Assembly: GCF_010367455.1 (NCBI RefSeq)
Contig: NZ_WRPR01000126.1
Location: 1-64,000 of the forward strand
Origin: Candidatus Laterigemmans baculatus
GTDB taxonomy: Bacteria > Planctomycetota > Planctomycetia > Pirellulales > Pirellulaceae
Length of the DNA stretch: 64,000 nt
Direction: 5' to 3'
The notes below the pieces were generated by a model. It saw only the letters and a program-made list of their open reading frames with translations, ran no database searches and was not told the origin of the DNA. This document shows, piece by piece, positions 1 to 64,000 of the stretch; position 1 is the first letter of the stretch; the number at the start of each line of letters is the position of its first letter. Made by a program: the position numbers and the translations under genes.

Positions 1-92
1 CGGCGAGGCGCAACACCGTATTCATGAGTGCGGTGGGTGATTCGAGTGCGGTTCAGCAGCCGGGGAACATGTGGCGTCGGTGATTGCCATAA
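1..92 (-). other. Integron cassette 6, partial (runs off the left edge)
   Basis: Read leftwards, this cassette begins at the core GTTATGGC (complement of 86-93), the same core that begins cassettes 1, 3 and 4. It shares their first codons (MAITDA) and then diverges, so it has a different body. Only the first 92 bases are in the window and no complete gene can be judged. A short frame from the core ATG gives MAITDATCSPAAEPHSNHPP and stops at 22, within the window. Confidence 0.5.
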
Positions 93-177
93 CGGCACGG
101 ATTACGGGGCGGCGGCCCACATCGATAGACTCAAAAACACGGACACCCGCCGCTCCCGTACATCCGATGGTTCGCGG
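86..177 (-). repeat. attC-like site a (92 bp)
   Basis: The outer core boxes are GCCATAAC at 86-93 and GTTCGCGG at 170-177. Between them is an imperfect palindrome: GTACGGGAGCGGCGG on one arm pairs with the TTACGGGGCGGCGG region on the other. The length is identical to the four other sites. The right box GTTCGCGG is the exact complement of the left box of the next site (CCGCGAAC, 564-571), as expected for the two ends of one inserted cassette. Confidence 0.75.
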
Positions 178-570
178 ATTTTCTGTGCAGCCGGAAGTCG
201 GATGGTGCGACGAGTCAAGTCCACAAAGTGTAGCAGTGAGCCATGGCCGAGCCAATCTTCGAGCGCACCAGTTCTCAAGCGCACCTGGCGTTGGACAATC
301 CGTAGTAGCCGCGTGAACTGAGCCAATCGAATCATGAATTGGCGACCGGCGGTCATATGCGGAAATCCGCGACTCCGGGGCACAGTCAAATCGCGTGCAC
401 CTGTTGCGAGATCGAACTTACGGCAGAACGAAAGTCGTGGATCGAGCGCATCAAACCGATGGCGTCACCGAGCGGCGAGCATCAGTAATTCGAGCGCACC
501 ATTTTGTGACGTGAGCGGGAAAGAATTAAATCAGGGGCTGCGAGGGCGGCATGATGGGCGACTCCGCGAA
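93..570 (-). other. Integron cassette 5
   Basis: The cassette is bounded by the crossover points in the core boxes at 564-571 and 86-93, which flank attC b and attC a. Its terminal cores match each other (CCGCGAAC and GTTCGCGG), so the excised circle would restore a symmetric attC. It is about 478 bp long and its only candidate gene is the weak frame described at 102-356. Confidence 0.65.
102..356 (-). CDS. Possible cassette-borne small protein, unknown
   Basis: An 84-residue frame starts at ATG 356 (MTAGRQFMIRLAQFTRLL) and is rich in Arg and Leu. I do not recognise it. It reads through the whole of attC a before stopping, which is unusual because cassette genes normally stop before or inside the attC. 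There is no convincing ribosome binding site, and the start lies more than 200 bp inside the cassette although cassette genes normally begin near the core. It may be spurious, and the cassette may have no gene at all. Confidence 0.22.
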   Translation of the reverse strand: MTAGRQFMIRLAQFTRLLRIVQRQVRLRTGALEDWLGHGSLLHFVDLTRRTIRLPAAQKIREPSDVRERRVSVFLSLSMWAAAP

Positions 571-655
571 CGGTGGCGTTAACCCGGCGGCGGCCGAGTG
601 GATAGTCTTCAGTAAGTGCCCCATCCGCCGCTCGGGTTCGACGCGTTGTTATGGC
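564..655 (-). repeat. attC-like site b (92 bp)
   Basis: Core boxes are CCGCGAAC (564-571) and GTTATGGC (648-655). The interior is the same palindrome as sites c and e: the left arm contains AACCCGGCGGCGGCCGAG and the right arm CCGCCGCTCGGGTT. The loop is the GGATAGTCTTCAGTAAG segment. Confidence 0.8.
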
Positions 656-1104
656 TCCGCAGCAGTGCCCGGCGAGCCAGGACCGCAGATGTAGCACCGT
701 GGTAATCGAGTGTAACCGATCGACTCGGCGTCAGCATGCCTGAATCAGCCGGTTCTGTGGCATCAATTGTGAAAGCCGGAACTCACGTATCACTCTTCGG
801 GCCAAGCCCCGTGAACCAGGTTCAGTAATCATCAAACGCCAGACAGTCAACGACGGTGTCGCGTGAGCGAAGTGCTTCATAAACGTTGTCGGCCCCACGA
901 CTCTCCAATGCGATTGACCTTCACGCGCACCTGCTCCCCGATTGAACCCTCGGATCGCGATGACGTCAAATCCTCGAGCACGGAAGTTAGTGGCACCCCA
1001 AACGACAGTCGGAATCTAATGCGGGTGGCGGCTCACTGTGCATAGGGGCTGATTCGAGCGCACCACGGCAGGCAGAGAACGGATAGTGTCGGTGATTGCC
1101 ATAA
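571..1104 (-). other. Integron cassette 4 (copy of the repeated cassette)
   Basis: This 534-bp cassette lies between core boxes GTTATGGC-type (1098-1105, read leftwards) and GCCATAAC-type (648-655). It is nearly identical to cassette 3 and very similar to cassette 1. No frame longer than about 60 codons looks real. The recombination core supplies an ATG that opens a 28-codon frame (MAITDTIRSLPAVVRSNQPL...) ending at 1016. A second short frame, beginning at a GTG, reads VLEDLTSSRSEGSIGEQVRV and ends soon after. It could be a non-coding or regulatory cassette. Confidence 0.7.
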
Positions 1105-1189
1105 CGGACGCGTTAACCCGGCGGCGGCCGAGTGGATAGTCTTCAGTAAGTGCCCCATCCGCCGCTCGGGTTCGACGCGTTGTTATGGC
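1098..1189 (-). repeat. attC-like site c (92 bp)
   Basis: Core boxes GCCATAAC (1098-1105) and GTTATGGC (1182-1189) are perfect complements. Moving inwards, ACGCGT and AACCCG pair with ACGCG and CGGGTT, then CGGCGG with CCGCCG. A few unpaired bases lie along the stem, as in folded attC hairpins. This is the most symmetric of the five sites because both adjoining cassettes carry the same core. Confidence 0.85.
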
Positions 1190-1640
1190 TCCGCAGCAGT
1201 GCCCGGCGAGCCAGGACCGCAGATGTAGCACCGTGGTAATCGAGTGTAACCGATCGACTCGGCGTCAGCATGCCTGAATCAGCCGGTTCTGTGGCATCAA
1301 TCGTGAAAGCCGGAACTCACGTATCACTCTTTGGGCCAAGCCCCGCGAACCAGGCTCAGTGATCATCGAACGCCAGACAGTCAACGACGGTGTCGCGTGA
1401 GCGAAGAGCTTCATAAACGTTGTCGGCCCCACGACCCTTCAATGCGATTGAACTTCACGCGCACCTCTGCTCTCCGATTGAACCCTCGGATCGCGATGAC
1501 GTCAAATCCTCGAGCACGGAAGTTAGTGGCGCCCCAATCGACAGTCAGAATCTAATGCGGGTGGCGGTTCACTGTGCATAGGGGCTGATTCGAGCGCACC
1601 ACGGCAGGCAGAGAACGGATAGCGTCGGTGATTGCCATAA
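1105..1640 (-). other. Integron cassette 3 (copy of the repeated cassette)
   Basis: This 536-bp cassette, bounded by attC d and attC c, is nearly identical in sequence and order to cassette 4 next to it, so the pair is a tandem duplication. Like cassette 4 it opens with an ATG inside the core box and a 28-codon frame that ends near 1552. No longer gene can be supported. Confidence 0.7.
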
Positions 1641-1725
1641 CGGTGGAAATCACGTGGCGACCGCCGAGGAGTTAGATCCGCAGGGAAGAGCCCATCGGTC
1701 GCTCACGTGGATTTCATTGTTACGC
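1634..1725 (-). repeat. attC-like site d (92 bp)
   Basis: The core boxes are GCCATAAC (1634-1641) and GTTACGC (1719-1725). Inside them GAAATCACGTGGCGACCG pairs with CGGTCGCTCACGTGGATTTC, leaving an extra C and an extra T as bulges. The stem sequence differs from sites b, c and e while the length and box spacing are the same, so this is a different attC of the same architecture. Confidence 0.8.
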
Positions 1726-2141
1726 GAGAGACGCGACGATTCTGTCGATCCCGCAATCTCCCTCGCGACGACGGCCCACAGTGGATTCCTCGCTCTGGAA
1801 GGCTACCGCATTGCACCAGAAGCGAACCTCTCAACGACCGCGCACACCTCATGGGCTCCGAGATATGGTGACTCGGGACCGAAAAGGATCTCGCCGTTGT
1901 GCAGAGTGTCATCGAATACGGATATCTGTAAGTCATAGGTATCGTCGGGCAGTTCTCCGGAATTCGTAGAGACCGAGAAGATCAGATGCGGACAAGATGG
2001 TAGTCGCCACCCAAGTGCGTCCTGCTCGTCATCGATCGCACCGAGTTCTATACGTGAGTCGCCAAAGCGTGTGCGGAGTGCGGCTGCAAGCCTCCGGATG
2101 CTCGTGTTTCCAGGAGCGGTCATTAAAGTGCAATCGCGTAA
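1641..2141 (-). other. Integron cassette 2 (carries one gene)
   Basis: This 501-bp cassette runs from the core at 2135-2142 to the core at 1634-1641. Its two ends match (GTTACGC and GCGTAAC), and it differs from the repeated cassettes on both sides. It contains one good gene starting 13 bp inside the core, which is the normal layout of an integron cassette. Confidence 0.75.
1803..2123 (-). CDS. Cassette-borne hypothetical protein, 106 aa
   Basis: The start chosen is ATG 2123 (MTAPGNTSIRRLAAALRTRF), 13 bp after the core box GTTACGC; the longer frame upstream would run through attC e. The protein is acidic and looks folded, with alternating strand-like segments (HLIFSVST, YDLQISVF, GEILFG) after an N-terminal amphipathic helix. 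There is no signal peptide or membrane segment. It stops at 1803, about 78 bp before attC d. I do not recognise the family, which is common for integron cassette genes. Expression would need a promoter in the attI/intI region, read through cassette 1, or a promoter inside cassette 1. Confidence 0.7.
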   Translation of the reverse strand: MTAPGNTSIRRLAAALRTRFGDSRIELGAIDDEQDALGWRLPSCPHLIFSVSTNSGELPDDTYDLQISVFDDTLHNGEILFGPESPYLGAHEVCAVVERFASGAMR

Positions 2142-2226
2142 CGTCCGCGTTAACCCGGCGGCGGCCGAGTGGATAGGCTTCAGTAAGTGCCCCATCCGCC
2201 GCTCGGGTTCGACGCGTTGTTATGGC
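2135..2226 (-). repeat. attC-like site e (92 bp)
   Basis: The core boxes are CGCGTAAC (2135-2142) and GTTATGGC (2219-2226). The stem is the same as in sites b and c, with one or two changed bases (GGATAGGCTTC instead of GGATAGTCTTC). It is the attC nearest to the integrase. Confidence 0.82.
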
Positions 2227-2675
2227 TCCGCAGCAGTGCCCGGCGAGCCAGAACCGCAGATGTAGCACCGTGGTAATCGAGTGTAACCGATCGACTCGGC
2301 GTCAGCATGTCTGAATCAGCCGGTTCTCTTGCATCAATCGCGAAAGCCGGAACTCACGTATCACTCTTCGGGCCAAGCCCCGCGAACCAGGTTCAGTGAT
2401 CATCGAACGCCAGACAGTCAACGACGGTGTCGCATGAGCGAAGTGCTTCATAAACGTTGACGGCCCCGCGACTCTCCAATGCGAATGACCTTCACGCGCA
2501 CCTGCTCCCCGATTGAACCCTCGGATCGCGATGACGTCAAATCCTCGAGCATGGAAGTTAGTGGCGCCCCAATCGACAGTCAGAATCTAATGCGCGTGGC
2601 GGTTCACTGTGCATAGGGGCTGATTCGAGCGCACTACGGCAGGCAGAGAACGGATAGCGTCGGTGATTGCCATAA
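2142..2675 (-). other. Integron cassette 1 (first cassette, copy of the repeated cassette)
   Basis: This 534-bp cassette joins the attI at 2669-2676. It is a diverged copy of cassettes 3 and 4: it has scattered substitutions and small changes, for example CTCTTGC in place of CTGTGGC near 2325. A 28-codon frame begins at the core ATG (2673-2671). A 34-codon frame (MLEDLTSSRSEGSIGEQVRV...) lies in the middle. Neither has a convincing ribosome binding site. As first cassette it would sit closest to any array promoter. Confidence 0.7.
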
Positions 2676-2800
2676 CTTGTTTCTCACCGGGTGGTGCGGC
2701 GAGATGGGGTTTGGGGTGGGTGTTCTCGCCGGTTCGGCGGGTGGTGTTCCCGCTGGTTGGTGAGAACGGCTTGGTTCGTATTCTCGCCGGTTTCGGCGCT
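2669..2800 (-). promoter_or_regulatory. attI-like site with integrase-binding-type repeats
   Basis: Read leftwards, the junction is GAGAAACAAGTTATGGC, which resembles the class 1 attI core (AAACAAAGTTRGGC). The motif TTCTCRCCGG occurs at 2681-2690, 2723-2734 and 2781-2790, and an inverted copy (GGTGAGAAC) is at 2759-2767. Repeats of this kind next to the crossover point are where IntI proteins bind attI. The site lies between the first cassette and the divergent integrase gene, as in all integrons. The exact boundary on the integrase side is a guess. Confidence 0.7.
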
Positions 2801-2830
2801 CGGCGTCAATCAAGTTGGCTGGAATTGGTC

Positions 2831-2850
2831 TCTGCCGTAGTTTCGGCAGA
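2831..2850. promoter_or_regulatory. Inverted repeat upstream of the integrase
   Basis: TCTGCCG and CGGCAGA are perfect 7-bp arms around a 6-bp spacer. It lies 27 bp before a second dyad and about 110 bp before the leader ORF, so it could be an operator or part of attI. Confidence 0.4.
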
Positions 2851-2876
2851 TTTTGCTGTACTGGCCTTCATGTGCT

Positions 2877-2893
2877 GAACATCTGGCATGTTC
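2877..2893. promoter_or_regulatory. Inverted repeat GAACAT-N5-ATGTTC upstream of the integrase
   Basis: The arms GAACAT and ATGTTC are perfect. Integrase genes of integrons are often controlled by LexA, and GAAC/GTTC half-sites are LexA-like, but the nine-base gap between GAAC and GTTC is longer than in the LexA boxes I know. I call it a candidate operator only. Confidence 0.4.
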
Positions 2894-2959
2894 TTTGCCC
2901 CTCCGGTTGCGAGTGTGCGTCCCCCTGTTTCGGCTGGAGTGCGGCCTGAGGAGGTGCAC

Positions 2960-3124
2960 ATGCGATTCGCCATGGAGAGGGTGCGGACGGCTTTCCCGTT
3001 TGCGGCCGAGTTTGTCAGGAGCTTGCTACGTCAATTGAAGCGTCTCGGGGCGCGCTGGTACGGGCACGTGTGTGCCGCCATCGCACAGAGGACTCCCCGG
3101 ACGCTGCGACTCGGGAGACTGTGA
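2960..3124 (+). CDS. Short leader peptide coupled to the integrase, 54 aa
   Basis: ATG 2960 follows a strong Shine-Dalgarno sequence (GAGGAGGT at 2948-2955, five bases before the start). The 54-residue product (MRFAMERVRTAFPFAAEFVR...) is strongly basic. Its stop codon overlaps the integrase start as TGATG (3122-3126). The integrase ATG has no good ribosome binding site of its own, so translation is probably coupled. The peptide may be a translational leader without an independent function. It resembles no family I know. Confidence 0.5.
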   Translation: MRFAMERVRTAFPFAAEFVRSLLRQLKRLGARWYGHVCAAIAQRTPRTLRLGRL

Positions 3125-5121
3125 TGGCTGTTCTTGAGCGGTCGGCAAGGTCGGAGCGGGAGCTGAAGTGGGCGAGAATTTGGTTCTCGAATCTGGCTCG
3201 CTTTCATCAGCGAGTTCCGCGGGGCAATTGGAAGTTTACAGCGGATCATGTGATTGCCTTCCTGCGGTCACACCTGAGGAAGGGGACGCCTGCTTGGAAG
3301 CGATTGAGGATTGTTCAGGGGCTGATCAGTTATCGCTGGATGGTCCAAGAAGCAGCGGCAGGTGATCTGCTGCCGATACGGGCGAAACTTCGAGAGATCG
3401 CCGCCAAGGAGCAGCTCGCTGGTGCCGGTGTCGACTCGATCGAGGATGTGGTGGGGCGGATCGACCCGCAGGAGCCGGACATCCTTCGCGACTACCGGCG
3501 GACCTTGCGTCGGCTGGGGAAGAGTCATGAGACCGAGCGGGCTTATGTGCGGAAGTTGAAAGCTTTCATGAGCGCCCACGGACTGCGGTGTCGCAATGAT
3601 TTTCGCAAAGTTGGCGCTGCTGACGTCGAGGCGCACCTAACCGATCTTGCTGTGGATGGCAATGTTGCTCCGTCGACTCAAAATCAAGCGTTCTACGCCT
3701 TGCTCTTCCTTTTCGAGAACGTTTTGAAGCGCGACATGGGCCGCATCCAGGCGATCCGTGCCTCCAAGGGTAAGCAGATCCCAACGGTCATGAGCTGCAA
3801 TGAAGTCGAGCAGGTTCTCGCTCAGTTGAAAGGTGTGCCGCTGGTCATCGCCAAGCTTCTGTACGGCTGTGGGATGCGAATCAGCGAAGCCCTGCGGCTG
3901 AGGATCAAGGACATCGATTTTGACAACCAGTTGATCCAGATCCATCAGGCGAAAGGGGGTAAAAGCCGACTCGTTCCCTTGCCGCTCGAGCTGATTGAGC
4001 CGCTTCGCCGGCTGGTCAAGTCACGGCGGGTGCTGCACGAGCAAGATCTGGCCGATGGTGTCGCTTCGGTGTGGCTTCCGTATTCGCTAGCCAAGAAGTA
4101 TCCGTCGGCTGCTCGCGAGTTCCGTTGGCAGTTTCTGTTTGCCTCCGATCGGCTTTCCAAGGATCCGCGCACCCACGCTCTGCACCGCCACCACCTTCAC
4201 CGCGATACCTTTCCGAGCCATTTGCGGCGTGCGGTTGAGGCAGCCGGAATCACGAAGCACGTCTCCGCCCACACATTCCGCCATTCGTTTGCTACCCATC
4301 TGCTGCAACAGGGAGCGAACATCCGCACCATTCAGGAGTTGCTCGGGCATAGCGACGTGACGACGACGATGATCTACACGCACGTGGTCCACCGCAACGA
4401 CGTACGCGTTGTCAGCCCCCTCGACCGATTGATCTCCAGCCAACAGGAAAGCGAGTCGGGGAATCCTGACCAGCTGAAGCCGGACCCGCCACAGTGCGGC
4501 GTCCAGCTTGATCCAGTGTGCGAGGTCGAGACAACGCGCGAGCCCAAACGGGCGTATGTGCCAGAATCGGTCTGTACCCCCGCTCCGTGCTGCGAGTCCG
4601 AGTCGGCCAGCGAGCCTGTACTTGTCTGCGATCCCATGCCCGCGTATGTGTCCGAGCCAGTGCGTGATCCAGAGCTAGTGCGTGATCCAGAGCCGGCATG
4701 TGTGGCAGAGCCGACCTATGTGACTGATCCAGCCTCTGAACTCGACGCGGTGCAAGTTGCCCAGAGTGAGGACGCTGAAGTTGCGGTGGGTGTCGTGCAT
4801 GAATCTGATCCCAGCGACGACTCCGCGAGAATGTCCAGCTGCGGCGACCAGGAAACGGTTTCAAATGGAGGGCCGGCTCCGGCACCGGCGAACGGAGGCT
4901 GGTGGAACGGCGTCGTGGGAGCGATCGGAAAACTGCACTCGGCCCTGCCCTGCTCTCCCCAGGACGGCTGTACGGCGGGAGACGGCAACGCGACGAGTCG
5001 CTGCACCAGCACGGCTTCATCGCTGGGAAGGTTTTTCAGGAGAACGTATTCTCGGGCCAGCACTCGACGGAGTCTTCTGCAGCGGACGCCGGCGACGAGC
5101 TTAGGCTGCCGAGCAGGCTGA
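3124..5121 (+). CDS. intI: Integron integrase IntI, extended form (665 aa)
   Basis: This is a site-specific tyrosine recombinase that would move cassettes between attC and attI. The core spans about residues 122-440: an N-terminal DNA-binding domain, then catalytic Arg in GCGMRISE (about 252), the HTFRHSF box (about 383-389) and the nucleophile Tyr in MIYTHV (about 418). The insertion between the two catalytic halves (ALAKKYPS-like stretch, then WQFLFASDRLSKDPRT and HRHHLHRDT) is the patch found only in integron integrases. The family is usually 320-340 residues. Here about 120 residues precede the core and resemble a second SAM-like core-binding domain. About 225 residues follow it, with a Pro/Glu/Asp-rich stretch of EP and DP repeats (about 500-540). 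ATG 3124 is chosen because it overlaps the leader stop; an earlier start at 3070 is possible. The last 86 bp overlap a convergent gene. Confidence 0.9.
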   Translation: MAVLERSARSERELKWARIWFSNLARFHQRVPRGNWKFTADHVIAFLRSHLRKGTPAWKRLRIVQGLISYRWMVQEAAAGDLLPIRAKLREIAAKEQLAGAGVDSIEDVVGRIDPQEPDILRDYRRTLRRLGKSHETERAYVRKLKAFMSAHGLRCRNDFRKVGAADVEAHLTDLAVDGNVAPSTQNQAFYALLFLFENVLKRDMGRIQAIRASKGKQIPTVMSCNEVEQVLAQLKGVPLVIAKLLYGCGMRISEALRLRIKDIDFDNQLIQIHQAKGGKSRLVPLPLELIEPLRRLVKSRRVLHEQDLADGVASVWLPYSLAKKYPSAAREFRWQFLFASDRLSKDPRTHALHRHHLHRDTFPSHLRRAVEAAGITKHVSAHTFRHSFATHLLQQGANIRTIQELLGHSDVTTTMIYTHVVHRNDVRVVSPLDRLISSQQESESGNPDQLKPDPPQCGVQLDPVCEVETTREPKRAYVPESVCTPAPCCESESASEPVLVCDPMPAYVSEPVRDPELVRDPEPACVAEPTYVTDPASELDAVQVAQSEDAEVAVGVVHESDPSDDSARMSSCGDQETVSNGGPAPAPANGGWWNGVVGAIGKLHSALPCSPQDGCTAGDGNATSRCTSTASSLGRFFRRTYSRASTRRSLLQRTPATSLGCRAG

Positions 5122-5752
5122 CACGGTCTTCGCGCGAGGCACGCCAGCTGGCGACATACTCTTCGGACGTTGGTTCGATTTCCCATGGCCATGGTTCGAT
5201 CCATCCGTCGAGATCGAGTTCTTTGTTCCAGACATCGACCTGGGGCTCGCCCAGCTGTTCCGGCTCAAGGTCCTCGAGGAACCCCGCCTCGGCGGCCAGG
5301 CGAAACAAAACCGGGTGCTGCTGCCTCAGTAGCTTCCAGCGTCTTCGCTTTCGCGGACGGACCTGAGCGATCTGCCGTACGAGGGAGGCGAGTACAGCGA
5401 CGTCTTCGGGGGCCTCCGCTTCGAGCTGTTCCAACCGTCGGAGGTTCTTTGCGGAGACGTTGGACGGGTCGAGAAAACCGAGGATCTCATCGGTCAGGAA
5501 AATCCGCGCTTGTTCCTCTCGTGGTCGCTGACGACACCGGCGGCACACGACAGCGCGTTCACCTCGGGCGCCAAACTGCTCGTGAGGACGGGAGTGGCCA
5601 CAGATTGCGCAGAATCGGCCCAATCGCCTAGCCTCAAGCGGATGACACAATTTATGGAGCTGGACTTCGTTCCCATGGGTGACGCGTGAGTTGTCCCCGG
5701 CTGGTCGTAGGTAGCCCCCCGACAGCATAGCGGACACGGGGACGCCGGTCAC
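5036..5752 (-). CDS. Zinc-ribbon protein of unknown function, up to 238 aa
   Basis: A zinc-binding motif is visible near residues 48-75: CAIC, 19-20 residues, then CRRC. A charged helical middle (FLDPSNVSAKNLRRLEQLEA) and an acidic, Trp-rich segment (GWIEPWPWEIEPTSEEY) follow. No catalytic motif is seen, and it is probably nucleic-acid or protein binding. The start is uncertain: ATG 5752 or ATG 5728. The gene converges on intI and overlaps its 3' end by 86 bp. One of the two ends may therefore be non-essential, most likely the integrase tail. I do not recognise the family. Confidence 0.6.
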   Translation of the reverse strand: MTGVPVSAMLSGGYLRPAGDNSRVTHGNEVQLHKLCHPLEARRLGRFCAICGHSRPHEQFGARGERAVVCRRCRQRPREEQARIFLTDEILGFLDPSNVSAKNLRRLEQLEAEAPEDVAVLASLVRQIAQVRPRKRRRWKLLRQQHPVLFRLAAEAGFLEDLEPEQLGEPQVDVWNKELDLDGWIEPWPWEIEPTSEEYVASWRASREDRVSLLGSLSSSPASAAEDSVECWPENTFS

Positions 5753-6371
5753 GCTCTGCGAGTGGCTGCGTCGCTCACGTCCTGCCGCGGCTCGCCGCGG
5801 TTCCCCGAGGGGGCGCAGCGACGCCGGCGATTCCGGGTCTCCCGGGGAGAGGGAGCCGTGCGGCGGAAGGGACGGGGGACGCGGGATCCGTGTTTCGGAA
5901 CCAGCTCACCCTCCTCCAGGACCGCGGTCTGACTCGTTCCGGGCCGGCGGAAATATAGAGATTTTCCAGCATGAGGGGGGGCTTTGAGAAAGCGCTTATA
6001 GTTAGCGCTTTGGAGTATCCACTCAGATTGTCCGCTCGAGATCCAAAGGGTACGGATCTGAACCGTTTGGGCCCCCGGCAGATTTGAGCTCTGGCTTCAG
6101 GTCTTCCGGGTAGCTCGTAAGCGTCCGTCTCACGACGATTCTCTCGCAGCGAAGCTACAGCCCGACCAGCGGCAGATGCTCGCTCCTCGGAGACTGACGA
6201 ACAGCGGCAGATGCTCGCTTGTGGGCTAAATTTCGAGCCTTTTTGCTCCATATAGACGTGATGTACCCGAGGCTAGGTTCTCTGGCTCGGGATTCACCCT
6301 GTTCCGCGGCTGAATCGTGCGTTTTGAAGCACGTGAAGCCGCGGATGTGTCTATCTCTTGGAGCTTTGCAT
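5753..6371. other. Intergenic stretch with a dyad and a direct repeat
   Basis: No gene can be supported here; the long minus-strand frame is Arg/Ser-rich and looks like a shadow. Two structures stand out. The dyad AAAGCGCT-N7-AGCGCTTT lies at 5989-6011. The 18-bp direct repeat CAGCGGCAGATGCTCGCT occurs at 6167-6184 and 6202-6219, 35 bp apart. Both lie upstream of the 6372 operon and could be regulatory, or the repeat could be a recombination footprint. Confidence 0.5.
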
Positions 6372-6740
6372 ATGTCCCACGTGGTTCGAATTCGGACGGA
6401 GGTGCGGGATGTGGGGGCGCTGCGGCTAGCTGCCGCGCGACTGTCGCTTCCCAGCCCTCAGTATGGAAAGGTGCGACTGTTTAGCGCCGAGCAGACGGGT
6501 TGGTCGGTGCCACTGACCAATTGGCGATACCCGGTCGTCTTTGATACCGGCAGCGGCGAAGCCCACTTCGATAACTACCAGGGCCGCTGGGGAGAGCAAC
6601 GGTATCTCGATCAGCTGCTGCAGGCTTATGCCGTCGAGAAGGCGAAGATCGAAGCACGGAAGCAGGGGCACAGCGTCCGTGAACAGGCGCTGGCCGATGG
6701 CAGCATCAAACTCACCGTCCAGGTTGGAGGTGCTGCATGA
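6372..6740 (+). CDS. DUF1257 (Ycf35-like) protein, 122 aa
   Basis: The start MSHVVRIRTEVRDVGALRLA and the core WRYPVVFDTGSGEAHFDNY followed by GRWG are the DUF1257 signature. The ending SVREQALADGSIKLTVQV also fits. The length matches the family (about 120-130). ATG 6372 is used because it begins the conserved region; GGAG lies about 10 bp upstream. The stop overlaps the next ATG (ATGA at 6737), so the two are co-translated. The family's biochemical role is unknown to me. In cyanobacteria and plastids it is Ycf35, and elsewhere it travels with DUF2997 and a Ycf46-like AAA protein, exactly as here. Confidence 0.85.
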   Translation: MSHVVRIRTEVRDVGALRLAAARLSLPSPQYGKVRLFSAEQTGWSVPLTNWRYPVVFDTGSGEAHFDNYQGRWGEQRYLDQLLQAYAVEKAKIEARKQGHSVREQALADGSIKLTVQVGGAA

Positions 6741-6928
6741 AGACGATCGAAATCATCGTCGCGCCCGACGGCTCGTCACGCCTGGAAACCAAGGGCTTTA
6801 GCGGCAGCGAGTGCCGCGAGGCGAGCCGACTGCTCGAACAGGCGATCGGGGCCAAAGAGTCCGATACGCCGACCGCCGAGATGCACCAGGCGGCATCCCA
6901 GGCGAATCAGCAGCACCATCGGCAGTAG
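6737..6928 (+). CDS. DUF2997 small protein, 63 aa
   Basis: The sequence begins MKTIEIIVAPDGSSRLETKG and continues FSGSECREASRLLEQAIG, the usual DUF2997 pattern: a short two-stranded start, then a helix with a conserved Cys. It overlaps the DUF1257 gene by four bases. The C-terminal 20 residues are Gln/His-rich and poorly conserved in character. Function unknown; it probably works with the DUF1257 and AAA proteins. Confidence 0.8.
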   Translation: MKTIEIIVAPDGSSRLETKGFSGSECREASRLLEQAIGAKESDTPTAEMHQAASQANQQHHRQ

Positions 6929-7095
6929 GTGCTGAAGCGCAGAGCCGGTCGCTATCGGCTCGCGATTCTTCGCTCTGCGGCCACTTCTCTCTGGCCGCTG
7001 CCTGCTTCCGAGGGGGCGCTTTCCCGGCGGCGTGCATGCGCTCTCGCTGCGCCCGCTTGTCTTGTTCTCGAACCATTTTTCTATGGAGATTCTCT

Positions 7096-8586
7096 ATGAC
7101 GCTGACTCAACGGCTCGACGAACTCGTCCGGGCCTGCTTCACCGGGATCTGGATTCAGTCCCACGAACATCAGGATGCGATTGCCGAGATCGGTGCTCTC
7201 TGCCAGCGCGAAGCGTGGCGGATGGTCCTTTGGGATGTCGACCAGGGGCTGAGCGGGCAGGAGGGCCAGGCGGACGCGTCCGATCCGCTCTCCGCGGTCC
7301 GGGCACTCGGTGCTCTGGCGGGCTCCGAAGAGGCTGGTACGACGCTGCTGGTGCTCCAGAACTACCACCGCTTCCTCGGCTCTGCGGAAATCGTGCAGGC
7401 GGTCAGCCGGGCCGTGATCGACGGCAAGCTGCACCGCACGTTCGTGGTGGTCCTTTCGCCGGTGGTCCAATTGCCGGTGGAGCTTGAGAAGCTGTTCGTG
7501 GTCATCGATCACGAACCGCCGACCCGGGAGCAGCTCGACTCGCTGGCCCGCAGCATCGCCACCGAAGAGGGCGAGCTGCCGCAGGAGAGCGAGATGGACC
7601 GCGTGCTGGATGCGGCGGTGGGGCTGACCCGCTACGAAGCCGAAGCCGCCTTCTCGCTGTCGCTGGTGCGTCACGGGTGCGTGCGGCCCGACACGATCTG
7701 GGAACTCAAGACCCAGACGCTCAAGAAGTCGGGGCTGCTCTCGCTGTACCGCGGCCAAGAAGACTTTAGCCACCTCGGCGGGCTGTCGGCGCTCAAGGCG
7801 TTCACGCGTCGGGCGCTACTGCGGAGTCCCCGCGTCGCCCCGTCGGCCAAGGCCCGCGGCGTGCTGCTCTTGTCGCCGCCAGGCTGCGGAAAGAGCCAGT
7901 TCTGCAAGACGCTCGGCAAAGAGGTCGGTCGCCCGGTGCTGATCCTGGATGTCGGCAGCTTGATGGGGAGCCTCGTCGGCCAATCCGAAGAGCGGACGCG
8001 TCACGCGCTCCGCACGATCGATGCGATGGCACCTTGCGTGGCCATGCTGGACGAGGTCGACAAAGCGTTCGCTGGAGTCGGCGGCTCGGGGCAGAACGAC
8101 AGCGGCGTCTCGGCCCGGATGTTCGGAACGTTCCTGTCGTGGCTTAACGATCACGAGTCGGATGTGTTCGTGGTCTGCACGGCGAACGACGTCACGAAGC
8201 TCCCGCCGGAGTTCTCGCGGAGTGAGAGGTTTGACGGAGTGTTCTTTCTGGACTTGCCCCAGCGGGAACAGAAGGACGCGATCTGGGAGATGTACATCGC
8301 GCACTTCGGAGTCGATGCCGACCAGCAGCGTCCGCGGGACGACGACTGGACCGGGGCGGAGATCCGCTCCTGCTGCCGGCTGGCGGCGCTCCTGGATCTG
8401 CCGCTGGTCGAGGCCGCGAAGAACGTCGTGCCGGTGGCGGTGACTTCGGCTGAATCGGTCACGCGGCTGCGGCAGTGGGCCAGTGGCCGCTGCTTGGATG
8501 CGGACTTCGGGGGCATCTACTCGGCGACGAAACCGGCAGGCAAACAGCGCCGCCGGGTTACTCGCGGCGAGCCGTCGGAGAACTAA
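7096..8586 (+). CDS. Ycf46-like AAA ATPase, 496 aa
   Basis: This is an AAA+ ATPase of the Ycf46 type. The N-terminal half (1-200) is the degenerate NTPase-like region of that family. The C-terminal half is a true AAA domain: Walker A SPPGCGKSQ (about 260), Walker B CVAMLDEVDKAF (about 319), sensor 1 VVCTAND (about 358) and an arginine-finger-like RSERFDG (about 375). ATG 7096 follows GGAGATTCTCT; a longer frame upstream overlaps the DUF2997 gene and looks spurious. It sits in the same cluster as DUF1257 and DUF2997. I infer that the three form one remodelling unit. The role is unknown. Confidence 0.85.
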   Translation: MTLTQRLDELVRACFTGIWIQSHEHQDAIAEIGALCQREAWRMVLWDVDQGLSGQEGQADASDPLSAVRALGALAGSEEAGTTLLVLQNYHRFLGSAEIVQAVSRAVIDGKLHRTFVVVLSPVVQLPVELEKLFVVIDHEPPTREQLDSLARSIATEEGELPQESEMDRVLDAAVGLTRYEAEAAFSLSLVRHGCVRPDTIWELKTQTLKKSGLLSLYRGQEDFSHLGGLSALKAFTRRALLRSPRVAPSAKARGVLLLSPPGCGKSQFCKTLGKEVGRPVLILDVGSLMGSLVGQSEERTRHALRTIDAMAPCVAMLDEVDKAFAGVGGSGQNDSGVSARMFGTFLSWLNDHESDVFVVCTANDVTKLPPEFSRSERFDGVFFLDLPQREQKDAIWEMYIAHFGVDADQQRPRDDDWTGAEIRSCCRLAALLDLPLVEAAKNVVPVAVTSAESVTRLRQWASGRCLDADFGGIYSATKPAGKQRRRVTRGEPSEN

Positions 8587-8665
8587 ACCAGCTGGGCGCC
8601 GTCTCCACCAGCTGAGCATCGTGCTCAGCACTCTTCCCCTACCACTTTCTCAAGGGAGCAATCAC

Positions 8666-8959
8666 TTGGAACCCACCCTCGTATTTCTGCTGGCCCTGGC
8701 CACCGCCGGAGCGATGTTTTTGGCGCTCCGCGAACGGCATCGGCGCCGTGGGCTGTTGGTCCTGCTTACTCGTGTCGCACAGATGAGATGCCATGAAAGC
8801 ACCAAACCCGATCCCTCTGATCCTGCTCATTTTCTTGCTGGTGTTCGGGTGCCGAAACCGCAGCGACCTTTCCAGTCGTCAGATCGAGCGGCTCGCGGAC
8901 ATGCAGGCCGACGTGGCTTCGGGAAGTCGACATCTGGTCGAGCACGACGCGTCAGCTAG
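8666..8959 (+). CDS. Possible small membrane protein overlapping the lipoprotein gene
   Basis: A frame from TTG 8666, preceded by AAGGGAG, begins with one clear membrane segment (LVFLLALATAGAMFLAL) followed by Arg-rich residues. It overlaps the next gene by 167 bp, and the overlapping part has no protein character. Either only the first 40 or so codons are meaningful or a frameshift has lengthened a short gene. Confidence 0.3.
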   Translation: MEPTLVFLLALATAGAMFLALRERHRRRGLLVLLTRVAQMRCHESTKPDPSDPAHFLAGVRVPKPQRPFQSSDRAARGHAGRRGFGKSTSGRARRVS

Positions 8960-9299
8960 AGCCGACTGGGCGGCGCTGCAGCTCAAGCTGGAGGACGCTC
9001 GCGGGGAGCTCGATCGGCGGCGCGATCAGCTGCACGCCGACCAGCAAGCGTTCGTCCGCAGCCAGGCTGTCGCTCCAGTCGTCGCGGAAGCCATTCTGCG
9101 GATAGGCACGACGCTCGTCTGTCTTTCGCCGCTGGCCGTGTTCGCGTGGTTCGTGCTGCGGACGCGAGAGACGCCCGAGGACCGACAGCTCTCGGAGGTG
9201 CTGATCGAAGACTGGCTGGACCGGCAACCACCAGCACCAAAGCCGAAGCTGCTCGGTACAACCATCAAGAGGCTGCCGGGTCTCAAGCTCCGCAACTGA
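8793..9299 (+). CDS. Putative lipoprotein with a second membrane segment, 168 aa
   Basis: The N terminus MKAPNPIPLILLIFLLVFGC is a lipoprotein signal with a lipobox-like VFGC. A coiled coil follows (about 35-85; repeats such as KLEDARGELDRRRDQLHADQ), then a transmembrane segment (about 105-125, TTLVCLSPLAVFAWFVL), a short acidic helix and a Pro/Lys-rich tail. It lies in the run of small envelope genes of this element. Family not recognised. Confidence 0.6.
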   Translation: MKAPNPIPLILLIFLLVFGCRNRSDLSSRQIERLADMQADVASGSRHLVEHDASARADWAALQLKLEDARGELDRRRDQLHADQQAFVRSQAVAPVVAEAILRIGTTLVCLSPLAVFAWFVLRTRETPEDRQLSEVLIEDWLDRQPPAPKPKLLGTTIKRLPGLKLRN

Positions 9300-9360
9300 A
9301 CTCCGTCTCTTCGGCGTTCAGCCCCAGGCCCCAATGTTTCTCAATCGATGGAGGTGTTTT

Positions 9361-9576
9361 ATGGCTGTGACTGTACGGCCTTCGCTGGGGTCGCTCATGC
9401 GCGAGGTAGGAGTCCGGCTCGCGCTCGTCACGCTTCGGTTACTGATTCGCGACCCTACGTTCCGGCACGGAGTGCAGCTCCTCGGCCGCAGCATCGCAAA
9501 GCGCCGCGCGAGAGCGGCGGCGGCCAGGCTCGTCTGTCCGACGCCCGGGAAGTGCCGGCGCCGGGCCAATGGGTAA
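9361..9576 (+). CDS. Small basic protein, 71 aa
   Basis: ATG 9361 follows GGAGGTGTTTT (a good ribosome binding site). The product (MAVTVRPSLGSLMREVGVRL...) is Arg-rich with one amphipathic helix and no cysteine motif beyond two isolated cysteines. A longer frame from 9334 is possible but lacks a binding site. Unknown function. Confidence 0.5.
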   Translation: MAVTVRPSLGSLMREVGVRLALVTLRLLIRDPTFRHGVQLLGRSIAKRRARAAAARLVCPTPGKCRRRANG

Positions 9577-9648
9577 CCCGCCCCCAGTCCTGACTGCGAT
9601 CCCGGTGCTCCGCTGTGGTCCGCAGTCCCCATAGCAGGAGACTTTTCC

Positions 9649-9945
9649 ATGCTGTCCGAAGTACAGCTAGCGACGGTGCGGGCAGCTCTCCAGTTCTGGC
9701 GGGAGGAGATGTGCCCGGCTGGTGATGAAGCAGCGGACCGCTACTTCGATGAAACGATCGAGAACCATCTGTCAGCACGCCAGGTGCAAAACCTTGAATT
9801 GCGGTTCGAGCATGCGGCGGTGCGGTACATCCCGTACAACCGCAGCACGGAACGGATTGCTGCTCCGCATTTGTTCAGCGATCGACGCCTTGCTCAGCGC
9901 CTGACATGGGACGGATTCGCCGTCGGCACCGTGCTGCTCGGATGA
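9649..9945 (+). CDS. Hypothetical protein, 98 aa
   Basis: A clear AGGAGA binding site precedes ATG 9649. The protein begins MLSEVQLATVRAALQFWREE and is mostly helical, with no membrane segment. The stop overlaps the next ATG (ATGA at 9942), so the two genes are translationally coupled. Unknown family; I have the impression of similar small proteins in planctomycete accessory regions. Confidence 0.65.
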   Translation: MLSEVQLATVRAALQFWREEMCPAGDEAADRYFDETIENHLSARQVQNLELRFEHAAVRYIPYNRSTERIAAPHLFSDRRLAQRLTWDGFAVGTVLLG

Positions 9946-10145
9946 GTGGCTGCATGGTTTTGATGACAGGCGAAGATGCTAACCGCGTGAGGTTGCTCCA
10001 TACTTCTTTGCGTGGATCCAACAACGCACTCGTGTGGGCCTGCCTTTGTATGATTGTCGGATTCTTGGTGGTGTCGGCTGCCAGTGCAGTTAGCAACTGC
10101 CGAACGTTAAAATCCTACAGCCCAATGAAACCTCAAACACCTTAG
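9942..10145 (+). CDS. Small single-pass membrane protein, 67 aa
   Basis: It starts at ATG 9942 inside the stop of the previous gene. There is one hydrophobic segment (LVWACLCMIVGFLVVSAASA, about residues 31-50), preceded by a positively charged stretch and followed by a short tail, which suggests an inner-membrane protein. No recognised domain. Confidence 0.55.
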   Translation: MSGCMVLMTGEDANRVRLLHTSLRGSNNALVWACLCMIVGFLVVSAASAVSNCRTLKSYSPMKPQTP

Positions 10146-10160
10146 CGAGAGAGCCATGCA

Positions 10161-10397
10161 ATGAGCGAAAAGAAACTAGGGGATGACCCGGCCGATTCCA
10201 GTGAGACTCACAAGCTCCACCCAGACATCTTGAGTGGCGCACGCCTCCTAACCAAATTCTGGTACTACTACCTCGGTTTCAGCGTCCTGATGGTCGTGTC
10301 GGGAAATTGGCAGGTAAGCATGCTCCCATGGTCATTGCTATTTGGCGCAGCCCCCAGCTGCCTCGGGTACGTGCTGCTTGAGTGGGACAAGTCGTAA
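10161..10397 (+). CDS. Small two-pass membrane protein, 78 aa
   Basis: The first 30 residues are charged and soluble. Two hydrophobic segments follow (WYYYLGFSVLMVVSG and MLPWSLLFGAAPSCLGYVLL), giving a hairpin with both ends on the cytoplasmic side. It lies 15 bp after the previous gene, with AGAGAG near the start. Unknown function. Confidence 0.6.
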   Translation: MSEKKLGDDPADSSETHKLHPDILSGARLLTKFWYYYLGFSVLMVVSGNWQVSMLPWSLLFGAAPSCLGYVLLEWDKS

Positions 10398-10456
10398 CCG
10401 ACGCAGAAGGCCCCGGCTAGCGGCCGCGGACATTCGTCCATAGTTGAACTTCATCG

Positions 10457-10496
10457 CCGCCCGCTCGGACCTGTTCCGGCCGGGCGGTTATTCGTT
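10457..10496 (+). terminator. Probable rho-independent terminator
   Basis: CCGCCCG (10457-10463) pairs with CGGGCGG (10481-10487), with partial pairing of GGAC/GTTCC-type bases inside, followed by TTATTCGTTTT. It separates the small membrane genes from the 10521 gene. Confidence 0.5.
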
Positions 10497-10520
10497 TTCT
10501 AACGCCATCTGGATTTCGAT

Positions 10521-11489
10521 ATGAGCACTCTCTTAGATGAACCCCAAACCGAATCCCGACCCCAAAGCACTGCCCAGTCCCACTCCACCGCCAGCGAACA
10601 ACTGAAGTCCGAGACCACCGCCGTTCGGCTGCACATCCGCTGGCCTGGTGTCCGCAAGACTCTCAGCCAGCACCAGCGGCAGGTTGCGGCGGATGCCTTC
10701 GAAGCGGACACCAAAAGTGTCTCCGCCGCGAAGAAGCTGCTCGACACGTCCCATCCGGCGTTCAAAGCCGTCACGGCGGTCCGCAGCCAAGCGGTCGCCT
10801 ACTGGCGCGGTAGCACGCTGCCGTACATCGAACCGGGCGTGCGGCTGCTGCGCCGCCAGGACGTTCCGGCGTTCGACGTCCACATGGCGAGCGTTCGCAT
10901 CGAGCTACAGGAGGCCGTGGCGGAGCTCGACCGCTGCTACGGCGAGCTGGTCGACCAGGCCCGTGAGCGGCTCGATGATCTGTTCGATGCCTCGGATTAC
11001 CCGCCGAGCCTCAGCGAGCTGTTTGCGATCGAGTGGGATTACCCAAGCGTCGAGCCGCCCGAGTACCTCCGCTCGGTCAGTCCGCAGCTTTACGAGGCGG
11101 AATGCCAGCGGGTCCGCAGCCGCTTCGAGGAAGCGGTCCAGATGGCCGAGCAGGCCTTTGCCGATGAGCTGTCGCAGCTCGTAACGCACCTGGCCGACCG
11201 GCTCACCGGTGAAGTCGACGGTAAACCGAAAGTGTTCCGCGACTCGGCAGTCACGAACCTGAACGAGTTCTTCGACCGCTTCCAGCGGCTGAACGTTCGC
11301 TCCAATGACCAGCTCGATCAGCTCGTCGAGCAGGCCCGGTCAATCATCCGAGGCGTTGGGCCCCAGGATCTGCGAGACCGGGACCGGCTGCGGCAGCAGG
11401 TCGCTCAGGAGCTGACGCGGGTTGAAGCGTCGCTCGAAGGCTGGATGACCGACCGGCCGCGGCGCAACATCCTCCGCCGGCCTCGCTAG
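10521..11489 (+). CDS. DUF3150-like protein, 322 aa
   Basis: The middle part resembles DUF3150 proteins of phages and conjugative elements. It has long helices carrying RELDTALxP-type spacing and the segment LVDQARERLDDLFDASDYPP followed by an aromatic WDY motif. The first 40 residues are Ser/Thr/Gln-rich and probably disordered. The C-terminal third is a helical region ending in Arg-rich residues. No enzymatic motif is seen. It starts at ATG 10521 and ends 9 bp before the next ATG. The link to DUF3150 is my reading of the pattern and is moderate. Confidence 0.6.
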   Translation: MSTLLDEPQTESRPQSTAQSHSTASEQLKSETTAVRLHIRWPGVRKTLSQHQRQVAADAFEADTKSVSAAKKLLDTSHPAFKAVTAVRSQAVAYWRGSTLPYIEPGVRLLRRQDVPAFDVHMASVRIELQEAVAELDRCYGELVDQARERLDDLFDASDYPPSLSELFAIEWDYPSVEPPEYLRSVSPQLYEAECQRVRSRFEEAVQMAEQAFADELSQLVTHLADRLTGEVDGKPKVFRDSAVTNLNEFFDRFQRLNVRSNDQLDQLVEQARSIIRGVGPQDLRDRDRLRQQVAQELTRVEASLEGWMTDRPRRNILRRPR

Positions 11490-11498
11490 GGAGTGCAA

Positions 11499-11759
11499 AT
11501 GCAACTCGTCATCACCCCCAGCGGCTCGGTCCGCTGCATCTACTCCGAACAGCTCGATCTTCACCAGTTCGGTCGGCTGGCGATCGAGCGTGGTTCACAT
11601 GTCGAGCCAACTGGCGACGGCCGATGGACGGCCGACCTGTCGCCCGTGAACGGCCCGGTGCTGGGGCCGTTCGCCTGCCGCAGCGAGGCGTTGGACGCCG
11701 AGGTCCGCTGGCTCGAAGAGCACTGGCTCACGCCCAGCACCCTATCAGCTGCCCGATAA
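11499..11759 (+). CDS. Small conserved protein, 86 aa
   Basis: ATG 11499 (MQLVITPSGSVRCIYSEQLD) is preferred over an in-frame GTG six bases upstream, with TAGGGAG as binding site. The middle contains HVEPTGDGRWTADLSPVNGP, a pattern I remember from short proteins in planctomycete mobile regions. The gene follows the DUF3150-like gene after 9 bp and is followed directly by a strong terminator, so it closes a transcription unit. Confidence 0.7.
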   Translation: MQLVITPSGSVRCIYSEQLDLHQFGRLAIERGSHVEPTGDGRWTADLSPVNGPVLGPFACRSEALDAEVRWLEEHWLTPSTLSAAR

Positions 11760-11788
11760 CAGCCCGCTTCGCCGCGGGCTGTTTTTGT
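11759..11788 (+). terminator. Rho-independent terminator
   Basis: ACAGCCCGC (11759-11767) and GCGGGCTGT (11774-11782) form a perfect 9-bp stem with a 6-base loop, followed by TTTTGTTT. It begins at the stop codon of the preceding gene. Confidence 0.9.
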
Positions 11789-11890
11789 TTCTGACGTGCC
11801 CCGATTCGTGGGGCGGTGTGTTTTCTCATGCCGCCCCGCGATGGGGGCGGCGCTAATTCTCCCATCTCTTTTTCTGAAGGATTTAGCGCT

Positions 11891-12103
11891 ATGACTCAGA
11901 GCGAACTCAATCACGCGATTGCTCACGCCACGGGCGACTCGCTGTCGGAGATCAGCCGCCTTGGCTTCCAGACTGGGATGCTCGAAGTGGAGGACTTTGA
12001 TGACGAAAGCCACCACGAACCCAGCACGGTCGACTGGGACGAACTGGAGCTGTACCGCAACCTGGCGTTATTCGAACAGCGAGAGCCGTCAATCGCCGTC
12101 TGA
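11891..12103 (+). CDS. Small acidic protein, 70 aa
   Basis: It starts at ATG 11891 after TGAAGGATTT. The protein (MTQSELNHAIAHATGDSLSE...) has a predicted N-terminal helix and a strongly acidic middle (MLEVEDFDDESHHEP), ending in a short helix with Trp and Tyr. It is flanked by terminators on both sides, so it appears to be a single-gene unit. I believe similar short proteins occur in planctomycete accessory DNA. Function unknown. Confidence 0.65.
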   Translation: MTQSELNHAIAHATGDSLSEISRLGFQTGMLEVEDFDDESHHEPSTVDWDELELYRNLALFEQREPSIAV

Positions 12104-12127
12104 TTATTTCAGTCGCTGCTTCTCTCT

Positions 12128-12180
12128 CAGCCCCGCCTCACCGGACCGCACGTCTTCAGTGAGGCGGGGCTGAGTCTTTT
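12128..12180 (+). terminator. Rho-independent terminator
   Basis: CAGCCCCGCCTCAC (12128-12141) pairs with GTGAGGCGGGGCTG (12159-12172), giving a 14-bp stem followed by AGTCTTTT. Confidence 0.9.
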
Positions 12181-12244
12181 GTTGCTCACCAGGTTCGCCG
12201 CTCGTTTTCCGCCGAGCGGCGGTACCCCAACCAGGAGAGACTCA

Positions 12245-13633
12245 TTGATCACCATCCCCCGCTCACTCGCCCGCCGGCTGCGCATTGTTTTCAGCCGTAC
12301 CCTCGGCATTTCACCCCGCAGCCACGCGCCCTCCGTTCAGTTCCGTGCCGGCGACGGAGGAGTCACGCTCTTCATCGTCGGCCGCGACGCGGCCGTCGCC
12401 TACCAACATTCCACTGCATCCAGTTCCGAGTCGCTCGCTGTTCCCTTCGAACTGCTCAAGCGGTGCGAGGGAACGAAACACGAACCGGTCTCGCTCGAAC
12501 GCGAAGGTGATGAGATCGTAGCCCGCTGGACCGACGCCGGCATCCCGCAGATCGCCCGGTTTCAGATCACGGACAGCGATGAGCCACTGCCGCTTCCCGA
12601 TACCATGCTGGCGAACGATGCCGATGCTCTGCTCTCGGCACTGAAGGAAGCCGTCGAGACGACCGACAGCGAATCGACGCGGTACGTGCTGAACTGCATC
12701 CGGCTGCGTGGCAGCGATGGTCCAATCGCCGGCACTGACGGTCGGCAGCTCTTCGTCCAGGACGGGTTTCACTTCCCCTGGGAAGACGAACGACTCGTCC
12801 CCGCCTGCCGCGTCTTTGGCTGTCCCGACCTCGAGACCGGCGGAACGCTTGAGATCGGCAGCACGGATGACTGGGTCGTCCTGCGCCGCGGTCCCTGGAC
12901 GATTCACCTGCGGATCGAGAAGGCGGGACGGTACCCCCGCATCGACGACTGCATTCCCCAGCCGAGCCGAACCCAGTCGACGCTGCGGCTGTCCGCCGGC
13001 GACGCATCTTTCATGAGGCGAGCTCTGCGGCGGATTCCATCGGGCGACGAACTCAACTCGCCCGTCACCGTGGAACTCAACGGCTCGGTCGCCATTCGCG
13101 CGAAGAGTAGCGAGCAGCCGGCACCGACCGAAGTGGTGCTCACCGGTTCGCGGCGTGAAGGTGAAGCCCTCCGCTTCAACACCAACCGCGACTTTCTTGC
13201 GCGAGCCGTGCGAATGGGATTTCGCGACGTCGAGTTCGCTGGAGCGGAGTCGCCTGCCTGCTGCCGAGACGGACAGCGAGTGTATGTCTGGAGTCTGCTC
13301 AGCAAAGAGGGAGCAATCCTCGGTGATCCGGATGCCGTGCGGATCGAATCACCGGCCGAGAGCGGGCGGGCGCTCTCGCCCAGTCGCCAGCGAAGCAGCC
13401 GCAGATTCTCGGCCGTGACTCCCGCCGTCACCAGTCGTGCGGCGGCGGAGCACGAATCGGCGAACCTGACGCGTGTGACGGAGCACGTCGAGGCACTCGA
13501 GGAGTCCCTGCGTGAGCTGCTCCGCAGAACCACCTCGCTAGCCGAGAGCCTCAAACGCCGCTGCCCGCCGACAAGCAACCTGCCTTCCGCTGTCGGATCG
13601 ACCGAACAACTCCAGGATCAAGCCGCCGCCTGA
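12245..13633 (+). CDS. Possible DnaN-fold (sliding-clamp-like) protein, 462 aa
   Basis: The start is TTG 12245 (MITIPRSLARRLRI) after AGGAGAGACTCA; no ATG fits. The middle carries a segment like the second domain of the DNA polymerase III beta clamp: TRYVLNCIRLRG, an IAGTDGRQLF turn (compare the clamp's ATDGHRLA) and strand-rich repeats afterwards with an RFNTNRDFL-like third domain. The first 100 residues are strand-rich and would be domain one. The C-terminal 90 residues are Ser/Arg-rich with a coiled coil (VEALEESLRELLRRT) not found in clamps. If correct, it would be an element-encoded processivity or DNA-sensing factor. The similarity is structural in style and needs testing. Confidence 0.5.
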   Translation: MITIPRSLARRLRIVFSRTLGISPRSHAPSVQFRAGDGGVTLFIVGRDAAVAYQHSTASSSESLAVPFELLKRCEGTKHEPVSLEREGDEIVARWTDAGIPQIARFQITDSDEPLPLPDTMLANDADALLSALKEAVETTDSESTRYVLNCIRLRGSDGPIAGTDGRQLFVQDGFHFPWEDERLVPACRVFGCPDLETGGTLEIGSTDDWVVLRRGPWTIHLRIEKAGRYPRIDDCIPQPSRTQSTLRLSAGDASFMRRALRRIPSGDELNSPVTVELNGSVAIRAKSSEQPAPTEVVLTGSRREGEALRFNTNRDFLARAVRMGFRDVEFAGAESPACCRDGQRVYVWSLLSKEGAILGDPDAVRIESPAESGRALSPSRQRSSRRFSAVTPAVTSRAAAEHESANLTRVTEHVEALEESLRELLRRTTSLAESLKRRCPPTSNLPSAVGSTEQLQDQAAA

Positions 13634-13681
13634 GCGTGGCTTGTCCTATCCACCGCCCACAAACCGCAAGGAGAGACCGAA

Positions 13682-14152
13682 ATGTCGATGAAATTGAACG
13701 TCGGGCTCAGCCGCAAGATCGGCGAGTCGAACTACGGCTCACGTGGGGCGAGCTGCCATGTGGAAGTTGAGCTGGATTTCGCGACCCTGTCACACGATCC
13801 CGCACGCTTTCAGCAGCGAGTCCAGGAAGCCTTCGCCGCCTGCCGGCAAGCCGTAGAAGAGGAGCTGGCCCGCCCGTCGGCCGGCGACGCGAGCGATCCC
13901 CCACGCCCCAGCCAGGCTCTCCGGTCCGCACCAGCCAACCGCAACATCGGAAGCGATCGTTCCCCTCGGCCGGCAACCGCCGCCCAGGTGAAAGCGATCC
14001 GAGCGATCGCTCACCGAGCGGGAATTCAAATCGCCTCGGAGCTGACTACCCGCTACGGAGTCCGCACTCCCGAAGCCCTCGATCTCCGCCAAGCCAGCCA
14101 ACTGATCGACGCGCTCAAAGAACAGCTCGACGCCCAACCCGTCGCTGGCTGA
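13682..14152 (+). CDS. Conserved mobile-region protein, 156 aa
   Basis: Two parts are visible. Residues 1-65 form a strand-rich domain containing MKLNVGLSRKIGESNYGSRG and then a helix. After a disordered Pro/Ser linker comes a C-terminal helical domain (about 97-152: ATAAQVKAIRAIAHRAGIQI...). The layout recalls single-strand-binding-type proteins in mobile elements that carry a short C-terminal helical domain, but no family can be named. It has an AAGGAGAGACC binding site, lies 48 bp after the clamp-like gene and is the last gene before a pair of hairpins. Confidence 0.6.
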   Translation: MSMKLNVGLSRKIGESNYGSRGASCHVEVELDFATLSHDPARFQQRVQEAFAACRQAVEEELARPSAGDASDPPRPSQALRSAPANRNIGSDRSPRPATAAQVKAIRAIAHRAGIQIASELTTRYGVRTPEALDLRQASQLIDALKEQLDAQPVAG

Positions 14153-14183
14153 GCGGTCCAGCGCTCGACCACACAGAATCTCC

Positions 14184-14253
14184 GCATCGCCACCTGCTGT
14201 TCATTCGGCAGGTGGCGATGCGGAGGCTGAAAACACGCGGGCGTCAGCCTCCG
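14184..14253 (+). terminator. Two adjacent strong hairpins (terminator region)
   Basis: GCATCGCCACCTGC (14184-14197) pairs with GCAGGTGGCGATGC (14208-14221). Immediately after, CGGAGGCTGA (14221-14230) pairs with TCAGCCTCCG (14244-14253), followed by CATTTTCC. They end the transcription unit of the mobile-element genes. Confidence 0.75.
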
Positions 14254-14741
14254 CATTTTCCTTAGCCATCAGAGCAACTGTTGGTGGCTGGTCGCGACTT
14301 CGCCCGCACCTAAATCCCGGACAGCGTGAAGCAGCGGACATCGCCAGAGCAGCCCGAACACACGGAGTAGTGGCAGCTGTTGCGATGGGCAATCAAGCTA
14401 GGCAGCAGAAAAAGGACACCACTGGGGCCAAGGTGAGGTAAGCCGCAGGCCGCATTATCAGGGCATTTCCGTTTCTTCTGAACGGCGACGTGGCCGCCGA
14501 GACTGACACCAACCAGTGGCACATAAACATGGCGGACAGCGACCCCGCTCGCGGCTCCACGGTTGCTAGTTAGCCCGGCGTGCCCGCTTGGGTAGCAGAG
14601 TTGTTGTGGCCTCGGCGATATTCGCAACTCTTTTGGCCACTATCCCGCTCAAAGCAATCCGGTCTCGTCTTTTCTGTAGCAGGCTCGCAGGCACTGGTGC
14701 CGCTCCCTCAGTCCACCGTCGGCTTGTTCAAAGTCGCAGGT
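14254..14741. other. Gene-poor spacer
   Basis: I see no convincing gene in these 488 bases. Frames of 60-105 codons exist on both strands but overlap one another and lack binding sites. A GGTTCAATCCC sequence near 14738 looks like a tRNA T-arm, but no tRNA can be folded around it. The spacer marks the change from the mobile-element genes to the defence genes. Confidence 0.5.
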
Positions 14742-15587
14742 TCAATCCCAAGGCATGGGTTTCGGCTTGGCTGCAAGTGTCTTGAAACGGTTCGACAAGA
14801 TCGGTCTTAAGACGTCGAGGCCCTCGGAGTTGTTCAGGTACTGAATGTAGCGGTGGTGGCGCAGATCAAATGGAATGTGATCACTTTCCTGGGTGATTGG
14901 GATTACATGCTTCCCCAGTGTGTGCGCAATGCCAGCCTCATAGAAAACATTTGCGTTCATGCCGGTGAAGTCACAGACAACTATATGAGATCGAAAGATC
15001 AGGGAAAATATGTCCTGAATGACGGTTGAGTCATCCCATATGTCATCAGCGCGTTTGCAGGCCAACCCCGCAGACGAAGCGGCGGATTTGATCGAGCTGT
15101 ACACAGGACCGAAATTGCTGGCAAACGGCATCATCACGGACACGAGGGAGCGATCTACATTACCCTCGGGGACTCGAAAAACGTTGGGCGAGAACACGAT
15201 GCGGCGTGCGTCATTGCCCTCGCTGGAGATATACTCGCCAGCTTCGGGGCACTTTGTCTTGACGTAGTCGGTAATAATGTCAAGGTAGCTGGGGTCTGCG
15301 GCTACCATCTTTTGCAGCATGCTCAACACGTGGCCTTCGTAGTCATCGTCGCCGAAACTGAGGCTGCGCAGCAGGCGTGGATGATCGTTTACCGCATCAA
15401 TTTGGTTCGTTAGTATGCCCAGTTCACGCCAATGCGAATCGTTGAAGCCGGCGATGATGTGGTTTTTTAGGGCGACGATCTGTTTGCCCGTATCTGGATC
15501 GATAGATCGCAAGAATCTAGTCCTTGGAAAGCATTCAATGTTAATTCCCAAACCGCGAATTGTCCTCAGTTCGTGGACGCAAATCAA
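14742..15587 (-). CDS. TIR/nucleoside-deoxyribosyltransferase-like protein, 281 aa
   Basis: The C-terminal part (about 148-240) has the pattern of the TIR-like/NDT superfamily. It has a strand LVSVMMPF, a helix, then CKRADDIWDD, a helix IQDIFSLIFRS, a strand HIVVCDFTGMNANVFYEAGI and finally LGKHVIPIT. The YExG-type glutamate (FYEAG) is in the position of the catalytic acid of NADases and deoxyribosyltransferases. The N-terminal 140 residues are helical and unassigned; they could be a sensor. Such proteins are common in defence islands, usually cleaving NAD or nucleotides. That this one is a defence effector is inferred from the motif and the neighbourhood. It stands alone on the minus strand. 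Confidence 0.6.
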   Translation of the reverse strand: MICVHELRTIRGLGINIECFPRTRFLRSIDPDTGKQIVALKNHIIAGFNDSHWRELGILTNQIDAVNDHPRLLRSLSFGDDDYEGHVLSMLQKMVAADPSYLDIITDYVKTKCPEAGEYISSEGNDARRIVFSPNVFRVPEGNVDRSLVSVMMPFASNFGPVYSSIKSAASSAGLACKRADDIWDDSTVIQDIFSLIFRSHIVVCDFTGMNANVFYEAGIAHTLGKHVIPITQESDHIPFDLRHHRYIQYLNNSEGLDVLRPILSNRFKTLAAKPKPMPWD

Positions 15588-15791
15588 TCCGGGAGGGCGC
15601 GACTGTGTTCGGAAGTGATTTGCCTCGGGGGTTCTGGTGGTTACCCTGCGTGGGTTGCGCAGTCTCTCTCGAACAGTTCAAATTGGAGCACCCCGTCCTC
15701 AATCTGATAGATACACACGATCCATCGCGAATAGGTTGCGGTTGTCGTCCGTCGATGCCGTCCCTCTACGTACTTCTGACAGTCCTAGCTT

Positions 15792-16508
15792 ATGTCCATT
15801 CACGGATCACATGCAGTCGACATTCACCCACACGGCTTTGCCGTATTGGATGAGGCCGTGCCGGAACCAGCGATCGATGCGGTGATCGCGGGGCTGGAGG
15901 GCGTGCAGCATGCAGGGGCGATCCGGCGACGGGGGAGCGTCCATGCGGTTCGCAATCTTCTTGAGGCCGTGCCGGAGGTGCAGACGCTTGCTCGCTCAGA
16001 GCCTGTGCGCGCGATTGTCGAGCCCGTGCTGGGACCTGCCGCATTCGTGGTCCGCGGCATCCTCTTTGACAAGACGCCGGAGGCGAACTGGAAGGTCACT
16101 TGGCACCAGGACCTGACGATCGCAGTCCGGGAGCCCATGAATGTGCCGGCGTTCGGCCCCTGGTCGGAGAAAGCCGGCATCCCGCACGTCCAGCCGCCGA
16201 CCGAAGTCCTCGCGCGGATGCTTACCGTGCGAATCCACCTGGACGAGTGCGGTCCGGAGAACGGTCCGCTTCGGGTGATTCCAGGCTCGCACCGGAGCGG
16301 CAGGTTGAACGCGGATGAGATCGCGCGCTGGCGTGAAACGGTGTCGTCGGTGGCCTGCACATCGAGTCGAGGCGGAGTCGTGGTCATGCGTCCGCTGATC
16401 CTACACGCCTCGTCCGCCGCCACCGTCCCAAAGCACCGCCGAGTGATCCACCTCGAGTTCGCGGCCGAAGAACTGCCACACGGCCTGCAGTGGCACGGCC
16501 GCTGGTGA
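15792..16508 (+). CDS. Phytanoyl-CoA dioxygenase (PhyH) family protein, 238 aa
   Basis: This is a non-haem Fe(II)/2-oxoglutarate-dependent oxygenase. The iron ligands are visible: HxD in WHQDLTI (about residue 104), the distal His in PLILHASSAA (about 202) and the downstream Arg of the 2-oxoglutarate site in KHRRVIHLEF. The preceding GPLRVIPGSHRSG turn is typical of the family. The length is normal. The substrate cannot be told; PhyH proteins hydroxylate lipids, small metabolites or antibiotics. It has no operon partner, starts at ATG 15792 and is probably unrelated to the defence genes around it. Confidence 0.85.
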   Translation: MSIHGSHAVDIHPHGFAVLDEAVPEPAIDAVIAGLEGVQHAGAIRRRGSVHAVRNLLEAVPEVQTLARSEPVRAIVEPVLGPAAFVVRGILFDKTPEANWKVTWHQDLTIAVREPMNVPAFGPWSEKAGIPHVQPPTEVLARMLTVRIHLDECGPENGPLRVIPGSHRSGRLNADEIARWRETVSSVACTSSRGGVVVMRPLILHASSAATVPKHRRVIHLEFAAEELPHGLQWHGRW

Positions 16509-16641
16509 GACTGTGGTTTCGCTGTGAGGTGAGTCAGAGGGTTCCGCCGGCTACTTCTCATGAACCGTGGCAGTGACGCGGTAGGTCATACATCTGAGCG
16601 TGCTTGCCGGACTCCGTCTTACCGGGGCACCGTGAGTTCGG

Positions 16642-19536
16642 TCAGCTTGGCGTCCGATCTACGGTCAGGTCGAACGCCAATTCGGTGCCGAAGGCGTCGG
16701 GGAGTGGGGCGGTGGGCTGAGTGCCGTTTTCGGGAATGAGCTTTGCGACTTCGTCTTGGCCCATGACGATTCGGAACCATTGCTCTCGGTCCCTCATGAC
16801 TCGGTACTGGCGCTCGTCGGCGGTGCCGCTGAGGTACGGCAGGAAGATCTGGATGGGGTGCTCGCCTTCTGCCTTGCAGCCGAGGCGGTCGATGCGGCCA
16901 GTCCGCTGCTCGATGACGCTCGGGTTCCAGGCCAGGTCGTGATGGATGATGTGCCGGCAGTAGCGGTGCAGATCGACGCCTTCTCCCATGACTTGGCTGC
17001 AGACGAGGATGTCGGGAAAGAACGGCGTGTTAAAGGCGCGCATTAGCCGTGAACGCTGTTCTCGCCGTGTCGTTCCCATCGCCACCTGGACGTTGGCCAG
17101 CGCGATGGCTGAATCCGCGTCTTCATCGTCGTCGTTCGACTGGGTTTCCGTCTCTTCCGTCGTGACCCGGATTCCGCCGGTTTGCGTGCGTGCGGCGGCT
17201 TCGAGATAGCTCAATCGTTCGCTCGACGAGCAGCGGTCGACGAGAAAGTCGATGAAGGCCTCGAACTTCTTCCGCCAGGTCACTCCCGATCCGTCGGGCG
17301 CAGCCAGCATCTGCTCGACCCCGAGCGCTGGTGTCAGCTGGTCGTGTTGGCCGATTGGAAAACAACGGACCAGCGTCGTCGGTACCCGCAGGAATCGCCG
17401 CATCACGTCCAGCAGCTGCGAATGCTGGGCGTCTGGCAGCTCGGCGTCTTCCAGTTCGCGCTTGCGACCGTGAATGATCGCCTCCAATGCTCGATCGAGC
17501 TCGACGCGTCCCGGCCGCTTTGCGTCGTCGAAGTAGCGGTCTTGAATACTCTCGATGACCCGCTCGATCTCTCCGTCGGCGATCGCTCGCCCTGCCTCGG
17601 CGAATCGCCGCTGTGCCACGACGTTCATGCGGCGACGGATCTCCTCGCTGATGTGCAGTCGCAGTGCTCTGCACGTCTGCCGATAAAAGGCGAATACCAG
17701 CACTTTTTCGCCCGCCTCCCAGAGGTCGACCGCCTGCCGAACCGTCGAGGAGATCTTTGGGTGGATGTTCCCACTGTACTGCTGGAGAGCGAAGTCGAAC
17801 TCCGCAAGGTACCAATTCGCCTGAGAGAGATCGGTCGAGGCCTGCTCCTGTTCGTCACCGTCCAACTCGTCGCGGTCTGCGACTCGCTGCTGACGTGTGT
17901 AGCGGAAGGCTTCATAGGAGGAGCAAAGGGCGTCGCCCAGGAGGTCCCGCCCTGCCGAGACGTCGCTCCTCGCTGCAAGGAAGAAGGGCAGCAGCTGATC
18001 GGGTGGAACGTCGAGTCCCGCCTCCGCCTGGGTGTCGCCGTTGCTGGCTGCTCCAGCGAGGCGGCGTCGCCGCTGAATCCCGGTGCCGGGCCAATGCTCT
18101 CCCTTGTTGTGGCGGATGACCCACGGCCTTAGATTTGCCTCGGCTGCGGTTCGCCACTTATGTGCCTCCGAGAACGCGCCGACCAGTGCACGTTGCCGAG
18201 GAGTTAATTCATCCGGCTCAGATCGCCGCAGGGCTTCCCACCACGCGTCGACGTCCTGGTCCGCTGGCCCCTCCTCAGGACGCAGAAGAGCCCAGCAGCG
18301 CTGTAGCACGATGGCGGTACGTTGGCTCTCGGTCAAACTGCCCGCGAGCGCGGTCAGCTGGCTTTCGAAGGCTGCTTTCGAGCCGAGCGTCTGCGGAGCC
18401 CGTCGCACATCGCCAAAGCGATTCAGCACGCTGACGAGTTCCTGGTGCCCTAACTGGAATGGCGTCGCCGTCAGGAAAAGCATCCGGTCGAATACATGAG
18501 CCAACGCGCCGTCCCCGACCCGCAGGTCGCCATCCAGCTCAAGCGACTTCAGCTGCTTGGCTAGGCTCGTGCCGGGATTTTTCAAATGATGCGCTTCATC
18601 CATGATCAAGAGCGGGGATTGCCACGGGGCGGATGCGAGAACATCTCCCCAGAGCTCGTGCTCGATGTGACGCAGGGCGCGTCGAGCGTTGGTGATCCGA
18701 GCTGCCGTGGTCTTGCTCTCCCGCAGCGGCAACTGTTCGAGGGCGTCGGCCAATTCGGAAAGGTCGATATCGGGAAACGCTTCGACGACAGCCTGGGGCA
18801 CTGGGTCGTCGGGCAGTCGGCGTTTGTCTTGGCAAATGACCTCGTTGTAGTAGTCCTTCCACTCCATGGGATCGCGCCGTAGGAGTTCACTCCAGAGCTC
18901 ATCGCCGAGGTCGGTCGCCCGCTCCTCTCCGAGCGCCCCCAGCAGTCTTCCCATGAATCGGTGGATCGATTGCCGGACCTTCTTCAGACTCTCCCGCCTG
19001 CCATGTCGCCGAAATGCCTCGCGGATCAGCGCGAGGCTAACCCACTTGTCGGATTGGCGGCGCGTCATCGCACCCTGCGCAAGAAAGATCAAATGGCACC
19101 GCTCGCGAGCCGGATCGTCCATCAATTTCAGGAGTTCCACGCTATGGCGAGCGACCCCGTAGCGGACAGCTCGACAGGACCGCAGGTCGCTGGGTGACGC
19201 TTCATCCCGAAACACCGGACAGCGGTCCTCGAGATAGAGCTCGCAAAAGGTGGCCAAGTCCTGTTGCCACTTGTCGATGAGATTCGGCGGCGCCATGACG
19301 ATCACTGGCCCGCGCCGGCTGAGCGTGGCGACTGAATAGGCGACCGCCAGAGCCACGAAGGTCTTGCCCATCCCCACTTCGTCAGCGAGAACCACGCCCG
19401 GCTGGCGACGAAGACGGTCAAGGATCTCCTCAACTTCGACCCGCTGCCGATCTTGGTCGGCGTGCGGAACTCGATCGTTTTTCTGCACGCCCAGTCGAAG
19501 CTCTGCGGGAATGCTGTAGCGATCTAGTTTTGGCAT
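16642..19536 (-). CDS. SNF2-family helicase of a three-gene cassette, 964 aa
   Basis: This is a superfamily 2 ATPase of the SNF2/RapA type. Motif I is LADEVGMGKT (about residue 52), motif II MDEAHHLKN (about 315), motif III FLTATPFQLG (about 355), motif V CSQVMGEGVDLH (about 850) and motif VI QRTGRIDRLG (about 882). Large helical inserts separate the two RecA domains. There is no nuclease motif. The start ATG 19536 overlaps the 3' end of the PLD gene by 13 bp, so the two are co-expressed. SNF2-like ATPases paired with a PLD protein occur in several defence systems (for example DISARM), where they translocate on DNA. I infer a similar role. Confidence 0.88.
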   Translation of the reverse strand: MPKLDRYSIPAELRLGVQKNDRVPHADQDRQRVEVEEILDRLRRQPGVVLADEVGMGKTFVALAVAYSVATLSRRGPVIVMAPPNLIDKWQQDLATFCELYLEDRCPVFRDEASPSDLRSCRAVRYGVARHSVELLKLMDDPARERCHLIFLAQGAMTRRQSDKWVSLALIREAFRRHGRRESLKKVRQSIHRFMGRLLGALGEERATDLGDELWSELLRRDPMEWKDYYNEVICQDKRRLPDDPVPQAVVEAFPDIDLSELADALEQLPLRESKTTAARITNARRALRHIEHELWGDVLASAPWQSPLLIMDEAHHLKNPGTSLAKQLKSLELDGDLRVGDGALAHVFDRMLFLTATPFQLGHQELVSVLNRFGDVRRAPQTLGSKAAFESQLTALAGSLTESQRTAIVLQRCWALLRPEEGPADQDVDAWWEALRRSEPDELTPRQRALVGAFSEAHKWRTAAEANLRPWVIRHNKGEHWPGTGIQRRRRLAGAASNGDTQAEAGLDVPPDQLLPFFLAARSDVSAGRDLLGDALCSSYEAFRYTRQQRVADRDELDGDEQEQASTDLSQANWYLAEFDFALQQYSGNIHPKISSTVRQAVDLWEAGEKVLVFAFYRQTCRALRLHISEEIRRRMNVVAQRRFAEAGRAIADGEIERVIESIQDRYFDDAKRPGRVELDRALEAIIHGRKRELEDAELPDAQHSQLLDVMRRFLRVPTTLVRCFPIGQHDQLTPALGVEQMLAAPDGSGVTWRKKFEAFIDFLVDRCSSSERLSYLEAAARTQTGGIRVTTEETETQSNDDDEDADSAIALANVQVAMGTTRREQRSRLMRAFNTPFFPDILVCSQVMGEGVDLHRYCRHIIHHDLAWNPSVIEQRTGRIDRLGCKAEGEHPIQIFLPYLSGTADERQYRVMRDREQWFRIVMGQDEVAKLIPENGTQPTAPLPDAFGTELAFDLTVDRTPS

Positions 19537-21647
19537 CGTTCAACCACCCGGCTCCAGAAGTCTCGCACGTCACTGCTGATTCGAGCATGCTGCGGCCTAA
19601 CTTGGTGGTCGACGCATTCCGCCAACTCCCGCAGGAACGGGAGGTAAATTTCGCCGAAATCCACTGCTGATAGAGCTCCTTCCGCCGGCTGATAGTCAAG
19701 ATCACGCAGCACAATCAGGACATCCGCCAGCGTGAGTAAGGTTTCGTCGACTTTGCCGTTACCGGTCACCACCTCATGCGTCAGACGCTGCACCAGTGGC
19801 TTCACGCCGATGAAGCCTTCGAGCCGCCACTGAACTGCCTGCTTGCTGAATGCTGGTCGCTCCAGGTTCTCCCGTAGTTTTGCAAGGACCCGGGCTCTGG
19901 TCCGCACGCGACGGAGAAACGTGGCACGGAGGTCGTACCGGGCGAGTGGATCGAGGTCGGTCGGGAGAGCCGCATCCAATTCCTCGTCGAAACCGTCGCC
20001 AGTCTTCTGCCGCTTTGTCCAAGCTCGGAATGCGGCACTGGGGTCCGCAGCAGCCAGGATTTGCAGCATGTCATCGGCCGCCATGTTTTCCAGTGCAATC
20101 GGGGGCGGAAGCTGACTCGCGTCCTCCACGTTCAGAGGCCAGAACCCCTCTCCCTCAGGCCAGCAAACGTGCAGCTTTTCCGGCGGGTGCAGGAGACCCC
20201 ACGGCAAGCGGATAACACTGGGGCTCCCGTTGGCGATCCAGCGTTCAGAACCGAGTAACTCCACGATCTCCTGACCGCACGCCGAGAGCGACCACTGGGC
20301 GGGCAGCCCCGATGGCTCAAGCTGGAGCAGGATTTCTCGCTCCGTGCCGCCACGATAGGTCGCCACCAGAAAACCGGCCGGCAGCAGCGGCTGATCTGCC
20401 CGCTCCTCTTCGTCATGTTCCGGAGCTGGGCCTTCCCATTCAGCCTTTTCGGGATGCTCTACCGGATTGAATTCGGGCCACACGGCTTCCAGCTCTCGGG
20501 GTTCGCGTGCATGTGGCCGCTGCACCGCCAGCATCAGCAGGTTCGCTTCCGCGTTGCAGCGTTCTCCAATCCCGAGGCCCGCGCGAGTGAAGTTGGAGGA
20601 ACCGATGAGGAGGGCGGAATATTGGTCTGACCGCAACGCGAGCATCTTGGCATGCCACGGACGGGCGTTACGGTCCGCGTCGCTCTGTGGCAGGACCCCA
20701 ATTTCAACTTCACCGGAGTAATGAGCTGGCGTTTGCAACAGGCTGCGGGGTGCCGCCAGCCGGAGAACGGCATCATGCGGTGAACCAATCGCTGGCACAC
20801 ACATGGTCAGCCGTCGCGTGACGCCTCGTGCCATCTTCTTGCACAGTGCAGCAGTCGCGGGATCGAGTTCGCCACTGCACGGATCGAAGAAAGGCGAGGC
20901 GATCCATGCTTCCTGGGGCGATCCGCCCCGCTTGCGGCAGAATTCGGCCGCTTCGTCTAAAGCACTGCGAGGCTCGATGTCCGCTCCGCCGTTCACAGGG
21001 TTGCTGCCTAGCCGCGGAAGTGAAAACACTAATTTCCGGTCGTATCCGTTCGCGGCTGCTGCTGCCTTCCACTGGCTCGCCTGGATCTCGACCTGGTTCA
21101 GGAAGGCCAATGAACGTTTTACGACAGGCATCTCCGGGGCGGCGCCTGGCACGAACGCTACGAGAGACCGCAGAAATCCGATCGCCGCTCCCAGTTGCTC
21201 GCGCTCAGCCTCTTGCGGGGTCGAGTCGACGGCAACGGCAATTTCGTGGTTGTAGCGGTAACCCGATTCGGTGAGGTTGGCCGATGCGATGATGATCCGG
21301 ATGCATCGAGTCCAGGACAGAAGACTGATTTTGGCGTGCTGCTTACCGCCCCAAATGCGGACTGGGAGAACATCCCATCGCAGTGAGTGTTCGACCCCGG
21401 CTTGAGTGTGATCGACCAGCACACCGGCGTAGGTTGACCCCAGACGCGTCTCCCGTTCCAGCAGGTACGCCAAATCCTCTCGGTTCGGATCGGACTCGAC
21501 CTCGAGGAACCGACCGAGGCATTGCTCGTCGAATAGCCCCGGATCGAAGGTATAAGTGGTCGTGAGGCAGCCGATCGGCTCGCCCGCTCCGCGCGGCGGC
21601 CGCCACAGGTCTAGCATCGTTCCCGGGGCTGATCGCTTCTTGCTCAT
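19524..21647 (-). CDS. Phospholipase D-superfamily protein, 707 aa
   Basis: Two HKD-like half-sites are present. The first is QHAKISLLSW with SANLTESGY (about residue 104-125), which lacks the usual Asp after HxK. The second is WHAKMLALRSD with GSSNFTRAG (about 330-355), which is complete. PLD enzymes of this sort in defence loci are nucleases, but the degenerate first half may lower or change activity. The C-terminal half (about 430-707) is a helical region of unknown fold. The start ATG 21647 overlaps the stop of the preceding gene as ATGA; a longer start at 21680 is less likely. It overlaps the SNF2 gene at its end. Confidence 0.8.
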   Translation of the reverse strand: MSKKRSAPGTMLDLWRPPRGAGEPIGCLTTTYTFDPGLFDEQCLGRFLEVESDPNREDLAYLLERETRLGSTYAGVLVDHTQAGVEHSLRWDVLPVRIWGGKQHAKISLLSWTRCIRIIIASANLTESGYRYNHEIAVAVDSTPQEAEREQLGAAIGFLRSLVAFVPGAAPEMPVVKRSLAFLNQVEIQASQWKAAAAANGYDRKLVFSLPRLGSNPVNGGADIEPRSALDEAAEFCRKRGGSPQEAWIASPFFDPCSGELDPATAALCKKMARGVTRRLTMCVPAIGSPHDAVLRLAAPRSLLQTPAHYSGEVEIGVLPQSDADRNARPWHAKMLALRSDQYSALLIGSSNFTRAGLGIGERCNAEANLLMLAVQRPHAREPRELEAVWPEFNPVEHPEKAEWEGPAPEHDEEERADQPLLPAGFLVATYRGGTEREILLQLEPSGLPAQWSLSACGQEIVELLGSERWIANGSPSVIRLPWGLLHPPEKLHVCWPEGEGFWPLNVEDASQLPPPIALENMAADDMLQILAAADPSAAFRAWTKRQKTGDGFDEELDAALPTDLDPLARYDLRATFLRRVRTRARVLAKLRENLERPAFSKQAVQWRLEGFIGVKPLVQRLTHEVVTGNGKVDETLLTLADVLIVLRDLDYQPAEGALSAVDFGEIYLPFLRELAECVDHQVRPQHARISSDVRDFWSRVVERCQN

Positions 21648-22939
21648 TGCAGGTCTAAGTAGAAGTTGCGGATCGGCCACCCACGGTAGTCGTGGACATA
21701 CTGGGTCGGCTGCACCGAGCGGCGCGACTGGCGATACTGCTGGCGAACGTAGATGCGATCCGAGGAAATCCGATCGAACCAGGCCCGTTTGCCGTCACCT
21801 CCCTTGGTCTTCTGCACCGTTTCGTGGTGATCGCATAGAGCGAATGCACACTCCGCGGCGTTTAACGGCTCGGCGAAAGGGCGAAACCGCTCGTCGAACA
21901 CGTTCAGCAGCTGGAGATCGACTTCGCCGAGCAGTTGGCGAGCGGCCGCGTGCCGGTCGGCCGTGCCGCTCAGGGACGAGCGAAACTCTTCGTCGTTGGC
22001 CAGGCTCGGAATGGGGAGCGCACTCGCGTCTGACGAGACGGCTGTGGCCCGGAGAACATCAAAAGCGTCATGGAGGCCGCGGCAAAATTGCTCATACGCG
22101 TCGATTGCCCGGACGAGCGCAGTGACCGACGGTAGCTCCTGCTCAAGCCGAGCGTGTAGCTGTTCCTCGGCATAATCCTCACTGAACTCAGGCTGGAGCG
22201 CCCATATCGCGGGCAGAGCCCCGAGGGCACGGCCGTCGGCTGCGTGAAGGAGCTCTCGCAGAAACTGTTTTTCCGCTGGCCCCGCACGGTCTGGAGCAGT
22301 GGCGTGAGCCAGTTCTTGCCAGCCGTCGCTGTTCCAGGCCGGTCGGGTGCGAGCCGGATTCTGACCCAAGCTCCGTTCGACCGCCTGTCGCCACTTGTCG
22401 AGCAACGGCCGGCAGCCGGGCAGCCCGTCGTATCCAAGGTCGCGGGCCCAGGCGTCGATTAGTCGTTCGCTTTCCGGCCGCGGCCCGAGGTGCACGTCGA
22501 CGAGGTCGAGGTGGATCGCAAGCCGCTTGTAAACACCGTGGAAGCCGAAAATCCTCGGCGTCTTCAGGTAGCTGCGGGCGTCGAGATATGCATGATCCGC
22601 CAGCGCACGGCCAGCGACGAGAGTCCCCGGGACGCCGAGCGGGATACCGCCGTCCCCGCGGGAGCGGACGATCGACTCGACAGTCAGCCACTCCCAAACT
22701 AGGAAAGGCGAGACTTCCGGCTGCTCGGGATCGCTCTCCAGGCCCTCAACGACCAGCGCCCCGAGAGCCATCGTCGTCAGAAACCGAACCCGCTGCATCC
22801 GCTCACGCACCGCCGGTACCAGCCGCACCGCCAGCTGATCGGCGATTTGGTACAGCCCCAAGGGATCGAGCGTCCCTTCGCTTGTTCCCGGGGGATCGTA
22901 GCTGGTCAAGAAGGGAACCGCATTCATTGCTATCGCCAC
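21644..22939 (-). CDS. First gene of the SNF2/PLD cassette, unknown family, 431 aa
   Basis: The N-terminal part contains LDPLGLYQIADQLAVRLVPA and MQRVRFLTTMALGALVVEGL. This pattern, of a two-domain protein that senses or recruits, resembles in style DUF6361-type proteins that accompany PLD and helicase genes, but the match is not good enough to name it. A C-terminal region (about 370-425) carries CALCDHHETVQ-like and HDYRGWPIRNFYLDL segments. No membrane segment or catalytic motif is recognised. It is the promoter-proximal gene of the cassette and divergent from the 23114 gene with a 174-bp gap. ATG 22927 (MNAVPFL) is an alternative start. Confidence 0.6.
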   Translation of the reverse strand: MAIAMNAVPFLTSYDPPGTSEGTLDPLGLYQIADQLAVRLVPAVRERMQRVRFLTTMALGALVVEGLESDPEQPEVSPFLVWEWLTVESIVRSRGDGGIPLGVPGTLVAGRALADHAYLDARSYLKTPRIFGFHGVYKRLAIHLDLVDVHLGPRPESERLIDAWARDLGYDGLPGCRPLLDKWRQAVERSLGQNPARTRPAWNSDGWQELAHATAPDRAGPAEKQFLRELLHAADGRALGALPAIWALQPEFSEDYAEEQLHARLEQELPSVTALVRAIDAYEQFCRGLHDAFDVLRATAVSSDASALPIPSLANDEEFRSSLSGTADRHAAARQLLGEVDLQLLNVFDERFRPFAEPLNAAECAFALCDHHETVQKTKGGDGKRAWFDRISSDRIYVRQQYRQSRRSVQPTQYVHDYRGWPIRNFYLDLQ

Positions 22940-23064
22940 GATCTCGGGCGTCTGGTGTGGACCGGGAAGCGACAGAGTCGTCCCACTCCGTAAAAATCGC
23001 CACGAGCGGCATCTTCTGTCGCTCGGAAAATGCCCCTCGCTGTAGCGGAAGCACGATAGCCACC

Positions 23065-23070
23065 TATACT
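23065..23070 (+). promoter_or_regulatory. Possible -10 element in the divergent intergenic region
   Basis: TATACT at 23065-23070 lies 44 bp before the ATG of the DUF4011 gene. No good -35 sequence is seen 17 bp upstream, so this is tentative. Confidence 0.25.
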
Positions 23071-23113
23071 ACACCTGCGTACCCCCCCACCTCTGGAATC
23101 GGCTGATACCCGC

Positions 23114-26100
23114 ATGACATCGCTCCATCTACCGAAGGAACTTGAGCGTTTCCGCGAGCGCTTGCTGGATTTGAGCCTGCGCAACCCACTGCTGAACTAC
23201 CGGAAGAGTGTCCGCCGGACAGTGCAGATCGTCGACATACTGCCGGACCGTCTCTACGAGCGTCTGGTCACGGAGCAGAAGGGCTATCAACCCGAGCCGC
23301 TGGTGGAAGAAGAGGAAGACGAGGAGGACGAGGGAAACCTCGTCACTATTACCGACGTGAACGCAGCTCACACGTCAGTTGGCGAGGATGCACTGCGGAC
23401 GGCCGCCGGCAGATTTGAACACAAGCATTCAAAACGAGTGGCGTCAGAAGATGAGCCAACCGGCACTCCACGCGACAAGAAAGACCGTGCAATTCGCCGG
23501 CAACTTTTTCCGGTTGAGTTGCCTGGTCCCTCCAGCGATCGCGGCGGTGAGATCGCGGGTCCCGCCCACCGGCTGCAAACAAACCTATCCGCGGCTCGGC
23601 TTCGATCCACCCTCCGCTACATGCATCGCGAATCTCGTAATGCGATCGAAGAAACCGGAATCAACTATCTACATCTGGCCCTAGGGTTTCTCCGCTGGAC
23701 CGAAGCTGACAGCTCGTCCACGTCAAAGCTGGCGCCCCTGATCCTCATTCCTGTACGCATCGAATCGGTCCTCGACCGCAGAATCGGACAGCAGAAGTCC
23801 ACGGTTGTTTGGAATGAGGAGGACGTCGCTTCGAATCTGTGCCTGATCAAGTTGCTCGAGAAGAACTACGGAATTGCACTCGACGAGTATTCTCCAGACC
23901 AGTCACCAGAAGACTACTTCCGTGAGGTCCAGCGTATCACCAAGTCCAAACGCGGGTGGGGAATTTGCCGCGAGGCCCTTCTGGGATTCTTTTCATTCCA
24001 CAAGCTGTCGATGTACAGCGACCTTGCCCCGGAAAATTGGAAGAGCGGTAACGCGTTGTCGGAGAGTTCCCTATCGGGACAGTTGATTGGCGGCGCAAAT
24101 ACCGAAGCTGCATCAGCGCTCTACGCTGCCGATTATGACCTCCACAATCATGCTTCAGCAGGCGATATCGCTCTGCCACTTGATGCTGACAGCTCTCAGC
24201 ACTCCGCCCTTTGTGACATCCATGACGGCCGTACTCTTGTTATCGAGGGACCTCCAGGAACAGGCAAATCGCAAACCATCACCAATGCGATCGCGAACGC
24301 CATCTCACACGGTAAAACGGTGCTCTTTGTCTCGGAGAAGCTCGCTGCACTCGAGGTGGTTGCTGGCCGGCTCGCCAAACTCGGTCTTGACGACTTCTGC
24401 CTCAAGCTTCACAGCGATGCATCCACTCCACGGCTCGTATTCGAGTCCCTTCGGTCGAGGCTCGAGCGAAAGGCTCGGATGCCGAAAGAAATGAGCGAAT
24501 TGCGGTCAGAGCTGACCCTGCAGCAGGAAGAAATCGATTCGTATCTGACGGCAACAGAAACGCCCATCGGGCCAAGGCGTCGCCCGCTCTACGAGGTGTT
24601 CTGGCAGCTTGTGGAGATGCGTTCCCAGGGCCTAGTCTCGCTGCGTGAGGCAGAGCTGGACACGTCTTTGGATATGCGCCAGTTTCTGCGCGCGTCCCAG
24701 GAACTCGAGTCATTTGCTGCGGCCCTGGGGGAGTTTCCCTCTCCCCGCGAGAGCCCGTGGTGGGGCTTCTTCCCGTCCTCGCTGAATCCCAACAACTGCG
24801 ACCCCGTCGAATCTGCACTCCGAGCAATGGTGAAAACGCTCGATGCGTTTTCGGGAACTGCAGAGGAGCTCGCCTCGAAGTTGGGCGGTGACAGCTTGTT
24901 TTGGCTTGAGGAGCTATCGCGGATCGATCTCGCGATTTTCGAGCGAATTGCCGAAGCTCCACCATCCCGGAGCCGTGAGCAGATCGCTGACCTGCAGATC
25001 CCTGAGTGTCGCAAACAAGGCACAGCCTTGCTGAATGATATCGGTGGCTACCAGCAACTAACGGAGCAGCTAAATGCCACGCTGCTCGTCGAGCCCAAGA
25101 ATGCTGCCGATCAACTCGCTGGACTTCAGGCGACCGTCTCCGATCGCTGTCAGCATTTTCCCAAAGAGGTCACGCTGGCTGAGCTAAGGGAACGGCGAGT
25201 TTGGCATCGCACGACTCTCACCTACCTAGAGCAACTAAAAGAAGCAGCTGAGGCCATGGAGAAAGCCGGGCTGGGGCCGGCCCGAACGATTAATGAGTAC
25301 AAGCGAGCGAGAACGGTGCTGCAGCTCGTACTCCACCCCTGCGTGCACCAGCCGGGAACGGTGACTCCACAGCTCTTTCTAGAAGCGGCCAAAAAGACCT
25401 TCCGGGACGCCCACGCAACGGCGGATAAACTGGCCAAGCGTGAGGCAGATCTGAGTGAAGTATTTCATATGCCGAGCGTCCCAGATCGAGATGCTTTGCT
25501 GGAGATCGTGTCGGCGCTGCGACCGCATGTGCATTCAGTGCTACGGGTGTTTCGCCGTGAGTACCGCACTGCGATGGCACAGATTCGCCGTTTTGCACGT
25601 GTCGACTGCAAGCGGTCGCCGGAACAGTGGGTGAACGCTGTCGAGAGCCTGGAGTCTATCGAAGAGGAGAAGCGGAAATTCCGCGAGGCTCCGGAGCTGA
25701 TCGAAACATTCGGATCGGCATTTCAGGGTATCGACACGGCGTGGGACAGCTTGCGGACTCTCTTCGACTGGGTGCATACCGCGAAAAAACACGGGCTGGA
25801 CTACGAGCGAGCGAACATGCTCCTCGACGCGAGATACTCAAACGCTATCGGTGTGAGCCCCGCCAAAACAAAGGAGCTGCTAACCGCTGTCTCAGAACAG
25901 TTCGCGAGCGAGTCTGCATCGAAGCTGATCGGGATCGGCACAGAGCGATGGGAGGACTTGCCGCTTGAGAACCTGAAGCTGCGACTGGAGGAGACGGAGT
26001 CAGCCATATCGCGACTTGAGTCTGCCTCTCAGCTATTTTCCAGCAAGGAATCCACACGCCTGAGCGAAATTAGTGAAACATCGAATGCGATCGCTCGGTG

Positions 26101-28216
26101 GGGCGAGATCCGAGACAGAGTCTTCGAATCTGCAAACTGGCCGCCCCTATCGGCGGAGATGCACTCTGCTTTGCTAGGTGATCCAGATCAGGGCCGCACT
26201 GACATCGACTGGTTCGATGCCTCTGAGGCCAGTGGGCTTTCAGATCAGGCGATTCGCCACATTCTGGAAAGTAATCCTGTCGAATCTTGCAGATTCGTTG
26301 TGGGAGCGGCGTGGGCTGTCAGAACTGCTTTAGCCGAATGGGACGAAGCCCGGGGCATCCTAGGCCAGCAAGGGCAGGTTGCGGACGAATGGCTTCGTGT
26401 TAAGGCGTCGGCGGTCGCCACGGGCGAACTTCGTGAGCAGCTAGAACGACTGCTCTCCTCACTTTATGAGCTTCCGGCCTGGGCTGCGTTGAGTCGAACA
26501 CTCACGCAATGCGAGCGGCTCGGCCTCGCCCATTTCACTGCCGCGGCAATCGATTCGCGGGTTGCTCCTGGCAAACTGGCGGCCACCTTTGAGCTGACGC
26601 TACTAGAACGCTTGGCCGACGAGGCAATCGACTCTTGTCCAGAGCTTCAGGGCTTCGCTCGCCAGCGTTTGGAAACGGCTCGCGAGCGATACCAACAACT
26701 TGACGTTGAACTGCGTAACCTCGCGTGCGAAGAGGTTGCGTATCGCGCATCCAGACGCCAGCCGCCCGCCGGCAATAACCGCGGGCGTGTCGGTGAGTTC
26801 ACAGAGCTAGCCCTCATCAAGCACGAGGTGCAAAAGCAGAAACGCCACTGTCGTATCCGCGACCTGATGGTTCGTGCAGGAGCATCAGTTCAGGCACTAA
26901 AGCCGTGCTTCATGATGAGTCCACTGTCGGTGGCACAGGCCATTCCCGCCGGCACACTCGAGTTCGATCTGGTGATCATGGACGAAGCATCGCAGATCAA
27001 GCCAGAGGATGCATTGGGGACCATACTTCGAGCCCATCAGCTGGTGGTGGTCGGAGACCCCAAACAGCTACCCCCAACGTCCTTTTTTGACCGTATTGGG
27101 GAAGAGGTTGACGACGATGACTCGACCCAGTTCGACAACGCGGAGTCAATTCTGGAGGTAGCGATGAAGGTCTTCCAGCCGTTCCGTAGGCTCCGGTGGC
27201 ACTACCGCAGCTCCCACGAGGGCCTCATATCGTTCTCCAATTCCCGCTTTTACGACGAGGACCTTGTCATCTTCCCTTCGCCAAGCGCAAACGGCGGTAT
27301 GAGCGGCGTGAAGCACCATTTCGTAGACAATGCCTTCTTTTCGTCGGGAGTCAATCTCAAAGAAGCCGAGGCGGTTGTAGCCGCGATCCTGGAGCATGCG
27401 AAACGCGACTCCGGAGAAACCTTGGGGGTGGGCACGTTCAACAAGGCCCAGGCGGACGCTATTCAAGACCTGCTGGACCGCCAATGCGCATCAGACTCCC
27501 GTGCCCGGGCAGCCCTCGAGAGACTGAATTCGGGGCATGAGCAGCTGTTCATCAAGAACCTCGAAAACCTGCAGGGCGATGAACGCGACGTGATTTTCAT
27601 CTCCTACACGTACGGGCCGGATCCTCAGAGTGGCCGCGTTATGCAACGGTTCGGTCCGATCAATAGCAGTACGGGGTGGAGGCGACTGAACGTTTTGGTG
27701 ACGCGGTCTCGAAAACGAATGGAGGTCTTTTCGTCTCTGCTGTCTTCAGATGTGGTAGGCGGGCCGGAGAAGAGCCAAGGCGTGAACGCCTATAAGGATT
27801 TTCTCGAGTTTTCCGTCACCGGGAAGCTCGTCGATCGCGGCGATCTCAGCGGTCGAGACTGTGATTCGCCGTTTGAATCTGCAGTGTGCCGAGTGGTGGA
27901 ATCGATGGGACTCGAAGCAGTGCCGCAAGTAGGGGTCGCCGGCTTCTTTATCGACATCGGGGTACGGTCCCGCAGCTCGCCGGGCGAGTTTCTGATCGGA
28001 ATCGAGTGCGATGGCGCAGCGTACCACTCCTCCCGTTCCGCACGAGACCGTGATCGGCTGCGCGAGGAGATCATTCGCTCGCGAGGATGGAATCTGCACC
28101 GAATCTGGTCGACCGATTGGTACCTGAACCAACGCCATGAAGAGAACCGTCTGAGACGCGCGATAGAAGCCGCGTGCGGTACGGTAGCTGAGCTCACAGC
28201 AGAGCTCCAGCCATAA
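23114..28216 (+). CDS. DUF4011 / SF1 helicase with C-terminal Vsr-like nuclease, 1700 aa
   Basis: The start MTSLHLPKELERFRERLLDL followed by SLRNPLLNYRKS is the DUF4011 signature. Walker A IEGPPGTGKSQT is at about 379 and Walker B LVIMDEASQIKPEDALG at about 1288. VVGDPKQLPPTSFF at about 1312 and a UvrD/Upf1-like C-terminal helicase domain follow (LQGDERDVIFIS, VLVTRSRKRMEV). Residues 500-1200 form a long helical region inserted between the helicase halves. The last 115 residues are an MTES_1575/Vsr-type nuclease: a Glu near FESAVCRVV, then IGIECDGAAYHSS and RDRLREEIIRSRGWNLHRIWS. Proteins of this design are frequent in defence islands and are thought to cut foreign nucleic acid. The gene is apparently monocistronic. 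Confidence 0.9.
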   Translation: MTSLHLPKELERFRERLLDLSLRNPLLNYRKSVRRTVQIVDILPDRLYERLVTEQKGYQPEPLVEEEEDEEDEGNLVTITDVNAAHTSVGEDALRTAAGRFEHKHSKRVASEDEPTGTPRDKKDRAIRRQLFPVELPGPSSDRGGEIAGPAHRLQTNLSAARLRSTLRYMHRESRNAIEETGINYLHLALGFLRWTEADSSSTSKLAPLILIPVRIESVLDRRIGQQKSTVVWNEEDVASNLCLIKLLEKNYGIALDEYSPDQSPEDYFREVQRITKSKRGWGICREALLGFFSFHKLSMYSDLAPENWKSGNALSESSLSGQLIGGANTEAASALYAADYDLHNHASAGDIALPLDADSSQHSALCDIHDGRTLVIEGPPGTGKSQTITNAIANAISHGKTVLFVSEKLAALEVVAGRLAKLGLDDFCLKLHSDASTPRLVFESLRSRLERKARMPKEMSELRSELTLQQEEIDSYLTATETPIGPRRRPLYEVFWQLVEMRSQGLVSLREAELDTSLDMRQFLRASQELESFAAALGEFPSPRESPWWGFFPSSLNPNNCDPVESALRAMVKTLDAFSGTAEELASKLGGDSLFWLEELSRIDLAIFERIAEAPPSRSREQIADLQIPECRKQGTALLNDIGGYQQLTEQLNATLLVEPKNAADQLAGLQATVSDRCQHFPKEVTLAELRERRVWHRTTLTYLEQLKEAAEAMEKAGLGPARTINEYKRARTVLQLVLHPCVHQPGTVTPQLFLEAAKKTFRDAHATADKLAKREADLSEVFHMPSVPDRDALLEIVSALRPHVHSVLRVFRREYRTAMAQIRRFARVDCKRSPEQWVNAVESLESIEEEKRKFREAPELIETFGSAFQGIDTAWDSLRTLFDWVHTAKKHGLDYERANMLLDARYSNAIGVSPAKTKELLTAVSEQFASESASKLIGIGTERWEDLPLENLKLRLEETESAISRLESASQLFSSKESTRLSEISETSNAIARWGEIRDRVFESANWPPLSAEMHSALLGDPDQGRTDIDWFDASEASGLSDQAIRHILESNPVESCRFVVGAAWAVRTALAEWDEARGILGQQGQVADEWLRVKASAVATGELREQLERLLSSLYELPAWAALSRTLTQCERLGLAHFTAAAIDSRVAPGKLAATFELTLLERLADEAIDSCPELQGFARQRLETARERYQQLDVELRNLACEEVAYRASRRQPPAGNNRGRVGEFTELALIKHEVQKQKRHCRIRDLMVRAGASVQALKPCFMMSPLSVAQAIPAGTLEFDLVIMDEASQIKPEDALGTILRAHQLVVVGDPKQLPPTSFFDRIGEEVDDDDSTQFDNAESILEVAMKVFQPFRRLRWHYRSSHEGLISFSNSRFYDEDLVIFPSPSANGGMSGVKHHFVDNAFFSSGVNLKEAEAVVAAILEHAKRDSGETLGVGTFNKAQADAIQDLLDRQCASDSRARAALERLNSGHEQLFIKNLENLQGDERDVIFISYTYGPDPQSGRVMQRFGPINSSTGWRRLNVLVTRSRKRMEVFSSLLSSDVVGGPEKSQGVNAYKDFLEFSVTGKLVDRGDLSGRDCDSPFESAVCRVVESMGLEAVPQVGVAGFFIDIGVRSRSSPGEFLIGIECDGAAYHSSRSARDRDRLREEIIRSRGWNLHRIWSTDWYLNQRHEENRLRRAIEAACGTVAELTAELQP

Positions 28217-28295
28217 AGCATGCTTTTGTGTCGCGACTCCGAAGGGGCCTTGCGAAAAACTGCGCAGGCAAGCTGGAACAGCCGGCTGCCGTGCG

Positions 28296-28613
28296 TCACT
28301 CCTCGGTTACGTCGACACGCTCAGCATCCTCAAGACGATACATTTCGCCGTCGATAACGACGACACGATCGAGCTCACTCCAGAACTCGGCAGTTGACGC
28401 GTCGAGTTCGTCGACTTCCCAACGCGACCCGTCAGTGAGAATGATGAGACGTCCTTCGTACTTCAGCTCTGCGATTTCGGAAACCACGTGCTGTCCCAGC
28501 GAATACATCCTGATGCCCCATTTCCAAATCGCCTGCTGCTGGTCAGGCGACATCGCGGCCACGCCGATCTGTTCGAGTTCTTCTTGAGACATTAAATCCT
28601 TCAGATCAACCAT
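28296..28613 (-). CDS. Hypothetical protein, 105 aa
   Basis: The protein begins MVDLKDLMSQEELEQIGVAA. The first half is an amphipathic helical region; the second half is strand-rich (RLIILTDGSRWEVDELDAST, RVVVIDGEMYRLEDA), which suggests a small beta domain. ATG 28613 follows AGGAGATCGCGACG. It converges with the DUF4011 gene and lies upstream of neither BREX gene. Unknown function; possibly a small cargo gene. Confidence 0.6.
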   Translation of the reverse strand: MVDLKDLMSQEELEQIGVAAMSPDQQQAIWKWGIRMYSLGQHVVSEIAELKYEGRLIILTDGSRWEVDELDASTAEFWSELDRVVVIDGEMYRLEDAERVDVTEE

Positions 28614-28721
28614 CGTCGCGATCTCCTATAAATCAGAAAGAGTTTTCTACGTTGCCTGTCGGTGGGTTTCGGAAGCGAGCAGCGCTCCGTGACGAGAGCG
28701 AGCCGGTCGGGTTAATTCAAT

Positions 28722-30824
28722 TCAATGTGCGGTCGCGAAACGCATGGGTTGCACCAAAACATTCTGCGCCGAAGGGCCCTCTGCAACGCGCCGGCGCAAG
28801 AGGTTCAGCGCAAGGAGATACGGCAGGCATCGCGCGAACTTTAGACCCTCGATAGCTCTTTCGTCGATCTGGGGTTGCATGTCACGGGGGTCGAGGTCTC
28901 TGAGTTGGGCGAGCGCTTGGTTGAGAGCGGTCGGTTGAATGTCGGCGGGGAGAGTGAGCTTGAAGCTGTCGTGGGGGATATGGGTTTGGAGGCGTTGGGC
29001 TAGCTCGTTGGCTAGGGTGGCGTTGGCGGCGGAGCCGGCGAAGGTCCACCAGGTTAGGCTGTCGGTGGTTTGGAGGACGACGGTGCTTCCTACATCGAGC
29101 CAGGGGTAATCCAGGCGGGCCTGCTGGATCTGTTCGGCAGCTCGGCGGGACCAGTAGGGGCGGGTGTCGTCGCTGGCCAGGACGCGGCGGATGGATTGGG
29201 TGAGTGCGGCGCTGATCCCCTGCCCTTCCCCGTGCCAGCGGGAGCGGCCCTTGGCGTCGGAGGGTTCGACGTAGGCGATCCGGCGCTGCCAGTCGATGTG
29301 GTTCACCTGCCACGGCCGGCCGCCGAGGAGCAGCACGCGGGGGCCGTCCTGTTTGGTGAGAAAGCTCATCTGGTCGACGTAGCCGAGCTCCCTCCGCCCG
29401 TGCAGGATCGAGAACAGGGGCGGCGAGGTGAAAACCGAAAAGAGCTCGAGGAAGTTTTTGCGGCCGAAGGCGCTTTCGCCCTCTCGACCGAGCCAGAGGA
29501 TGCCGGCGTCATCCCAGAGAATTTCCTGCTCGAGCATCCAGTCGACGATCTCTTCGATCGTCTCCGGCGGCATCTCGGCGAACCCTGGGACGCCGCGGAT
29601 CCAATCGAACCAGTCTCGTCGCCCAATGCCGCCTTCCTGCAGGGCCAAGGCCATCAGCTGTTGGGCGAGGATGTGGTAGGGCGCCGGCGGCGGCTGGACT
29701 GGTTCGACATAGCCGTCGGCCCAGAGATCGACTAGCGCGGCCGCTTGCAGAAGGGTGGCCTCCTTGGTGGCGAGAAAGAGGCAGTTTCGCTCGGTGCCGG
29801 CCCGTCGTCCGGTGCGACCCATCCGCTGCAAAAAGCTGGAGACGCTCGGGGGCGAGTCAATTTGGATCACCCGGTCGAGGTTGCCGACATCGACGCCGAG
29901 CTCCAAGACGCTGGTGGCGACGATCACGCAGTCTTCACGCGAGGCGAAGGCTTCCTCGGCCTGGTGCCGCTGCTCTTGGCTGAGCGAACTGTGGGTCACG
30001 AAAGTGGTGACGTCGAGCTGCCGCAGCTCCGTGCCCAGCTGCTCGGCTCGTGAGCGGCTGTCGACGAACACCAGCCGCTTCTCACCCCGGTGAAGACGGG
30101 AGATCACAGTCGCGGCGTTCTGAAGCGATCCCACGTAGTCGAGCCGCACGTCCGCTTCGCCGCCGCCCGACTCCGGCGGCAGATAGACGCTCCGCTCTCG
30201 CTGGCAGGAGCCGGCCAGCCAATCGACCAGCGCCTCCGGATTGCCCACGGTTGCCGATAACCCGATGCGCTGGGGCTCACGGTCCGCTAGCCGGGAGATC
30301 CGTTCCAGGACCGAGAGCAGGTGCCAGCCTCGGTCGTCGCCAGCAAACGCATGGATCTCGTCGATGATCACGACCTGCAGATTGCTGAACAGACCGCGGG
30401 CGTCGACATTCTTCGAGATCAGCATCACCTCCAGCGACTCGGGGGTCGTCAGGAGACAGTCCGGCGGCTCTTGCAGAATGCGTCGGCGGGCGGACTGCTT
30501 CACGTCGCCGTGCCAGAGGCCGGAGCGTCGGCCGAGTAGCGTGCAGTAATGCTGCAGCCGGACGTCGAGGTTGTTGAGCAGCGCCTTGATCGGGCAGATG
30601 TAGAGGACGCTCAAGCCTGACCAACCCTCGGAGAGCATCCGAGAGATGGTGGGAAACATCGCCGCTTCGGTCTTCCCACCCGCCGTCGGCGCCAGGATGA
30701 TGATGTGCTGACCGCTGAGGACCTGCGGGATCACCGCCTCCTGAAACGGTCTCAGCTCACGCCAGCCCAGACTGTTGACGATCTGGTACTGGAGGGCGGG
30801 ATGCAGCTGGTCGAACGCGCTCAC
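28722..30824 (-). CDS. brxHI: BrxHI helicase of BREX type 2, 700 aa
   Basis: This is a superfamily 2 DEAD/DEAH-type helicase related to Lhr. Motifs are LAPTAGGKTEAA (about residue 42), VVIIDEIHAFAG (about 150), LSATVG (about 195), VATSVLELGVDVG (about 305) and QRMGRTGRR (about 335). The C-terminal 330 residues resemble the Lhr-type winged-helix and extension domains. In BREX type 2 this is the last gene of the operon. The stop of brxD overlaps its ATG (ATGA at 30821), so it is co-translated. No missing motif is seen. Confidence 0.85.
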   Translation of the reverse strand: MSAFDQLHPALQYQIVNSLGWRELRPFQEAVIPQVLSGQHIIILAPTAGGKTEAAMFPTISRMLSEGWSGLSVLYICPIKALLNNLDVRLQHYCTLLGRRSGLWHGDVKQSARRRILQEPPDCLLTTPESLEVMLISKNVDARGLFSNLQVVIIDEIHAFAGDDRGWHLLSVLERISRLADREPQRIGLSATVGNPEALVDWLAGSCQRERSVYLPPESGGGEADVRLDYVGSLQNAATVISRLHRGEKRLVFVDSRSRAEQLGTELRQLDVTTFVTHSSLSQEQRHQAEEAFASREDCVIVATSVLELGVDVGNLDRVIQIDSPPSVSSFLQRMGRTGRRAGTERNCLFLATKEATLLQAAALVDLWADGYVEPVQPPPAPYHILAQQLMALALQEGGIGRRDWFDWIRGVPGFAEMPPETIEEIVDWMLEQEILWDDAGILWLGREGESAFGRKNFLELFSVFTSPPLFSILHGRRELGYVDQMSFLTKQDGPRVLLLGGRPWQVNHIDWQRRIAYVEPSDAKGRSRWHGEGQGISAALTQSIRRVLASDDTRPYWSRRAAEQIQQARLDYPWLDVGSTVVLQTTDSLTWWTFAGSAANATLANELAQRLQTHIPHDSFKLTLPADIQPTALNQALAQLRDLDPRDMQPQIDERAIEGLKFARCLPYLLALNLLRRRVAEGPSAQNVLVQPMRFATAH

Positions 30825-32140
30825 AGTTCCAATTCAATCTCGTCGACGTCGGTGGCTCCGGCCGCGTGGCGTTCCACTGCGCTCAGCTCGCTCTCGCTGA
30901 CGGTCAGGGCGTAATCTTCGCGAGGCCGGAAGTCGGGGTGCAGGTCGATGCGGTCTAGGACGTCGGCGACTAGCTTTTTGAGGAAGATCCGGGGGGCGAT
31001 GCCGACTTTACCGCCTAGCCGGCCAGTGACCGCTTCAGCCAAATCGCGGATGTAGCAGTCGTCACAGAGCTCGCCGATTCGCTCGGCAGAATTACTGTGA
31101 GCGCTGTAGATGTCCCGCACCTTCTCTCCGACGCGGCAGAGGCGTTCGAGGTCGAAGCCAGGGAGACGGATCTGCGGCGCACGCGGATTGTCGAAGCGGG
31201 TATCGGTCTGGAAGTCGACGTGCAGCCGCTGGGCAAGTGGCTCGAGCCGCTGGATTCCCTGGGGTCCCTCGAAGAAGGCGGGCGTGCCGGTGACGACGAG
31301 GTAGAGCCCGGGAAAGCGGCCGGAGTCGACTTCATCGATCAGTTGCCGCAGCGCATTGAGGCCCTTGTCCCGCACGTCGCTGCGAACCCGCTGGAGTGTT
31401 TCCACCTCGTCCAGCACGACCAACAGCCCTGGGTGACCACAGTCGCGGAGGACGATCAGTAGGCCCTGGAGGAAGTTCAACGCCCCGAAGTGGTCGATGT
31501 CCCCCTTCACTCCGGCGTAGCGCTTGGCGCTGGCGGCGACGTTCGGTTGGCCAGCTAGCCAGGCAACAATACCCTCGGCGGTTGCCATGTCGTTTTCAGC
31601 TTGCGCCCGGCGGTAGCCGCGCAGCGCCGCGCTGAACATCGGCGCCGTGCTCGTAACTCGCCCGAGCCTCTGCTCAAGCAGTTCGTCGGTGCGGGCAAGC
31701 AGGGCCTCACCGTCATTCGGATCCACCTGCCCTTCCGCGAGTGCGTCTTCCTCAAGTGTGTAGAACCAGCTGTCGAGGATGTTCCGCAGCGCTCCCTGTG
31801 GCGTGTCCGCGGTCGCCAGCCGCTCGATCAGTCGGCGGTAGACGGTCTCGAGCCGATGCAGCGGTGTTTCGGTTTCGGAGATCTGCACCTCGGAGGAGGC
31901 GAATCCATTCTTTCTGGCCCGATCGGCCAGCCAGCGTGCGAAGAACGTTTTGCCGCATCCGTACTCGCCGCGCACGGCCTTGAACACGCTGCTGCCCGCT
32001 TTCACGTTCTGTAGCTCAGCCTCCAGAGCATCTTCAAAACGGCCCAGTCCGACCGCAAAGGCATCGAGGCTGCTTTGCGGCACCGTGCCGCGACGGAGCG
32101 CGTCGATGATCTCTTGGCGGCGCTGGGGGCTGATGGTCAT
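30821..32140 (-). CDS. brxD: BrxD, P-loop ATPase of BREX type 2, 439 aa
   Basis: The start MTISPQRRQEIIDALRRGTV is chosen at ATG 32140; a frame 21 codons longer exists but begins near a repeat. Walker A is VRGEYGCGKTFFARW (about residue 58) and Walker B LLVVLDEVETLQ (about 240), with the DUF2791-type segment following. The C-terminal winged-helix-like region ends in acidic residues. BrxD is the ATPase partner of the helicase BrxHI in type 2 BREX. It overlaps brxHI by four bases and is separated from pglZ by about 115 bp that contain half of a palindromic repeat. Confidence 0.85.
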   Translation of the reverse strand: MTISPQRRQEIIDALRRGTVPQSSLDAFAVGLGRFEDALEAELQNVKAGSSVFKAVRGEYGCGKTFFARWLADRARKNGFASSEVQISETETPLHRLETVYRRLIERLATADTPQGALRNILDSWFYTLEEDALAEGQVDPNDGEALLARTDELLEQRLGRVTSTAPMFSAALRGYRRAQAENDMATAEGIVAWLAGQPNVAASAKRYAGVKGDIDHFGALNFLQGLLIVLRDCGHPGLLVVLDEVETLQRVRSDVRDKGLNALRQLIDEVDSGRFPGLYLVVTGTPAFFEGPQGIQRLEPLAQRLHVDFQTDTRFDNPRAPQIRLPGFDLERLCRVGEKVRDIYSAHSNSAERIGELCDDCYIRDLAEAVTGRLGGKVGIAPRIFLKKLVADVLDRIDLHPDFRPREDYALTVSESELSAVERHAAGATDVDEIELEL

Positions 32141-32194
32141 TAAGGCGGAATCTCCGGGCTTTACTGTCGCGATCGTGATTTCGTGGAGGAGGGC

Positions 32195-32222
32195 CTCACG
32201 CAAAGGCGCAAAGACGCAAAGG
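32195..32222. repeat. Family 1 palindromic repeat, single arm
   Basis: CTCACGCAAAGGCGCAAAGA followed by CGCAAAGG is one arm of the repeat family seen complete at 38778, 40194 and elsewhere. It lies between pglZ and brxD. Confidence 0.7.
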
Positions 32223-32255
32223 ACATGGACAGGAGTGGAGGAGGAACAACGCTTT

Positions 32256-34994
32256 CTATTCGAGCTCGAACTGTCGGCGGAGCAGGTCTTGGTTTAACTC
32301 GACCGTGTCGGACGCGTCATCACGGGTGAGGACGGCGTAGCCCTCGATGTTGAGCATACGTTGCATCATGGCCAGGAAGCCGGGCAAGCGCACCGGTGGC
32401 AGCTCGAGCCGTCGAGCCAATGCGGTGGTGGTGAGTTTTCCACCGGCAGATTCGAGTGCGGCCAGCAAACTGCTGATCTGCTCGTCTGTCGGCTTGATGC
32501 GGCCGGCGAGCTGTTTTTGCTGCTCTAGAACCGGCGACGCCAGCAGCGACTCGATCCACTGCGGCTGAGCTTTCGCGGTGGAAGCGGCCGGCATGGCGGT
32601 GTTCTCGGCCGGCTCCAGATCGAATAGCAGCCCCGGCTTGGTGGGTTCCGGCAACTCGGCCGGTTCGGCACTCTCCACCGTGGCCATCTCAGCAACCGCG
32701 TCGTCCCACCACGCCGGCGTGTCGAGCGGAGCCAGTGCCCAGCCCTCGGGAACCTTCTCGCTTGGCGAGAGCACAGCGATCGGAGCGATCATCTCCTGAG
32801 GCGAGAGTCCCCCGTGGTAGCCGTTGCTCTTGCCGCGGGTGTAGCGAATCGTCTCGCTCCAGGGGACGATTACTTGCTGGTCGTCGGCCAGCATCACCCG
32901 ACTGCCGCTAACCAGCAGCTCACCTTCTTGCGGCTGTCCATCGTTCGGACGCCAACGCTCGCCGCTGTTCTGAGGTGCATCAAGGTTGTGGGAGCGGTAC
33001 TCGGTGCGATGTTCCAGCACATGCCCGTGGTCGCTGACGAAGATCACCAGCCGCCCCGCCGTATGCGCTTCGTGCAACAGCATTGGCAGGATCTTGATTT
33101 GGTCTCGGCTCCAGCGGATATCCAGCTGATCCCCTTTCGCCAATGTGTCATCGATCGCGTTGATGACCACCCCGACCACCTTCCGACCAGTCGACGCAAT
33201 CTCATCTCGCAGATCGTCAACCGCGTCCGGGCCGTCGGCGTCGGCGAGGTCGACCTTGTGAAACAGGACCGGCGGCTTAGTGCGTCCACACTGTTTCACC
33301 AGCGCCGGGTGCTGGGCGAACCCTTTCTGCTCAGCCGCCTGGTCCCCCTGCTGCAACTGGCCGGTGAGGAGGCTCGTGCGAGAAACCTTGGTAACCGAAG
33401 GGATCGTCGCCAGCGCTGGCTGGAGCGTCGCCGCATCGGTCTTACACAGCACCGTCCAGTCGTTGCTGCGAGTGATACTGCTGAGCAACTCGCGGCAGAC
33501 TGCCCCGCTCATGCCATCGAGAACCATCAGCAGCACCGGAAAATCAGCCGCCAGTGGGCCGACCAATTGCTCCAGCACCCGCTCGACAGGGATCACGCCA
33601 CCGCCGGTCGAACCGGCTGCCGTCCAGTCGCGTGCAAGTTCGGCGAACCGCCGTGCCTGAGGCTCGCGCAGCTTGTTCGCCGCGGCGATCAGCTCGCCGT
33701 AGGCTTTCGAAAGGTCCCGCTCCAGGTCGCCGCTGCGCAGGGTTAGCCGCGCCCAATCGACGAACGAGCCCTCGGCCAAGTGCCACTCCGCTGCCTCAGC
33801 CAGCGACGCATGCTCAGGCGGTCCGCTACGGCTCACGTGCATCAACCACCGCACCAATCGCAGGGACATCTCGACCCGTTCCAACCGCCGCCGGTGATTT
33901 TCGTCGCGAGCCAAGTCGTGGTCGGAGATGGCCTCCTTCAGTTCCACCAAGTGCTCCGAGACGACCACGGGGCTGCTCTTCAGCGTTTGCCGCAGAGCCT
34001 TTCCGTAGCGGGCCATTCGCAGGTTGAATCCACGCGGTGAAGTTCGGCTGAGCCAGGCGAATTGATCCGCCTCCACGTCGGCCAGGATCTCGTCGCAGCG
34101 TTCCAGCAACGAATACCGCAGCTTGGGACGCGATCCGAAGTGAACGGTGACGACCTCACTGGCGGTGGAATGCCAGCGGCTGATGACGTTTTCCTCGAGC
34201 GACTGACCGCCCAGATAACGCTCTTCGAGACGTACGGCCGGTTTGTCGAGCTTCCCTTTCGCACTCTTGTGGAACACCACTCCCAATGCCAAACCGATCG
34301 CTACCGCGTCGGCTTTTTCCGACCGAGTGAGCATCGTGAGAATGGCTGTCGCGGCCGGGCCGGCCGTTTGGCTGATCCAGTCGATGGCAGCCTTTCGGAA
34401 CTCCGTCGATGTCGCTCGCCAGCGGTCGACGTTTTCGCCGTGGACCGACCAAGCGAGCAGCGCGGCGAGGTCGGGCTGGTCAGCACTGAGCCCCAGTTCT
34501 CGCTCCAGCAAAATCTGCCACACCGTCTCGGCATCGAGAAACCCGCTGGGCGACGGCGGGTAACCCTCGGCCGGCATCGAGTCGAGCAGCTTTTCAGCCA
34601 TCCAAGCGTGCCGGGCAATCCGCGGATCGAGGGATCGCGCCTGAAATAGGCTCTGGACGATCTGCCAAGCGTCGATGGTGAACAGTCGGCGTTTGGCCAG
34701 CCGCAGCAGGACATCCATCTCCAGGTCCGTGTCCGACAACTGTGTCAGCAGCACCTTAGTCGTGACGTCGGGCCGGGTCTCCTGCAGAGCCAGCCGCATC
34801 GCGAGCGGCGAATCGCACTGGACGATCCAGTACCGCTCGTCGCCGTCGGTCCGCTCCGCGTCACCGGCCCAGCGACCGTTCGTGTGGATTCCGACTACCT
34901 GCGCGTCATCGGTGCGGTCCGAGCGCTCCAGTGCCTGACGGATCGCCCTCACCTGGGCCTTGATCTCGTGGAACGAGGGGGCAGCCACGGCCAT
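32256..34994 (-). CDS. pglZ: PglZ, phosphatase-superfamily protein of BREX type 2, 912 aa
   Basis: PglZ is present in every BREX type. The alkaline-phosphatase-type core is visible: LLMVLDGMSGAV (metal Asp, about residue 490), SVTKVSRTSLLTG (about 535), VVGVVINAIDDTLA and LVIFVSDHGHVLEHR (about 650), with SHNL and an RY/RYTRG segment afterwards. The N-terminal 480 residues are helical, and a Pro/Ala-rich linker is followed by a winged-helix-like C terminus (about 830-912). The length is typical of type 2. The gene begins 2 bp after the stop of pglY and so is co-translated with it. Confidence 0.88.
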   Translation of the reverse strand: MAVAAPSFHEIKAQVRAIRQALERSDRTDDAQVVGIHTNGRWAGDAERTDGDERYWIVQCDSPLAMRLALQETRPDVTTKVLLTQLSDTDLEMDVLLRLAKRRLFTIDAWQIVQSLFQARSLDPRIARHAWMAEKLLDSMPAEGYPPSPSGFLDAETVWQILLERELGLSADQPDLAALLAWSVHGENVDRWRATSTEFRKAAIDWISQTAGPAATAILTMLTRSEKADAVAIGLALGVVFHKSAKGKLDKPAVRLEERYLGGQSLEENVISRWHSTASEVVTVHFGSRPKLRYSLLERCDEILADVEADQFAWLSRTSPRGFNLRMARYGKALRQTLKSSPVVVSEHLVELKEAISDHDLARDENHRRRLERVEMSLRLVRWLMHVSRSGPPEHASLAEAAEWHLAEGSFVDWARLTLRSGDLERDLSKAYGELIAAANKLREPQARRFAELARDWTAAGSTGGGVIPVERVLEQLVGPLAADFPVLLMVLDGMSGAVCRELLSSITRSNDWTVLCKTDAATLQPALATIPSVTKVSRTSLLTGQLQQGDQAAEQKGFAQHPALVKQCGRTKPPVLFHKVDLADADGPDAVDDLRDEIASTGRKVVGVVINAIDDTLAKGDQLDIRWSRDQIKILPMLLHEAHTAGRLVIFVSDHGHVLEHRTEYRSHNLDAPQNSGERWRPNDGQPQEGELLVSGSRVMLADDQQVIVPWSETIRYTRGKSNGYHGGLSPQEMIAPIAVLSPSEKVPEGWALAPLDTPAWWDDAVAEMATVESAEPAELPEPTKPGLLFDLEPAENTAMPAASTAKAQPQWIESLLASPVLEQQKQLAGRIKPTDEQISSLLAALESAGGKLTTTALARRLELPPVRLPGFLAMMQRMLNIEGYAVLTRDDASDTVELNQDLLRRQFELE

Positions 34995-34996
34995 GT

Positions 34997-37900
34997 TTAC
35001 GCCTCCTCCTCAATCCGCCAGCTGACGCTAACGCGGACGGTTCGCCCTGCTGTCGCTTTCTGATCCAGTTCCGTCAGCAACGCGTTCGCTTCGCTCAGCC
35101 CCAGATCCTGTCGGGTGTCCTGCTCCACCACACGTCGCCCCGGCTGCGGTGGCGCAGGTTGCGGGGGAACGGGGGGAAGCATTCGGGGAGTTCGCGGTTC
35201 CCCAGGGCCTGCTGGTGGAGTTGGCGGCGGCGCAGCGCCGGCGGGCGCCTTAGCCAACAGGCGGACGGCACGCGATTGAGCGGACTTCAGCGCCGGGCCT
35301 AGCGCCAGGACGTGCTCGTCGCTTCGAAGGGCTTCAGCGACTTCGGCGATGATTTTCTCCGCCGCCTGCTGCCGTTCATCCTGCAGCTTTCGGATCGCAT
35401 CCAGAATCTCCCAGTCGGTGGCATCGAGCCGCTCGGCTTGTTCACTGGCATTGCCATAGCAGCTGCCCATCGCTTCCAGCGAAGTCGCCACCTCTGCCTT
35501 CGCCAAAATCTCCACCACGGAGCCCGCTTCGGCCGAGCCAAGTGCATCGGCGAGCGTCAGAGTGGCCGTAGCCGTCTGGAGCCGATCGGCCGAGTCCGGA
35601 TTGACGCCCGCCCACTCGAGTCGCTCCCGAAGACGACTGCAGAGCATCTGGCAGGCGCGGCGTGAAGTGCCGGCTGCCTCCTTAATCTTCGAGGTGAGTG
35701 CCGAGACGTTGGCGGCTTTCAGCAGCGGCGAGGGAGCCATGCCGAAGATTTTCGCCGACCGTGCCACTGCCGCGTCCCAGTCCGGCTTGTCGGGCAGTTG
35801 CTCTTCACGTAGCACGGCTCTTTCGGGCAGATCGGTCAGCTTGGCCTGATCGTAGATCCCACCATGCAGGTAGAAGGACTGGTTAGTCTGCTCGGCGAAG
35901 ATCAGGATCACCAGGTTCTCCGCCTCTCGCGGCAAGCCCATCGGCTTGGGCTGATCGATCCACTCTCGCAGTTTCTCCACGGACATCTCGCTGCCGGTTT
36001 CGGCCGTTTTCCGCATGAAATGGTTCCGCCAATGGTGCCCGAGCACAAAGTGGGTGGCGTCGTAACCCATTTCGCCCAGCATCAACGGACCAGCGATTTG
36101 CCGTAGCAGCGGCCGCAATGGTTTGTCCACCAGGACGCGCCCGTCCTCGCTCTGGGTTGCCTCGCTGACCACCTCATAGACCTTGCGGAGGTTCGTCGTT
36201 TTGACGTCGGCCTCGAAGTAGGGGTGGGCAGGGAACTCATGCGCCAGTGCCTGGTCGAGCAGGCTTTCCATCGCCCCACGGAGATTGGCGGCGACCGGAG
36301 GCTGCGGCTTGAAGCCAGGCAGGAGCGACTGGAAACGTTCGGAGAGCTCGAGGTCATGCACCGTGTCGAGCGATCCGGTGAGCACTTGGTCGAGCCCGTA
36401 TGCTGCCTCGAGATGGCTTTGCACGCGCTGCCGCAGGACGCTGCGCTGGTTATCGAGCAGCGACTTGGCTGTCTGCCGGTCCTGGGGCGAGAGGTGCGAA
36501 GCGTAGCCGCCAAACCGCTCGCCCGTGAGGATGTGTTCCAGGATCACCAGCATTCCCAGATCCCTCTCGGCATCGGTACTGAGAAAGGCGGGAATCCAGA
36601 CGAGGGTCTTTGTGCCTTCGGGATGTGCGTCGAGAAACTCTTGAACCTTGCTGACGTCGTCCCGCGGTCCGTGCCCACTCTCGTCGAACGGAAAGTCGAT
36701 CACGAGCTTCCATTCGTCTTCCGCCTCGAGTGACGAGAGCGGCAGCTCACGCATGTTGCGGAACAGCACCTCGCAGGTCCGCCGCGTGTGCCGCCAGGTG
36801 AATTCGTGATGGAGGAAGAACTCGTCGCTGTCGGCGATCCCGAGCTGTTCGAAGATCATCTGCCGCGTGCGGCGGATGCGATTGCCGATGTTGTTTTCTC
36901 GGCCTGCCTGCTCGATGATGCTGCCCGTGTCGACGCCGGACAACTGGACGGTGATCGTCGGGTTGGCTTCTTCGCCGAGGCGAATCTCGCCGACATCGGC
37001 CGCCCACTGTTTGCAGCGCCGCAGCACTTCCGCCCCTTCGCGTCCCGGGATCGGCGTCTTGATCGTTCCATGGTTGAGCGCCGCCAGCCGCTCGGCGTTC
37101 AATCCGCGCAGGGCCTCGACGTCTGGCGCCAGCGCGGAGAGCAGGAGCGTCTTGATCAGCCGGTCGTCGTTGCGGAACGCGACCCGCTTCGGATCGTCAA
37201 ACGGCAGCTTCTCCAGTTCTTCGACTCGTCCGTGCGTGCGTTCCAGCTGGGGCAGCAGTTTTTGGTGGTAGAGCCGCCGTGCGTTTTCAAAGTGGCTTGC
37301 CATCTCGGGGCTGAAGGCTTCGTCACCGTGCGCGATCACATCGAACAGATCACCCACCGGCACGATGTCGCCCAGCTGAAGCGTCTCTCGCTGCTCGACC
37401 AGCAACTGGGCCATCGCCTTGAGCGCCGTCCGCTCCCGCTGGAGCATGCTGGAGAGCGCGATCAGGGTCTGCACCAGCGCCGGGCTGAACGGGTAGACCT
37501 GGCGGAACATCTGCCGGTCGCCCTCGCTGGTCAGCAGCGTGGTGAGCACCGAGTCACGGACTTTGGTGACCCGCTCAAATGCCGCACTGATCTCATTGCG
37601 AGCTGCGTTATCGCGGGGACAAAGCACCCGCCGCTCGGCAATCGCGGGCAGATTGCGATCTTCAAGCGTGATCGTGTGGAAGCGACCTTCCTGGTATCCC
37701 AGGGCATCGGCGAAGTTGTGCTTCTCCATCCCCGGAATTTTATTGCCGACCAGTTCGCGCAAGTCGCGCTGGCGGGCAACAAAGCTGACGATCGGCGTCG
37801 GGCGATCAGCCGTTTGGGCCTCGACCAGCTTGGCTAGCTTTTGCACTTCTTGGTGCACGAATTTGACGTCGGCCGCACGGCTGGCGAGCCAGAGGATCAG

Positions 37901-38710
37901 CTCGTCGAGAAACAGGATCAGACAGTCGTAGCCGAGCGACGCCGCATGTTTGCTGATCACCGACAGCCCGTGGTCGAGCGAGACGTAGGCTTCGCCGCTG
38001 CCGGAAGAGACCGCGTGGTACTGCTTGAAGTAGGTGCTCAGCAGTCGGCTGATCAGCTGCAGACGCTCGTCGTCGCCGGGCGGTGCCGCGATTGCCTCAT
38101 CAAACCGCCGCGCGTCCCACTCGGCTTCGAATTCCCCCCAGCCGCCGTCGCCGCCTCCTTCACCCTCGTTCAGTCCGGTGAAGAACGCTGCGTCGCCGAT
38201 TTGCTGGCGCAGCGAGTGAGCATCGCGGAATAAGCCTTCGCTGAGGTAGACGGCCGGGATGGGCGCGTTCGGGTGAGTTCGGCGAATGAAGTCGACGTAG
38301 CCGCCCAGAATGCCCGATTCCATCGTCGTGGAGCCGAGCATGTGGTACGGCACCATCAGGAATTTCTTGTGCTCGCCCTGCGTCCACTCGTTGTGCTTGT
38401 CGATCACGCCGGCCAGCTCGGTGATGCTGCGGGCGGCGGTGTTGCCCTGCAGGATCAGGTGCAGGACGGCCATGAAGTGGCTTTTACCGCTACCGAAGCT
38501 GCCGTGCAGGTAGGACGCCTTGCTGGTGTTCGAGACCAGCGCGCTGCGGACGAACGACAGCGCATCGTCAAAGCACTTTACGAGCTCCGGCGTGGCGACG
38601 TAGTTCTTGACCGTCTGATCGGCACGCGTCACCCCCTCGGAGAGCCGCAGCACAAAGTCGCCGCGCTGGATGTGCTCGGGGATGTCGATGAGGTCTTTGA
38701 GGAGGGTCAT
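34997..38710 (-). CDS. pglY: PglY, ATPase of BREX type 2, 1237 aa
   Basis: This is the large AAA-like ATPase (DUF6079 type) of the Pgl system. Walker A is YLHGSFGSGKSHFMAV (about residue 68) and Walker B CLILFLDELILWLASR (about 260). After it come helical regions with a QERETLQLGD-type segment and a Pro-rich linker (about 1160-1195), then a small C-terminal strand-rich piece ending VRVSVSWRIEEEA. The start is MTLLKDLIDIPEHIQRGDFV, which is the usual PglY opening. The gene is followed by pglZ after 2 bp. A family 2 repeat lies directly upstream. Confidence 0.88.
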   Translation of the reverse strand: MTLLKDLIDIPEHIQRGDFVLRLSEGVTRADQTVKNYVATPELVKCFDDALSFVRSALVSNTSKASYLHGSFGSGKSHFMAVLHLILQGNTAARSITELAGVIDKHNEWTQGEHKKFLMVPYHMLGSTTMESGILGGYVDFIRRTHPNAPIPAVYLSEGLFRDAHSLRQQIGDAAFFTGLNEGEGGGDGGWGEFEAEWDARRFDEAIAAPPGDDERLQLISRLLSTYFKQYHAVSSGSGEAYVSLDHGLSVISKHAASLGYDCLILFLDELILWLASRAADVKFVHQEVQKLAKLVEAQTADRPTPIVSFVARQRDLRELVGNKIPGMEKHNFADALGYQEGRFHTITLEDRNLPAIAERRVLCPRDNAARNEISAAFERVTKVRDSVLTTLLTSEGDRQMFRQVYPFSPALVQTLIALSSMLQRERTALKAMAQLLVEQRETLQLGDIVPVGDLFDVIAHGDEAFSPEMASHFENARRLYHQKLLPQLERTHGRVEELEKLPFDDPKRVAFRNDDRLIKTLLLSALAPDVEALRGLNAERLAALNHGTIKTPIPGREGAEVLRRCKQWAADVGEIRLGEEANPTITVQLSGVDTGSIIEQAGRENNIGNRIRRTRQMIFEQLGIADSDEFFLHHEFTWRHTRRTCEVLFRNMRELPLSSLEAEDEWKLVIDFPFDESGHGPRDDVSKVQEFLDAHPEGTKTLVWIPAFLSTDAERDLGMLVILEHILTGERFGGYASHLSPQDRQTAKSLLDNQRSVLRQRVQSHLEAAYGLDQVLTGSLDTVHDLELSERFQSLLPGFKPQPPVAANLRGAMESLLDQALAHEFPAHPYFEADVKTTNLRKVYEVVSEATQSEDGRVLVDKPLRPLLRQIAGPLMLGEMGYDATHFVLGHHWRNHFMRKTAETGSEMSVEKLREWIDQPKPMGLPREAENLVILIFAEQTNQSFYLHGGIYDQAKLTDLPERAVLREEQLPDKPDWDAAVARSAKIFGMAPSPLLKAANVSALTSKIKEAAGTSRRACQMLCSRLRERLEWAGVNPDSADRLQTATATLTLADALGSAEAGSVVEILAKAEVATSLEAMGSCYGNASEQAERLDATDWEILDAIRKLQDERQQAAEKIIAEVAEALRSDEHVLALGPALKSAQSRAVRLLAKAPAGAAPPPTPPAGPGEPRTPRMLPPVPPQPAPPQPGRRVVEQDTRQDLGLSEANALLTELDQKATAGRTVRVSVSWRIEEEA

Positions 38711-38714
38711 GGGC

Positions 38715-38743
38715 GAGTTGTCGGTTTTCAGTCGTCAGTTGTC
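38715..38743. repeat. Family 2 palindromic repeat, partial copy
   Basis: GAGTTGTCGGTTTTCAGTCG and TCAGTTGTCAG resemble one arm of the repeat found complete inside pglX at 41481 and 42894. It lies in the leader of pglY. Confidence 0.5.
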
Positions 38744-38777
38744 AGGGGGGCGGCTGGTGGCGTGTGGTGGATTGGGG

Positions 38778-38847
38778 CTCACGCAAAGGCGCAAAGCTCG
38801 CAAAGGGGAGATTTCAAGTTCTTGGCGCCTTTGCGTCTTTGCGTGAG
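38778..38847. repeat. Family 1 palindromic repeat
   Basis: The outer arms CTCACGCAAAGGCGCAAAG and CTTTGCGTGAG pair; the inner part is variable. The copy is intergenic, between pglY and the 38888 gene. Confidence 0.85.
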
Positions 38848-38887
38848 GCCTTCCGGCTGCCGCGCACTGTGGTCGTTGACAGCTTCA

Positions 38888-39085
38888 TTACTGCTTAGGG
38901 GCTTCTTCGATGGTGGCGTCTTCCCACACGATGCGGCCGTCGCGCCAGACGACGATTTTCCTGCCTTCGCGGGCGTGCTCTTGGACTGCATCTCGAGCTG
39001 CTCGTTTGAGAGCGGCGTTCACGCGGTCGACGTCCTTCAAGCGATTGCTGATTTCCTCGTGGTCCTGCGGGTGTTGTTTAGTCAT
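38888..39085 (-). CDS. Small hypothetical protein in the BREX locus, 65 aa
   Basis: The protein (MTKQHPQDHEEISNRLKDVD...) has an N-terminal helix with an EEISNRLKDVDRVNAAL pattern and a C-terminal strand pair (RKIVVWRDGRIVWEDAT). It lies between pglX and pglY, where BREX loci often hold small extra genes. No family is recognised. The hairpin-like strand pair is similar to many short proteins of unknown role. Confidence 0.55.
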   Translation of the reverse strand: MTKQHPQDHEEISNRLKDVDRVNAALKRAARDAVQEHAREGRKIVVWRDGRIVWEDATIEEAPKQ

Positions 39086-39297
39086 CTGGTTGTCTACGCG
39101 TTTGTTAGGACGCCGCTAAGATCGCTTTCGCTGCAACTTGTGGTGTCGCTACGACTTGCGCGGCGAGCCCCTGCGTCAGCTTCGACGAGGAGCCACTGGC
39201 TAAGTTTTGTTAAATTCGACGTGGCGTGTCGCGGAACGTGCGTCGCGTGCGGGGAGAGCTGACGCTGATTGCGTCGCTGTGACAAGCTGACGACACA

Positions 39298-39792
39298 TCA
39301 AGCCACGGCCGATCGGTGGTGGATTTCGTGCTTGATTATCTGCAGATCGTGAAATCGCAGGGTGATGATGCGTCCGCTGCTCAGCAGGACTTCGTGCTGC
39401 GGGATTCCTCCGGGGGCGACACTGAATTCGTCGTAGAGCCAGTGCACCCGCTCATGGGAGAATGGCCACGATTCTTTTACCGGTTGGATCAGTGGCTCCT
39501 CCGCCAAGAAGTAGAGCAGCAGGGTCATGGTGGCGTCGCGGCGCATCGCCAACATCGCCAGCGGCCCCTCGCTTTCCGGGATGTGCGGCAGGGAAAGGCC
39601 GAGGTAGTCTGCATCGTGCAAATCGAGTGTCTCAGCCAATTCGCGGACCGACGCCGGAAGTTGGGAACCGATCTCGGTGAGGTGCTTTCGGTAAGACCCG
39701 AGGGCCTTTTCCCATTGCCGGTCGGCCTTGTCCGCTTCGTCCGGATCGTCCGAGTTGAAACCGAGGTAAATTTTGGGGGTGAAGAACTTCAT
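39298..39792 (-). CDS. Hypothetical protein in the BREX locus, 164 aa
   Basis: The protein starts MKFFTPKIYLGFNSDDPDEA. A helical first half is followed by a strand-rich second half containing MTLLLYFLAEEPLIQP and QHEVLLSSGRIITLRFHDLQ. The ending (IIKHEIHHRSAVA) is His-rich. There is no membrane segment. ATG 39792 overlaps the stop of the 39789 gene as ATGA, so both are co-translated. I do not recognise the family; it is plausibly a dispensable BREX-island cargo gene. Confidence 0.65.
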   Translation of the reverse strand: MKFFTPKIYLGFNSDDPDEADKADRQWEKALGSYRKHLTEIGSQLPASVRELAETLDLHDADYLGLSLPHIPESEGPLAMLAMRRDATMTLLLYFLAEEPLIQPVKESWPFSHERVHWLYDEFSVAPGGIPQHEVLLSSGRIITLRFHDLQIIKHEIHHRSAVA

Positions 39793-40151
39793 GGCTTCGC
39801 CTTGCGGTGATCGGTTTCATAAAAGCAGTGACCCGCGGGAGGTCGCGGATCAGGCTGGTAATGGGGCAGCGCGTCGGGGCCCGCGTTGAAGTGCGGCGGG
39901 CATCGCTTCCATCGGCCGTTTGCTTGTGTTTCGATTTGTTTCGCTAGCTCTCGATTATCTCGAGGGTTCGGGCCACAGACGACCACATCACGCCCGTGTC
40001 GTCGTCCGGTCACAGCATCCGCTTCGCTGATTTCTCGACCGCGAACGACACCGCCACCGCTGGATTGTGGCTGCAGTGTCGCCGTGTAAATCGTCGGACC
40101 AGATCCACGCGGCGGGGGTGCCTCGCCGCCTTGTTTCGTTTTGGTGGCCAT
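39789..40151 (-). CDS. Hypothetical protein in the BREX locus, 120 aa
   Basis: ATG 40151 (MATKTKQGGEAPPPRGSGPT) is chosen because the longer frame would begin inside two palindromic repeats. The N terminus is Pro/Gly-rich. The middle (RHGRDVVVCGPNPRDNRELA) and the C terminus (GHCFYETDHRKAKP) look like a small folded domain with CPPHFNAGPDALPHYQPDPR, a pattern I associate with PAAR- or toxin-adjacent proteins but cannot name. It is co-translated with the 39298 gene. Confidence 0.55.
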   Translation of the reverse strand: MATKTKQGGEAPPPRGSGPTIYTATLQPQSSGGGVVRGREISEADAVTGRRHGRDVVVCGPNPRDNRELAKQIETQANGRWKRCPPHFNAGPDALPHYQPDPRPPAGHCFYETDHRKAKP

Positions 40152-40193
40152 CAGCTCGTCCTGCACCTGTTTACCCTTCGGCAGCCGGATCGA

Positions 40194-40254
40194 CTCACGC
40201 AAAGGCGCCAAGAACCGGGATCTGCCCTTTGCGAGCTTTGCGCCTTTGCGTGAG
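40194..40254. repeat. Family 1 palindromic repeat
   Basis: CTCACGCAAAGGCGCCAAGA at one end and GCTTTGCGCCTTTGCGTGAG at the other. The copy lies upstream of the 39789 gene. Confidence 0.85.
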
Positions 40255-40286
40255 GTCCGATCCACCCCGCAGTCACTCACCGCTCC

Positions 40287-40302
40287 ACTGACAACTGGCA
40301 AC
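40287..40302. repeat. Family 2 repeat, remnant
   Basis: ACTGACAACTGGCAAC resembles one arm of the TTGTCAGTTGTCAGT family. It lies 10 bp downstream of the pglX stop codon. It is a single short arm and may be chance. Confidence 0.35.
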
Positions 40303-40311
40303 AACCAATGC

Positions 40312-43300
40312 TCACGTCGCGGCCCTCCGGCGACCACGGCCGCGGGACGTTTTCTTGGGTGGTTGCCACGCCCGGATCTCGTCGACGGTCTTGCCTAGCT
40401 GCCTCGCTTCGTCCTGTACAAAACCTTCGAAGTAGTCGCCCATGCGGGTGCCTCCGTATTCGGCGCTGGGCTCGTTGTGCCACTGCTTGAGCCAGGGGAT
40501 CAGCTCGAGGAGGCCGGCGAGCAGCGGCTCGAGGCGGGGATCGCCGGCTCCGCCGACTTCATCCTTGATGTGCTGGAAGTACTGGCCGATCGCCAGCGCC
40601 TGCTGGAGGTGGTCGTAGCCGGCCCAGGCGATCGGCAGCGAGCCGTCTTCGCCCTCGCAGTGCGGAAAGCTGATCCACCGCTCCTTGGGCACGTCCAGCT
40701 TGCCGCGGAGAGCCCAGTAGCGAGCACCGCCAGTGGAGATGAAGTCGCCGCTGGTGTACTTGGGAGGAACCGGGATCTCACGCAAAGGCGCCAAGGCGCC
40801 AAGAGTCTCTCGTTCTTCTCCCTCCTTTGCGCCTTTGCGCCTTTGCGTGAGCTCGTCTTCCTCCCGCTGCAGCTCCCACGTCCGCTCCCACTCGGCCCGC
40901 TTCCGCAGCCCCGACGGCTTGTACCGCAGCACGGGAAGTAGCGGCACGCTCTCGGCAGCGACGAGTTCTTCGACCAAGCGGTGAACGTCGAACGCGGGGT
41001 CGTCGCGATACACTTCCGCCGCTTCCATAAACGCAGCGTCTTTTGAGGCCACGTCGGCCAGGTTGGCGGTGGAGACGATTCGGATCTCACGCAAAGGTGC
41101 AAAGGCGCCAAGTGATTCCCGACCGTCCTCCTCCTTTGCGCCTTCGCGCCTTTGCGTGAGCCCCTCCGACATCCGGCCATCGAAGTCGAAGTAAGCCTCT
41201 AGCCGATCGAGCAACCACTCGCGGAGCGCCCGCTCGACCTGCGACTCCCAGGGCTCGGTATTCCAGCGGCGTTTGTATTCGGGCTGTTCGATTAGGGCGA
41301 TCTGCGGGTTCTTTTCGATTGCCTCGATCCGCCGCTCGACGAGTTGTCGGTAGTCGTCGGGCCAGTGGGCGGGGAGTTCGGTGATGGGAGTGCTGCCGTG
41401 GCGGTCGAACCAAGTGGTTTGGACATTCTTTCGGGCGAGGACGATTTCAAAGGCGCGCTGGCCGAGGTCGATGGGAAGGGAGTTGTCAGTCGTCAGTTGA
41501 CAGTTATCAGTTTCTTGAACGCCATTTCCTGACGACTGATCACTGACAACTGATAACTCACCGCTCACCAGTTCTTCGTTGAGTAGTCCGTAGAGCTGGT
41601 AGCACTGCCAATCGAGGTCTTCTTGGAGGCGGATCATCTCGCCGCGGGTTTGGGTCCAGGCGTCGTGGGCGGTGGTGAGGGCCTCACGCAAAGGCGCCAA
41701 GACGCCAAGGTCAGAGCCCCCTTCCTTTGCGCCTTTGCGCCTTTGCGTGAGCACCTGATCGGGCGCAAACGTAGCGAGCCGCTGGGATAGCGAGTCGAGA
41801 TCCCGGGTCAGCTCCAGCGGTCGGGCAGCGGGAAGCGGCAATTGCTTCAGCTTCGTGGCGTTGTATGCGAAAAAGTCCTCAAAGGGACTTGTTCGCTGTC
41901 TCGCACCATGTTGATCGACCGTACTGCCCTTGTTGTGGCACACCTGCTTCATCCAGAAGCAGGCGGTGGAGCTGTTGAGGAGGCCGAGGAGGGCCAGGTG
42001 GTCGTCCTCGCTCGCCTCGCGAGGCAGCTTGATCACCGGAGCCGTCTGCTTGAATACCTTCCCACCCCGGTCGAGCACAAAATGATTATGAGTCGCCACC
42101 TCGCCAAACACGATCGACAGGGGCGTCTGATTGCGGTCGATGGGGATCTGGTGATATTCCCAGTATGGGCGCCCGCACTGTCGGTACGATTGCTTGCTGA
42201 AGTCGTTTCTCTGCCAGAGCACACTCCGTACAGGCCAGAGCCAACGCTCAATCTCGCTCCGATCGCATAGTACAATGTTTTGGTCGTAGGGAAACAACGC
42301 GTTGAACTGCCAGCCAAGAGACCAGTCGCGAACTTGCTCGCCTTCAACTATTGATCGCCGGCGACTTGAGGGAAGTTGCCTTATGCGTGGAGAATTACCC
42401 GGGCCAGAAAATGCCTCGTCTTCACCCAAAATTGCGCCGAATCCAATGCATATTGAATGCGTCGCGACTGTGGATGCCGCTGATGATTCAAGCTCTTCCT
42501 TCAATTCCGCGGCACCGCCCCCGCCAATGGACCACGGATGCTTGTGGAATAACTCCCGCTCCGAGTCGCCGACACTCACGAATTCGCTCTGAGATCGTGG
42601 CTGATCGATCTGCTCGATAATTGCCGACCACACGCGTCCTTGCGCCGGATCGTCCGGCGTGCTTGGTTCCCCGCGAATCCCCATCACCGTACGGATCGTG
42701 CCATTCACCGGCTTACGGTTCTGACCGAATAGAATCACTGTCGGCGTGCCGTGGCCCGGGATGTATGCCCCGCTGGTGTCGATTACGTGCGTGAGGTTCA
42801 TCGTCGGGAAAAACGACTCGATTAGCTTCTTTCCGAACTCGCGTTTCATGAAGCTGTTGGCTGTGATCTGACCGACGTAGCCCGCTGCGCGGGAGTTGTC
42901 AGTAGTCAGTTGACAGTTGTCAGTGCCCTTTGACTGATGACTGACAACTGACGACTGATGACCACCACCTGAGAACTGACCACTCTTCACCGCCAGCCGA
43001 AACAACCGCTCCATGAACGGGACGGCCAACGAATACTTCATGTGGCAAGAATCGGGATACAACCTCCGGTAGGCTTGATTCGCCGCGCGATCCTTCGGCG
43101 TGATGTAGGGCGGATTCGCCACGACGCAGTGAAAGGTGCCCTCCCGCAGGATGCGGCGCAGTTCGTCGGCATCTTCGGTCGCGAAGTAGTGCGCCTCATC
43201 GCTGATGTCTTCGAACTGCAGTTGCGATTCCCGCCCGTGATAAAGTGAATCGCCGCAAGCGAGATGCATCCGAAAGGCGGGCGCGTCCTTCAGCCGAGTG

Positions 43301-44283
43301 ATGCCGCAGGCTCGCAGTGCTGCGAGCAGCAACCGGAACCGCGTGATCGCAATGGCATACGGGTTCACATCGACGCCGTGGATCGAATCGAGCGTCCGCT
43401 GGACTAGCTCGCGTACTCCCGTCCCCGGCTCCTGACGCTGCCAACGGTCGAGGATGCGTGGGAAAGCGCCGAGCAGGAAGTGGCCGGATCCGCACGCAGG
43501 ATCAATCATGCGGAAGCGATTCTCACGCAAAGACGCTAAGCTCGCCAAGGAAGATCTGCCGCCGTCTTCCTCTTCGCGCCTTTGCGCCTTTGCGTGAGGC
43601 TCCAGACCGAATTCATCCAGGGCCGGATCGAGCGTCCGATCGAGGATGAATTCCTCCACGAATTCCGGCGTCTGCAGCAGCGCGTACTTTTTGCGTGCCG
43701 CTTCGGAGAGGTCCTGGTAGAGGTCGCCCAGGAACCGCGTGTCCCATTCGGGATCGGTGAAGTCGTGGACGAGCTGGCCGCTGTTGGCGTCGATCTTCTG
43801 AAAAAATTTCAGTAGATCGCCCGCTGCGTCACCACTGAGCCACGTCGGCTGCTGGTGAATGAGGTTGTGCCGCCCAAAAATCTCCTCGCCGCCCTTCAGC
43901 TTGGCCAATTCGCCAAACACATGCAGCAGGTACTCCCGGTCCGTCTCCGTCGGCGCCGAGCGGAAGTACAACTCATGCTCGTCCCGAGCCCGCTTCAGCC
44001 GCTCGCCTGGACCGGCCAGCCGCGGTGGATCGACCAGCTCGTTGTCTTCCAAGAAGCGAGCAAAAACGCAGGAAAGCACCCAGGCCGCGGCGATCTGAGT
44101 TGCGTAGTCCGAGAGCCAGTTTTCGTAACTGAGCGCCGTACGCTCCTGCTCCTTCGCCTTATTGAACTCGGCTTCGAGAGCCTCACGTACCTCCGGCATC
44201 TCGTCATGCCGCTCGCGCAGGTCAGCTTCGAGACGACGCAGTAGGGCCTGTAAATCTTTCAGCAGTTGTTGGCGATTTATCAT
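40312..44283 (-). CDS. pglX: PglX, adenine-specific DNA methyltransferase of BREX type 2, with six in-frame repeat insertions (1323 aa)
   Basis: PglX methylates host DNA in BREX systems. Motif I is MIDPACGSGHFLLGAF (about residue 257) and the catalytic motif IV VVANPPYITPKDR (about 390). The N-terminal helical region and the C-terminal target-recognition part fit PglX. Six palindromic repeats lie in frame. Four copies of family 1 are at residues of about 229-254, 844-867, 1041-1066 and 1144-1169, reading like LTQRRKGAKEG and APLREI. Two copies of family 2 are at about 443-463 and 908-934, with TDNCQLTTDNS. The first family 1 copy ends only a few residues before motif I. ATG 44283 (MINRQQLLKDLQALL) is preferred to 44301, which lies at the edge of another repeat. 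No frameshift or stop is seen. Confidence 0.88.
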   Translation of the reverse strand: MINRQQLLKDLQALLRRLEADLRERHDEMPEVREALEAEFNKAKEQERTALSYENWLSDYATQIAAAWVLSCVFARFLEDNELVDPPRLAGPGERLKRARDEHELYFRSAPTETDREYLLHVFGELAKLKGGEEIFGRHNLIHQQPTWLSGDAAGDLLKFFQKIDANSGQLVHDFTDPEWDTRFLGDLYQDLSEAARKKYALLQTPEFVEEFILDRTLDPALDEFGLEPHAKAQRREEEDGGRSSLASLASLRENRFRMIDPACGSGHFLLGAFPRILDRWQRQEPGTGVRELVQRTLDSIHGVDVNPYAIAITRFRLLLAALRACGITRLKDAPAFRMHLACGDSLYHGRESQLQFEDISDEAHYFATEDADELRRILREGTFHCVVANPPYITPKDRAANQAYRRLYPDSCHMKYSLAVPFMERLFRLAVKSGQFSGGGHQSSVVSHQSKGTDNCQLTTDNSRAAGYVGQITANSFMKREFGKKLIESFFPTMNLTHVIDTSGAYIPGHGTPTVILFGQNRKPVNGTIRTVMGIRGEPSTPDDPAQGRVWSAIIEQIDQPRSQSEFVSVGDSERELFHKHPWSIGGGGAAELKEELESSAASTVATHSICIGFGAILGEDEAFSGPGNSPRIRQLPSSRRRSIVEGEQVRDWSLGWQFNALFPYDQNIVLCDRSEIERWLWPVRSVLWQRNDFSKQSYRQCGRPYWEYHQIPIDRNQTPLSIVFGEVATHNHFVLDRGGKVFKQTAPVIKLPREASEDDHLALLGLLNSSTACFWMKQVCHNKGSTVDQHGARQRTSPFEDFFAYNATKLKQLPLPAARPLELTRDLDSLSQRLATFAPDQVLTQRRKGAKEGGSDLGVLAPLREALTTAHDAWTQTRGEMIRLQEDLDWQCYQLYGLLNEELVSGELSVVSDQSSGNGVQETDNCQLTTDNSLPIDLGQRAFEIVLARKNVQTTWFDRHGSTPITELPAHWPDDYRQLVERRIEAIEKNPQIALIEQPEYKRRWNTEPWESQVERALREWLLDRLEAYFDFDGRMSEGLTQRREGAKEEDGRESLGAFAPLREIRIVSTANLADVASKDAAFMEAAEVYRDDPAFDVHRLVEELVAAESVPLLPVLRYKPSGLRKRAEWERTWELQREEDELTQRRKGAKEGEERETLGALAPLREIPVPPKYTSGDFISTGGARYWALRGKLDVPKERWISFPHCEGEDGSLPIAWAGYDHLQQALAIGQYFQHIKDEVGGAGDPRLEPLLAGLLELIPWLKQWHNEPSAEYGGTRMGDYFEGFVQDEARQLGKTVDEIRAWQPPKKTSRGRGRRRAAT
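40777..40851. repeat. Family 1 repeat inside pglX (copy 4)
   Basis: The outer arms are CTCACGCAAAGGCGCCAAGG and GCGCCTTTGCGCCTTTGCGT. The minus strand reads in frame as LTQRRKGAKEGEERETLGAL then APLREI. Confidence 0.9.
41086..41160. repeat. Family 1 repeat inside pglX (copy 3)
   Basis: The arms CTCACGCAAAGG and CCTTTGCG-type sequence frame a variable centre. The minus strand reads LTQRREGAKEEDGRESLGAF then APLREI. Confidence 0.9.
41481..41558. repeat. Family 2 repeat inside pglX (second copy)
   Basis: AGTTGTCAGTCGTCAGTTGA and CACTGACAACTGATAACT are inverted arms. The minus strand reads LSVVSDQSSGNGVQETDNCQ then LTTDNS in frame. Confidence 0.85.
41683..41751. repeat. Family 1 repeat inside pglX (copy 2)
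   Basis: CTCACGCAAAGGCGCCAAGA pairs with GCGCCTTTGCGCCTTTGCGT. The minus strand reads LTQRRKGAKEGGSDLGVLAP then LREAL. Confidence 0.9.
42894..42957. repeat. Family 2 repeat inside pglX (first copy)
   Basis: AGTTGTCAGTAGTCAGTTGA and ACTGATGACTGACAACTGAC are inverted arms. The minus strand reads QSSVVSHQSKGTDNCQLTTD in frame. Confidence 0.85.
43522..43598. repeat. Family 1 repeat inside pglX (copy 1)
   Basis: CTCACGCAAAGACGCTAAGC and CGCGCCTTTGCGCCTTTGCG are the arms. The minus strand reads HAKAQRREEEDGGRSSLASL then ASLREN. It ends about three residues before the methyltransferase motif I. Confidence 0.9.
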
Positions 44284-44292
44284 GATCGATGT

Positions 44293-44364
44293 CTCACGCA
44301 AAGGCGCAAAGCTCGCAAAGTCGGGGTATTCGAGGTTCTTGGCGTCTTTGCGCCTTTGCGTGAG
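44293..44364. repeat. Family 1 repeat directly upstream of pglX
   Basis: CTCACGCAAAGGCGCAAAGC and GTCTTTGCGCCTTTGCGTGA are the arms. It occupies the gap between the GxxExxY gene and pglX, so it forms a hairpin next to the pglX start. Confidence 0.88.
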
Positions 44365-44367
44365 GTC

Positions 44368-44751
44368 TTACTCGTTTAAACCATTTACTACACGCGAGAG
44401 GCCGTCTTTCATCAGCTCCTCGCCGAAATTGATCAGTAACCCTAGTCGGCTGTTCGTCAGTCGCAGGTAAGTCAGCAGCACCTTCTTATGAACCGGAGCG
44501 ATTTTCTCGATGGACTTCAATTCCACGACCAAGCGGCGTTCCACGAACACATCAATTCGGAAGCCAACCTCCAGTTTTGTGTCGTCCCACACTACGGGAA
44601 CAGGGACCTCCGCCTCCACCTGAAGTCCGCGTTTACGCAGCTCATGCACCATCACCGCCTGGTATACGGATTCCAACAGTCCTGGTCCGAGCTGGCGATG
44701 GATCTGGTACGCCGTGTCGACGGTGGTTCGTGCTAGGTCGTTCTCGGTCAT
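44368..44751 (-). CDS. GxxExxY protein, 127 aa
   Basis: The signature GPGLLESVY (residues about 25-33) defines the GxxExxY family. A PD-(D/E)xK-like core is visible as GFRIDVFVERRLVVELKS (about 66-84), which suggests a small nuclease fold whose activity is untested in most members. The start MTENDLARTTVDTAYQIHRQ at ATG 44751 is chosen; a start seven codons earlier lies in the edge of a repeat. It sits between pglW and pglX, flanked on both sides by family 1 repeats, and could be BREX cargo or part of the repeat mobilisation. Confidence 0.82.
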   Translation of the reverse strand: MTENDLARTTVDTAYQIHRQLGPGLLESVYQAVMVHELRKRGLQVEAEVPVPVVWDDTKLEVGFRIDVFVERRLVVELKSIEKIAPVHKKVLLTYLRLTNSRLGLLINFGEELMKDGLSRVVNGLNE

Positions 44752-44763
44752 GGCGGGATGAGC

Positions 44764-44834
44764 CTCACGCAAAGGCGCAAAGCTCGCAAAGGGGGGAATT
44801 CAGTTTCCTTGGCGCCTTTGCGCCTTTGCGTGAG
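44764..44834. repeat. Family 1 palindromic repeat
   Basis: CTCACGCAAAGGCGCAAAGC and GGCGCCTTTGCGCCTTTGCG pair at the ends. It lies between pglW and the GxxExxY gene, just beyond the pglW stop. Confidence 0.88.
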
Positions 44835-44844
44835 GCCTCGTTCA

Positions 44845-47800
44845 TCATTCGGGCCCTACTGCTGCTAAATGCCGACTGCGGTGTACGTTTCTGATCCAAC
44901 TCTCAGGAACCTGCGCTCGCTGAGCGGGGCTCAAGACTGGAATCGCCTTGCCATCCATCAGGGGCTGATGGTCTCCGGGAACTAGGAGCCAGAGGCCGGG
45001 GAGTCGGCCGTCGCGGCCGAGGGCGTCTCGGAGACGGTCTAGCAGGTCGAGTTGCTCGTAACGGCCGAGCAGGTTCGCGTAGGTCAGCAGGACGGTGCGG
45101 TCGCTGCCGCGGATCTGCTCTTCCATCTGCTTCACCGCCCGACTGACCAGCATCAGCAATTTGCGCCAGTCGCCGCTGCCGGGTTTGGCATCGGTCTTCA
45201 AGACCAACGTCCAGTCGACGCGGGCTTTCTCGGCGGCGGCCTTGAGCTGCTCGAGGAACGTCGCCTCAAAATCGACCACTTCCACCGAGAAGCGACGCGC
45301 GATCTCCTCGACCGCTTGTTGGTAATCGCGAGGGTGGACCAGTAGCGCCAAAAACGCTCCGTCGCGGGCGGCTCGCTGCAGCCGCTCTTCAAACTGCCGC
45401 GCATCGGCTTCCTCCGGCGAGAGCTCTCCGGCCGGCAATGGTCCCCGGGTGGTCGGTTGGCGCTGCAGCGTCTCGCTGCCGCTGGTGACGGTGAAGCCGC
45501 TCCCTCTGGGGCCGACGTAGCAGCCGACGCCGCGTCGACCGTGTTTGCGGTAATCGGCGGCTGGGTCCCAGCGGAGTTCCAGCCCTGCGGCGCGGAGCAT
45601 ATCGTCCAGCTGTGGGCGTCCGGGCAGCGGCGCCGCGTCAGGATAGCGGCCCTGCACCCGCTCGAGCACTTCTTCGACCGTCAATTGCTTCACGCCGACC
45701 AGCGCGTTGTACGACAGTCGCAGTGCCCGAGTTGCCTCCATCCCGCGGGGATAGATTTCCTGACGGCTGGAAACCGCAGCGGTTTCGGATGCCGCAGTGG
45801 CGAGCCGCAGCAGGCGGGAATCGGTCAGCGGCTCGGCTTCGTGCGGCAACGGTACGGCCCGCAATCGCTCCATCGCGCGAGCGGGAGCGGCCAGGGGATC
45901 TTCCGCGGCGAGCTGATCGGCCACGCGGCCGAGCGAGAAAGCGTAACCAGCGAGCTCTTGGCCGGTGGCGACGATGACGCGTCCGCCCTCGCGGCGCACC
46001 AGGAAACGCGGCTCGGCCGTGGTGCGTTCCACTTCTAGCGCGGCACGTGTGACCGCTGCCGCCAGCTGCGACCGCATCGGCTCGTCTTGCACCGAACCAC
46101 GCGCGGCGAGAACTGCCTCGCTGAGATCCGCGGCGGACAGCACCCCGCCGGCCGCGACCAGAATCTCGTGGATCTCTTCTCGCAGCCGGCTGATCGCAGC
46201 ATCCCGCCGCCAGCGTTCTTGCAACTTGCCCACGATCTGCCCCACGCGGGCTCGAGTCACCTCGACGCAGCGAGCCACGTCCGACTGCGTCGCCCACGCT
46301 TGCTGTGCATCGGAAGCGAGTCCCAGGAGGATTTCGAGCACCCGCTGCTGCGCCTGCCCGGCTCGAGTGCTGGCTTTCGTGACGCGACGAATCAGCAGAT
46401 CCACGCTGAGGCTGTCGACATCCTCGTCTTTCGCCTCTTCATCGCTTACCTGCGGAACGCCGCCCGCCTGCTCAGGTCGTCCCAGCCGCTCTCGCAGGAT
46501 GCGGATCGCCAGCGAGATCTCGCGACGCGTCTTGTTGCCCACGCCGCGCAACCGCAGGATGCGGCGCATCGGGAAGGTCAGCAGATCCTCGACGGTGAGA
46601 ATGTTGGCTCGGTCGAGGGCGTTGGTGGCGCGGGTGCCCAGGCCTAATTCCGGGATTTGAGTGTCGAACGTGGCATCGGCGAGCAGCTCCCGCAGCTGAT
46701 CCTCGTCCTCGACGTCGGTCAGCGCTCCGGCTTCCTCGACGCCTTCGAAGCTCAGCCGCCAAGCCCGCTGCATCTCCTCGGCGTTGTCAAAACGCTCGCT
46801 GGGATCCCGCCGCAGGGCTTGCTCGAAAAACGCGGTCAGCGATTCGCGTAGTCCGCTGTCGAACAGCTCCGGATTGATCGTCACTTCACAGCTGTCGGGC
46901 AGCTGTGACGGTTCGGTGATGCCGTCTCCCCACAGGGGCAACGTGCCGGTGGCCAGTTCGTAAAGCGTGACAGCCGCGGCATAGCGTTCCGCGTGCAGGT
47001 CCCACCGCGGAGGCGAGGGCTTGCGCGTTGGGAGCGTCGGGTCTAGGTAGTGCTTCGTGCCCGCACGGATGTTTTCCGCTGGCGTGCGGGAGAGCGAGAA
47101 GTCGAACACTAAAGCGTGAAGCCGGTTGCTACGGCCAGCTTGTGCCACAGCGATGTTGTCCGGCTTGATGTCGCGGTGCGGGATTCCCTGCTCTTCCAGG
47201 AAATTCAAGACGTCCAGCAGGTCTTCGCCGAACCGCTGAAGCAGATCGATGTGAAGTCGCCCGTCACGCCGCACCCGCTGGCCCAGCGTCTCGATCTTCT
47301 TCTTGGCTCGCTCGACGAAGGCCGGCTTCATCAGGAAGCCAGCGTACGAGCCGATCTCTACGGGTGAATCCAGCTCGACGATCCGTGCGTGCCGCAGCTT
47401 GCCGAGAATCTCCGCCTCTTCGTGGATGCGGTCGTTGTGATCGGTGTCGTTGGCAACCTTGAGGATGAAATTCTGCTCGCCCCGTTCGACTAGGAACGCG
47501 ATCGACGTCGACCCTTCGCCGATGCGGCGGACAACGGTGTAGCCGCCAGGGAACGTGTCCCCTTTGCTCGCATGATGCGGATCGTCGACGTGGTCGACGT
47601 CGGGACTGGCCACCTCCGCTTCGACCGCGTCCAGATCCTCGAGAAAACGAGCCACGGACTCGGGGCGATTGGGTACTTCAGGGTGCGTGCTTTCCTGGAC
47701 CAGCGACTGGAGTGCCTCACCGGCGCCACCAAGGACCGAGCTGATCTGCAGCCCGCGGGTCTCGCGGAGCTTGTTGCTCAGCTCCAGGCCATTCGCCGCG

Positions 47801-49140
47801 GGGGCTTCCCCGGAAAAGAGGTGATAGGCGATGCAGCCGAGCGAGAAGACATCGAGGTGTTCGCCGGTGTTGTCCCCGTCGGACATGGCTTCTGGCGCCA
47901 TGTAGGCGGTGCTGATGTCGTCGACCAGCTGATCCACATGGGACGTGGCGGTGATCTCGCGGGAGACGCCGCTGGACGCAGTGCCGCCGCGGTAGCCGGC
48001 CTGCCAGTTGAAGATCTTCACCCGGGGGCGACCGCCAGCATTGGTAACCAGGATGTTCTGGGGGCTGAGGGCGCGGTGGACGATTTTCTTCTCGTGGGCG
48101 TACTGCACGACTTCAGCGATTTGCCGCAGGAGCTCGAGGCGAGCTTCGGGAGTCAGCTTGGCGCCGCGTTGGGCCAGGAAGTGGTCAAGCCGCAGGCTGA
48201 GCGGGTCGTGCTCGAAGATCAGCGCTGGGCCCAACTCGTGCTCGGTGAACCCGTAGATGCGGAGGATGCCGGGGTGCTCGAGCGTTTCCAGCAGCTGGGC
48301 TTCGCGCATGGCCGCCCGCTGGATCATCTGCCGGTCATCGTCGTTGGCACTGGTGCGAACGAGATAGATACGAACGCGGCGCCGCGTCTGAGACAGCTGG
48401 ACGTGCGTCGCCAGCCAATCCTGGTAGGCCGGACGGCCGCCGAGCTCTTTTCCTTCGCCAAGCAGTTGCTTCAGCTCGAAGTCACTGACTTTGCGATGCC
48501 GTCGAGACGGCCGGATACCGGCTTGGTCCATCGCCTGGCAGATCAGCCGCGCGGTTTCGCGGTCGCCGCCTCCCTTCGGATGCGGATCGAGTCCCGGGCA
48601 CTCCCGCCGCTCAAGAGCCGCCATGATCCCCGGCCGCGGCCCCTCGGACTCCTCTCCGCCGTCACGAATGCAGACGCGGTAGGCGGCGGTGCCTTCCAGC
48701 TGGAGCCGGAGGGCGGGAGCCGAGCAGAAGACCAGGGACTCGATGAACGGGACCCGCCCCCGCTTGCGCTTGACGACTTTCTGCCGCCCGAGCAGCGAAG
48801 CCAGCTTTTTGGCCTTTTGGTTCGCCAGGTACAGCGGGTTATCGGTCGTGACGAGTTTTCCGTCCGGCTTCTGCCAGGTCCACGTGCCGGCATCCCCCCG
48901 CAGCTCACCCGGCTGGGATTTGATCTCGACTAGGAACAGCCCGACCGGGGAAAGGACGAGCAGGTCGACTTCGTTGATGCTGCCGTCATCGGCGATGAAC
49001 TCGAAGTTCGACCACGCGCGGAACGGCTCGCGCTCGGGCAGCCGCTCGCGGACAAAGTCCAGCGCGTCGCGTTCCCAGGGAAACTGCGACTCCGAAACGG
49101 TCGTCCAAAACTGCGAGCCCATACCTGATTTGCTTTCCAC
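44845..49140 (-). CDS. pglW: PglW, NERD and kinase-domain protein of BREX type 2, 1431 aa
   Basis: The order of domains is as follows. NERD nuclease-related domain: EVDLLVLSPVGLFLVEIKSQ at about 56-75. First kinase-like domain at about 245-500: KIVHRALSPQNILVTNAGG has HRA instead of HRD, and KIFNW replaces the DFG motif, so it looks catalytically dead. Second kinase domain at about 540-800: GEGSTSIAFLVERGEQNFILK, HRDIKPDNIAV at about 655, and DFSLSR replacing DFG. Then an RNA polymerase alpha-CTD-like helix-hairpin-helix (AFNVGRATVNALDRANI-type, RGVGNKTRREIS) at about 830-890, HTH-like repeats and the usual C-terminal PglW region. The kinase phosphorylates partners in the Pgl system. Only the second domain is likely to be active. 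The gene is first in the BREX transcription unit after the HTH gene. Confidence 0.9.
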   Translation of the reverse strand: MESKSGMGSQFWTTVSESQFPWERDALDFVRERLPEREPFRAWSNFEFIADDGSINEVDLLVLSPVGLFLVEIKSQPGELRGDAGTWTWQKPDGKLVTTDNPLYLANQKAKKLASLLGRQKVVKRKRGRVPFIESLVFCSAPALRLQLEGTAAYRVCIRDGGEESEGPRPGIMAALERRECPGLDPHPKGGGDRETARLICQAMDQAGIRPSRRHRKVSDFELKQLLGEGKELGGRPAYQDWLATHVQLSQTRRRVRIYLVRTSANDDDRQMIQRAAMREAQLLETLEHPGILRIYGFTEHELGPALIFEHDPLSLRLDHFLAQRGAKLTPEARLELLRQIAEVVQYAHEKKIVHRALSPQNILVTNAGGRPRVKIFNWQAGYRGGTASSGVSREITATSHVDQLVDDISTAYMAPEAMSDGDNTGEHLDVFSLGCIAYHLFSGEAPAANGLELSNKLRETRGLQISSVLGGAGEALQSLVQESTHPEVPNRPESVARFLEDLDAVEAEVASPDVDHVDDPHHASKGDTFPGGYTVVRRIGEGSTSIAFLVERGEQNFILKVANDTDHNDRIHEEAEILGKLRHARIVELDSPVEIGSYAGFLMKPAFVERAKKKIETLGQRVRRDGRLHIDLLQRFGEDLLDVLNFLEEQGIPHRDIKPDNIAVAQAGRSNRLHALVFDFSLSRTPAENIRAGTKHYLDPTLPTRKPSPPRWDLHAERYAAAVTLYELATGTLPLWGDGITEPSQLPDSCEVTINPELFDSGLRESLTAFFEQALRRDPSERFDNAEEMQRAWRLSFEGVEEAGALTDVEDEDQLRELLADATFDTQIPELGLGTRATNALDRANILTVEDLLTFPMRRILRLRGVGNKTRREISLAIRILRERLGRPEQAGGVPQVSDEEAKDEDVDSLSVDLLIRRVTKASTRAGQAQQRVLEILLGLASDAQQAWATQSDVARCVEVTRARVGQIVGKLQERWRRDAAISRLREEIHEILVAAGGVLSAADLSEAVLAARGSVQDEPMRSQLAAAVTRAALEVERTTAEPRFLVRREGGRVIVATGQELAGYAFSLGRVADQLAAEDPLAAPARAMERLRAVPLPHEAEPLTDSRLLRLATAASETAAVSSRQEIYPRGMEATRALRLSYNALVGVKQLTVEEVLERVQGRYPDAAPLPGRPQLDDMLRAAGLELRWDPAADYRKHGRRGVGCYVGPRGSGFTVTSGSETLQRQPTTRGPLPAGELSPEEADARQFEERLQRAARDGAFLALLVHPRDYQQAVEEIARRFSVEVVDFEATFLEQLKAAAEKARVDWTLVLKTDAKPGSGDWRKLLMLVSRAVKQMEEQIRGSDRTVLLTYANLLGRYEQLDLLDRLRDALGRDGRLPGLWLLVPGDHQPLMDGKAIPVLSPAQRAQVPESWIRNVHRSRHLAAVGPE

Positions 49141-49176
49141 GATGCCCTGATGCCGCCCTGCCCCCGGGCATTCACA

Positions 49177-49398
49177 CTACTTCGGCTGTTGCCGCTGTCC
49201 GGATCCAGAGCTACGAGAGCTTTCGATCCGTGCGAGCAATTCCTCGAGATCAGCGATCTTGAACAGCCGATAGCCGTTGATCGGGTTGCGGTGCTCGGGC
49301 AGCTTGCCGCTGGATCCCCAGCTGCGGAGCGTATTGGGGGAGACCCCCAGAAAGGCCGCCGCTTCTTTGATCGTGAGATAATCGTCGAGATTCGGCAT
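49177..49398 (-). CDS. MerR-type helix-turn-helix protein, 73 aa
   Basis: ATG 49398 (MPNLDDYLTIKEAAAFLGVS) is chosen because it begins the DNA-binding domain; an upstream ATG adds 16 residues without structure. The motif LTIKEAAAFLGVSPNTLRSW followed by RNPINGYRLFKIADLEELLA is an excisionase/MerR-type winged HTH. The ending is Ser/Gln-rich. It lies 36 bp upstream of pglW and is likely a local regulator of the BREX operon, as small HTH genes are in many BREX loci. It could equally be a remnant of an excisionase. Confidence 0.8.
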   Translation of the reverse strand: MPNLDDYLTIKEAAAFLGVSPNTLRSWGSSGKLPEHRNPINGYRLFKIADLEELLARIESSRSSGSGQRQQPK

Positions 49399-49583
49399 CA
49401 CCCGCCCCTCCTCCGGAGGAAATCCGCCCCCGCACAACCCGGGCACAAGGATGCACGAACCCTACCAAACCCGAGGGCGCGAGAGAAGCTGGCATACGGA
49501 TGCCGCTAGCGAGCGACAGAGGCCGAAATGGCCGCTGACCTACATTCGGCATACATCGTTGGGGCGGAGCGGCACGCGGTTAT

Positions 49584-50492
49584 TCATTGAATAGTCGAAC
49601 GACCTCCGCCGTTTCTTAGCACCAGCGTTTCACCTTCCCCCATTACGACCAGCTGATACCCCACACCGGAAGCAACCATCCGGGACTTGACCTCTGCGAA
49701 TGCTTCGTAGGAATCTGGCCAGACTGCAATACTCACGGCTTTTCCCTTGGATCTGATTTCTAGTATCAGCTGCTCTATGCGTTTCCATCCGTCAGAGGTG
49801 GCAACCGGCCAGCCCGATCCCGCTAACGGTGTAATCATCAATTCGGTAGCCAGGCTTCCAGCAGTCGTAACATGCCGGCTATTGACGCCTAGACCAAAGG
49901 CGTCAGGCTCCATCGCCAAAAACACCCTCTGAGATTGCAGCAGCAGCAGGACTGATGCTGCATTCGAGTCCCGCACACGCGGCACCTGCAGGGTCTGTTG
50001 CTGGTCTGCCAACGTGGTGCGCAGTGCAGCAGTCGCTTGGTTCACCTGGTTCTGGACGGCCTGCAGTTCCGCTGGAACTCGTCGGTTCTCTTCCTCGAGT
50101 CGCGAGTTTTCGGCGAGGACTTCCGCGAGTTGCCGTGTCTGCGACGCATTCATCGCCGTCATCTCGGCAAGCTCACTGGTCAACTGGTCCAGTTGCGCCG
50201 CGAGCTCCTGAAACTGCGCGTCTTCGGGTAACTCGGCACGCGCGGGCGAATTTGCTAATGACTGCTGAAGATCAGCATGTTGGGCGGCTAGCAAATCGAG
50301 CTTCGTGATTAGCTCGCGGACTTCATCGGGCGTTGGCGGTTGCTGGTCTGACCTCTCTGGGGATTTAACGATTGCACGCGTCTGAATCATGATGGCCAGC
50401 AGGATCGCCAAAAAGACGATCCCGCCGAAGGTGTTGCAAATCGTATCGAGAAACAGGTCGAAACTCGAGCTGTCGGACATTTCTCGCTTCAC
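49584..50492 (-). CDS. ExbD/MotB-like single-pass membrane protein B, 302 aa
   Basis: The N terminus SFDLFLDTICNTFGGIVFLA then ILLAIM is one transmembrane segment with an Asp just before it, as in the stator proteins ExbD, TolR and MotB. A long coiled coil follows (about 40-170). The C-terminal domain (about 185-302) is strand-rich, with SVAVWPDSYEAFAEVKSRMV-like elements as in ExbD. There is no OmpA-type peptidoglycan-binding motif. The start overlaps the stop of the preceding gene as ATGA. It is the last gene of the eight-gene operon. The lengths of the two partners are similar, so they may form a heterodimeric stator. Confidence 0.7.
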   Translation of the reverse strand: MKREMSDSSSFDLFLDTICNTFGGIVFLAILLAIMIQTRAIVKSPERSDQQPPTPDEVRELITKLDLLAAQHADLQQSLANSPARAELPEDAQFQELAAQLDQLTSELAEMTAMNASQTRQLAEVLAENSRLEEENRRVPAELQAVQNQVNQATAALRTTLADQQQTLQVPRVRDSNAASVLLLLQSQRVFLAMEPDAFGLGVNSRHVTTAGSLATELMITPLAGSGWPVATSDGWKRIEQLILEIRSKGKAVSIAVWPDSYEAFAEVKSRMVASGVGYQLVVMGEGETLVLRNGGGRSTIQ

Positions 50493-51316
50493 GGCGACTC
50501 ATCCACTTCGAAGGCCATATGGATGGTTCGATTCGTCCCGATGACGTCGTACCCGAACGTTGCGTGGTCCATCTCCAGTTCCGCTTGCAGACGCTCGAAG
50601 TCACGAGCGCCGCCCGGGCGAACAAGGAGTAGAATATGTCGCGACTGCAGGTCCGTATGATCTAGCCACTCACGAAACTGATGTATCCTCCCTAGCCCAT
50701 TCCAGCGGAGGGTTTTCTTGCTGAGGGCGTCGCTCAGCTCGATTTCCCCATCTCCAAGCGTTAGCAGAGTGAGATACTGCCCGTCGGCTGTATTGTCACG
50801 GTAGATCAAAGGATCTTCGCTTTCGATCTCGTTAATGCGACGGCCCATTTCCTTCAGCCTCTCTCGCAGGTCGGCGATCAGTTCCCGGTCGTCCGCAAGA
50901 GCGGCGGATTTCTGCAGGAGCGCCGATTCGGCCTTCTGAGCCTCCTTGAGGCTCCGGTCCGCCCGTTGATTCTCCACTTGCGCGCTGGCAAGTCGCTCGC
51001 TTGCCGCTTGCGCTGCATATCGCAGTTCCGCAATCTTAGCGTCGCGGTTGAACTCGTTGAGGTTGGCGAGCTGCTTCTGGCTCGACATGCGTCGCTCAAA
51101 CTCTGCTTGCATCTTCTCGACCTCCGCCTCGAGAGAGGCGAGCGATGTCTGGAGCTGCTCGATATCAACCGTGGGTGGACTGGTCGCTGCCTCGACGCGT
51201 TGGGCGAGCTCGAGCACGAGTATCAACGTGATCAGGATAAAGATTCCAACCACTGCGGTGATGATGTCCTGGAAAGCGAAGAAGGAAATTCCGGGACCAA
51301 CTGAGCGACGTTTCAT
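50489..51316 (-). CDS. ExbD/MotB-like single-pass membrane protein A, 275 aa
   Basis: SFFAFQDIITAVVGIFILIT then LILVLEL is the single membrane segment, again with an Asp at its start (FQD). A coiled coil follows at about 50-145. The C-terminal domain (about 160-275) has a strand-helix pattern (HILLLVRPGGARDFERLQAE) and FGYDVIG. The gene lies 55 bp after the ExbB-like gene and overlaps the next gene by four bases. In ExbBD/TolQR/MotAB machines the Asp in the membrane segment carries protons; I infer the same here. Confidence 0.7.
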   Translation of the reverse strand: MKRRSVGPGISFFAFQDIITAVVGIFILITLILVLELAQRVEAATSPPTVDIEQLQTSLASLEAEVEKMQAEFERRMSSQKQLANLNEFNRDAKIAELRYAAQAASERLASAQVENQRADRSLKEAQKAESALLQKSAALADDRELIADLRERLKEMGRRINEIESEDPLIYRDNTADGQYLTLLTLGDGEIELSDALSKKTLRWNGLGRIHQFREWLDHTDLQSRHILLLVRPGGARDFERLQAELEMDHATFGYDVIGTNRTIHMAFEVDESP

Positions 51317-51371
51317 GTAATGGCCGAAGGAAAGCGGCTTCGGTGGGGTAGCCTACTGGACATGGTGCCAG

Positions 51372-52238
51372 TCAGACATCGCGAGATTGCTCGAATGGCA
51401 AGATTCGGATGCGACTGACGATCTGCTTCAAGCAGTATTCTTGGCAGTCGTCGAGAAAGACTTCTTCTGCCTTTTTCTGCGCAGTAATCCAGAGCTGCAC
51501 TACCAAGGCAATTACGAGTGCCAACAGCGTCGTCTCGAACGCGGTGCTCAGTCCGCCGGTTACTTCACGCAGGGAGCCGACGATGCCGCTGACATCCGAT
51601 TGCTGCTCCAGCAGTGAACTGAAGTTTCCAATCGCCGATGCGAGACCGAGAACTGTGCCGATGAAGCCGAGCACTGGGATCGCCCAAAGGAACCCGCCAA
51701 GTGTCGCGAACGACGTCTGATGCGCGGATTCGTCCCTCTCGGACAGCGAACGAAGTATGTCGTCGACGTCGGAGACGCGGCCGAGGTTCTTGAGGTTCGA
51801 CACCGCGACAAGGATCCGGTTGTAAACGAGGAACCGTTCTGGATCCTCCGCAATCGCATGGATGTTTCGGATCAGGTGATCAGCGGTTTGCGACGAAAGT
51901 ACGAAGTCATGCGTCTCGGGAACGACGGAATGCGACAACGCTCGCCGCTGGACTCCCAATTTGCTGCGTTTGAACAGAAGAATCACTACGCACCAAAATC
52001 CCAGAAAGACGGCGAAGTATTGGGTTGGCCCTCGATCGAGGAGCATTGCACGGAAGTGATGCTCCGGTAGGAAGTAGACGGCGGTATAAAACATCGTGGT
52101 TAACACTGCCGCAATCAAGCCTGAAAATGCAGTGTTAACAGCGGTGCCATTGCCAGCGGGAATGCCGAGACGTCGTTCTGGATCGCTGCGTAGAACGCTT
52201 AGCGGTCGCGGAAGCGGTGGAGAAGTTAGATAAGTCAC
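51372..52238 (-). CDS. MotA/TolQ/ExbB proton-channel family protein, 288 aa
   Basis: Four membrane segments are visible (about 37-57, 70-90, 178-200 and 225-247). The signature is GFLWAIPVLGFIGTVLGLAS in the third segment and GLSTAFETTLLALVIALVVQ in the fourth, typical of MotA/TolQ/ExbB channels. The cytoplasmic loop between segments 2 and 3 (about 90-175) is normal in size, and there is no long ZorA-like tail. It is followed by two ExbD/MotB-like genes, so the stator set is complete. The upstream neighbour is a GYF membrane protein. Confidence 0.85.
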   Translation of the reverse strand: MTYLTSPPLPRPLSVLRSDPERRLGIPAGNGTAVNTAFSGLIAAVLTTMFYTAVYFLPEHHFRAMLLDRGPTQYFAVFLGFWCVVILLFKRSKLGVQRRALSHSVVPETHDFVLSSQTADHLIRNIHAIAEDPERFLVYNRILVAVSNLKNLGRVSDVDDILRSLSERDESAHQTSFATLGGFLWAIPVLGFIGTVLGLASAIGNFSSLLEQQSDVSGIVGSLREVTGGLSTAFETTLLALVIALVVQLWITAQKKAEEVFLDDCQEYCLKQIVSRIRILPFEQSRDV

Positions 52239-52296
52239 AGTCGTTGCTGCCCTCGTTTCGAAACGAAGCGGGATCTGGATGTTGGAGTAATATCTG

Positions 52297-53274
52297 CTAT
52301 GAAAACGCTTCTATGGCTTCGAGTCCGAGCGTTATTACTATGATTGGGGCAGCAATCAGCAAAACCAGCCATACGAGCGCGGTGATGCCGCTAAACATCC
52401 ACAATGAGCTGAGCCGCTTTAAGGCTTTCAGAGCATTCGCCTGGTTCTGATCGTCCCGAAATTCTGACACCCAGTTGCAATAACGGATGACGAGGATGCC
52501 CGAATACAGAATGGGACCAGCGATTGCGAGGCCGGTCATGGCCCATATTGCGGCGCCGAACGTCTCTGCGCGGCTTTCGCTATTACTAGCCGCCATGAGC
52601 AAAACGACGATTTGGGCCAGAACTTGTAGGCTGGCAAGCGAAATGAGAAAGATTCCGAAGAACAGTGCCCAACCACGTCGACGATGCATCTCTGTGGCCA
52701 GGAGCGACCAGTCATTTGGGTTGCCAGTTGTTGTAGTGTCGTATGCTCCGAGCGACAGCGTAGGGCGGCGGCTGAATGGTGATGCGGCATGGCCAGGTTG
52801 AATAGGACTGAATCGTTGCGGGAGGGATTGCTCTGCCGGTTGCCACGAATCGAAGCCGGCACGCCAGACGAGGGTGGTGCGGTCGACGACGCCGCCGTCA
52901 ATCCACTCCATTAGCTTCTGAGTCGAGACCGGACCTCGGCTCTCTTCTCCGATATGGGCGTACCACTGAACCTCCGGATCTGCAGCGCTCCCTGCTTTTG
53001 CTGTGAGTGGCTGAGGGGTGGCAGGCTCCGCACCACCGGTCGAAGTCTGCGGCTCTACAGCCTGAGTCGTCGACGAGGAAGCGGATTGCGGAGCGGGCCT
53101 TCGGAAAAGCGAGTCGAACGTCTCAGCTTTGGACCAGGAGAGGCCATCCGGCGACAACTCGTGCAGACGAGTGATCTGGCCGCGTCGCACAAGCTCTTGT
53201 ACCCGCTGAGCTGGAAGCGGTCCGAGGGTACGGCCGCGGAAACGAACGAAATATTGGTCCGAGCTGTCGGTCAT
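52297..53274 (-). CDS. Double GYF_2 domain membrane protein, 325 aa
   Basis: Two GYF_2 domains precede the membrane part. The first is YFVRFRGRTLGPLPAQRVQE then SPDGLSWSKAETF (about 8-55). The second is EVQWYAHIGEESRGPVSTQK then WRAGFDSWQPAE (about 100-150). GYF domains bind proline-rich peptides. Three or four hydrophobic segments follow (about 205-230, 240-265 and 295-320). It is an inner-membrane protein whose cytoplasmic N terminus likely binds another operon product. It lies 15 bp after the 963-residue gene. Confidence 0.8.
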   Translation of the reverse strand: MTDSSDQYFVRFRGRTLGPLPAQRVQELVRRGQITRLHELSPDGLSWSKAETFDSLFRRPAPQSASSSTTQAVEPQTSTGGAEPATPQPLTAKAGSAADPEVQWYAHIGEESRGPVSTQKLMEWIDGGVVDRTTLVWRAGFDSWQPAEQSLPQRFSPIQPGHAASPFSRRPTLSLGAYDTTTTGNPNDWSLLATEMHRRRGWALFFGIFLISLASLQVLAQIVVLLMAASNSESRAETFGAAIWAMTGLAIAGPILYSGILVIRYCNWVSEFRDDQNQANALKALKRLSSLWMFSGITALVWLVLLIAAPIIVITLGLEAIEAFS

Positions 53275-53289
53275 GAGAAAGCGTGCTGC

Positions 53290-56181
53290 TCAGGAATCGG
53301 TGTTTAAGGGAGAGCCAAGGAAGAAAAGCGGACGGCCGGCGGTCAAATCGGCGGAGGTCCGGTCAAGCTTCGGTTGATCGGACTCCCACGTTCCAACTGG
53401 GACCCAGGTGACCCGGCCCGGGTCGGAGAGCGAGGCACGCACGATTAGCAGGAGCCCTGTAGTGTCAGGAGCGTCCTTCACGTGAGCGTCAATCGATCCC
53501 GAGGAGTCCCGGGTCAGGAACCCTATCCAACGGTATCGCCGCTCAGCGAGGGTGTGCAGTTCGCGAAGACTCGACGGATCGGTTCGATAGGCAGATGAGA
53601 GTGCCGCTACGACTTTCTGTTCGATCTCGGGATCCAGCTGGCTGTTCGCTGGTCCCGCCACGTACCACTGTTCGCGGAACTCGCCCCGAGCCCGAAGCAG
53701 TTGCAGCTCATCAGCGAGAAGCTCCTTGAGGGCGGGGTTGCCCTTGCAGGCTCCTTCGAGCAGATGGAGAAGCAGCATTTCCTTAATCGTCCCGTCAAGA
53801 TCCGGGCGACTGCGGAGTTCGGCTATCGTCCTCAGGAATGTTTGATTCCAGTTCGTGAGGAAGGCGTTGCGCTCACTCTGTCCCCGCTCCGACAACCAGC
53901 GGATGGTCGATCGTGGTTCCGGGAGCGTCGTGATCGGCTCACGCGCTGGCTCACCCGCGACCGCACCGCTTTCAGTGCTCACTACGTCAATGCTCGTCGT
54001 GCCTGAGTTGCGGTTGTCAAACTTCTCGGGGTACCGGTCTTGGTAGCTCTTGTAGACGAAGTAGCGGTTCTTTTCTGCGTCGATTGCGGTGTTCAGCTCT
54101 GCGATGACGGTCTGCGGTAGTTCGGCAAAGAGTTCATCAAGAACTTTGGTACGATTCGCGACTTCCTCCAAACGCGTGCGCCACTCCGGTGCCACTAGTT
54201 CAGCAGGGTTTTGCTCCAGATCTCGCCGGAGTTCTGCGTTGCGTTCGAGAAGGGACTGGGCCTGATCGGGCGTCAGGCTTGCACTCAGTGACGAGGAAAG
54301 GGCCGCCGCTACGCTGTTCCAAGCGAGCGCACGCTCCCAGAGGGGCTGTTCGGTCGCAGCTTGAGCGAACTCATCGGCGGCCGGAGAATCCGGAGCGTCA
54401 CGCGCGAATGCCTCAAGCCCTTCGGCAAAAGCCTTGAGTGAAGGGGCGTCAATGACGCGTTGATGGGCGCGCTCAATGGCATCCATCTGTTGACGTTGCT
54501 CTTCCACGGCCTGTTTCATCGCCGCGGCCCGCGAGCGAACGAGATCGATTTCGCCGCTAGCTGCGGATCCTCGTCGCGGATAGGTCGCTTCTAGGTGCTT
54601 CAGCTTTGCGATCAACGCAGCAATTTCGGCGGTTTCGATCCTCGACGCCGACATCGACTCGAATTGGTCGAGTTGCCGGGTAAATTCGGCAACCGCGGTC
54701 GTGACCGCTTTCGAGTGCTGCGCCGTTACCTCGCTTTCCCACTGCGAACGACGACGGCGGATGCGGAATGCAGACGCTTTCTCTTCTTCGTTGGCAGCCA
54801 AGTTCTCCGCACGAGCCAGTGCCGATAAGTCGATATGCGCTGGGTCTTCGGCATCAGCTTGTTCTAAGTAGTCCGCAAACTGAGCAGCGCGGGAAGACTC
54901 ATTGGCCAGCATCGTTGTTAGCTGACTCGCAAGCTGGGCTAATTGGGTACTGGCAGCGATCTGAGGCTGGCTTGACTCGATCCGCTTCCAGAGCCCCTCA
55001 GCCTCACTGAGCTTCTCAGCATCCAGCAATCCCTTAAGTTGAGCATGCGCTGCAGCGACTTTGCGCTCCTGGAGTGACTGGTATTGCCAGTAGCCTATGA
55101 CGGCGGCCATGAGGAGCGTGGCGGCGCCAATGCCGGCGATGACGGCCTGCGTCTTGCGTTTTGCCGCTAGTTGCCGCTCTTCCATGGCGACTCGATATCG
55201 CTGCTGTAATTCCGGACTGAGCGGCTCATCGAATCGGGTGGCTTGGTGGAAAGCACGTTGAAGGTCAGAGGCCGGGGCATGGGCATCAAGGGCTGCTTCA
55301 AAACCTGCGACGGCGACGGCATGTTCTTGCCGGAGGTTAGCCTCTCGATCGATCTCCTCTAGCCAGAGCAGCGCCGGCTCCGCGTGTTCGGCTAGGTCAG
55401 CCGGAATCGCGTCAGTCATTCGCTTCTCTGTCGAGCGCAGTTCGTCTCGCAGGCGTCGGGCTTCTGCCTCATTGAACTCATTGAACGCGTCATGCAACTG
55501 CGGCACGAGCACTCGGAGGCGCTCAAGATGGGCTTCATGCGCGAAGCGACGAAGTGCGGTGCGTGCCTGGTCAACCAGTTTCGGGTCCGGCGTGTTTCGC
55601 CACGACGGATCAGCCAGTTCATCAACGATGGACGCGACCTTGTCGGTATCCTCGGCCTTGATCGCAGCTTGTAGTTCCCCGGGGATTTGCTTGAGCCGAG
55701 CCTCTTCCCAAGATTCGAGGTCCTCTTCCCACACGCTGCTCGTTAGGTCGAGCGCCGCGAGACGACGGAGAATTCTCAACCGCCACGCTAGCGGAGCACG
55801 AGCGATCGCCAGCCGACGATGTTGCTTGAGAATCTTGTTAAGAGGCTGCGTTTCGACGATCGCCTCGTTCAACTGTTCCGCCGCATCCCGATCGAGGTCG
55901 GGCGGAAGCGGAATCGCGAGGAACTGAAGGATTTCGAACCAGTCCTCATACTCGGGGAAGTCGAGGTTTGCAGCGCCTTCGATCGCGTTTGGGTGCAGGC
56001 TGGCTCGCTGAATTGCTTCGCTGCGCAGCCCCTTGCGGAGCAGTTGTGCTGCATCGCGCAGACGCTCGTTGACGCGAGTGACCTCTTCGGAGTACGCAGC
56101 AGCCAACGGCCGCATGGACTCGACCGAAAGCCCATCCCGCTTGTCTAGGAGCTGACGAATTTGATCAACAGGTGACGTCAT
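53290..56181 (-). CDS. Large single-pass membrane protein with helical regions, 963 aa
   Basis: The first 330 residues are helical and soluble and begin MTSPVDQIRQLLDKRDGLSV. One transmembrane segment lies at about 345-365 (TQAVIAGIGAATLLMAAVIG). Coiled-coil-rich stretches follow to about residue 700. The last 160 residues form a mixed alpha/beta domain (for example YVAGPANSQLDPEIEQKVVA, and a final GTWESDQPKLDRT-like part). Neither half is a family I can name. The position between the GAP1-like and GYF genes, and similar size and topology to the GAP1-like protein, suggest that the two proteins form a scaffold across the membrane. Confidence 0.65.
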   Translation of the reverse strand: MTSPVDQIRQLLDKRDGLSVESMRPLAAAYSEEVTRVNERLRDAAQLLRKGLRSEAIQRASLHPNAIEGAANLDFPEYEDWFEILQFLAIPLPPDLDRDAAEQLNEAIVETQPLNKILKQHRRLAIARAPLAWRLRILRRLAALDLTSSVWEEDLESWEEARLKQIPGELQAAIKAEDTDKVASIVDELADPSWRNTPDPKLVDQARTALRRFAHEAHLERLRVLVPQLHDAFNEFNEAEARRLRDELRSTEKRMTDAIPADLAEHAEPALLWLEEIDREANLRQEHAVAVAGFEAALDAHAPASDLQRAFHQATRFDEPLSPELQQRYRVAMEERQLAAKRKTQAVIAGIGAATLLMAAVIGYWQYQSLQERKVAAAHAQLKGLLDAEKLSEAEGLWKRIESSQPQIAASTQLAQLASQLTTMLANESSRAAQFADYLEQADAEDPAHIDLSALARAENLAANEEEKASAFRIRRRRSQWESEVTAQHSKAVTTAVAEFTRQLDQFESMSASRIETAEIAALIAKLKHLEATYPRRGSAASGEIDLVRSRAAAMKQAVEEQRQQMDAIERAHQRVIDAPSLKAFAEGLEAFARDAPDSPAADEFAQAATEQPLWERALAWNSVAAALSSSLSASLTPDQAQSLLERNAELRRDLEQNPAELVAPEWRTRLEEVANRTKVLDELFAELPQTVIAELNTAIDAEKNRYFVYKSYQDRYPEKFDNRNSGTTSIDVVSTESGAVAGEPAREPITTLPEPRSTIRWLSERGQSERNAFLTNWNQTFLRTIAELRSRPDLDGTIKEMLLLHLLEGACKGNPALKELLADELQLLRARGEFREQWYVAGPANSQLDPEIEQKVVAALSSAYRTDPSSLRELHTLAERRYRWIGFLTRDSSGSIDAHVKDAPDTTGLLLIVRASLSDPGRVTWVPVGTWESDQPKLDRTSADLTAGRPLFFLGSPLNTDS

Positions 56182-56197
56182 GTTTAATTGAATGCGA

Positions 56198-58597
56198 TCA
56201 AAACTTAATGAGTATGGTTATGTTCTTCTCCTGCAGAATCGCAGGTCGGGCCAACAAGCCGCCTTCCGGAAGCGTTTCAAAACTCAGTGTCCCGAGGTCT
56301 ACCTCAACACCGCTGGCGAACTCTGCGAGAGAATTTTTTAGGTTTGCAAACTGATCGACTAGTTCCGCGGCCTTTTCCGCTAGATCGCTGAATTCTCGGG
56401 CCTTTTTCCTCAACGCAGTTTTTGCGTCATCCGTCACCACACCCGCCATTTCGGCTTTGATGGCTGCAGTTCTATCTTCGTACTCAGACTTCAGTCGCGA
56501 AGCTTCCTTGCTCAAGCTGTCATGTCTCTCGATGAGATTCGCAATCCCAGTAATAGCCTTCTCTTTGAGGGTTACGCCTTCAAGCGGAATGGTCTTCTCG
56601 GGGCCATCATCGATTGGCGTGAGTGATGTTGACTGGTGAAGCGCACGCAGTACTTCAGAAGTCTTGCATGTTCGCTCGTAATCCCGCCGCACATTGGTTG
56701 CAATTCTTTCAAGCTCTTCTAATCCGTCGATGCTGGGTCTGCTAGAATCGAAGACAATCCGCACGATCACTTCGTTATTTGCTGCTGACGAAAATGCGGA
56801 AACCAGTGGGTTTTTTGAAAATGGAGTTGAGACCCTGCTGTAATTTTTGAATTCTTGAATTTGGGAGATTTGAGAGATCGCAAAGGGCTTATCCATCGCG
56901 ATTAGCTTCCGATTCCTCGCTTCCTGATTGAGCTTCCTCGTCGTTAGTCGCACTGGGGCGACGCGTTCGATCTCCAGAGCGTTTTTGTCGGGATAGTACC
57001 ATGTGCTTCCCTGCGCACCCTCGATTTTATCGAACGGTATTCGTGCCACGCCGTCGATGGTGCCCACAGCCAAACTTTCTATATCGAGAGACACTCGAAA
57101 CGGCCCAAATAAAGCCATGCGTTCGGCGGCGGCTTTCTCGGCGGCGGCTTTCTCGGCGGCGGCTTTCTCGGCAGCGGCTTTCTCGGCAGCGGCTTTCTCG
57201 GCAGCGGCTTTCTCGGCGGCGGCTTTCTCGGCAGCGGCTTTCTCGGCGGCGGCTTTCTCGGCGGCGGCTTTCTCGGCGGCGGCTTTCTCAGCAGCAGCTT
57301 TCTCAGCAGCAGCTTTCTCGGCGGCAGCTTTCTCGGCGGCCGCTTTCTCGGCAGCCGCTTTCTCGGCAGCCGCTTTCTCGGCGGCAGCTTTCTCGGCGGC
57401 AGCTTTCTCGGCGGCAGCTTTCTCGGCGGCAGCTTTCTCGGCGGCAGCTTTCTCAGCGGCAGCTTTTTCCGCTTCAGCCGCTGATCCAGCAGTGTCCTTG
57501 TTAGATGCCACAGACGCGGAAACTCGGTGGTAAATCTGAGGAACGCCGAATACCGCAGCAGACCCGGCCAGCACGGCCAATAAGGCGCCCAATATGTACG
57601 CAGCTTTCAGGTTTCGACTCGCCGTCGGTGCTTTTTCTAACGGAGGACCGGGAGGCAACCTGCGGCTGCGCAGAGCGGGTGACGGCGGAGGTGAAAGGGT
57701 GTCCTTGCCGGGTGGGGGGGCAGGGAGCGGAGTATCCGCATACGCCAGGGCTCGTGCATCGGGTTCGGGTGCGGTGGAGGCACGGAATTCGTGGGCCGCT
57801 GGAGCCCCCGTTTGCGCACGCTCTGTAAAAGCAGAACTCGGCGCCGGTTGTAGATCGACCGTCAGGTCAATTACCTGCCCGCGTGCCGCCGCGAGCCTTG
57901 CTTCCTCAGATCCTTCGACGACGCAGCGGACGCGGCAGTCGATGTCGGGAGAGAGGTTCGCGGCATAGGTGCTGAAAGTGGCTTGCCAGCGCTCACTCGC
58001 CGGAAGCAAGGCAATTGATTCATCGATCAGCTCAAGGAGTTTCGATTGCTGGGCGAGAGAGTAAACGATCCAAGTCGGCTTGCTCGAGCGAACAGTAAGT
58101 GCTTCGGCAACGACGCCGCCCCATCCGGCATCACCGGTGATCGACTGCCAGGCGTGGCAGATCGCCGGCTGTTGGTCGCCCTGTGGGATCGCGGGACCGG
58201 TCGCGGGCGTCTCGCAATTGCCGTCCCAGTTGGATCGCATCACTCCCGAGTGACGCAGCAGCCAAGCGGGCCCGGCGGCAGGTGCCTCTGCCGCGTCGAC
58301 GACCACGTGATGTGCAATCTTATTCGTGCGACCGCTGTAGTCGGTGCCATAGTCGCCGACGCGGGACAGAACGGAAAGACTCTGCCCCGAGAGAGAGATC
58401 CGGAAGTGCGAATATGCCACCGGATTCTCGCTCGCTTGCGGATGCTGCGGTGGAAAAAGCTGGCGATATCCGGAAAGTGATTCCAGCCGGTTCGCCAAAT
58501 TCAGTGGCATTCCGGCGGTGCTGAGCACCGTGCAGAACCCCCGGCTTCCCTGTCGCAGCCCTCGCGGGGCGGACGTGTAAAGCAGTTCGACACTCAC
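56198..58597 (-). CDS. GAP1-like membrane protein with an AEKAA helix, 799 aa
   Basis: The N terminus LLYTSAPRGLRQGSRGFCTV, then NRLESLSGYRQLF (about 5-50), matches the GTPase-associated protein 1 N-terminal domain as I remember it. Residues 50-235 continue that domain. A Pro/Ala-rich linker (about 255-320) leads to a transmembrane segment at about 331-352 (AAYILGALLAVLAGSAAVFG). Residues of about 372-493 are about 24 tandem AEKAA units, a probable single rod-like helix. The final 300 residues form a mixed domain with coiled coil (DSLSKEASRLKSEYEDRTAA). Its ATG overlaps the stop of the GTPase gene as ATGA, which supports a direct functional link. Confidence 0.72.
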   Translation of the reverse strand: MSVELLYTSAPRGLRQGSRGFCTVLSTAGMPLNLANRLESLSGYRQLFPPQHPQASENPVAYSHFRISLSGQSLSVLSRVGDYGTDYSGRTNKIAHHVVVDAAEAPAAGPAWLLRHSGVMRSNWDGNCETPATGPAIPQGDQQPAICHAWQSITGDAGWGGVVAEALTVRSSKPTWIVYSLAQQSKLLELIDESIALLPASERWQATFSTYAANLSPDIDCRVRCVVEGSEEARLAAARGQVIDLTVDLQPAPSSAFTERAQTGAPAAHEFRASTAPEPDARALAYADTPLPAPPPGKDTLSPPPSPALRSRRLPPGPPLEKAPTASRNLKAAYILGALLAVLAGSAAVFGVPQIYHRVSASVASNKDTAGSAAEAEKAAAEKAAAEKAAAEKAAAEKAAAEKAAAEKAAAEKAAAEKAAAEKAAAEKAAAEKAAAEKAAAEKAAAEKAAAEKAAAEKAAAEKAAAEKAAAEKAAAEKAAAEKAAAEKAAAERMALFGPFRVSLDIESLAVGTIDGVARIPFDKIEGAQGSTWYYPDKNALEIERVAPVRLTTRKLNQEARNRKLIAMDKPFAISQISQIQEFKNYSRVSTPFSKNPLVSAFSSAANNEVIVRIVFDSSRPSIDGLEELERIATNVRRDYERTCKTSEVLRALHQSTSLTPIDDGPEKTIPLEGVTLKEKAITGIANLIERHDSLSKEASRLKSEYEDRTAAIKAEMAGVVTDDAKTALRKKAREFSDLAEKAAELVDQFANLKNSLAEFASGVEVDLGTLSFETLPEGGLLARPAILQEKNITILIKF
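57121..57480 (-). repeat. Tandem 15-bp repeats encoding AEKAA
   Basis: About 24 copies of a 15-bp unit (GCGGCTTTCTCGGCG and close variants on the + strand) lie inside the GAP1-like gene. The unit number is probably variable between strains because such arrays expand and contract without breaking the frame. Confidence 0.9.
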
Positions 58598-59907
58598 GAC
58601 GCTTGTCCGCTTTGAGGAGAGATAATGTGCTGAGAACCAATAAGACCTCTCGCCGACGAATTCAGCGCGTACAGCATCGGAACTTCGACCCAGTAGGGAT
58701 CCATGTCGCGAGGACGGATACCAAGCGAGCCACTCTCCGGGTCCAGTTCCGGGCTACGGCCCGTGGCACTCACCGGAATGAAGGTCAAGTCCCGGGCAAA
58801 TCCTTCCGCCGCTGCAACAATCTCTGGGCACAGCTCTCGGAGCAGGTCGCCAACTTGGCTGGAGATCGCCTGAATTCGGTCTCGGTTCAGCGAGCGGACA
58901 CTTTGTCCTTGGATATCGAAGTACGGCTCATCGCGGGACGCCTCGGGCAGCAGGCGGTGCCAGCTGTCCCATTTGGTAACAACGATGACCAATGGGCGTT
59001 GGTGCAGCTCGTCTTCCCGAAGTCCCGCATGGCGACGCACGCGCTGGATCGCTTCCAGCAGAATTGTGTCCTGACGAACGCTTGCCTCACGGTCTAGTCT
59101 CGCCGTCCGGCGAGTCATTTGTGGGTCCTCAGACTTGCCTTCGCATGCGCGACGGAAACGGGGATCCTGCGTCGGATCGAAGCAGAAGAATAGGCACGAC
59201 GACAGCGCTAGGTGTCGAGTGACCGGACTGGACACTGTATCCGCGCCTGGAAGGAAGCTCTCCCCCGCGTTGTCATACAGGCACATAATCCGTGAGATTC
59301 GCTTGCTGCGGGCATGGTTGGGATGCTTTCCCAGTGGCTGCAGCGTGAACATGAACGGGCGTGGCAGCGTGATGGAGTGGTCACCCATGTTGACCAGATC
59401 GTACAGGTCGCCCTGTGTTTCCGTTTTCGCGATCGCTACGAGCTGGTCGGGATTGGGATTAAGGAACTGCTGTTCCTCGTATTGATGCAATCGTGCATTG
59501 GCGGATGCATCGGCATCGTTCATTGATACGCTGAAGTATCGGGGAAGCGTCTGTCGCATCTTCCAGGTCATTGAGGCGAGGAAGTAGCTTTTGCCGCAGG
59601 CAGGGGCACCCAAAATCGAGAAGAAGATCGACGGTACTTGGTAGAACGGTCGCGGGACCTCAAGGTGGCAGTTCGGGCACGCCATTTTCGTCGCGCGATA
59701 ACCTCCCTCGTCGATAGCATCCCCTTCAACGGAAAACCGTGACGGAAGAAACCGTCGCGCATGCTCAAAGCCGAGCTTGGCATCTCCCGAAAGATCCGGA
59801 TGTTCAGAAATCCATAGCGACTCTTCGGGTGCAAATCGCTGCCAGCAGTGTGGGCACGTCACCTCTGTGAGCAGAGTTAAAGCGGAAGCAGGAGAAGCAG
59901 CTGGCAT
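58594..59907 (-). CDS. TRAFAC-type GTPase with zinc ribbon, 437 aa
   Basis: A zinc ribbon opens the protein: CPHC at 18-21 and CPNC at 77-80. The P-loop is LGAPACGKSYF (100-107 for GAPACGKS), the switch II/Walker B-like motif CLYDNAGES (about 210-217) and the specificity motif VVTKWDSW (TKWD, 311-314). Together they are the guanine-nucleotide-binding pattern of a GTPase, in the style called TRAFAC or double-GTPase in NCBI names. No membrane segment. ATG 59907 (MPAASPASALTLLTEVTCPH) is chosen. It is translationally coupled to the GAP1-like gene. I infer that it is the switch controlling the envelope machine. Confidence 0.82.
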   Translation of the reverse strand: MPAASPASALTLLTEVTCPHCWQRFAPEESLWISEHPDLSGDAKLGFEHARRFLPSRFSVEGDAIDEGGYRATKMACPNCHLEVPRPFYQVPSIFFSILGAPACGKSYFLASMTWKMRQTLPRYFSVSMNDADASANARLHQYEEQQFLNPNPDQLVAIAKTETQGDLYDLVNMGDHSITLPRPFMFTLQPLGKHPNHARSKRISRIMCLYDNAGESFLPGADTVSSPVTRHLALSSCLFFCFDPTQDPRFRRACEGKSEDPQMTRRTARLDREASVRQDTILLEAIQRVRRHAGLREDELHQRPLVIVVTKWDSWHRLLPEASRDEPYFDIQGQSVRSLNRDRIQAISSQVGDLLRELCPEIVAAAEGFARDLTFIPVSATGRSPELDPESGSLGIRPRDMDPYWVEVPMLYALNSSARGLIGSQHIISPQSGQAS

Positions 59908-60157
59908 GCGCGAGTTTGTTCCAGTGAAGAAGCGATGGGTTGTCAGTAATGGCAGAAATCCCCGAGCCCCAGGGGATCACGCGTAAGTCGTCGGTCAGAG
60001 GAGTAAGATCGCCGTCCACTTGGCGACGCCATCGCCGCTCCTCAATGAAGAGGCTTTCGTGGTGAGGAGCTCAGATGCGGCGTTGGTGGTCTCGTGACTC
60101 CGGCGCCGGTTGCGGCTCGCGAATGGTCGTGAGTGCCCGACTTTGTTTCAATGACAA
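59908..60157. other. Spacer between the trypsin and GTPase genes
   Basis: No gene is supported in these 250 bases. It is the only sizeable gap in the eight-gene set, so it may hold an internal promoter; the trypsin gene could then be expressed separately. No clear hairpin terminator is seen. Confidence 0.45.
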
Positions 60158-62029
60158 CTACTGACCTCGGAGTAGTCCTCTCTCACAATCCGGACAGTCG
60201 GCACCCCCCTTGCCAGAGCAGACGGTGCATTTGAGCCGAACCACCTCCTCTCCGTAGACTGGGCCCGTTTTCCCTGGGGCGACCATCGCCCGTCCCACGA
60301 CCACCTTCTTCTTCGCGGTGACGGCGCCACGGTTGCATCGCGAATTTCGGCAGTCAAGGAAGCCCACTCCGTTGCAGCGAGAGCACCACAGTTCTGGCAA
60401 GATGCCCGTTGGAGGCTGCAGTCTCGACGCCGGTTCCGGGCTCGCAGTTGGGGCTCGCCCCGCAGACGGTGCCGGCCCACGCGGGGTATCCCCGTACACG
60501 AGAACGCAGAAGATAGAAGATCGGTACCGCTCTACGATCTCCTGCTTGCTCAGATGCTGGCCCGGCGGACCAGGTTGGGCGAGCGAAATTTGAGGTGCGG
60601 TTGCCGCAAGCCATTTGCGAGCCTCCAGGCCGAACACGCCGATGCCGCGTTTTTCGTCCGTCAGCAAGCTGTCGATGGTGCCGTTCCCCAAGCTTCTCGC
60701 GGTGGCGACTCCCACCGCCGATCCGTCGAGTCCGAATATCGGTCCACCACTGTTGCCAGAGTCGATCTTGGCGTCCGTCCACAACTCGCGGGTTACGGGG
60801 TGGATTTTGTTCAGTAAGCCGCCGCTCACCGTCAGCGAAGCGCCGAATCGCTGCGGGTCGGGGTACCCGCAGATCAGCAGATCGCTGCCTTCCGTCGGTT
60901 GGGAGAGACAAAATGGAACTGGAGGAACATTGAGTCCATCGACTCGCAGGAGGGCGAGATCCGGTCCTCCAGGCGATGCGAGAATCACCTCCGAAGCGAG
61001 GAGTGGCTTACCGCTGGTGACGGACGGTGAATGGCCCTCGTTCCAGACCGCCAGCGCTTGCGTCCGCGTTGTTTTCTCCGCCACGTGCCGGTTAGTCATC
61101 ACCCAATTGGGCGCGATGACGAAACCGCTTCCACTGCTCAGTAGTTCTAAGCCCTTCAAGCTTGTCGGGAGCGGCAGTTCGCTCGGCTCAGTTGCACCGG
61201 CGGATGAGGTTTGCGTTTCGGCCGCGGGTGCTGTGCTGTCGGTGAGGTAGAAGAAAAAAGGCGGAAGTGCATCGATCTCGTGCCGCGAGGAAACGTTCGC
61301 GCTTTTCAGACGGAGTTCACTGAGCTTAGCGGAGTTGATTGCCAGCCGACTGCCTGTCTCCGCAGCTTTCTCCGAAAGCAGTCTCGCGTTATGGATGAGA
61401 ACGCCATGCGCTGATGCTGACTCGAGTTCCAGGGCCTTGAGCAAGAGGACGGCTGCGGTGGACCCTCGGTTTTCCTTGATTTCGCAGACGGCCTGGTTGT
61501 TCAGCACGGAAACGAGGGTCTCGTGATGGCGCTCGGGGAAGTTCTCACGCTGGGCCTCGATACGGCGTTCAACTTCCGCCAAGATTGCCCGCGCCTTGCG
61601 CGGTTCGTTTTCGATCGCGGCCGCGGAAACGGCCGCGTACAGCCCAGGGATAGGGCTGGAGGAAAGCTGGTTGTGGATTGCAACGAAGGTTCCGAAGGAC
61701 GTTGCTGACCGCTTCAGGAGTTCACCGGCGGGAACTTCGCACAACTCCACCGATTGTCGGTCGTCCGCGTCGAACAGCCGCAGCTCGAGCCACAGGACGT
61801 CGTCTTGGGACAGCCGTTGAATCGGCACCGTAACTTCGTCGCCTGTAGCTTTTCGTAGGGTGACGTTTCCGTCTGCTTGAGACACGTAGGAAGCGTCAAC
61901 GCTGAAGTTGCCGAAGCGGGCCTTCCACGTCCTGACCTCCGAGGTGTCCCCGTTCGCTTCCGCAGCGTGTGACGAGATGCTCCCAAAGCAGGAGAGCACG
62001 GAGCAGCAGATGAAAAATAGCCAGCGCAC
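60158..62029 (-). CDS. Secreted trypsin-like serine protease with SHD1 and DnaJ-like zinc domains, 623 aa
   Basis: A signal peptide (MRWLFFICCSVLSCFGSISS) is followed by an SHD1-type domain (about 32-86, TWKARFGNFSVDASYVSQAD). The protease domain has His in MTNRHVAEK (about 314), Asp in GGPDLALLRVDG (about 357) and Ser in DSGNSGGPIFG (about 427), a complete catalytic triad. After a Pro/Ser linker the C terminus has four DnaJ-type cysteine repeats: CSRCNGVG, CRNSRC, CTVCSGKG and CPDCERG (about 547-620), suggesting a zinc-binding substrate or partner domain. It acts outside the cytoplasm. It is the first gene of the operon, apart from its 250-bp gap to the GTPase gene. Confidence 0.85.
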   Translation of the reverse strand: MRWLFFICCSVLSCFGSISSHAAEANGDTSEVRTWKARFGNFSVDASYVSQADGNVTLRKATGDEVTVPIQRLSQDDVLWLELRLFDADDRQSVELCEVPAGELLKRSATSFGTFVAIHNQLSSSPIPGLYAAVSAAAIENEPRKARAILAEVERRIEAQRENFPERHHETLVSVLNNQAVCEIKENRGSTAAVLLLKALELESASAHGVLIHNARLLSEKAAETGSRLAINSAKLSELRLKSANVSSRHEIDALPPFFFYLTDSTAPAAETQTSSAGATEPSELPLPTSLKGLELLSSGSGFVIAPNWVMTNRHVAEKTTRTQALAVWNEGHSPSVTSGKPLLASEVILASPGGPDLALLRVDGLNVPPVPFCLSQPTEGSDLLICGYPDPQRFGASLTVSGGLLNKIHPVTRELWTDAKIDSGNSGGPIFGLDGSAVGVATARSLGNGTIDSLLTDEKRGIGVFGLEARKWLAATAPQISLAQPGPPGQHLSKQEIVERYRSSIFCVLVYGDTPRGPAPSAGRAPTASPEPASRLQPPTGILPELWCSRCNGVGFLDCRNSRCNRGAVTAKKKVVVGRAMVAPGKTGPVYGEEVVRLKCTVCSGKGGADCPDCERGLLRGQ

Positions 62030-62176
62030 TGGAGGGCCCCCGAATGGTAGTGTCCGAGGAAAGCAGTTTACACACGGGAGGTGTGTCGAAAAGCCCTTTC
62101 GGGGGGAAAAGTCGCTGTGGATCTCCGCGGCCCGTCCGTTCGTGATTCCTGCGCGGATTACTGCAGGAGCCCACGC

Positions 62177-62752
62177 CTAGCTCAGCGGCGTCTTCCTCTC
62201 GGAACCCGCTGAAAACGTCAGGTATTCGGCTGGCACGGCTTCGGTGAGCCAGACTCCGTTGGCCGACTGGTAGAACTCGTGGCCGGTCTCGTGCATTCGG
62301 GCGGCGGCCACGGTCAGGACGATCGGCTTGCCGCGACGCGAGCCGACCTTGGTGGCCGTAAGCTCGTCGGCAGAGAGGTGGACGTGGTTGCGAGACCGCT
62401 TGAGTAGGCCGTGCTTGCGGATTCCATCGAGGAAAGCTGCGACGGTCCCGTGGTAAAGAGCATCGGGCGGACTCGCCGGTTCCAGCTTCAGGTCGACCGC
62501 CGTGATCGAGTGACCCTGGTTGGCTCGAATGCGGAGCCCGTCGTCGCTGAGCGAGAACCGCTTCTTGTCGTTGGTCGCGACCACCTCATGCAGGAGTTCC
62601 AGCGTGAGCGAGTGCCCATGCTGGTTGCCCTTGTCGAGCAGCACAGCGATCCCGAGCCAGCCCTCCGGATCGAGCTGCACCCCGATCACCTCCGGCTTGT
62701 GCCGCAAGACAAGGCTGAGGAATTTGCTGGTGGAGACGAGTGACTTATTCAT
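62177..62752 (-). CDS. kptA: RNA 2'-phosphotransferase, Tpt1/KptA family, 191 aa
   Basis: The start MNKSLVSTSKFLSLVLRHKP contains the LSLVLRHxP motif. Then come GWLGIAVLL, RIRANQGHS, YHGTVAAFLDGIRKHG, HLS at about 130, and the ending GVWLTEAVPAEYL. These fit KptA, which removes an internal 2'-phosphate from RNA using NAD. Bacterial members are often without a tRNA-splicing partner, so their role is uncertain. Length is normal. The start ATG 62752 is preceded by AGAATCTCATG-like sequence without a strong binding site. It is downstream of the trypsin gene but not overlapping. Confidence 0.9.
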   Translation of the reverse strand: MNKSLVSTSKFLSLVLRHKPEVIGVQLDPEGWLGIAVLLDKGNQHGHSLTLELLHEVVATNDKKRFSLSDDGLRIRANQGHSITAVDLKLEPASPPDALYHGTVAAFLDGIRKHGLLKRSRNHVHLSADELTATKVGSRRGKPIVLTVAAARMHETGHEFYQSANGVWLTEAVPAEYLTFSAGSERKTPLS

Positions 62753-62976
62753 GAGATTCTGTTCGCTTCATGGGGTCTCGTGTCGTGCACCGCACGATTT
62801 TGGGCCACTTCGCTGATGCGGTCGAACGCTGCTTCTGCAAGCGGGGCGGAGGATCCACAGCCTCCGAACCGCCGCCTGACCGATTCCCGGCGACGCTGGT
62901 AAGCTGGTGCCGCTTCCCGCAGTTAGGCAGGGCACCGTTTCCCGTCGATCCCCCGGCTCATCGCAGGCCTTCATCT

Positions 62977-63204
62977 ATGGCATCGCTGACTGGTAAGTAC
63001 TTCCCACTGGCCGACGAACCGACTACCGAGGACCTGGTGCCTCTCGGAGTACCGGACAAGACGGGCGTGCGAGCAATGGCCACAGGGGATTCGAGGAAAC
63101 CGCGAAAGGGCGAATGGTACCTGTCGGGGGCGATCGTCGAAGCGTATCGCGCCCCAAGTGACCTCTCCAGTGAGTTCCACATTGCGAGACTGGTCGTAAT
63201 GTGA
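62977..63204 (+). CDS. Small conserved protein, 75 aa
   Basis: The start MASLTGKYFPLADEPTTEDL is chosen at ATG 62977; the longer frame upstream is low-quality sequence. The part RKPRKGEWYLSGAIVEAYRA then SDLSSEFHIARLV is a pattern I remember in small planctomycete proteins. It has no membrane segment. Unknown function; it lies between divergent kptA and the convergent peptidase gene. Confidence 0.6.
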   Translation: MASLTGKYFPLADEPTTEDLVPLGVPDKTGVRAMATGDSRKPRKGEWYLSGAIVEAYRAPSDLSSEFHIARLVVM

Positions 63205-63231
63205 GAATGCCGCCCGACAGCCCCGTAACCG

Positions 63232-64000
63232 CTACTTGAGCAGTCGCCGCATCGCGCCTGCGACGCCGAGGGTGACTTCGGTCATGCGGGCGTAGTCGAG
63301 GGTGTCGGGGGTGTCGGTTTCGAGGTGGTAGTTGGGATTCCGCAGGAAGCTGGTGTCGGTCAGCATCAGGGCCGGGTAGCCCTGGTCCCAAAAGGAGCTG
63401 TTGTCGCTGAGGCGGATTTCTTGGACCGTTTCCGGCAGGCAGATCGAAAACAGGGGCAGTCGCGTGGCTCGCTTGAAGCCGCGGCGGAAGGCCCAGGCCA
63501 GCTTCCATGACGGCGGGTTGCCGACGGCGGCCAAGAAGTTGCCGCGGCGAGGGAAGAAGCGGTGCAAGCGGGCGGGAATGGTCGCAGGGACTTGCTGCGA
63601 GCCGAGCTTGTCGCTGAAGTACCCGACCATCTCTAAGCAGAGCATGCCGACGATCCGGTCGCCTCGCTGCCGGCACTGGCTGGCGTGATGCTGGCTCCCC
63701 ATTTCGCCAAAGTTGAAGAAGAGCGGCTCCTCGCAAGCAAACGCGACGTAGCGTGCGGTCCGTCGGCCGTCATGGCTGTGGAGCAAACGGCTGACCTCCA
63801 GCAGGACCGCGATGGCCGAGGCGTTGTCGTCGGCTCCGGGCGTTGTGCTGACCGTGTCGTAATGGGCACCCAGCAGGACGATCTGGTCGGAGCGGCTTGT
63901 CCCCCTCTTCTCCACGATCAGATTTGTGGCCTGCTCGCCGAGGGCGACGTAGGACTCCCGCTCGACCTCAAAGCCGATCTCTCGCCACTGATTCTCGAGG
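63232..64000 (-). CDS. Peptidase M28-family aminopeptidase, partial
   Basis: The gene runs off the right edge; 256 codons are visible. The metal-binding segment HYDTVSTTPGADDNASAIAV (His and Asp ligands), FACEEPLFFNFGEMGSQHHA (catalytic Glu) and CLEMVGYF are M28 features. The end (RMTEVTLGVAGAMRRLLK) is complete. M28 enzymes are zinc aminopeptidases or carboxypeptidase-like peptidases. The N terminus, including any signal peptide, is outside the window, so location cannot be told. Confidence 0.85.
   Translation of the reverse strand, partial: LENQWREIGFEVERESYVALGEQATNLIVEKRGTSRSDQIVLLGAHYDTVSTTPGADDNASAIAVLLEVSRLLHSHDGRRTARYVAFACEEPLFFNFGEMGSQHHASQCRQRGDRIVGMLCLEMVGYFSDKLGSQQVPATIPARLHRFFPRRGNFLAAVGNPPSWKLAWAFRRGFKRATRLPLFSICLPETVQEIRLSDNSSFWDQGYPALMLTDTSFLRNPNYHLETDTPDTLDYARMTEVTLGVAGAMRRLLK

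Follow-up and report, generated by a model that had tools for sequence, protein, structure and literature searches.

The plus-strand gene at 23114-28216 of the 64,000-nucleotide stretch analysed here (the window) probably encodes a helicase-nuclease that acts against phage on its own; the protein belongs to a branch of the Hhe clade whose members lack a C-terminal tail. Judged by its sequence, this Hhe-like protein belongs to a known kind of defence, the Hhe / PDC-S37 group, as a divergent, tail-less member, and does not represent a new one; the family name was absent from the initial annotation, and the placement comes from PADLOC and NCBIfam. An anti-phage role is likely given the kinship with Hhe, which is curated as anti-phage in NCBIfam, and the defence setting of the gene; as the scores lie well below the Hhe and ProA cut-offs, the function is transferred from a relative of about 32% identity.

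The gene is real and intact. The open reading frame starts with ATG, encodes 1700 amino acids with 0 internal stops, and has a coding-like codon-position GC (0.646/0.443/0.645). It was identified from the frame itself and from Pfam, PADLOC and NCBIfam matches. The DUF4011 domain (residues 16-248, 23159-23857, Pfam E 3.3e-36) is followed by the aligned Walker A motif GPPGTGKS (residues 379-386, 24248-24271), an insert in the first RecA domain that is weakly conserved in the alignment (residues 441-1220, 24434-26773), and motif II, DEASQ (residues 1290-1294, 26981-26995, from the alignment). The second RecA domain, matched by Pfam AAA_12 (residues 1345-1539, 27146-27730), carries the aligned motifs WHYRS, QGDERD and NVLVTRSRKR, and the MTES_1575 / Vsr-type REase domain (residues 1587-1684, 27872-28165, Pfam E 3.9e-32) has the ECDG motif at 1631-1634; all these features are on the plus strand. 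The Pfam AAA_11 match consists of two separate stretches, and the chain ends 16 residues past the end of the MTES_1575 domain. The initial annotation had described a single 1700-residue protein joining DUF4011, a split SF1 helicase with about 800 inserted residues and a Vsr-like nuclease with an ECDG motif. The intact frame, the Pfam matches and the motifs bear this out, with IECDG starting at residue 1630 and a weakly conserved stretch of 780 residues, 441-1220, whose boundaries were set by us; its domain reading, split motor, nuclease motif and defence setting are all correct. Purifying selection was observed in one close pair of relatives, L005/L034 (dN 0.10, dS 0.58), and, for the nuclease domain alone, in one pair (dN 0.049, dS 0.45).

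The top PADLOC matches of the protein are PDC-S37 (1258 bits split over 3 stretches, with no cut-off given by PADLOC) and Hhe (872 bits), and the top NCBIfam matches are Hhe and ProA. The NCBIfam Hhe match covers residues 10-1678 in one stretch (positions 2-1674 of the 1797 in the profile), and both NCBIfam scores are below the curated cut-offs: 1243.2 vs 2000 bits for Hhe (NF042953) and 1105.7 vs 1500 for ProA (NF058533). Two relatives from the same branch, L004 and L034, are also below both cut-offs, the Hhe of a Klebsiella plasmid (L073) is above that for Hhe (2744 vs 2000), and L038 and L057 are above that for ProA. A literature search for the name PDC-S37 found no description, and one for ProA found no descriptive paper. 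The comparison with DUF4011 relatives, proposed from the outset, places the protein beside curated Hhe: in a tree of 62 motor sequences, from which the nuclease columns were excluded, it falls into a 21-row clade with the Klebsiella Hhe (support 100/100). Its own branch of nine rows has support of 88/92, and the inner seven rows 100/91. The partial sequences L035, L110, L079 and L077 were retained in the tree, L033 was dropped for its very long branch in an earlier 45-row tree, and the alignments omit L043 and L052 (both partial) and other weaker matches.

From position 1675 onward the Hhe-like protein has 26 residues vs 131-141 in the Klebsiella Hhe, and all nine rows of its branch end shortly after the nuclease. 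Tail-less rows make up 12 of the 21 in the Hhe clade, where they are spread over more than one branch, and 21 of 62 in the whole tree; well-supported branches force at least five changes of the tail, so its loss or gain has occurred repeatedly. Pfam matches to DUF3320 were obtained for L038 and L057 but for none of L004, L073 and the Hhe-like protein, the last of which lacks the region where ProA-like relatives bear this domain. A search for a broken tail downstream of the gene (28217-28722) against the tails of relatives gave nothing better than E 1.3; thus, a recent frameshift does not seem to explain the short C-terminus. For this architecture, the 2013 HEPN survey proposed the C-terminal winged helix, with which DUF3320 overlaps, as the DNA reader (PMC3710099). 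This is the sole mechanistic proposal for the architecture that our literature search found in print, and the natural tail-less branch, in which no catalytic residue has been lost, offers a convenient way to test it.

Alignment with 44 relatives revealed all SF1 motifs in the protein: GPPGTGKS, DEASQ, GDPKQLPPT, WHYRS, QGDERD and NVLVTRSRKR. D1290 and E1291 are kept in 63 of 63 rows, the Hhe-like protein included, and K385 is lysine in 48 of the 51 rows outside a clade linked to M48-like genes (see below), the remainder being two gaps and one truncated row. The nuclease residues D1614, E1631, D1633 and H1638 are kept as well; in the same 51 rows, the window included, the glutamate is found at E1631 in 49, the aspartate at D1633 in 51 and the histidine at H1638 in 45. 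The spacing from Walker A to DEASQ is 903 residues, and among the relatives with both motifs this gap ranges from 413 (L033) to 1192; hence the long insert is a trait of the whole family and not peculiar to this protein. Among eight aligned proteins, 18 of the 756 scored insert columns are invariant, as are 40/96 in the nuclease and 58/230 in the second RecA domain, so that conservation among the large parts is lowest in the insert. R-x4-6-H pairs of the HEPN type occur in the protein, and none is conserved in the insert in these eight sequences. A model of residues 330-1330, folded without an alignment and read only as a helical tendency, has 548 of the 780 insert residues helical and no strand, at low confidence (pLDDT 39). 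For DUF4011, a model of residues 1-460 built with nine sequences (pLDDT 68.5) gave no Foldseek match to known folds at E <= 0.001, and its VIA-align matches were chiefly to the RecA part (best Z 6.6). No Pfam match to a transglutaminase-like domain was found in the protein.

The solved motors closest in sequence are SMUBP-2, Sen1, Dna2 and Upf1, a class that moves 5'-to-3' on single strands, and the same is therefore expected of the Hhe-like motor. These motors are mostly RNA helicases; Vsr-type nucleases, however, are DNA endonucleases. It is rather improbable, though worth weighing, that the protein cuts or remodels RNA and not DNA, like CnuH of type III CoCoNuTs, in a suicidal or transcript-clearing defence. 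CnuH resembles UPF1 and carries a large helical insertion downstream of Walker A, to which type III-B adds a Vsr-like nuclease in the same chain; RNA is the predicted target of the CoCoNuT systems (PMC11090510). Yet no McrB/McrC-type match was found among the flanking genes scanned, and the 2013 analysis, where it deals with such proteins, predicted DNA as the target (PMC3710099).

Cleavage of phage DNA by a stand-alone protein, our preferred reading, can be outlined as follows. The UPF1-like motor would load on single-stranded or branched nucleic acid from phage replication, DUF4011 and the helical insert may restrain the nuclease or read the substrate, and ATP-driven movement would bring the Vsr-type nuclease to cut phage DNA. 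Since the gene has no methylase of its own and the protein no winged-helix tail, the choice between self and non-self would be made by DNA structure or a phage protein, not by sequence or a methyl mark; most likely, no methylase is needed. Hna, a single-protein defence nuclease, is reported to be an autoinhibited dimer triggered by phage SSB (PMC13381803), and, by analogy, a phage-protein trigger of this type is a reasonable guess, but no more, for the Hhe-like protein.

The gene was initially placed between two multigene defence modules, and profile searches agree, with weak matches on the left and strong ones on the right. To the left are three overlapping minus-strand genes (16642-22939) encoding an SNF2 helicase (best match PDC-M27C, 1e-42; ZacC, 5.6e-27), a PLD protein (ZacB, 4.8e-12) and a 431-aa protein with no match; by these weak profile matches, the set would be Azaca- or PDC-M27-like at best. 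To the right, genes with strong matches to BrxHI, BrxD, PglZ, BrxC/PglY, PglX and PglW (28722-49140) form a BREX locus, which we take to be type 2 by its gene content. Two small unmatched genes lie inside this locus (39298-40337), and a 105-aa minus-strand ORF with a protein-like translation (28296-28613) lies between the hhe-like gene and brxHI. Elsewhere in the window we found a phage-type integrase (3070-5121), possibly of the element carrying the island, a protein with AbiJ N-terminal domain 5 (14742-15587), and a protein with SHD1 and trypsin-like peptidase domains (60158-62029). Three minus-strand genes at 53290-59907, one without a Pfam match, one with GAP1-N2/GAP1-M and one with a weak double-GTPase match, look like a GTPase-centred conflict system.

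The protein had been proposed to act as a single-gene system, and the comparison of loci agrees with this. The upstream regions (up to 900 bases) of ten members, two of which have less than 300 bases of upstream DNA, share no gene, and the only similarity among them is in the first codons of the main gene. No PADLOC family recurs among the neighbours of nine related loci (74 proteins, a chosen set): every one of the 25 families listed in the neighbour sets matched one member only, the single matches near relatives including a type II methylase model, SNF2-type helicase models and PD-Lambda-5_B. A contrast set of 61 proteins from nine loci of the M48-linked clade gave a similar PADLOC result, with no enrichment near relatives; the neighbour genes were selected mostly by a codon-GC filter, some being added and a few dropped by hand, and the gene sets are incomplete. 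Consequently, the defence setting is clear in the window but not for the relatives, whose neighbours give single PADLOC matches only, and single-gene action is likely, since there is no conserved partner gene. Separately, DUF4011 proteins occur near genes similar to the PglW gene of the window in L048:1-13564, where a PglX-like gene is also present, and in L065:6341-18001.

A two-gene unit with the 172-aa ORF just upstream (22588-23106) is very improbable. The ORF ends 7 bases before the hhe-like gene, which is operon-like spacing, but it has no Pfam match, its codon-position GC (0.653/0.734/0.520) is not coding-like, it overlaps the opposite-strand 431-aa gene, and comparison with the DNA upstream of nine relatives showed no similarity except at the start codons of the main gene's own frame; on the Pfam, codon-GC and upstream comparisons, we rejected it as a partner.

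Relatives of the protein also occur on mobile DNA. Matches were found in 442 plasmid records and on eight IMG/VR viral contigs (L077-L084), a search of a phage collection gave three weak or partial matches, and a search of a genome-contig collection gave one relative (L033). Plasmid and viral-contig relatives fit a mobile defence gene. The plasmid records, together with relatives outside clear defence islands, could also fit restriction of plasmids or mobile DNA, or host DNA repair, anti-phage activity being minor; this we regard as unlikely, as Hhe is curated as anti-phage, strong matches are scattered and not universal among related genomes, and the gene's own setting is a defence island. 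In the DefenseFinder 2022 report, Gao_Hhe was found only in Proteobacteria (PMC9090908); the gene described here is from another phylum, Planctomycetota. A 16S probe-site pattern matches its genome at two places, both within 16S genes and both in the planctomycete form, which points to a probable planctomycete host.

The same genome encodes a second DUF4011 protein (G000:C134, L036), which is placed in a different, 12-row clade. In all 12, E1631 is replaced by L or M, H1638 by Y and E1588 by a non-acidic residue, and the motor residues K385, D1290, E1291 and R1531 are kept. An M48-like gene (392-451 aa) is located directly upstream of the DUF4011 gene in 11 of the 12 loci, with a 4-base overlap in ten and a distance of 24 bases in L067; the 12th locus, L070, stops at a contig edge, so that the partner cannot be assessed there. 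Ten of the 11 M48-like proteins contain HExxH, and the partner in L036 has a Pfam M48 match and no PADLOC match. Of 392 genomes sampled from the phylum, eight have the M48-like protein at E <= 1e-15, with an adjoining DUF4011 protein in all eight; two of these genomes (G000 and G043) had already been counted, and the gene in G089 has an internal stop. Among the six added loci, the nuclease end was found in four, none with ECDG and all with L at the glutamate position (alignment read by eye). So far, this two-gene unit of an M48-like HExxH protein and a DUF4011-SF1 protein that has lost its nuclease site comprises L036:7517-14037 (G000:C134), L061-L069, L071 and L118-L125; searches of plasmids and viral contigs did not detect the M48-like partner.

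The pairing after loss of the nuclease site suggests an effector swap, and the sister-clade pair is perhaps more novel than the hhe-like gene itself. As a tentative generalisation, DUF4011-SF1 might be a common sensor-motor with exchangeable effectors, either the in-chain nuclease, as in Hhe and the tail-less branch, or, where the nuclease is dead, an adjacent M48-like protease; both forms are encoded in this one genome. If true, the tail-less branch would demonstrate that the reading function does not reside in the winged-helix tail, and protease pairing after nuclease loss would show defence proteins swapping their killing part with the sensor kept.

Several known systems resemble the Hhe-like protein to different degrees. 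First, Hhe (NF042953; PADLOC PDLC02194; DefenseFinder Gao_Hhe) arranges its domains in the same way (DUF4011, then the split UPF1-like SF1 motor, then the MTES_1575 nuclease), with an insert of like length (931-932 residues between the motifs vs 903) and about 32% overall identity. Second, ProA shares the core domains; however, in L038 and L057, which pass its cut-off, the two motifs are closer together (about 620 residues), and both proteins carry a DUF3320 tail, which the Hhe-like protein lacks. Third, the MTES_1575-type giant proteins, as described in the 2013 survey (PMC3710099), likewise combine an SF1 helicase and a Vsr-type nuclease with no methylase in the gene's own unit, but the Hhe-like protein has neither a conserved HEPN R-x4-6-H in the insert nor a winged-helix / DUF3320 tail. 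Fourth, CnuH of type III-B CoCoNuT (PMC11090510) is matched in its UPF1-like motor, the large insert after Walker A and the fused Vsr-like nuclease; it differs in that no McrB/McrC match was found in the scanned flanks of the hhe-like gene and in the N-terminal DUF4011 of the Hhe-like protein. Finally, Mokosh (MkoA and MkoC) has a related SF1 motor, matched in the motor stretches only (75 and 72 bits), whereas its PLD nuclease domain is absent from the Hhe-like protein by Pfam and a nuclease of another type is present instead.

Follow-up and report, generated by a model that had tools for sequence, protein, structure and literature searches.

The BREX cluster and its repeats

The window, by which we mean the whole stretch of 64,000 nucleotides that was analysed, is part of contig C42 of a 5.76-Mb genome with relatives that include Gimesia, Pirellula and other Planctomycetota. 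Its minus strand carries a complete type 2 BREX cluster, assigned from the match of its methyltransferase to the BREX-2 PglX model and the presence of the five other genes in the same cluster. The PglX protein is full-length with its motifs present, and extends about 140 residues beyond the 1185-position NCBI model by way of hairpin inserts. The genes are as follows.

28722..30824, minus strand: brxHI, insert-free
30821..32203, minus strand: brxD, with a half copy of repeat A at the gene start
32256..34994, minus strand: pglZ, insert-free
34997..38710, minus strand: pglY/brxC, insert-free
40312..44283, minus strand: pglX, BREX-2 adenine methyltransferase and host of six in-frame inserts; 1323 aa, stop-free; NF033451, 1535 bits over 1185 positions; PDLC02529
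44368..44772, minus strand: GxxExxY gene (PDDEXK_3) in the gap between pglW and pglX; PF13366, E 1.7e-37; TIGR04256; D74, E84 and K86 kept, as judged by conservation
44845..49140, minus strand: pglW (NERD, kinase), insert-free

A 164-aa open reading frame at 39298-39792, in the gap between pglX and pglY, had no family match and no relative among the other BREX loci examined. Elsewhere in the window, positions 3070-5121 and 14742-28216 hold a phage-integrase-family recombinase and genes of defence type, namely a protein with an AbiJ N-terminal domain, an SNF2/helicase, a PLD-domain protein and a DUF4011 helicase-nuclease. Their presence on the same contig as the BREX genes suggests a defence island, and GC content gave no signal marking it.

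The pglX gene holds four elements of family A (a CTCACGCAAAGGCGC.. palindrome) and two of family B (built on a CTGACAA heptamer), all of them in frame.

40777-40851, minus strand: insert A1, family A palindrome, residues 1145-1169 (LTQRRKGAKEG..ALAPLRE), 25 residues
41086-41160, minus strand: insert A2, family A palindrome, residues 1042-1066, 25 residues
41478-41566, minus strand: insert B1, family B heptamer palindrome, residues 906-936, 31 residues
41683-41751, minus strand: insert A3, family A palindrome, residues 845-867, 23 residues
42891-42985, minus strand: insert B2, family B heptamer palindrome, residues 433-465, 33 residues
43522-43598, minus strand: insert A4, family A palindrome, residues 229-254, 26 residues

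The original prediction, made from the letters of the sequence, was of six in-frame palindromes, four of one repeat and two of another, that add about 150 residues without loss of frame, one of them abutting motif I. Translation, coordinates and folding confirmed this: the inserts total about 160 residues with no stop codon, and A4 ends about 6 residues ahead of motif I (IDPACGSGHF). Folded as single-stranded DNA and compared with shuffled sequences, the A copies formed hairpins with z-scores of -5.9 to -9.5, stronger than those of the B copies (-3.5 and -4.2). A known RNA family was ruled out as the identity of the inserts by the lack of any Rfam match across positions 28000-50000 of the window.

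Further copies, which the original prediction left unmentioned, lie outside pglX, including half copies of B at 38715-38745 and around 40288.

32195..32213, minus strand: half copy of A at the brxD start
38778-38847: A palindrome upstream of pglY, adjoining a half copy of B
40194-40254: A palindrome immediately downstream of pglX
44293-44364: complete A palindrome flanking the GxxExxY gene towards pglX
44762-44836: complete A palindrome flanking the GxxExxY gene towards pglW

Three of the four intergenic A copies have lengths that would shift a reading frame and the copies inside the gene shift none, a difference that fits selection on an open frame.

We aligned the protein to 84 homologues, only 0-20% of which fill the cores of five of the segments; the A1 site is a native loop of variable length that about half of the homologues fill with other sequence. 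The alignment ruled out native conserved segments and showed the six segments to be insertions, the repeat being absent from most of the 84 homologues. The closest match in the genome collection, from Gimesia (L051), is only 60% identical, and the exact DNA junctions are therefore unreadable. No target-site duplication was seen by eye in the flanks inspected.

Repeat families around GxxExxY and S23 genes

Two complete A palindromes bracket the GxxExxY gene between pglW and pglX, and all four GxxExxY genes of the source genome have short-period repeats nearby, each of a different family. Among loci from Planctomycetota, inverted short-period repeats bracketed 74 of 88 GxxExxY genes at a score of at least 14, as compared with 2 of 112 distal controls, a set that also includes distal stretches of S23 loci. 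The inverted match of the two flanks had a median score of 21.25 in the 88 loci, and distal stretches taken from these loci scored 9.5 (p = 6e-23). The dominant repeat period was 8-11 nt in the 36 loci with a measurable period, and family A in the window likewise has inverted repeats of this period on both sides of the gene. The palindrome-gene-palindrome layout of the window recurs in Gemmatirosa (L251), and inverted repeats flank a GxxExxY gene on two Bacteroidota plasmids (L253 and L254); the flanks of two further GxxExxY genes (L252 and L255) fell below the score threshold. Judging by these comparisons, family A looks like a gene-less form of the GxxExxY-type repeat.

A similar arrangement was found for genes of the S23/four-helix-bundle family (PF05635) in Planctomycetota, 24 of 26 of which were bracketed by inverted repeats (controls 2/112), and the period was 7 nt for 18 of the 24 bracketed loci. 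The repeat unit of family B is also 7 nt, and in a related genome (G121) an S23 gene with CAGCTGT-type heptamers lies in the pglW-pglX gap, adjoining pglX. Family B is best read as a putative gene-less form of the S23 type, assigned by period and type and not by direct linkage, since the BREX cluster of the window has no S23 gene. In one other locus (L224, G084:C1:441250-442043) an S23 gene directly adjoins a match to a PglX-like methyltransferase.

GxxExxY and S23 genes are common, occurring in about half of the Planctomycetota genomes searched and often in several copies, and their neighbours are genes of all kinds. A role as BREX accessories was rejected on account of this variety of neighbours, which fits a dispersed element better. 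To our knowledge, no function is established for the stand-alone forms of either gene. No GxxExxY relative was found on viral contigs. The open-access literature gave no account of repeats around GxxExxY genes, an earlier description elsewhere being possible, and a 2026 survey of BREX systems makes no mention of inverted repeats, four-helix proteins or S23.

Pattern searches of the source genome found 17 sites for the family A motif at up to 2 mismatches and none for the reversed control. All 17 are in the BREX cluster, as are 11 of the 16 sites for the B pattern, the remaining five belonging to a different repeat (CTGACAC). Another two repeat families are spread over dozens of contigs of the genome, with 89 and 195 sites, and have none in the 84 kb examined of the BREX contig. 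Since A and B are restricted to the BREX cluster in this genome, the cluster was probably imported together with its repeats from a donor in which they were common. Genomes rich in A exist, as seen from the 141 exact sites in G044; that genome has only two GxxExxY genes, and the one inspected is bracketed by another family, not A. A mis-binned contig could also account for the confinement, but when one other gene of the contig was searched against 40 relatives, its best matches came from the same family.

Insertions in PglX and the state of the enzyme

We scored hairpins in BREX genes outside the window, taking a score of 17 or more as strong. Seven strong hairpins were found in 350 kb of pglX, versus none in about 860 kb of pglW, pglY, pglZ, brxD and brxHI. 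Under a uniform model the chance of all seven falling in pglX is about (350/1209)^7, or near 2e-4, a value that is only rough because two of the seven share one gene and two are in paralogues of one genome. Among 20 sampled repeat regions, none had a hairpin inside a Pfam-supported gene body (the count covers Pfam-matched open reading frames), which speaks against such hairpins being commonplace within genes.

The sites of insertion recur as well. The A2 site is also hit in L071, L102 and L105, the B1 site in L047, L069 and L127, and the B2 site in L047; the A1 site is also hit in L069, where both cases were read from the aligned peptide and not hairpin-scored. At the A3 site, an A-type element is found in L057 and a decayed, in-frame A-type element in L052, while at the A4 site L057 has a heptamer-like peptide; the L052 and A4 cases were likewise read from peptides in the alignment and not hairpin-scored. 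Several of the hits at shared PglX loops belong to repeat families that differ from one another. The tree joins the window protein to L051 and L035, and places L052 and L057 elsewhere in a ten-leaf clade (node support 0.41). From these separate positions, insertion of the A3 type probably happened more than once, or the element was lost or exchanged. A Bacteroidales MAG (L069) is an independent replicate of the pattern in the window: its pglX has a GxxExxY gene for a neighbour and contains, in frame, a hairpin of matching repeat type.

Other hairpin families (GGGAGCGCCGG..., GCGGGAGGGC..., CCCCTCTCCCC...) are in frame in the pglX genes of L047, L102, L105 and L127. The 1614-aa planctomycete PglX of L035 has about 330 extra residues made up of TSRDREGADQ-type repeats with internal hairpins, near the position of residues 561-566 of the window protein. 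In an Armatimonadetes pglX (L110:3491-3540), the A1 site is occupied by what looks like a native helix. Its DNA (GCGCAGAGGCGCAAAGACGCAGAG) is similar to family A along one side and not the other, a likeness that could be accidental or stem from a half copy of A in decay.

The motifs DPACGSG (motif I) and NPPY are present and intact in the window PglX. AlphaFold models had mean pLDDT values of 85.0 for residues 1-620, for which the best structural match was to BrxX/PglX structures, and 82.6 for residues 560-1323. All six inserts were among the low-confidence parts of an otherwise well-folded enzyme, with pLDDT of about 60 for A4 (drawn as a weak helical hairpin), about 42 for B2, about 40 for B1, 44-48 for A2 and reduced values for A3 and A1. 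Insert A4 comes before strand one of the methyltransferase fold, a position that, from the general architecture of this fold, would put it away from the SAM end.

The original prediction had left it undecided whether the inserts are tolerated loops or have altered or killed the enzyme. Intact motifs, low confidence of the modelled loops, homologues with other in-frame hairpins at the same sites and the decayed element still in frame in L052 together give tolerance the better support. Going by sequence and predicted structure, the window PglX most likely works with the inserts as tolerated loops, and the hairpins are most likely selfish.

That the insertions have inactivated PglX, or are doing so, in a decaying gene that is still open by chance seems improbable to us. 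Six inserts in one gene are extreme, A4 is just ahead of motif I, and an mRNA with strong hairpins could be a target for RNase III, the enzyme that cuts S23 intervening sequences out of the 23S rRNA of Coxiella (PMC4990558). Yet every one of the six insertions keeps the frame free of stops, although three of the four intergenic A copies would shift it, the motifs and all other BREX genes are intact, and other full-length pglX genes also hold in-frame hairpins.

Less probable still is that the inserts are adaptive, altering the specificity or interactions of PglX and selected for this, with PglX a favoured and not merely tolerant target. The repeated hits on PglX sites by different families, with the other BREX core genes spared, and the GxxExxY or S23 genes directly upstream of pglX in five loci are in line with such selection, but the inserts are predicted to be poorly ordered, and a proximity to pglX need not be functional for genes that are found beside all kinds of neighbours. 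Hardly credible is that the segments are native PglX loops merely resembling the repeats, as could be argued from the other residues that some homologues have at these loops and that about half have at A1, given DNA near-identical to intergenic copies of the same cluster, hairpin z-scores down to -9.5 and no genome match for the reversed pattern.

Relation to known elements and implications

The original prediction likened the inserts to the palindromic elements of Rickettsia, which are inserted in frame in protein genes and translated (PMC10969869). The likeness stands for the effect, a palindromic in-frame insertion in a protein gene, but goes little further. The Rickettsia elements are about 150 bp and spread over many unrelated genes, whereas the elements described here are 61-95 nt in two families, confined in this genome to the BREX cluster, and coding only in pglX apart from the half copy at the brxD start. 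A and B are also found between genes, and are of the type that brackets GxxExxY or S23 genes.

With MITEs they share a short, gene-less structure with terminal inverted repeats, dispersed copies and a putative gene-bearing relative. They differ by the lack of a visible target-site duplication, and their gene-bearing form encodes GxxExxY or S23 and not a known transposase; the GxxExxY gene between the A palindromes has nuclease-type residues and no known transposase activity. Two short inverted repeats making a hairpin are also a feature of REPIN/RAYT systems, but the Y1_Tnp genes of the source genome are bracketed by other repeats, and RAYT was ruled out as a partner, L256-L258 lacking A, B and the two resident repeats. 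The intervening sequences of 23S rRNA likewise have inverted repeats around an S23 gene, whereas family B in the window consists of gene-less heptamer hairpins in a protein gene.

We consider it about 75% probable that gene-less hairpins of two element types have entered permissive loops of a PglX that most likely still works, in a cluster that was probably imported. The six segments would be MITE-like, with A belonging to the GxxExxY-type elements (8-11-nt units) and B to the S23/four-helix-bundle type (7-nt units). Because PglX stayed under selection, only frame-keeping, stop-free insertions would have survived, to be translated as loops. The GxxExxY nuclease, or another factor, possibly moves the hairpins in trans. 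The mobility of the hairpins is itself inferred, with neither an empty site in a close strain nor a target-site duplication seen.

Beyond the in-frame inserts, the link of A and B to element types, the hot spot in PglX, the confinement to the cluster and the low-confidence loops are new, and the phenomenon is more general than the window. More tentatively, and with odds somewhat against it, GxxExxY and S23 genes may each form the coding part of a so far unrecognised class of very small mobile element. Either class would have short-period inverted repeats of its own kind and gene-less hairpins that are copied in trans, and PglX would be a preferred in-frame landing site for these hairpins, which would repeatedly remodel its surface loops. 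With each gene tied to its own class of inverted repeats, and with gene-less hairpins present in frame within a defence enzyme, what had been genome debris without an explanation can be framed as a mobile-element hypothesis that is open to testing. The results also show PglX to be unusually receptive to insertion, and suggest that the donor of a defence cluster acquired by transfer can be recognised from its repeat families.
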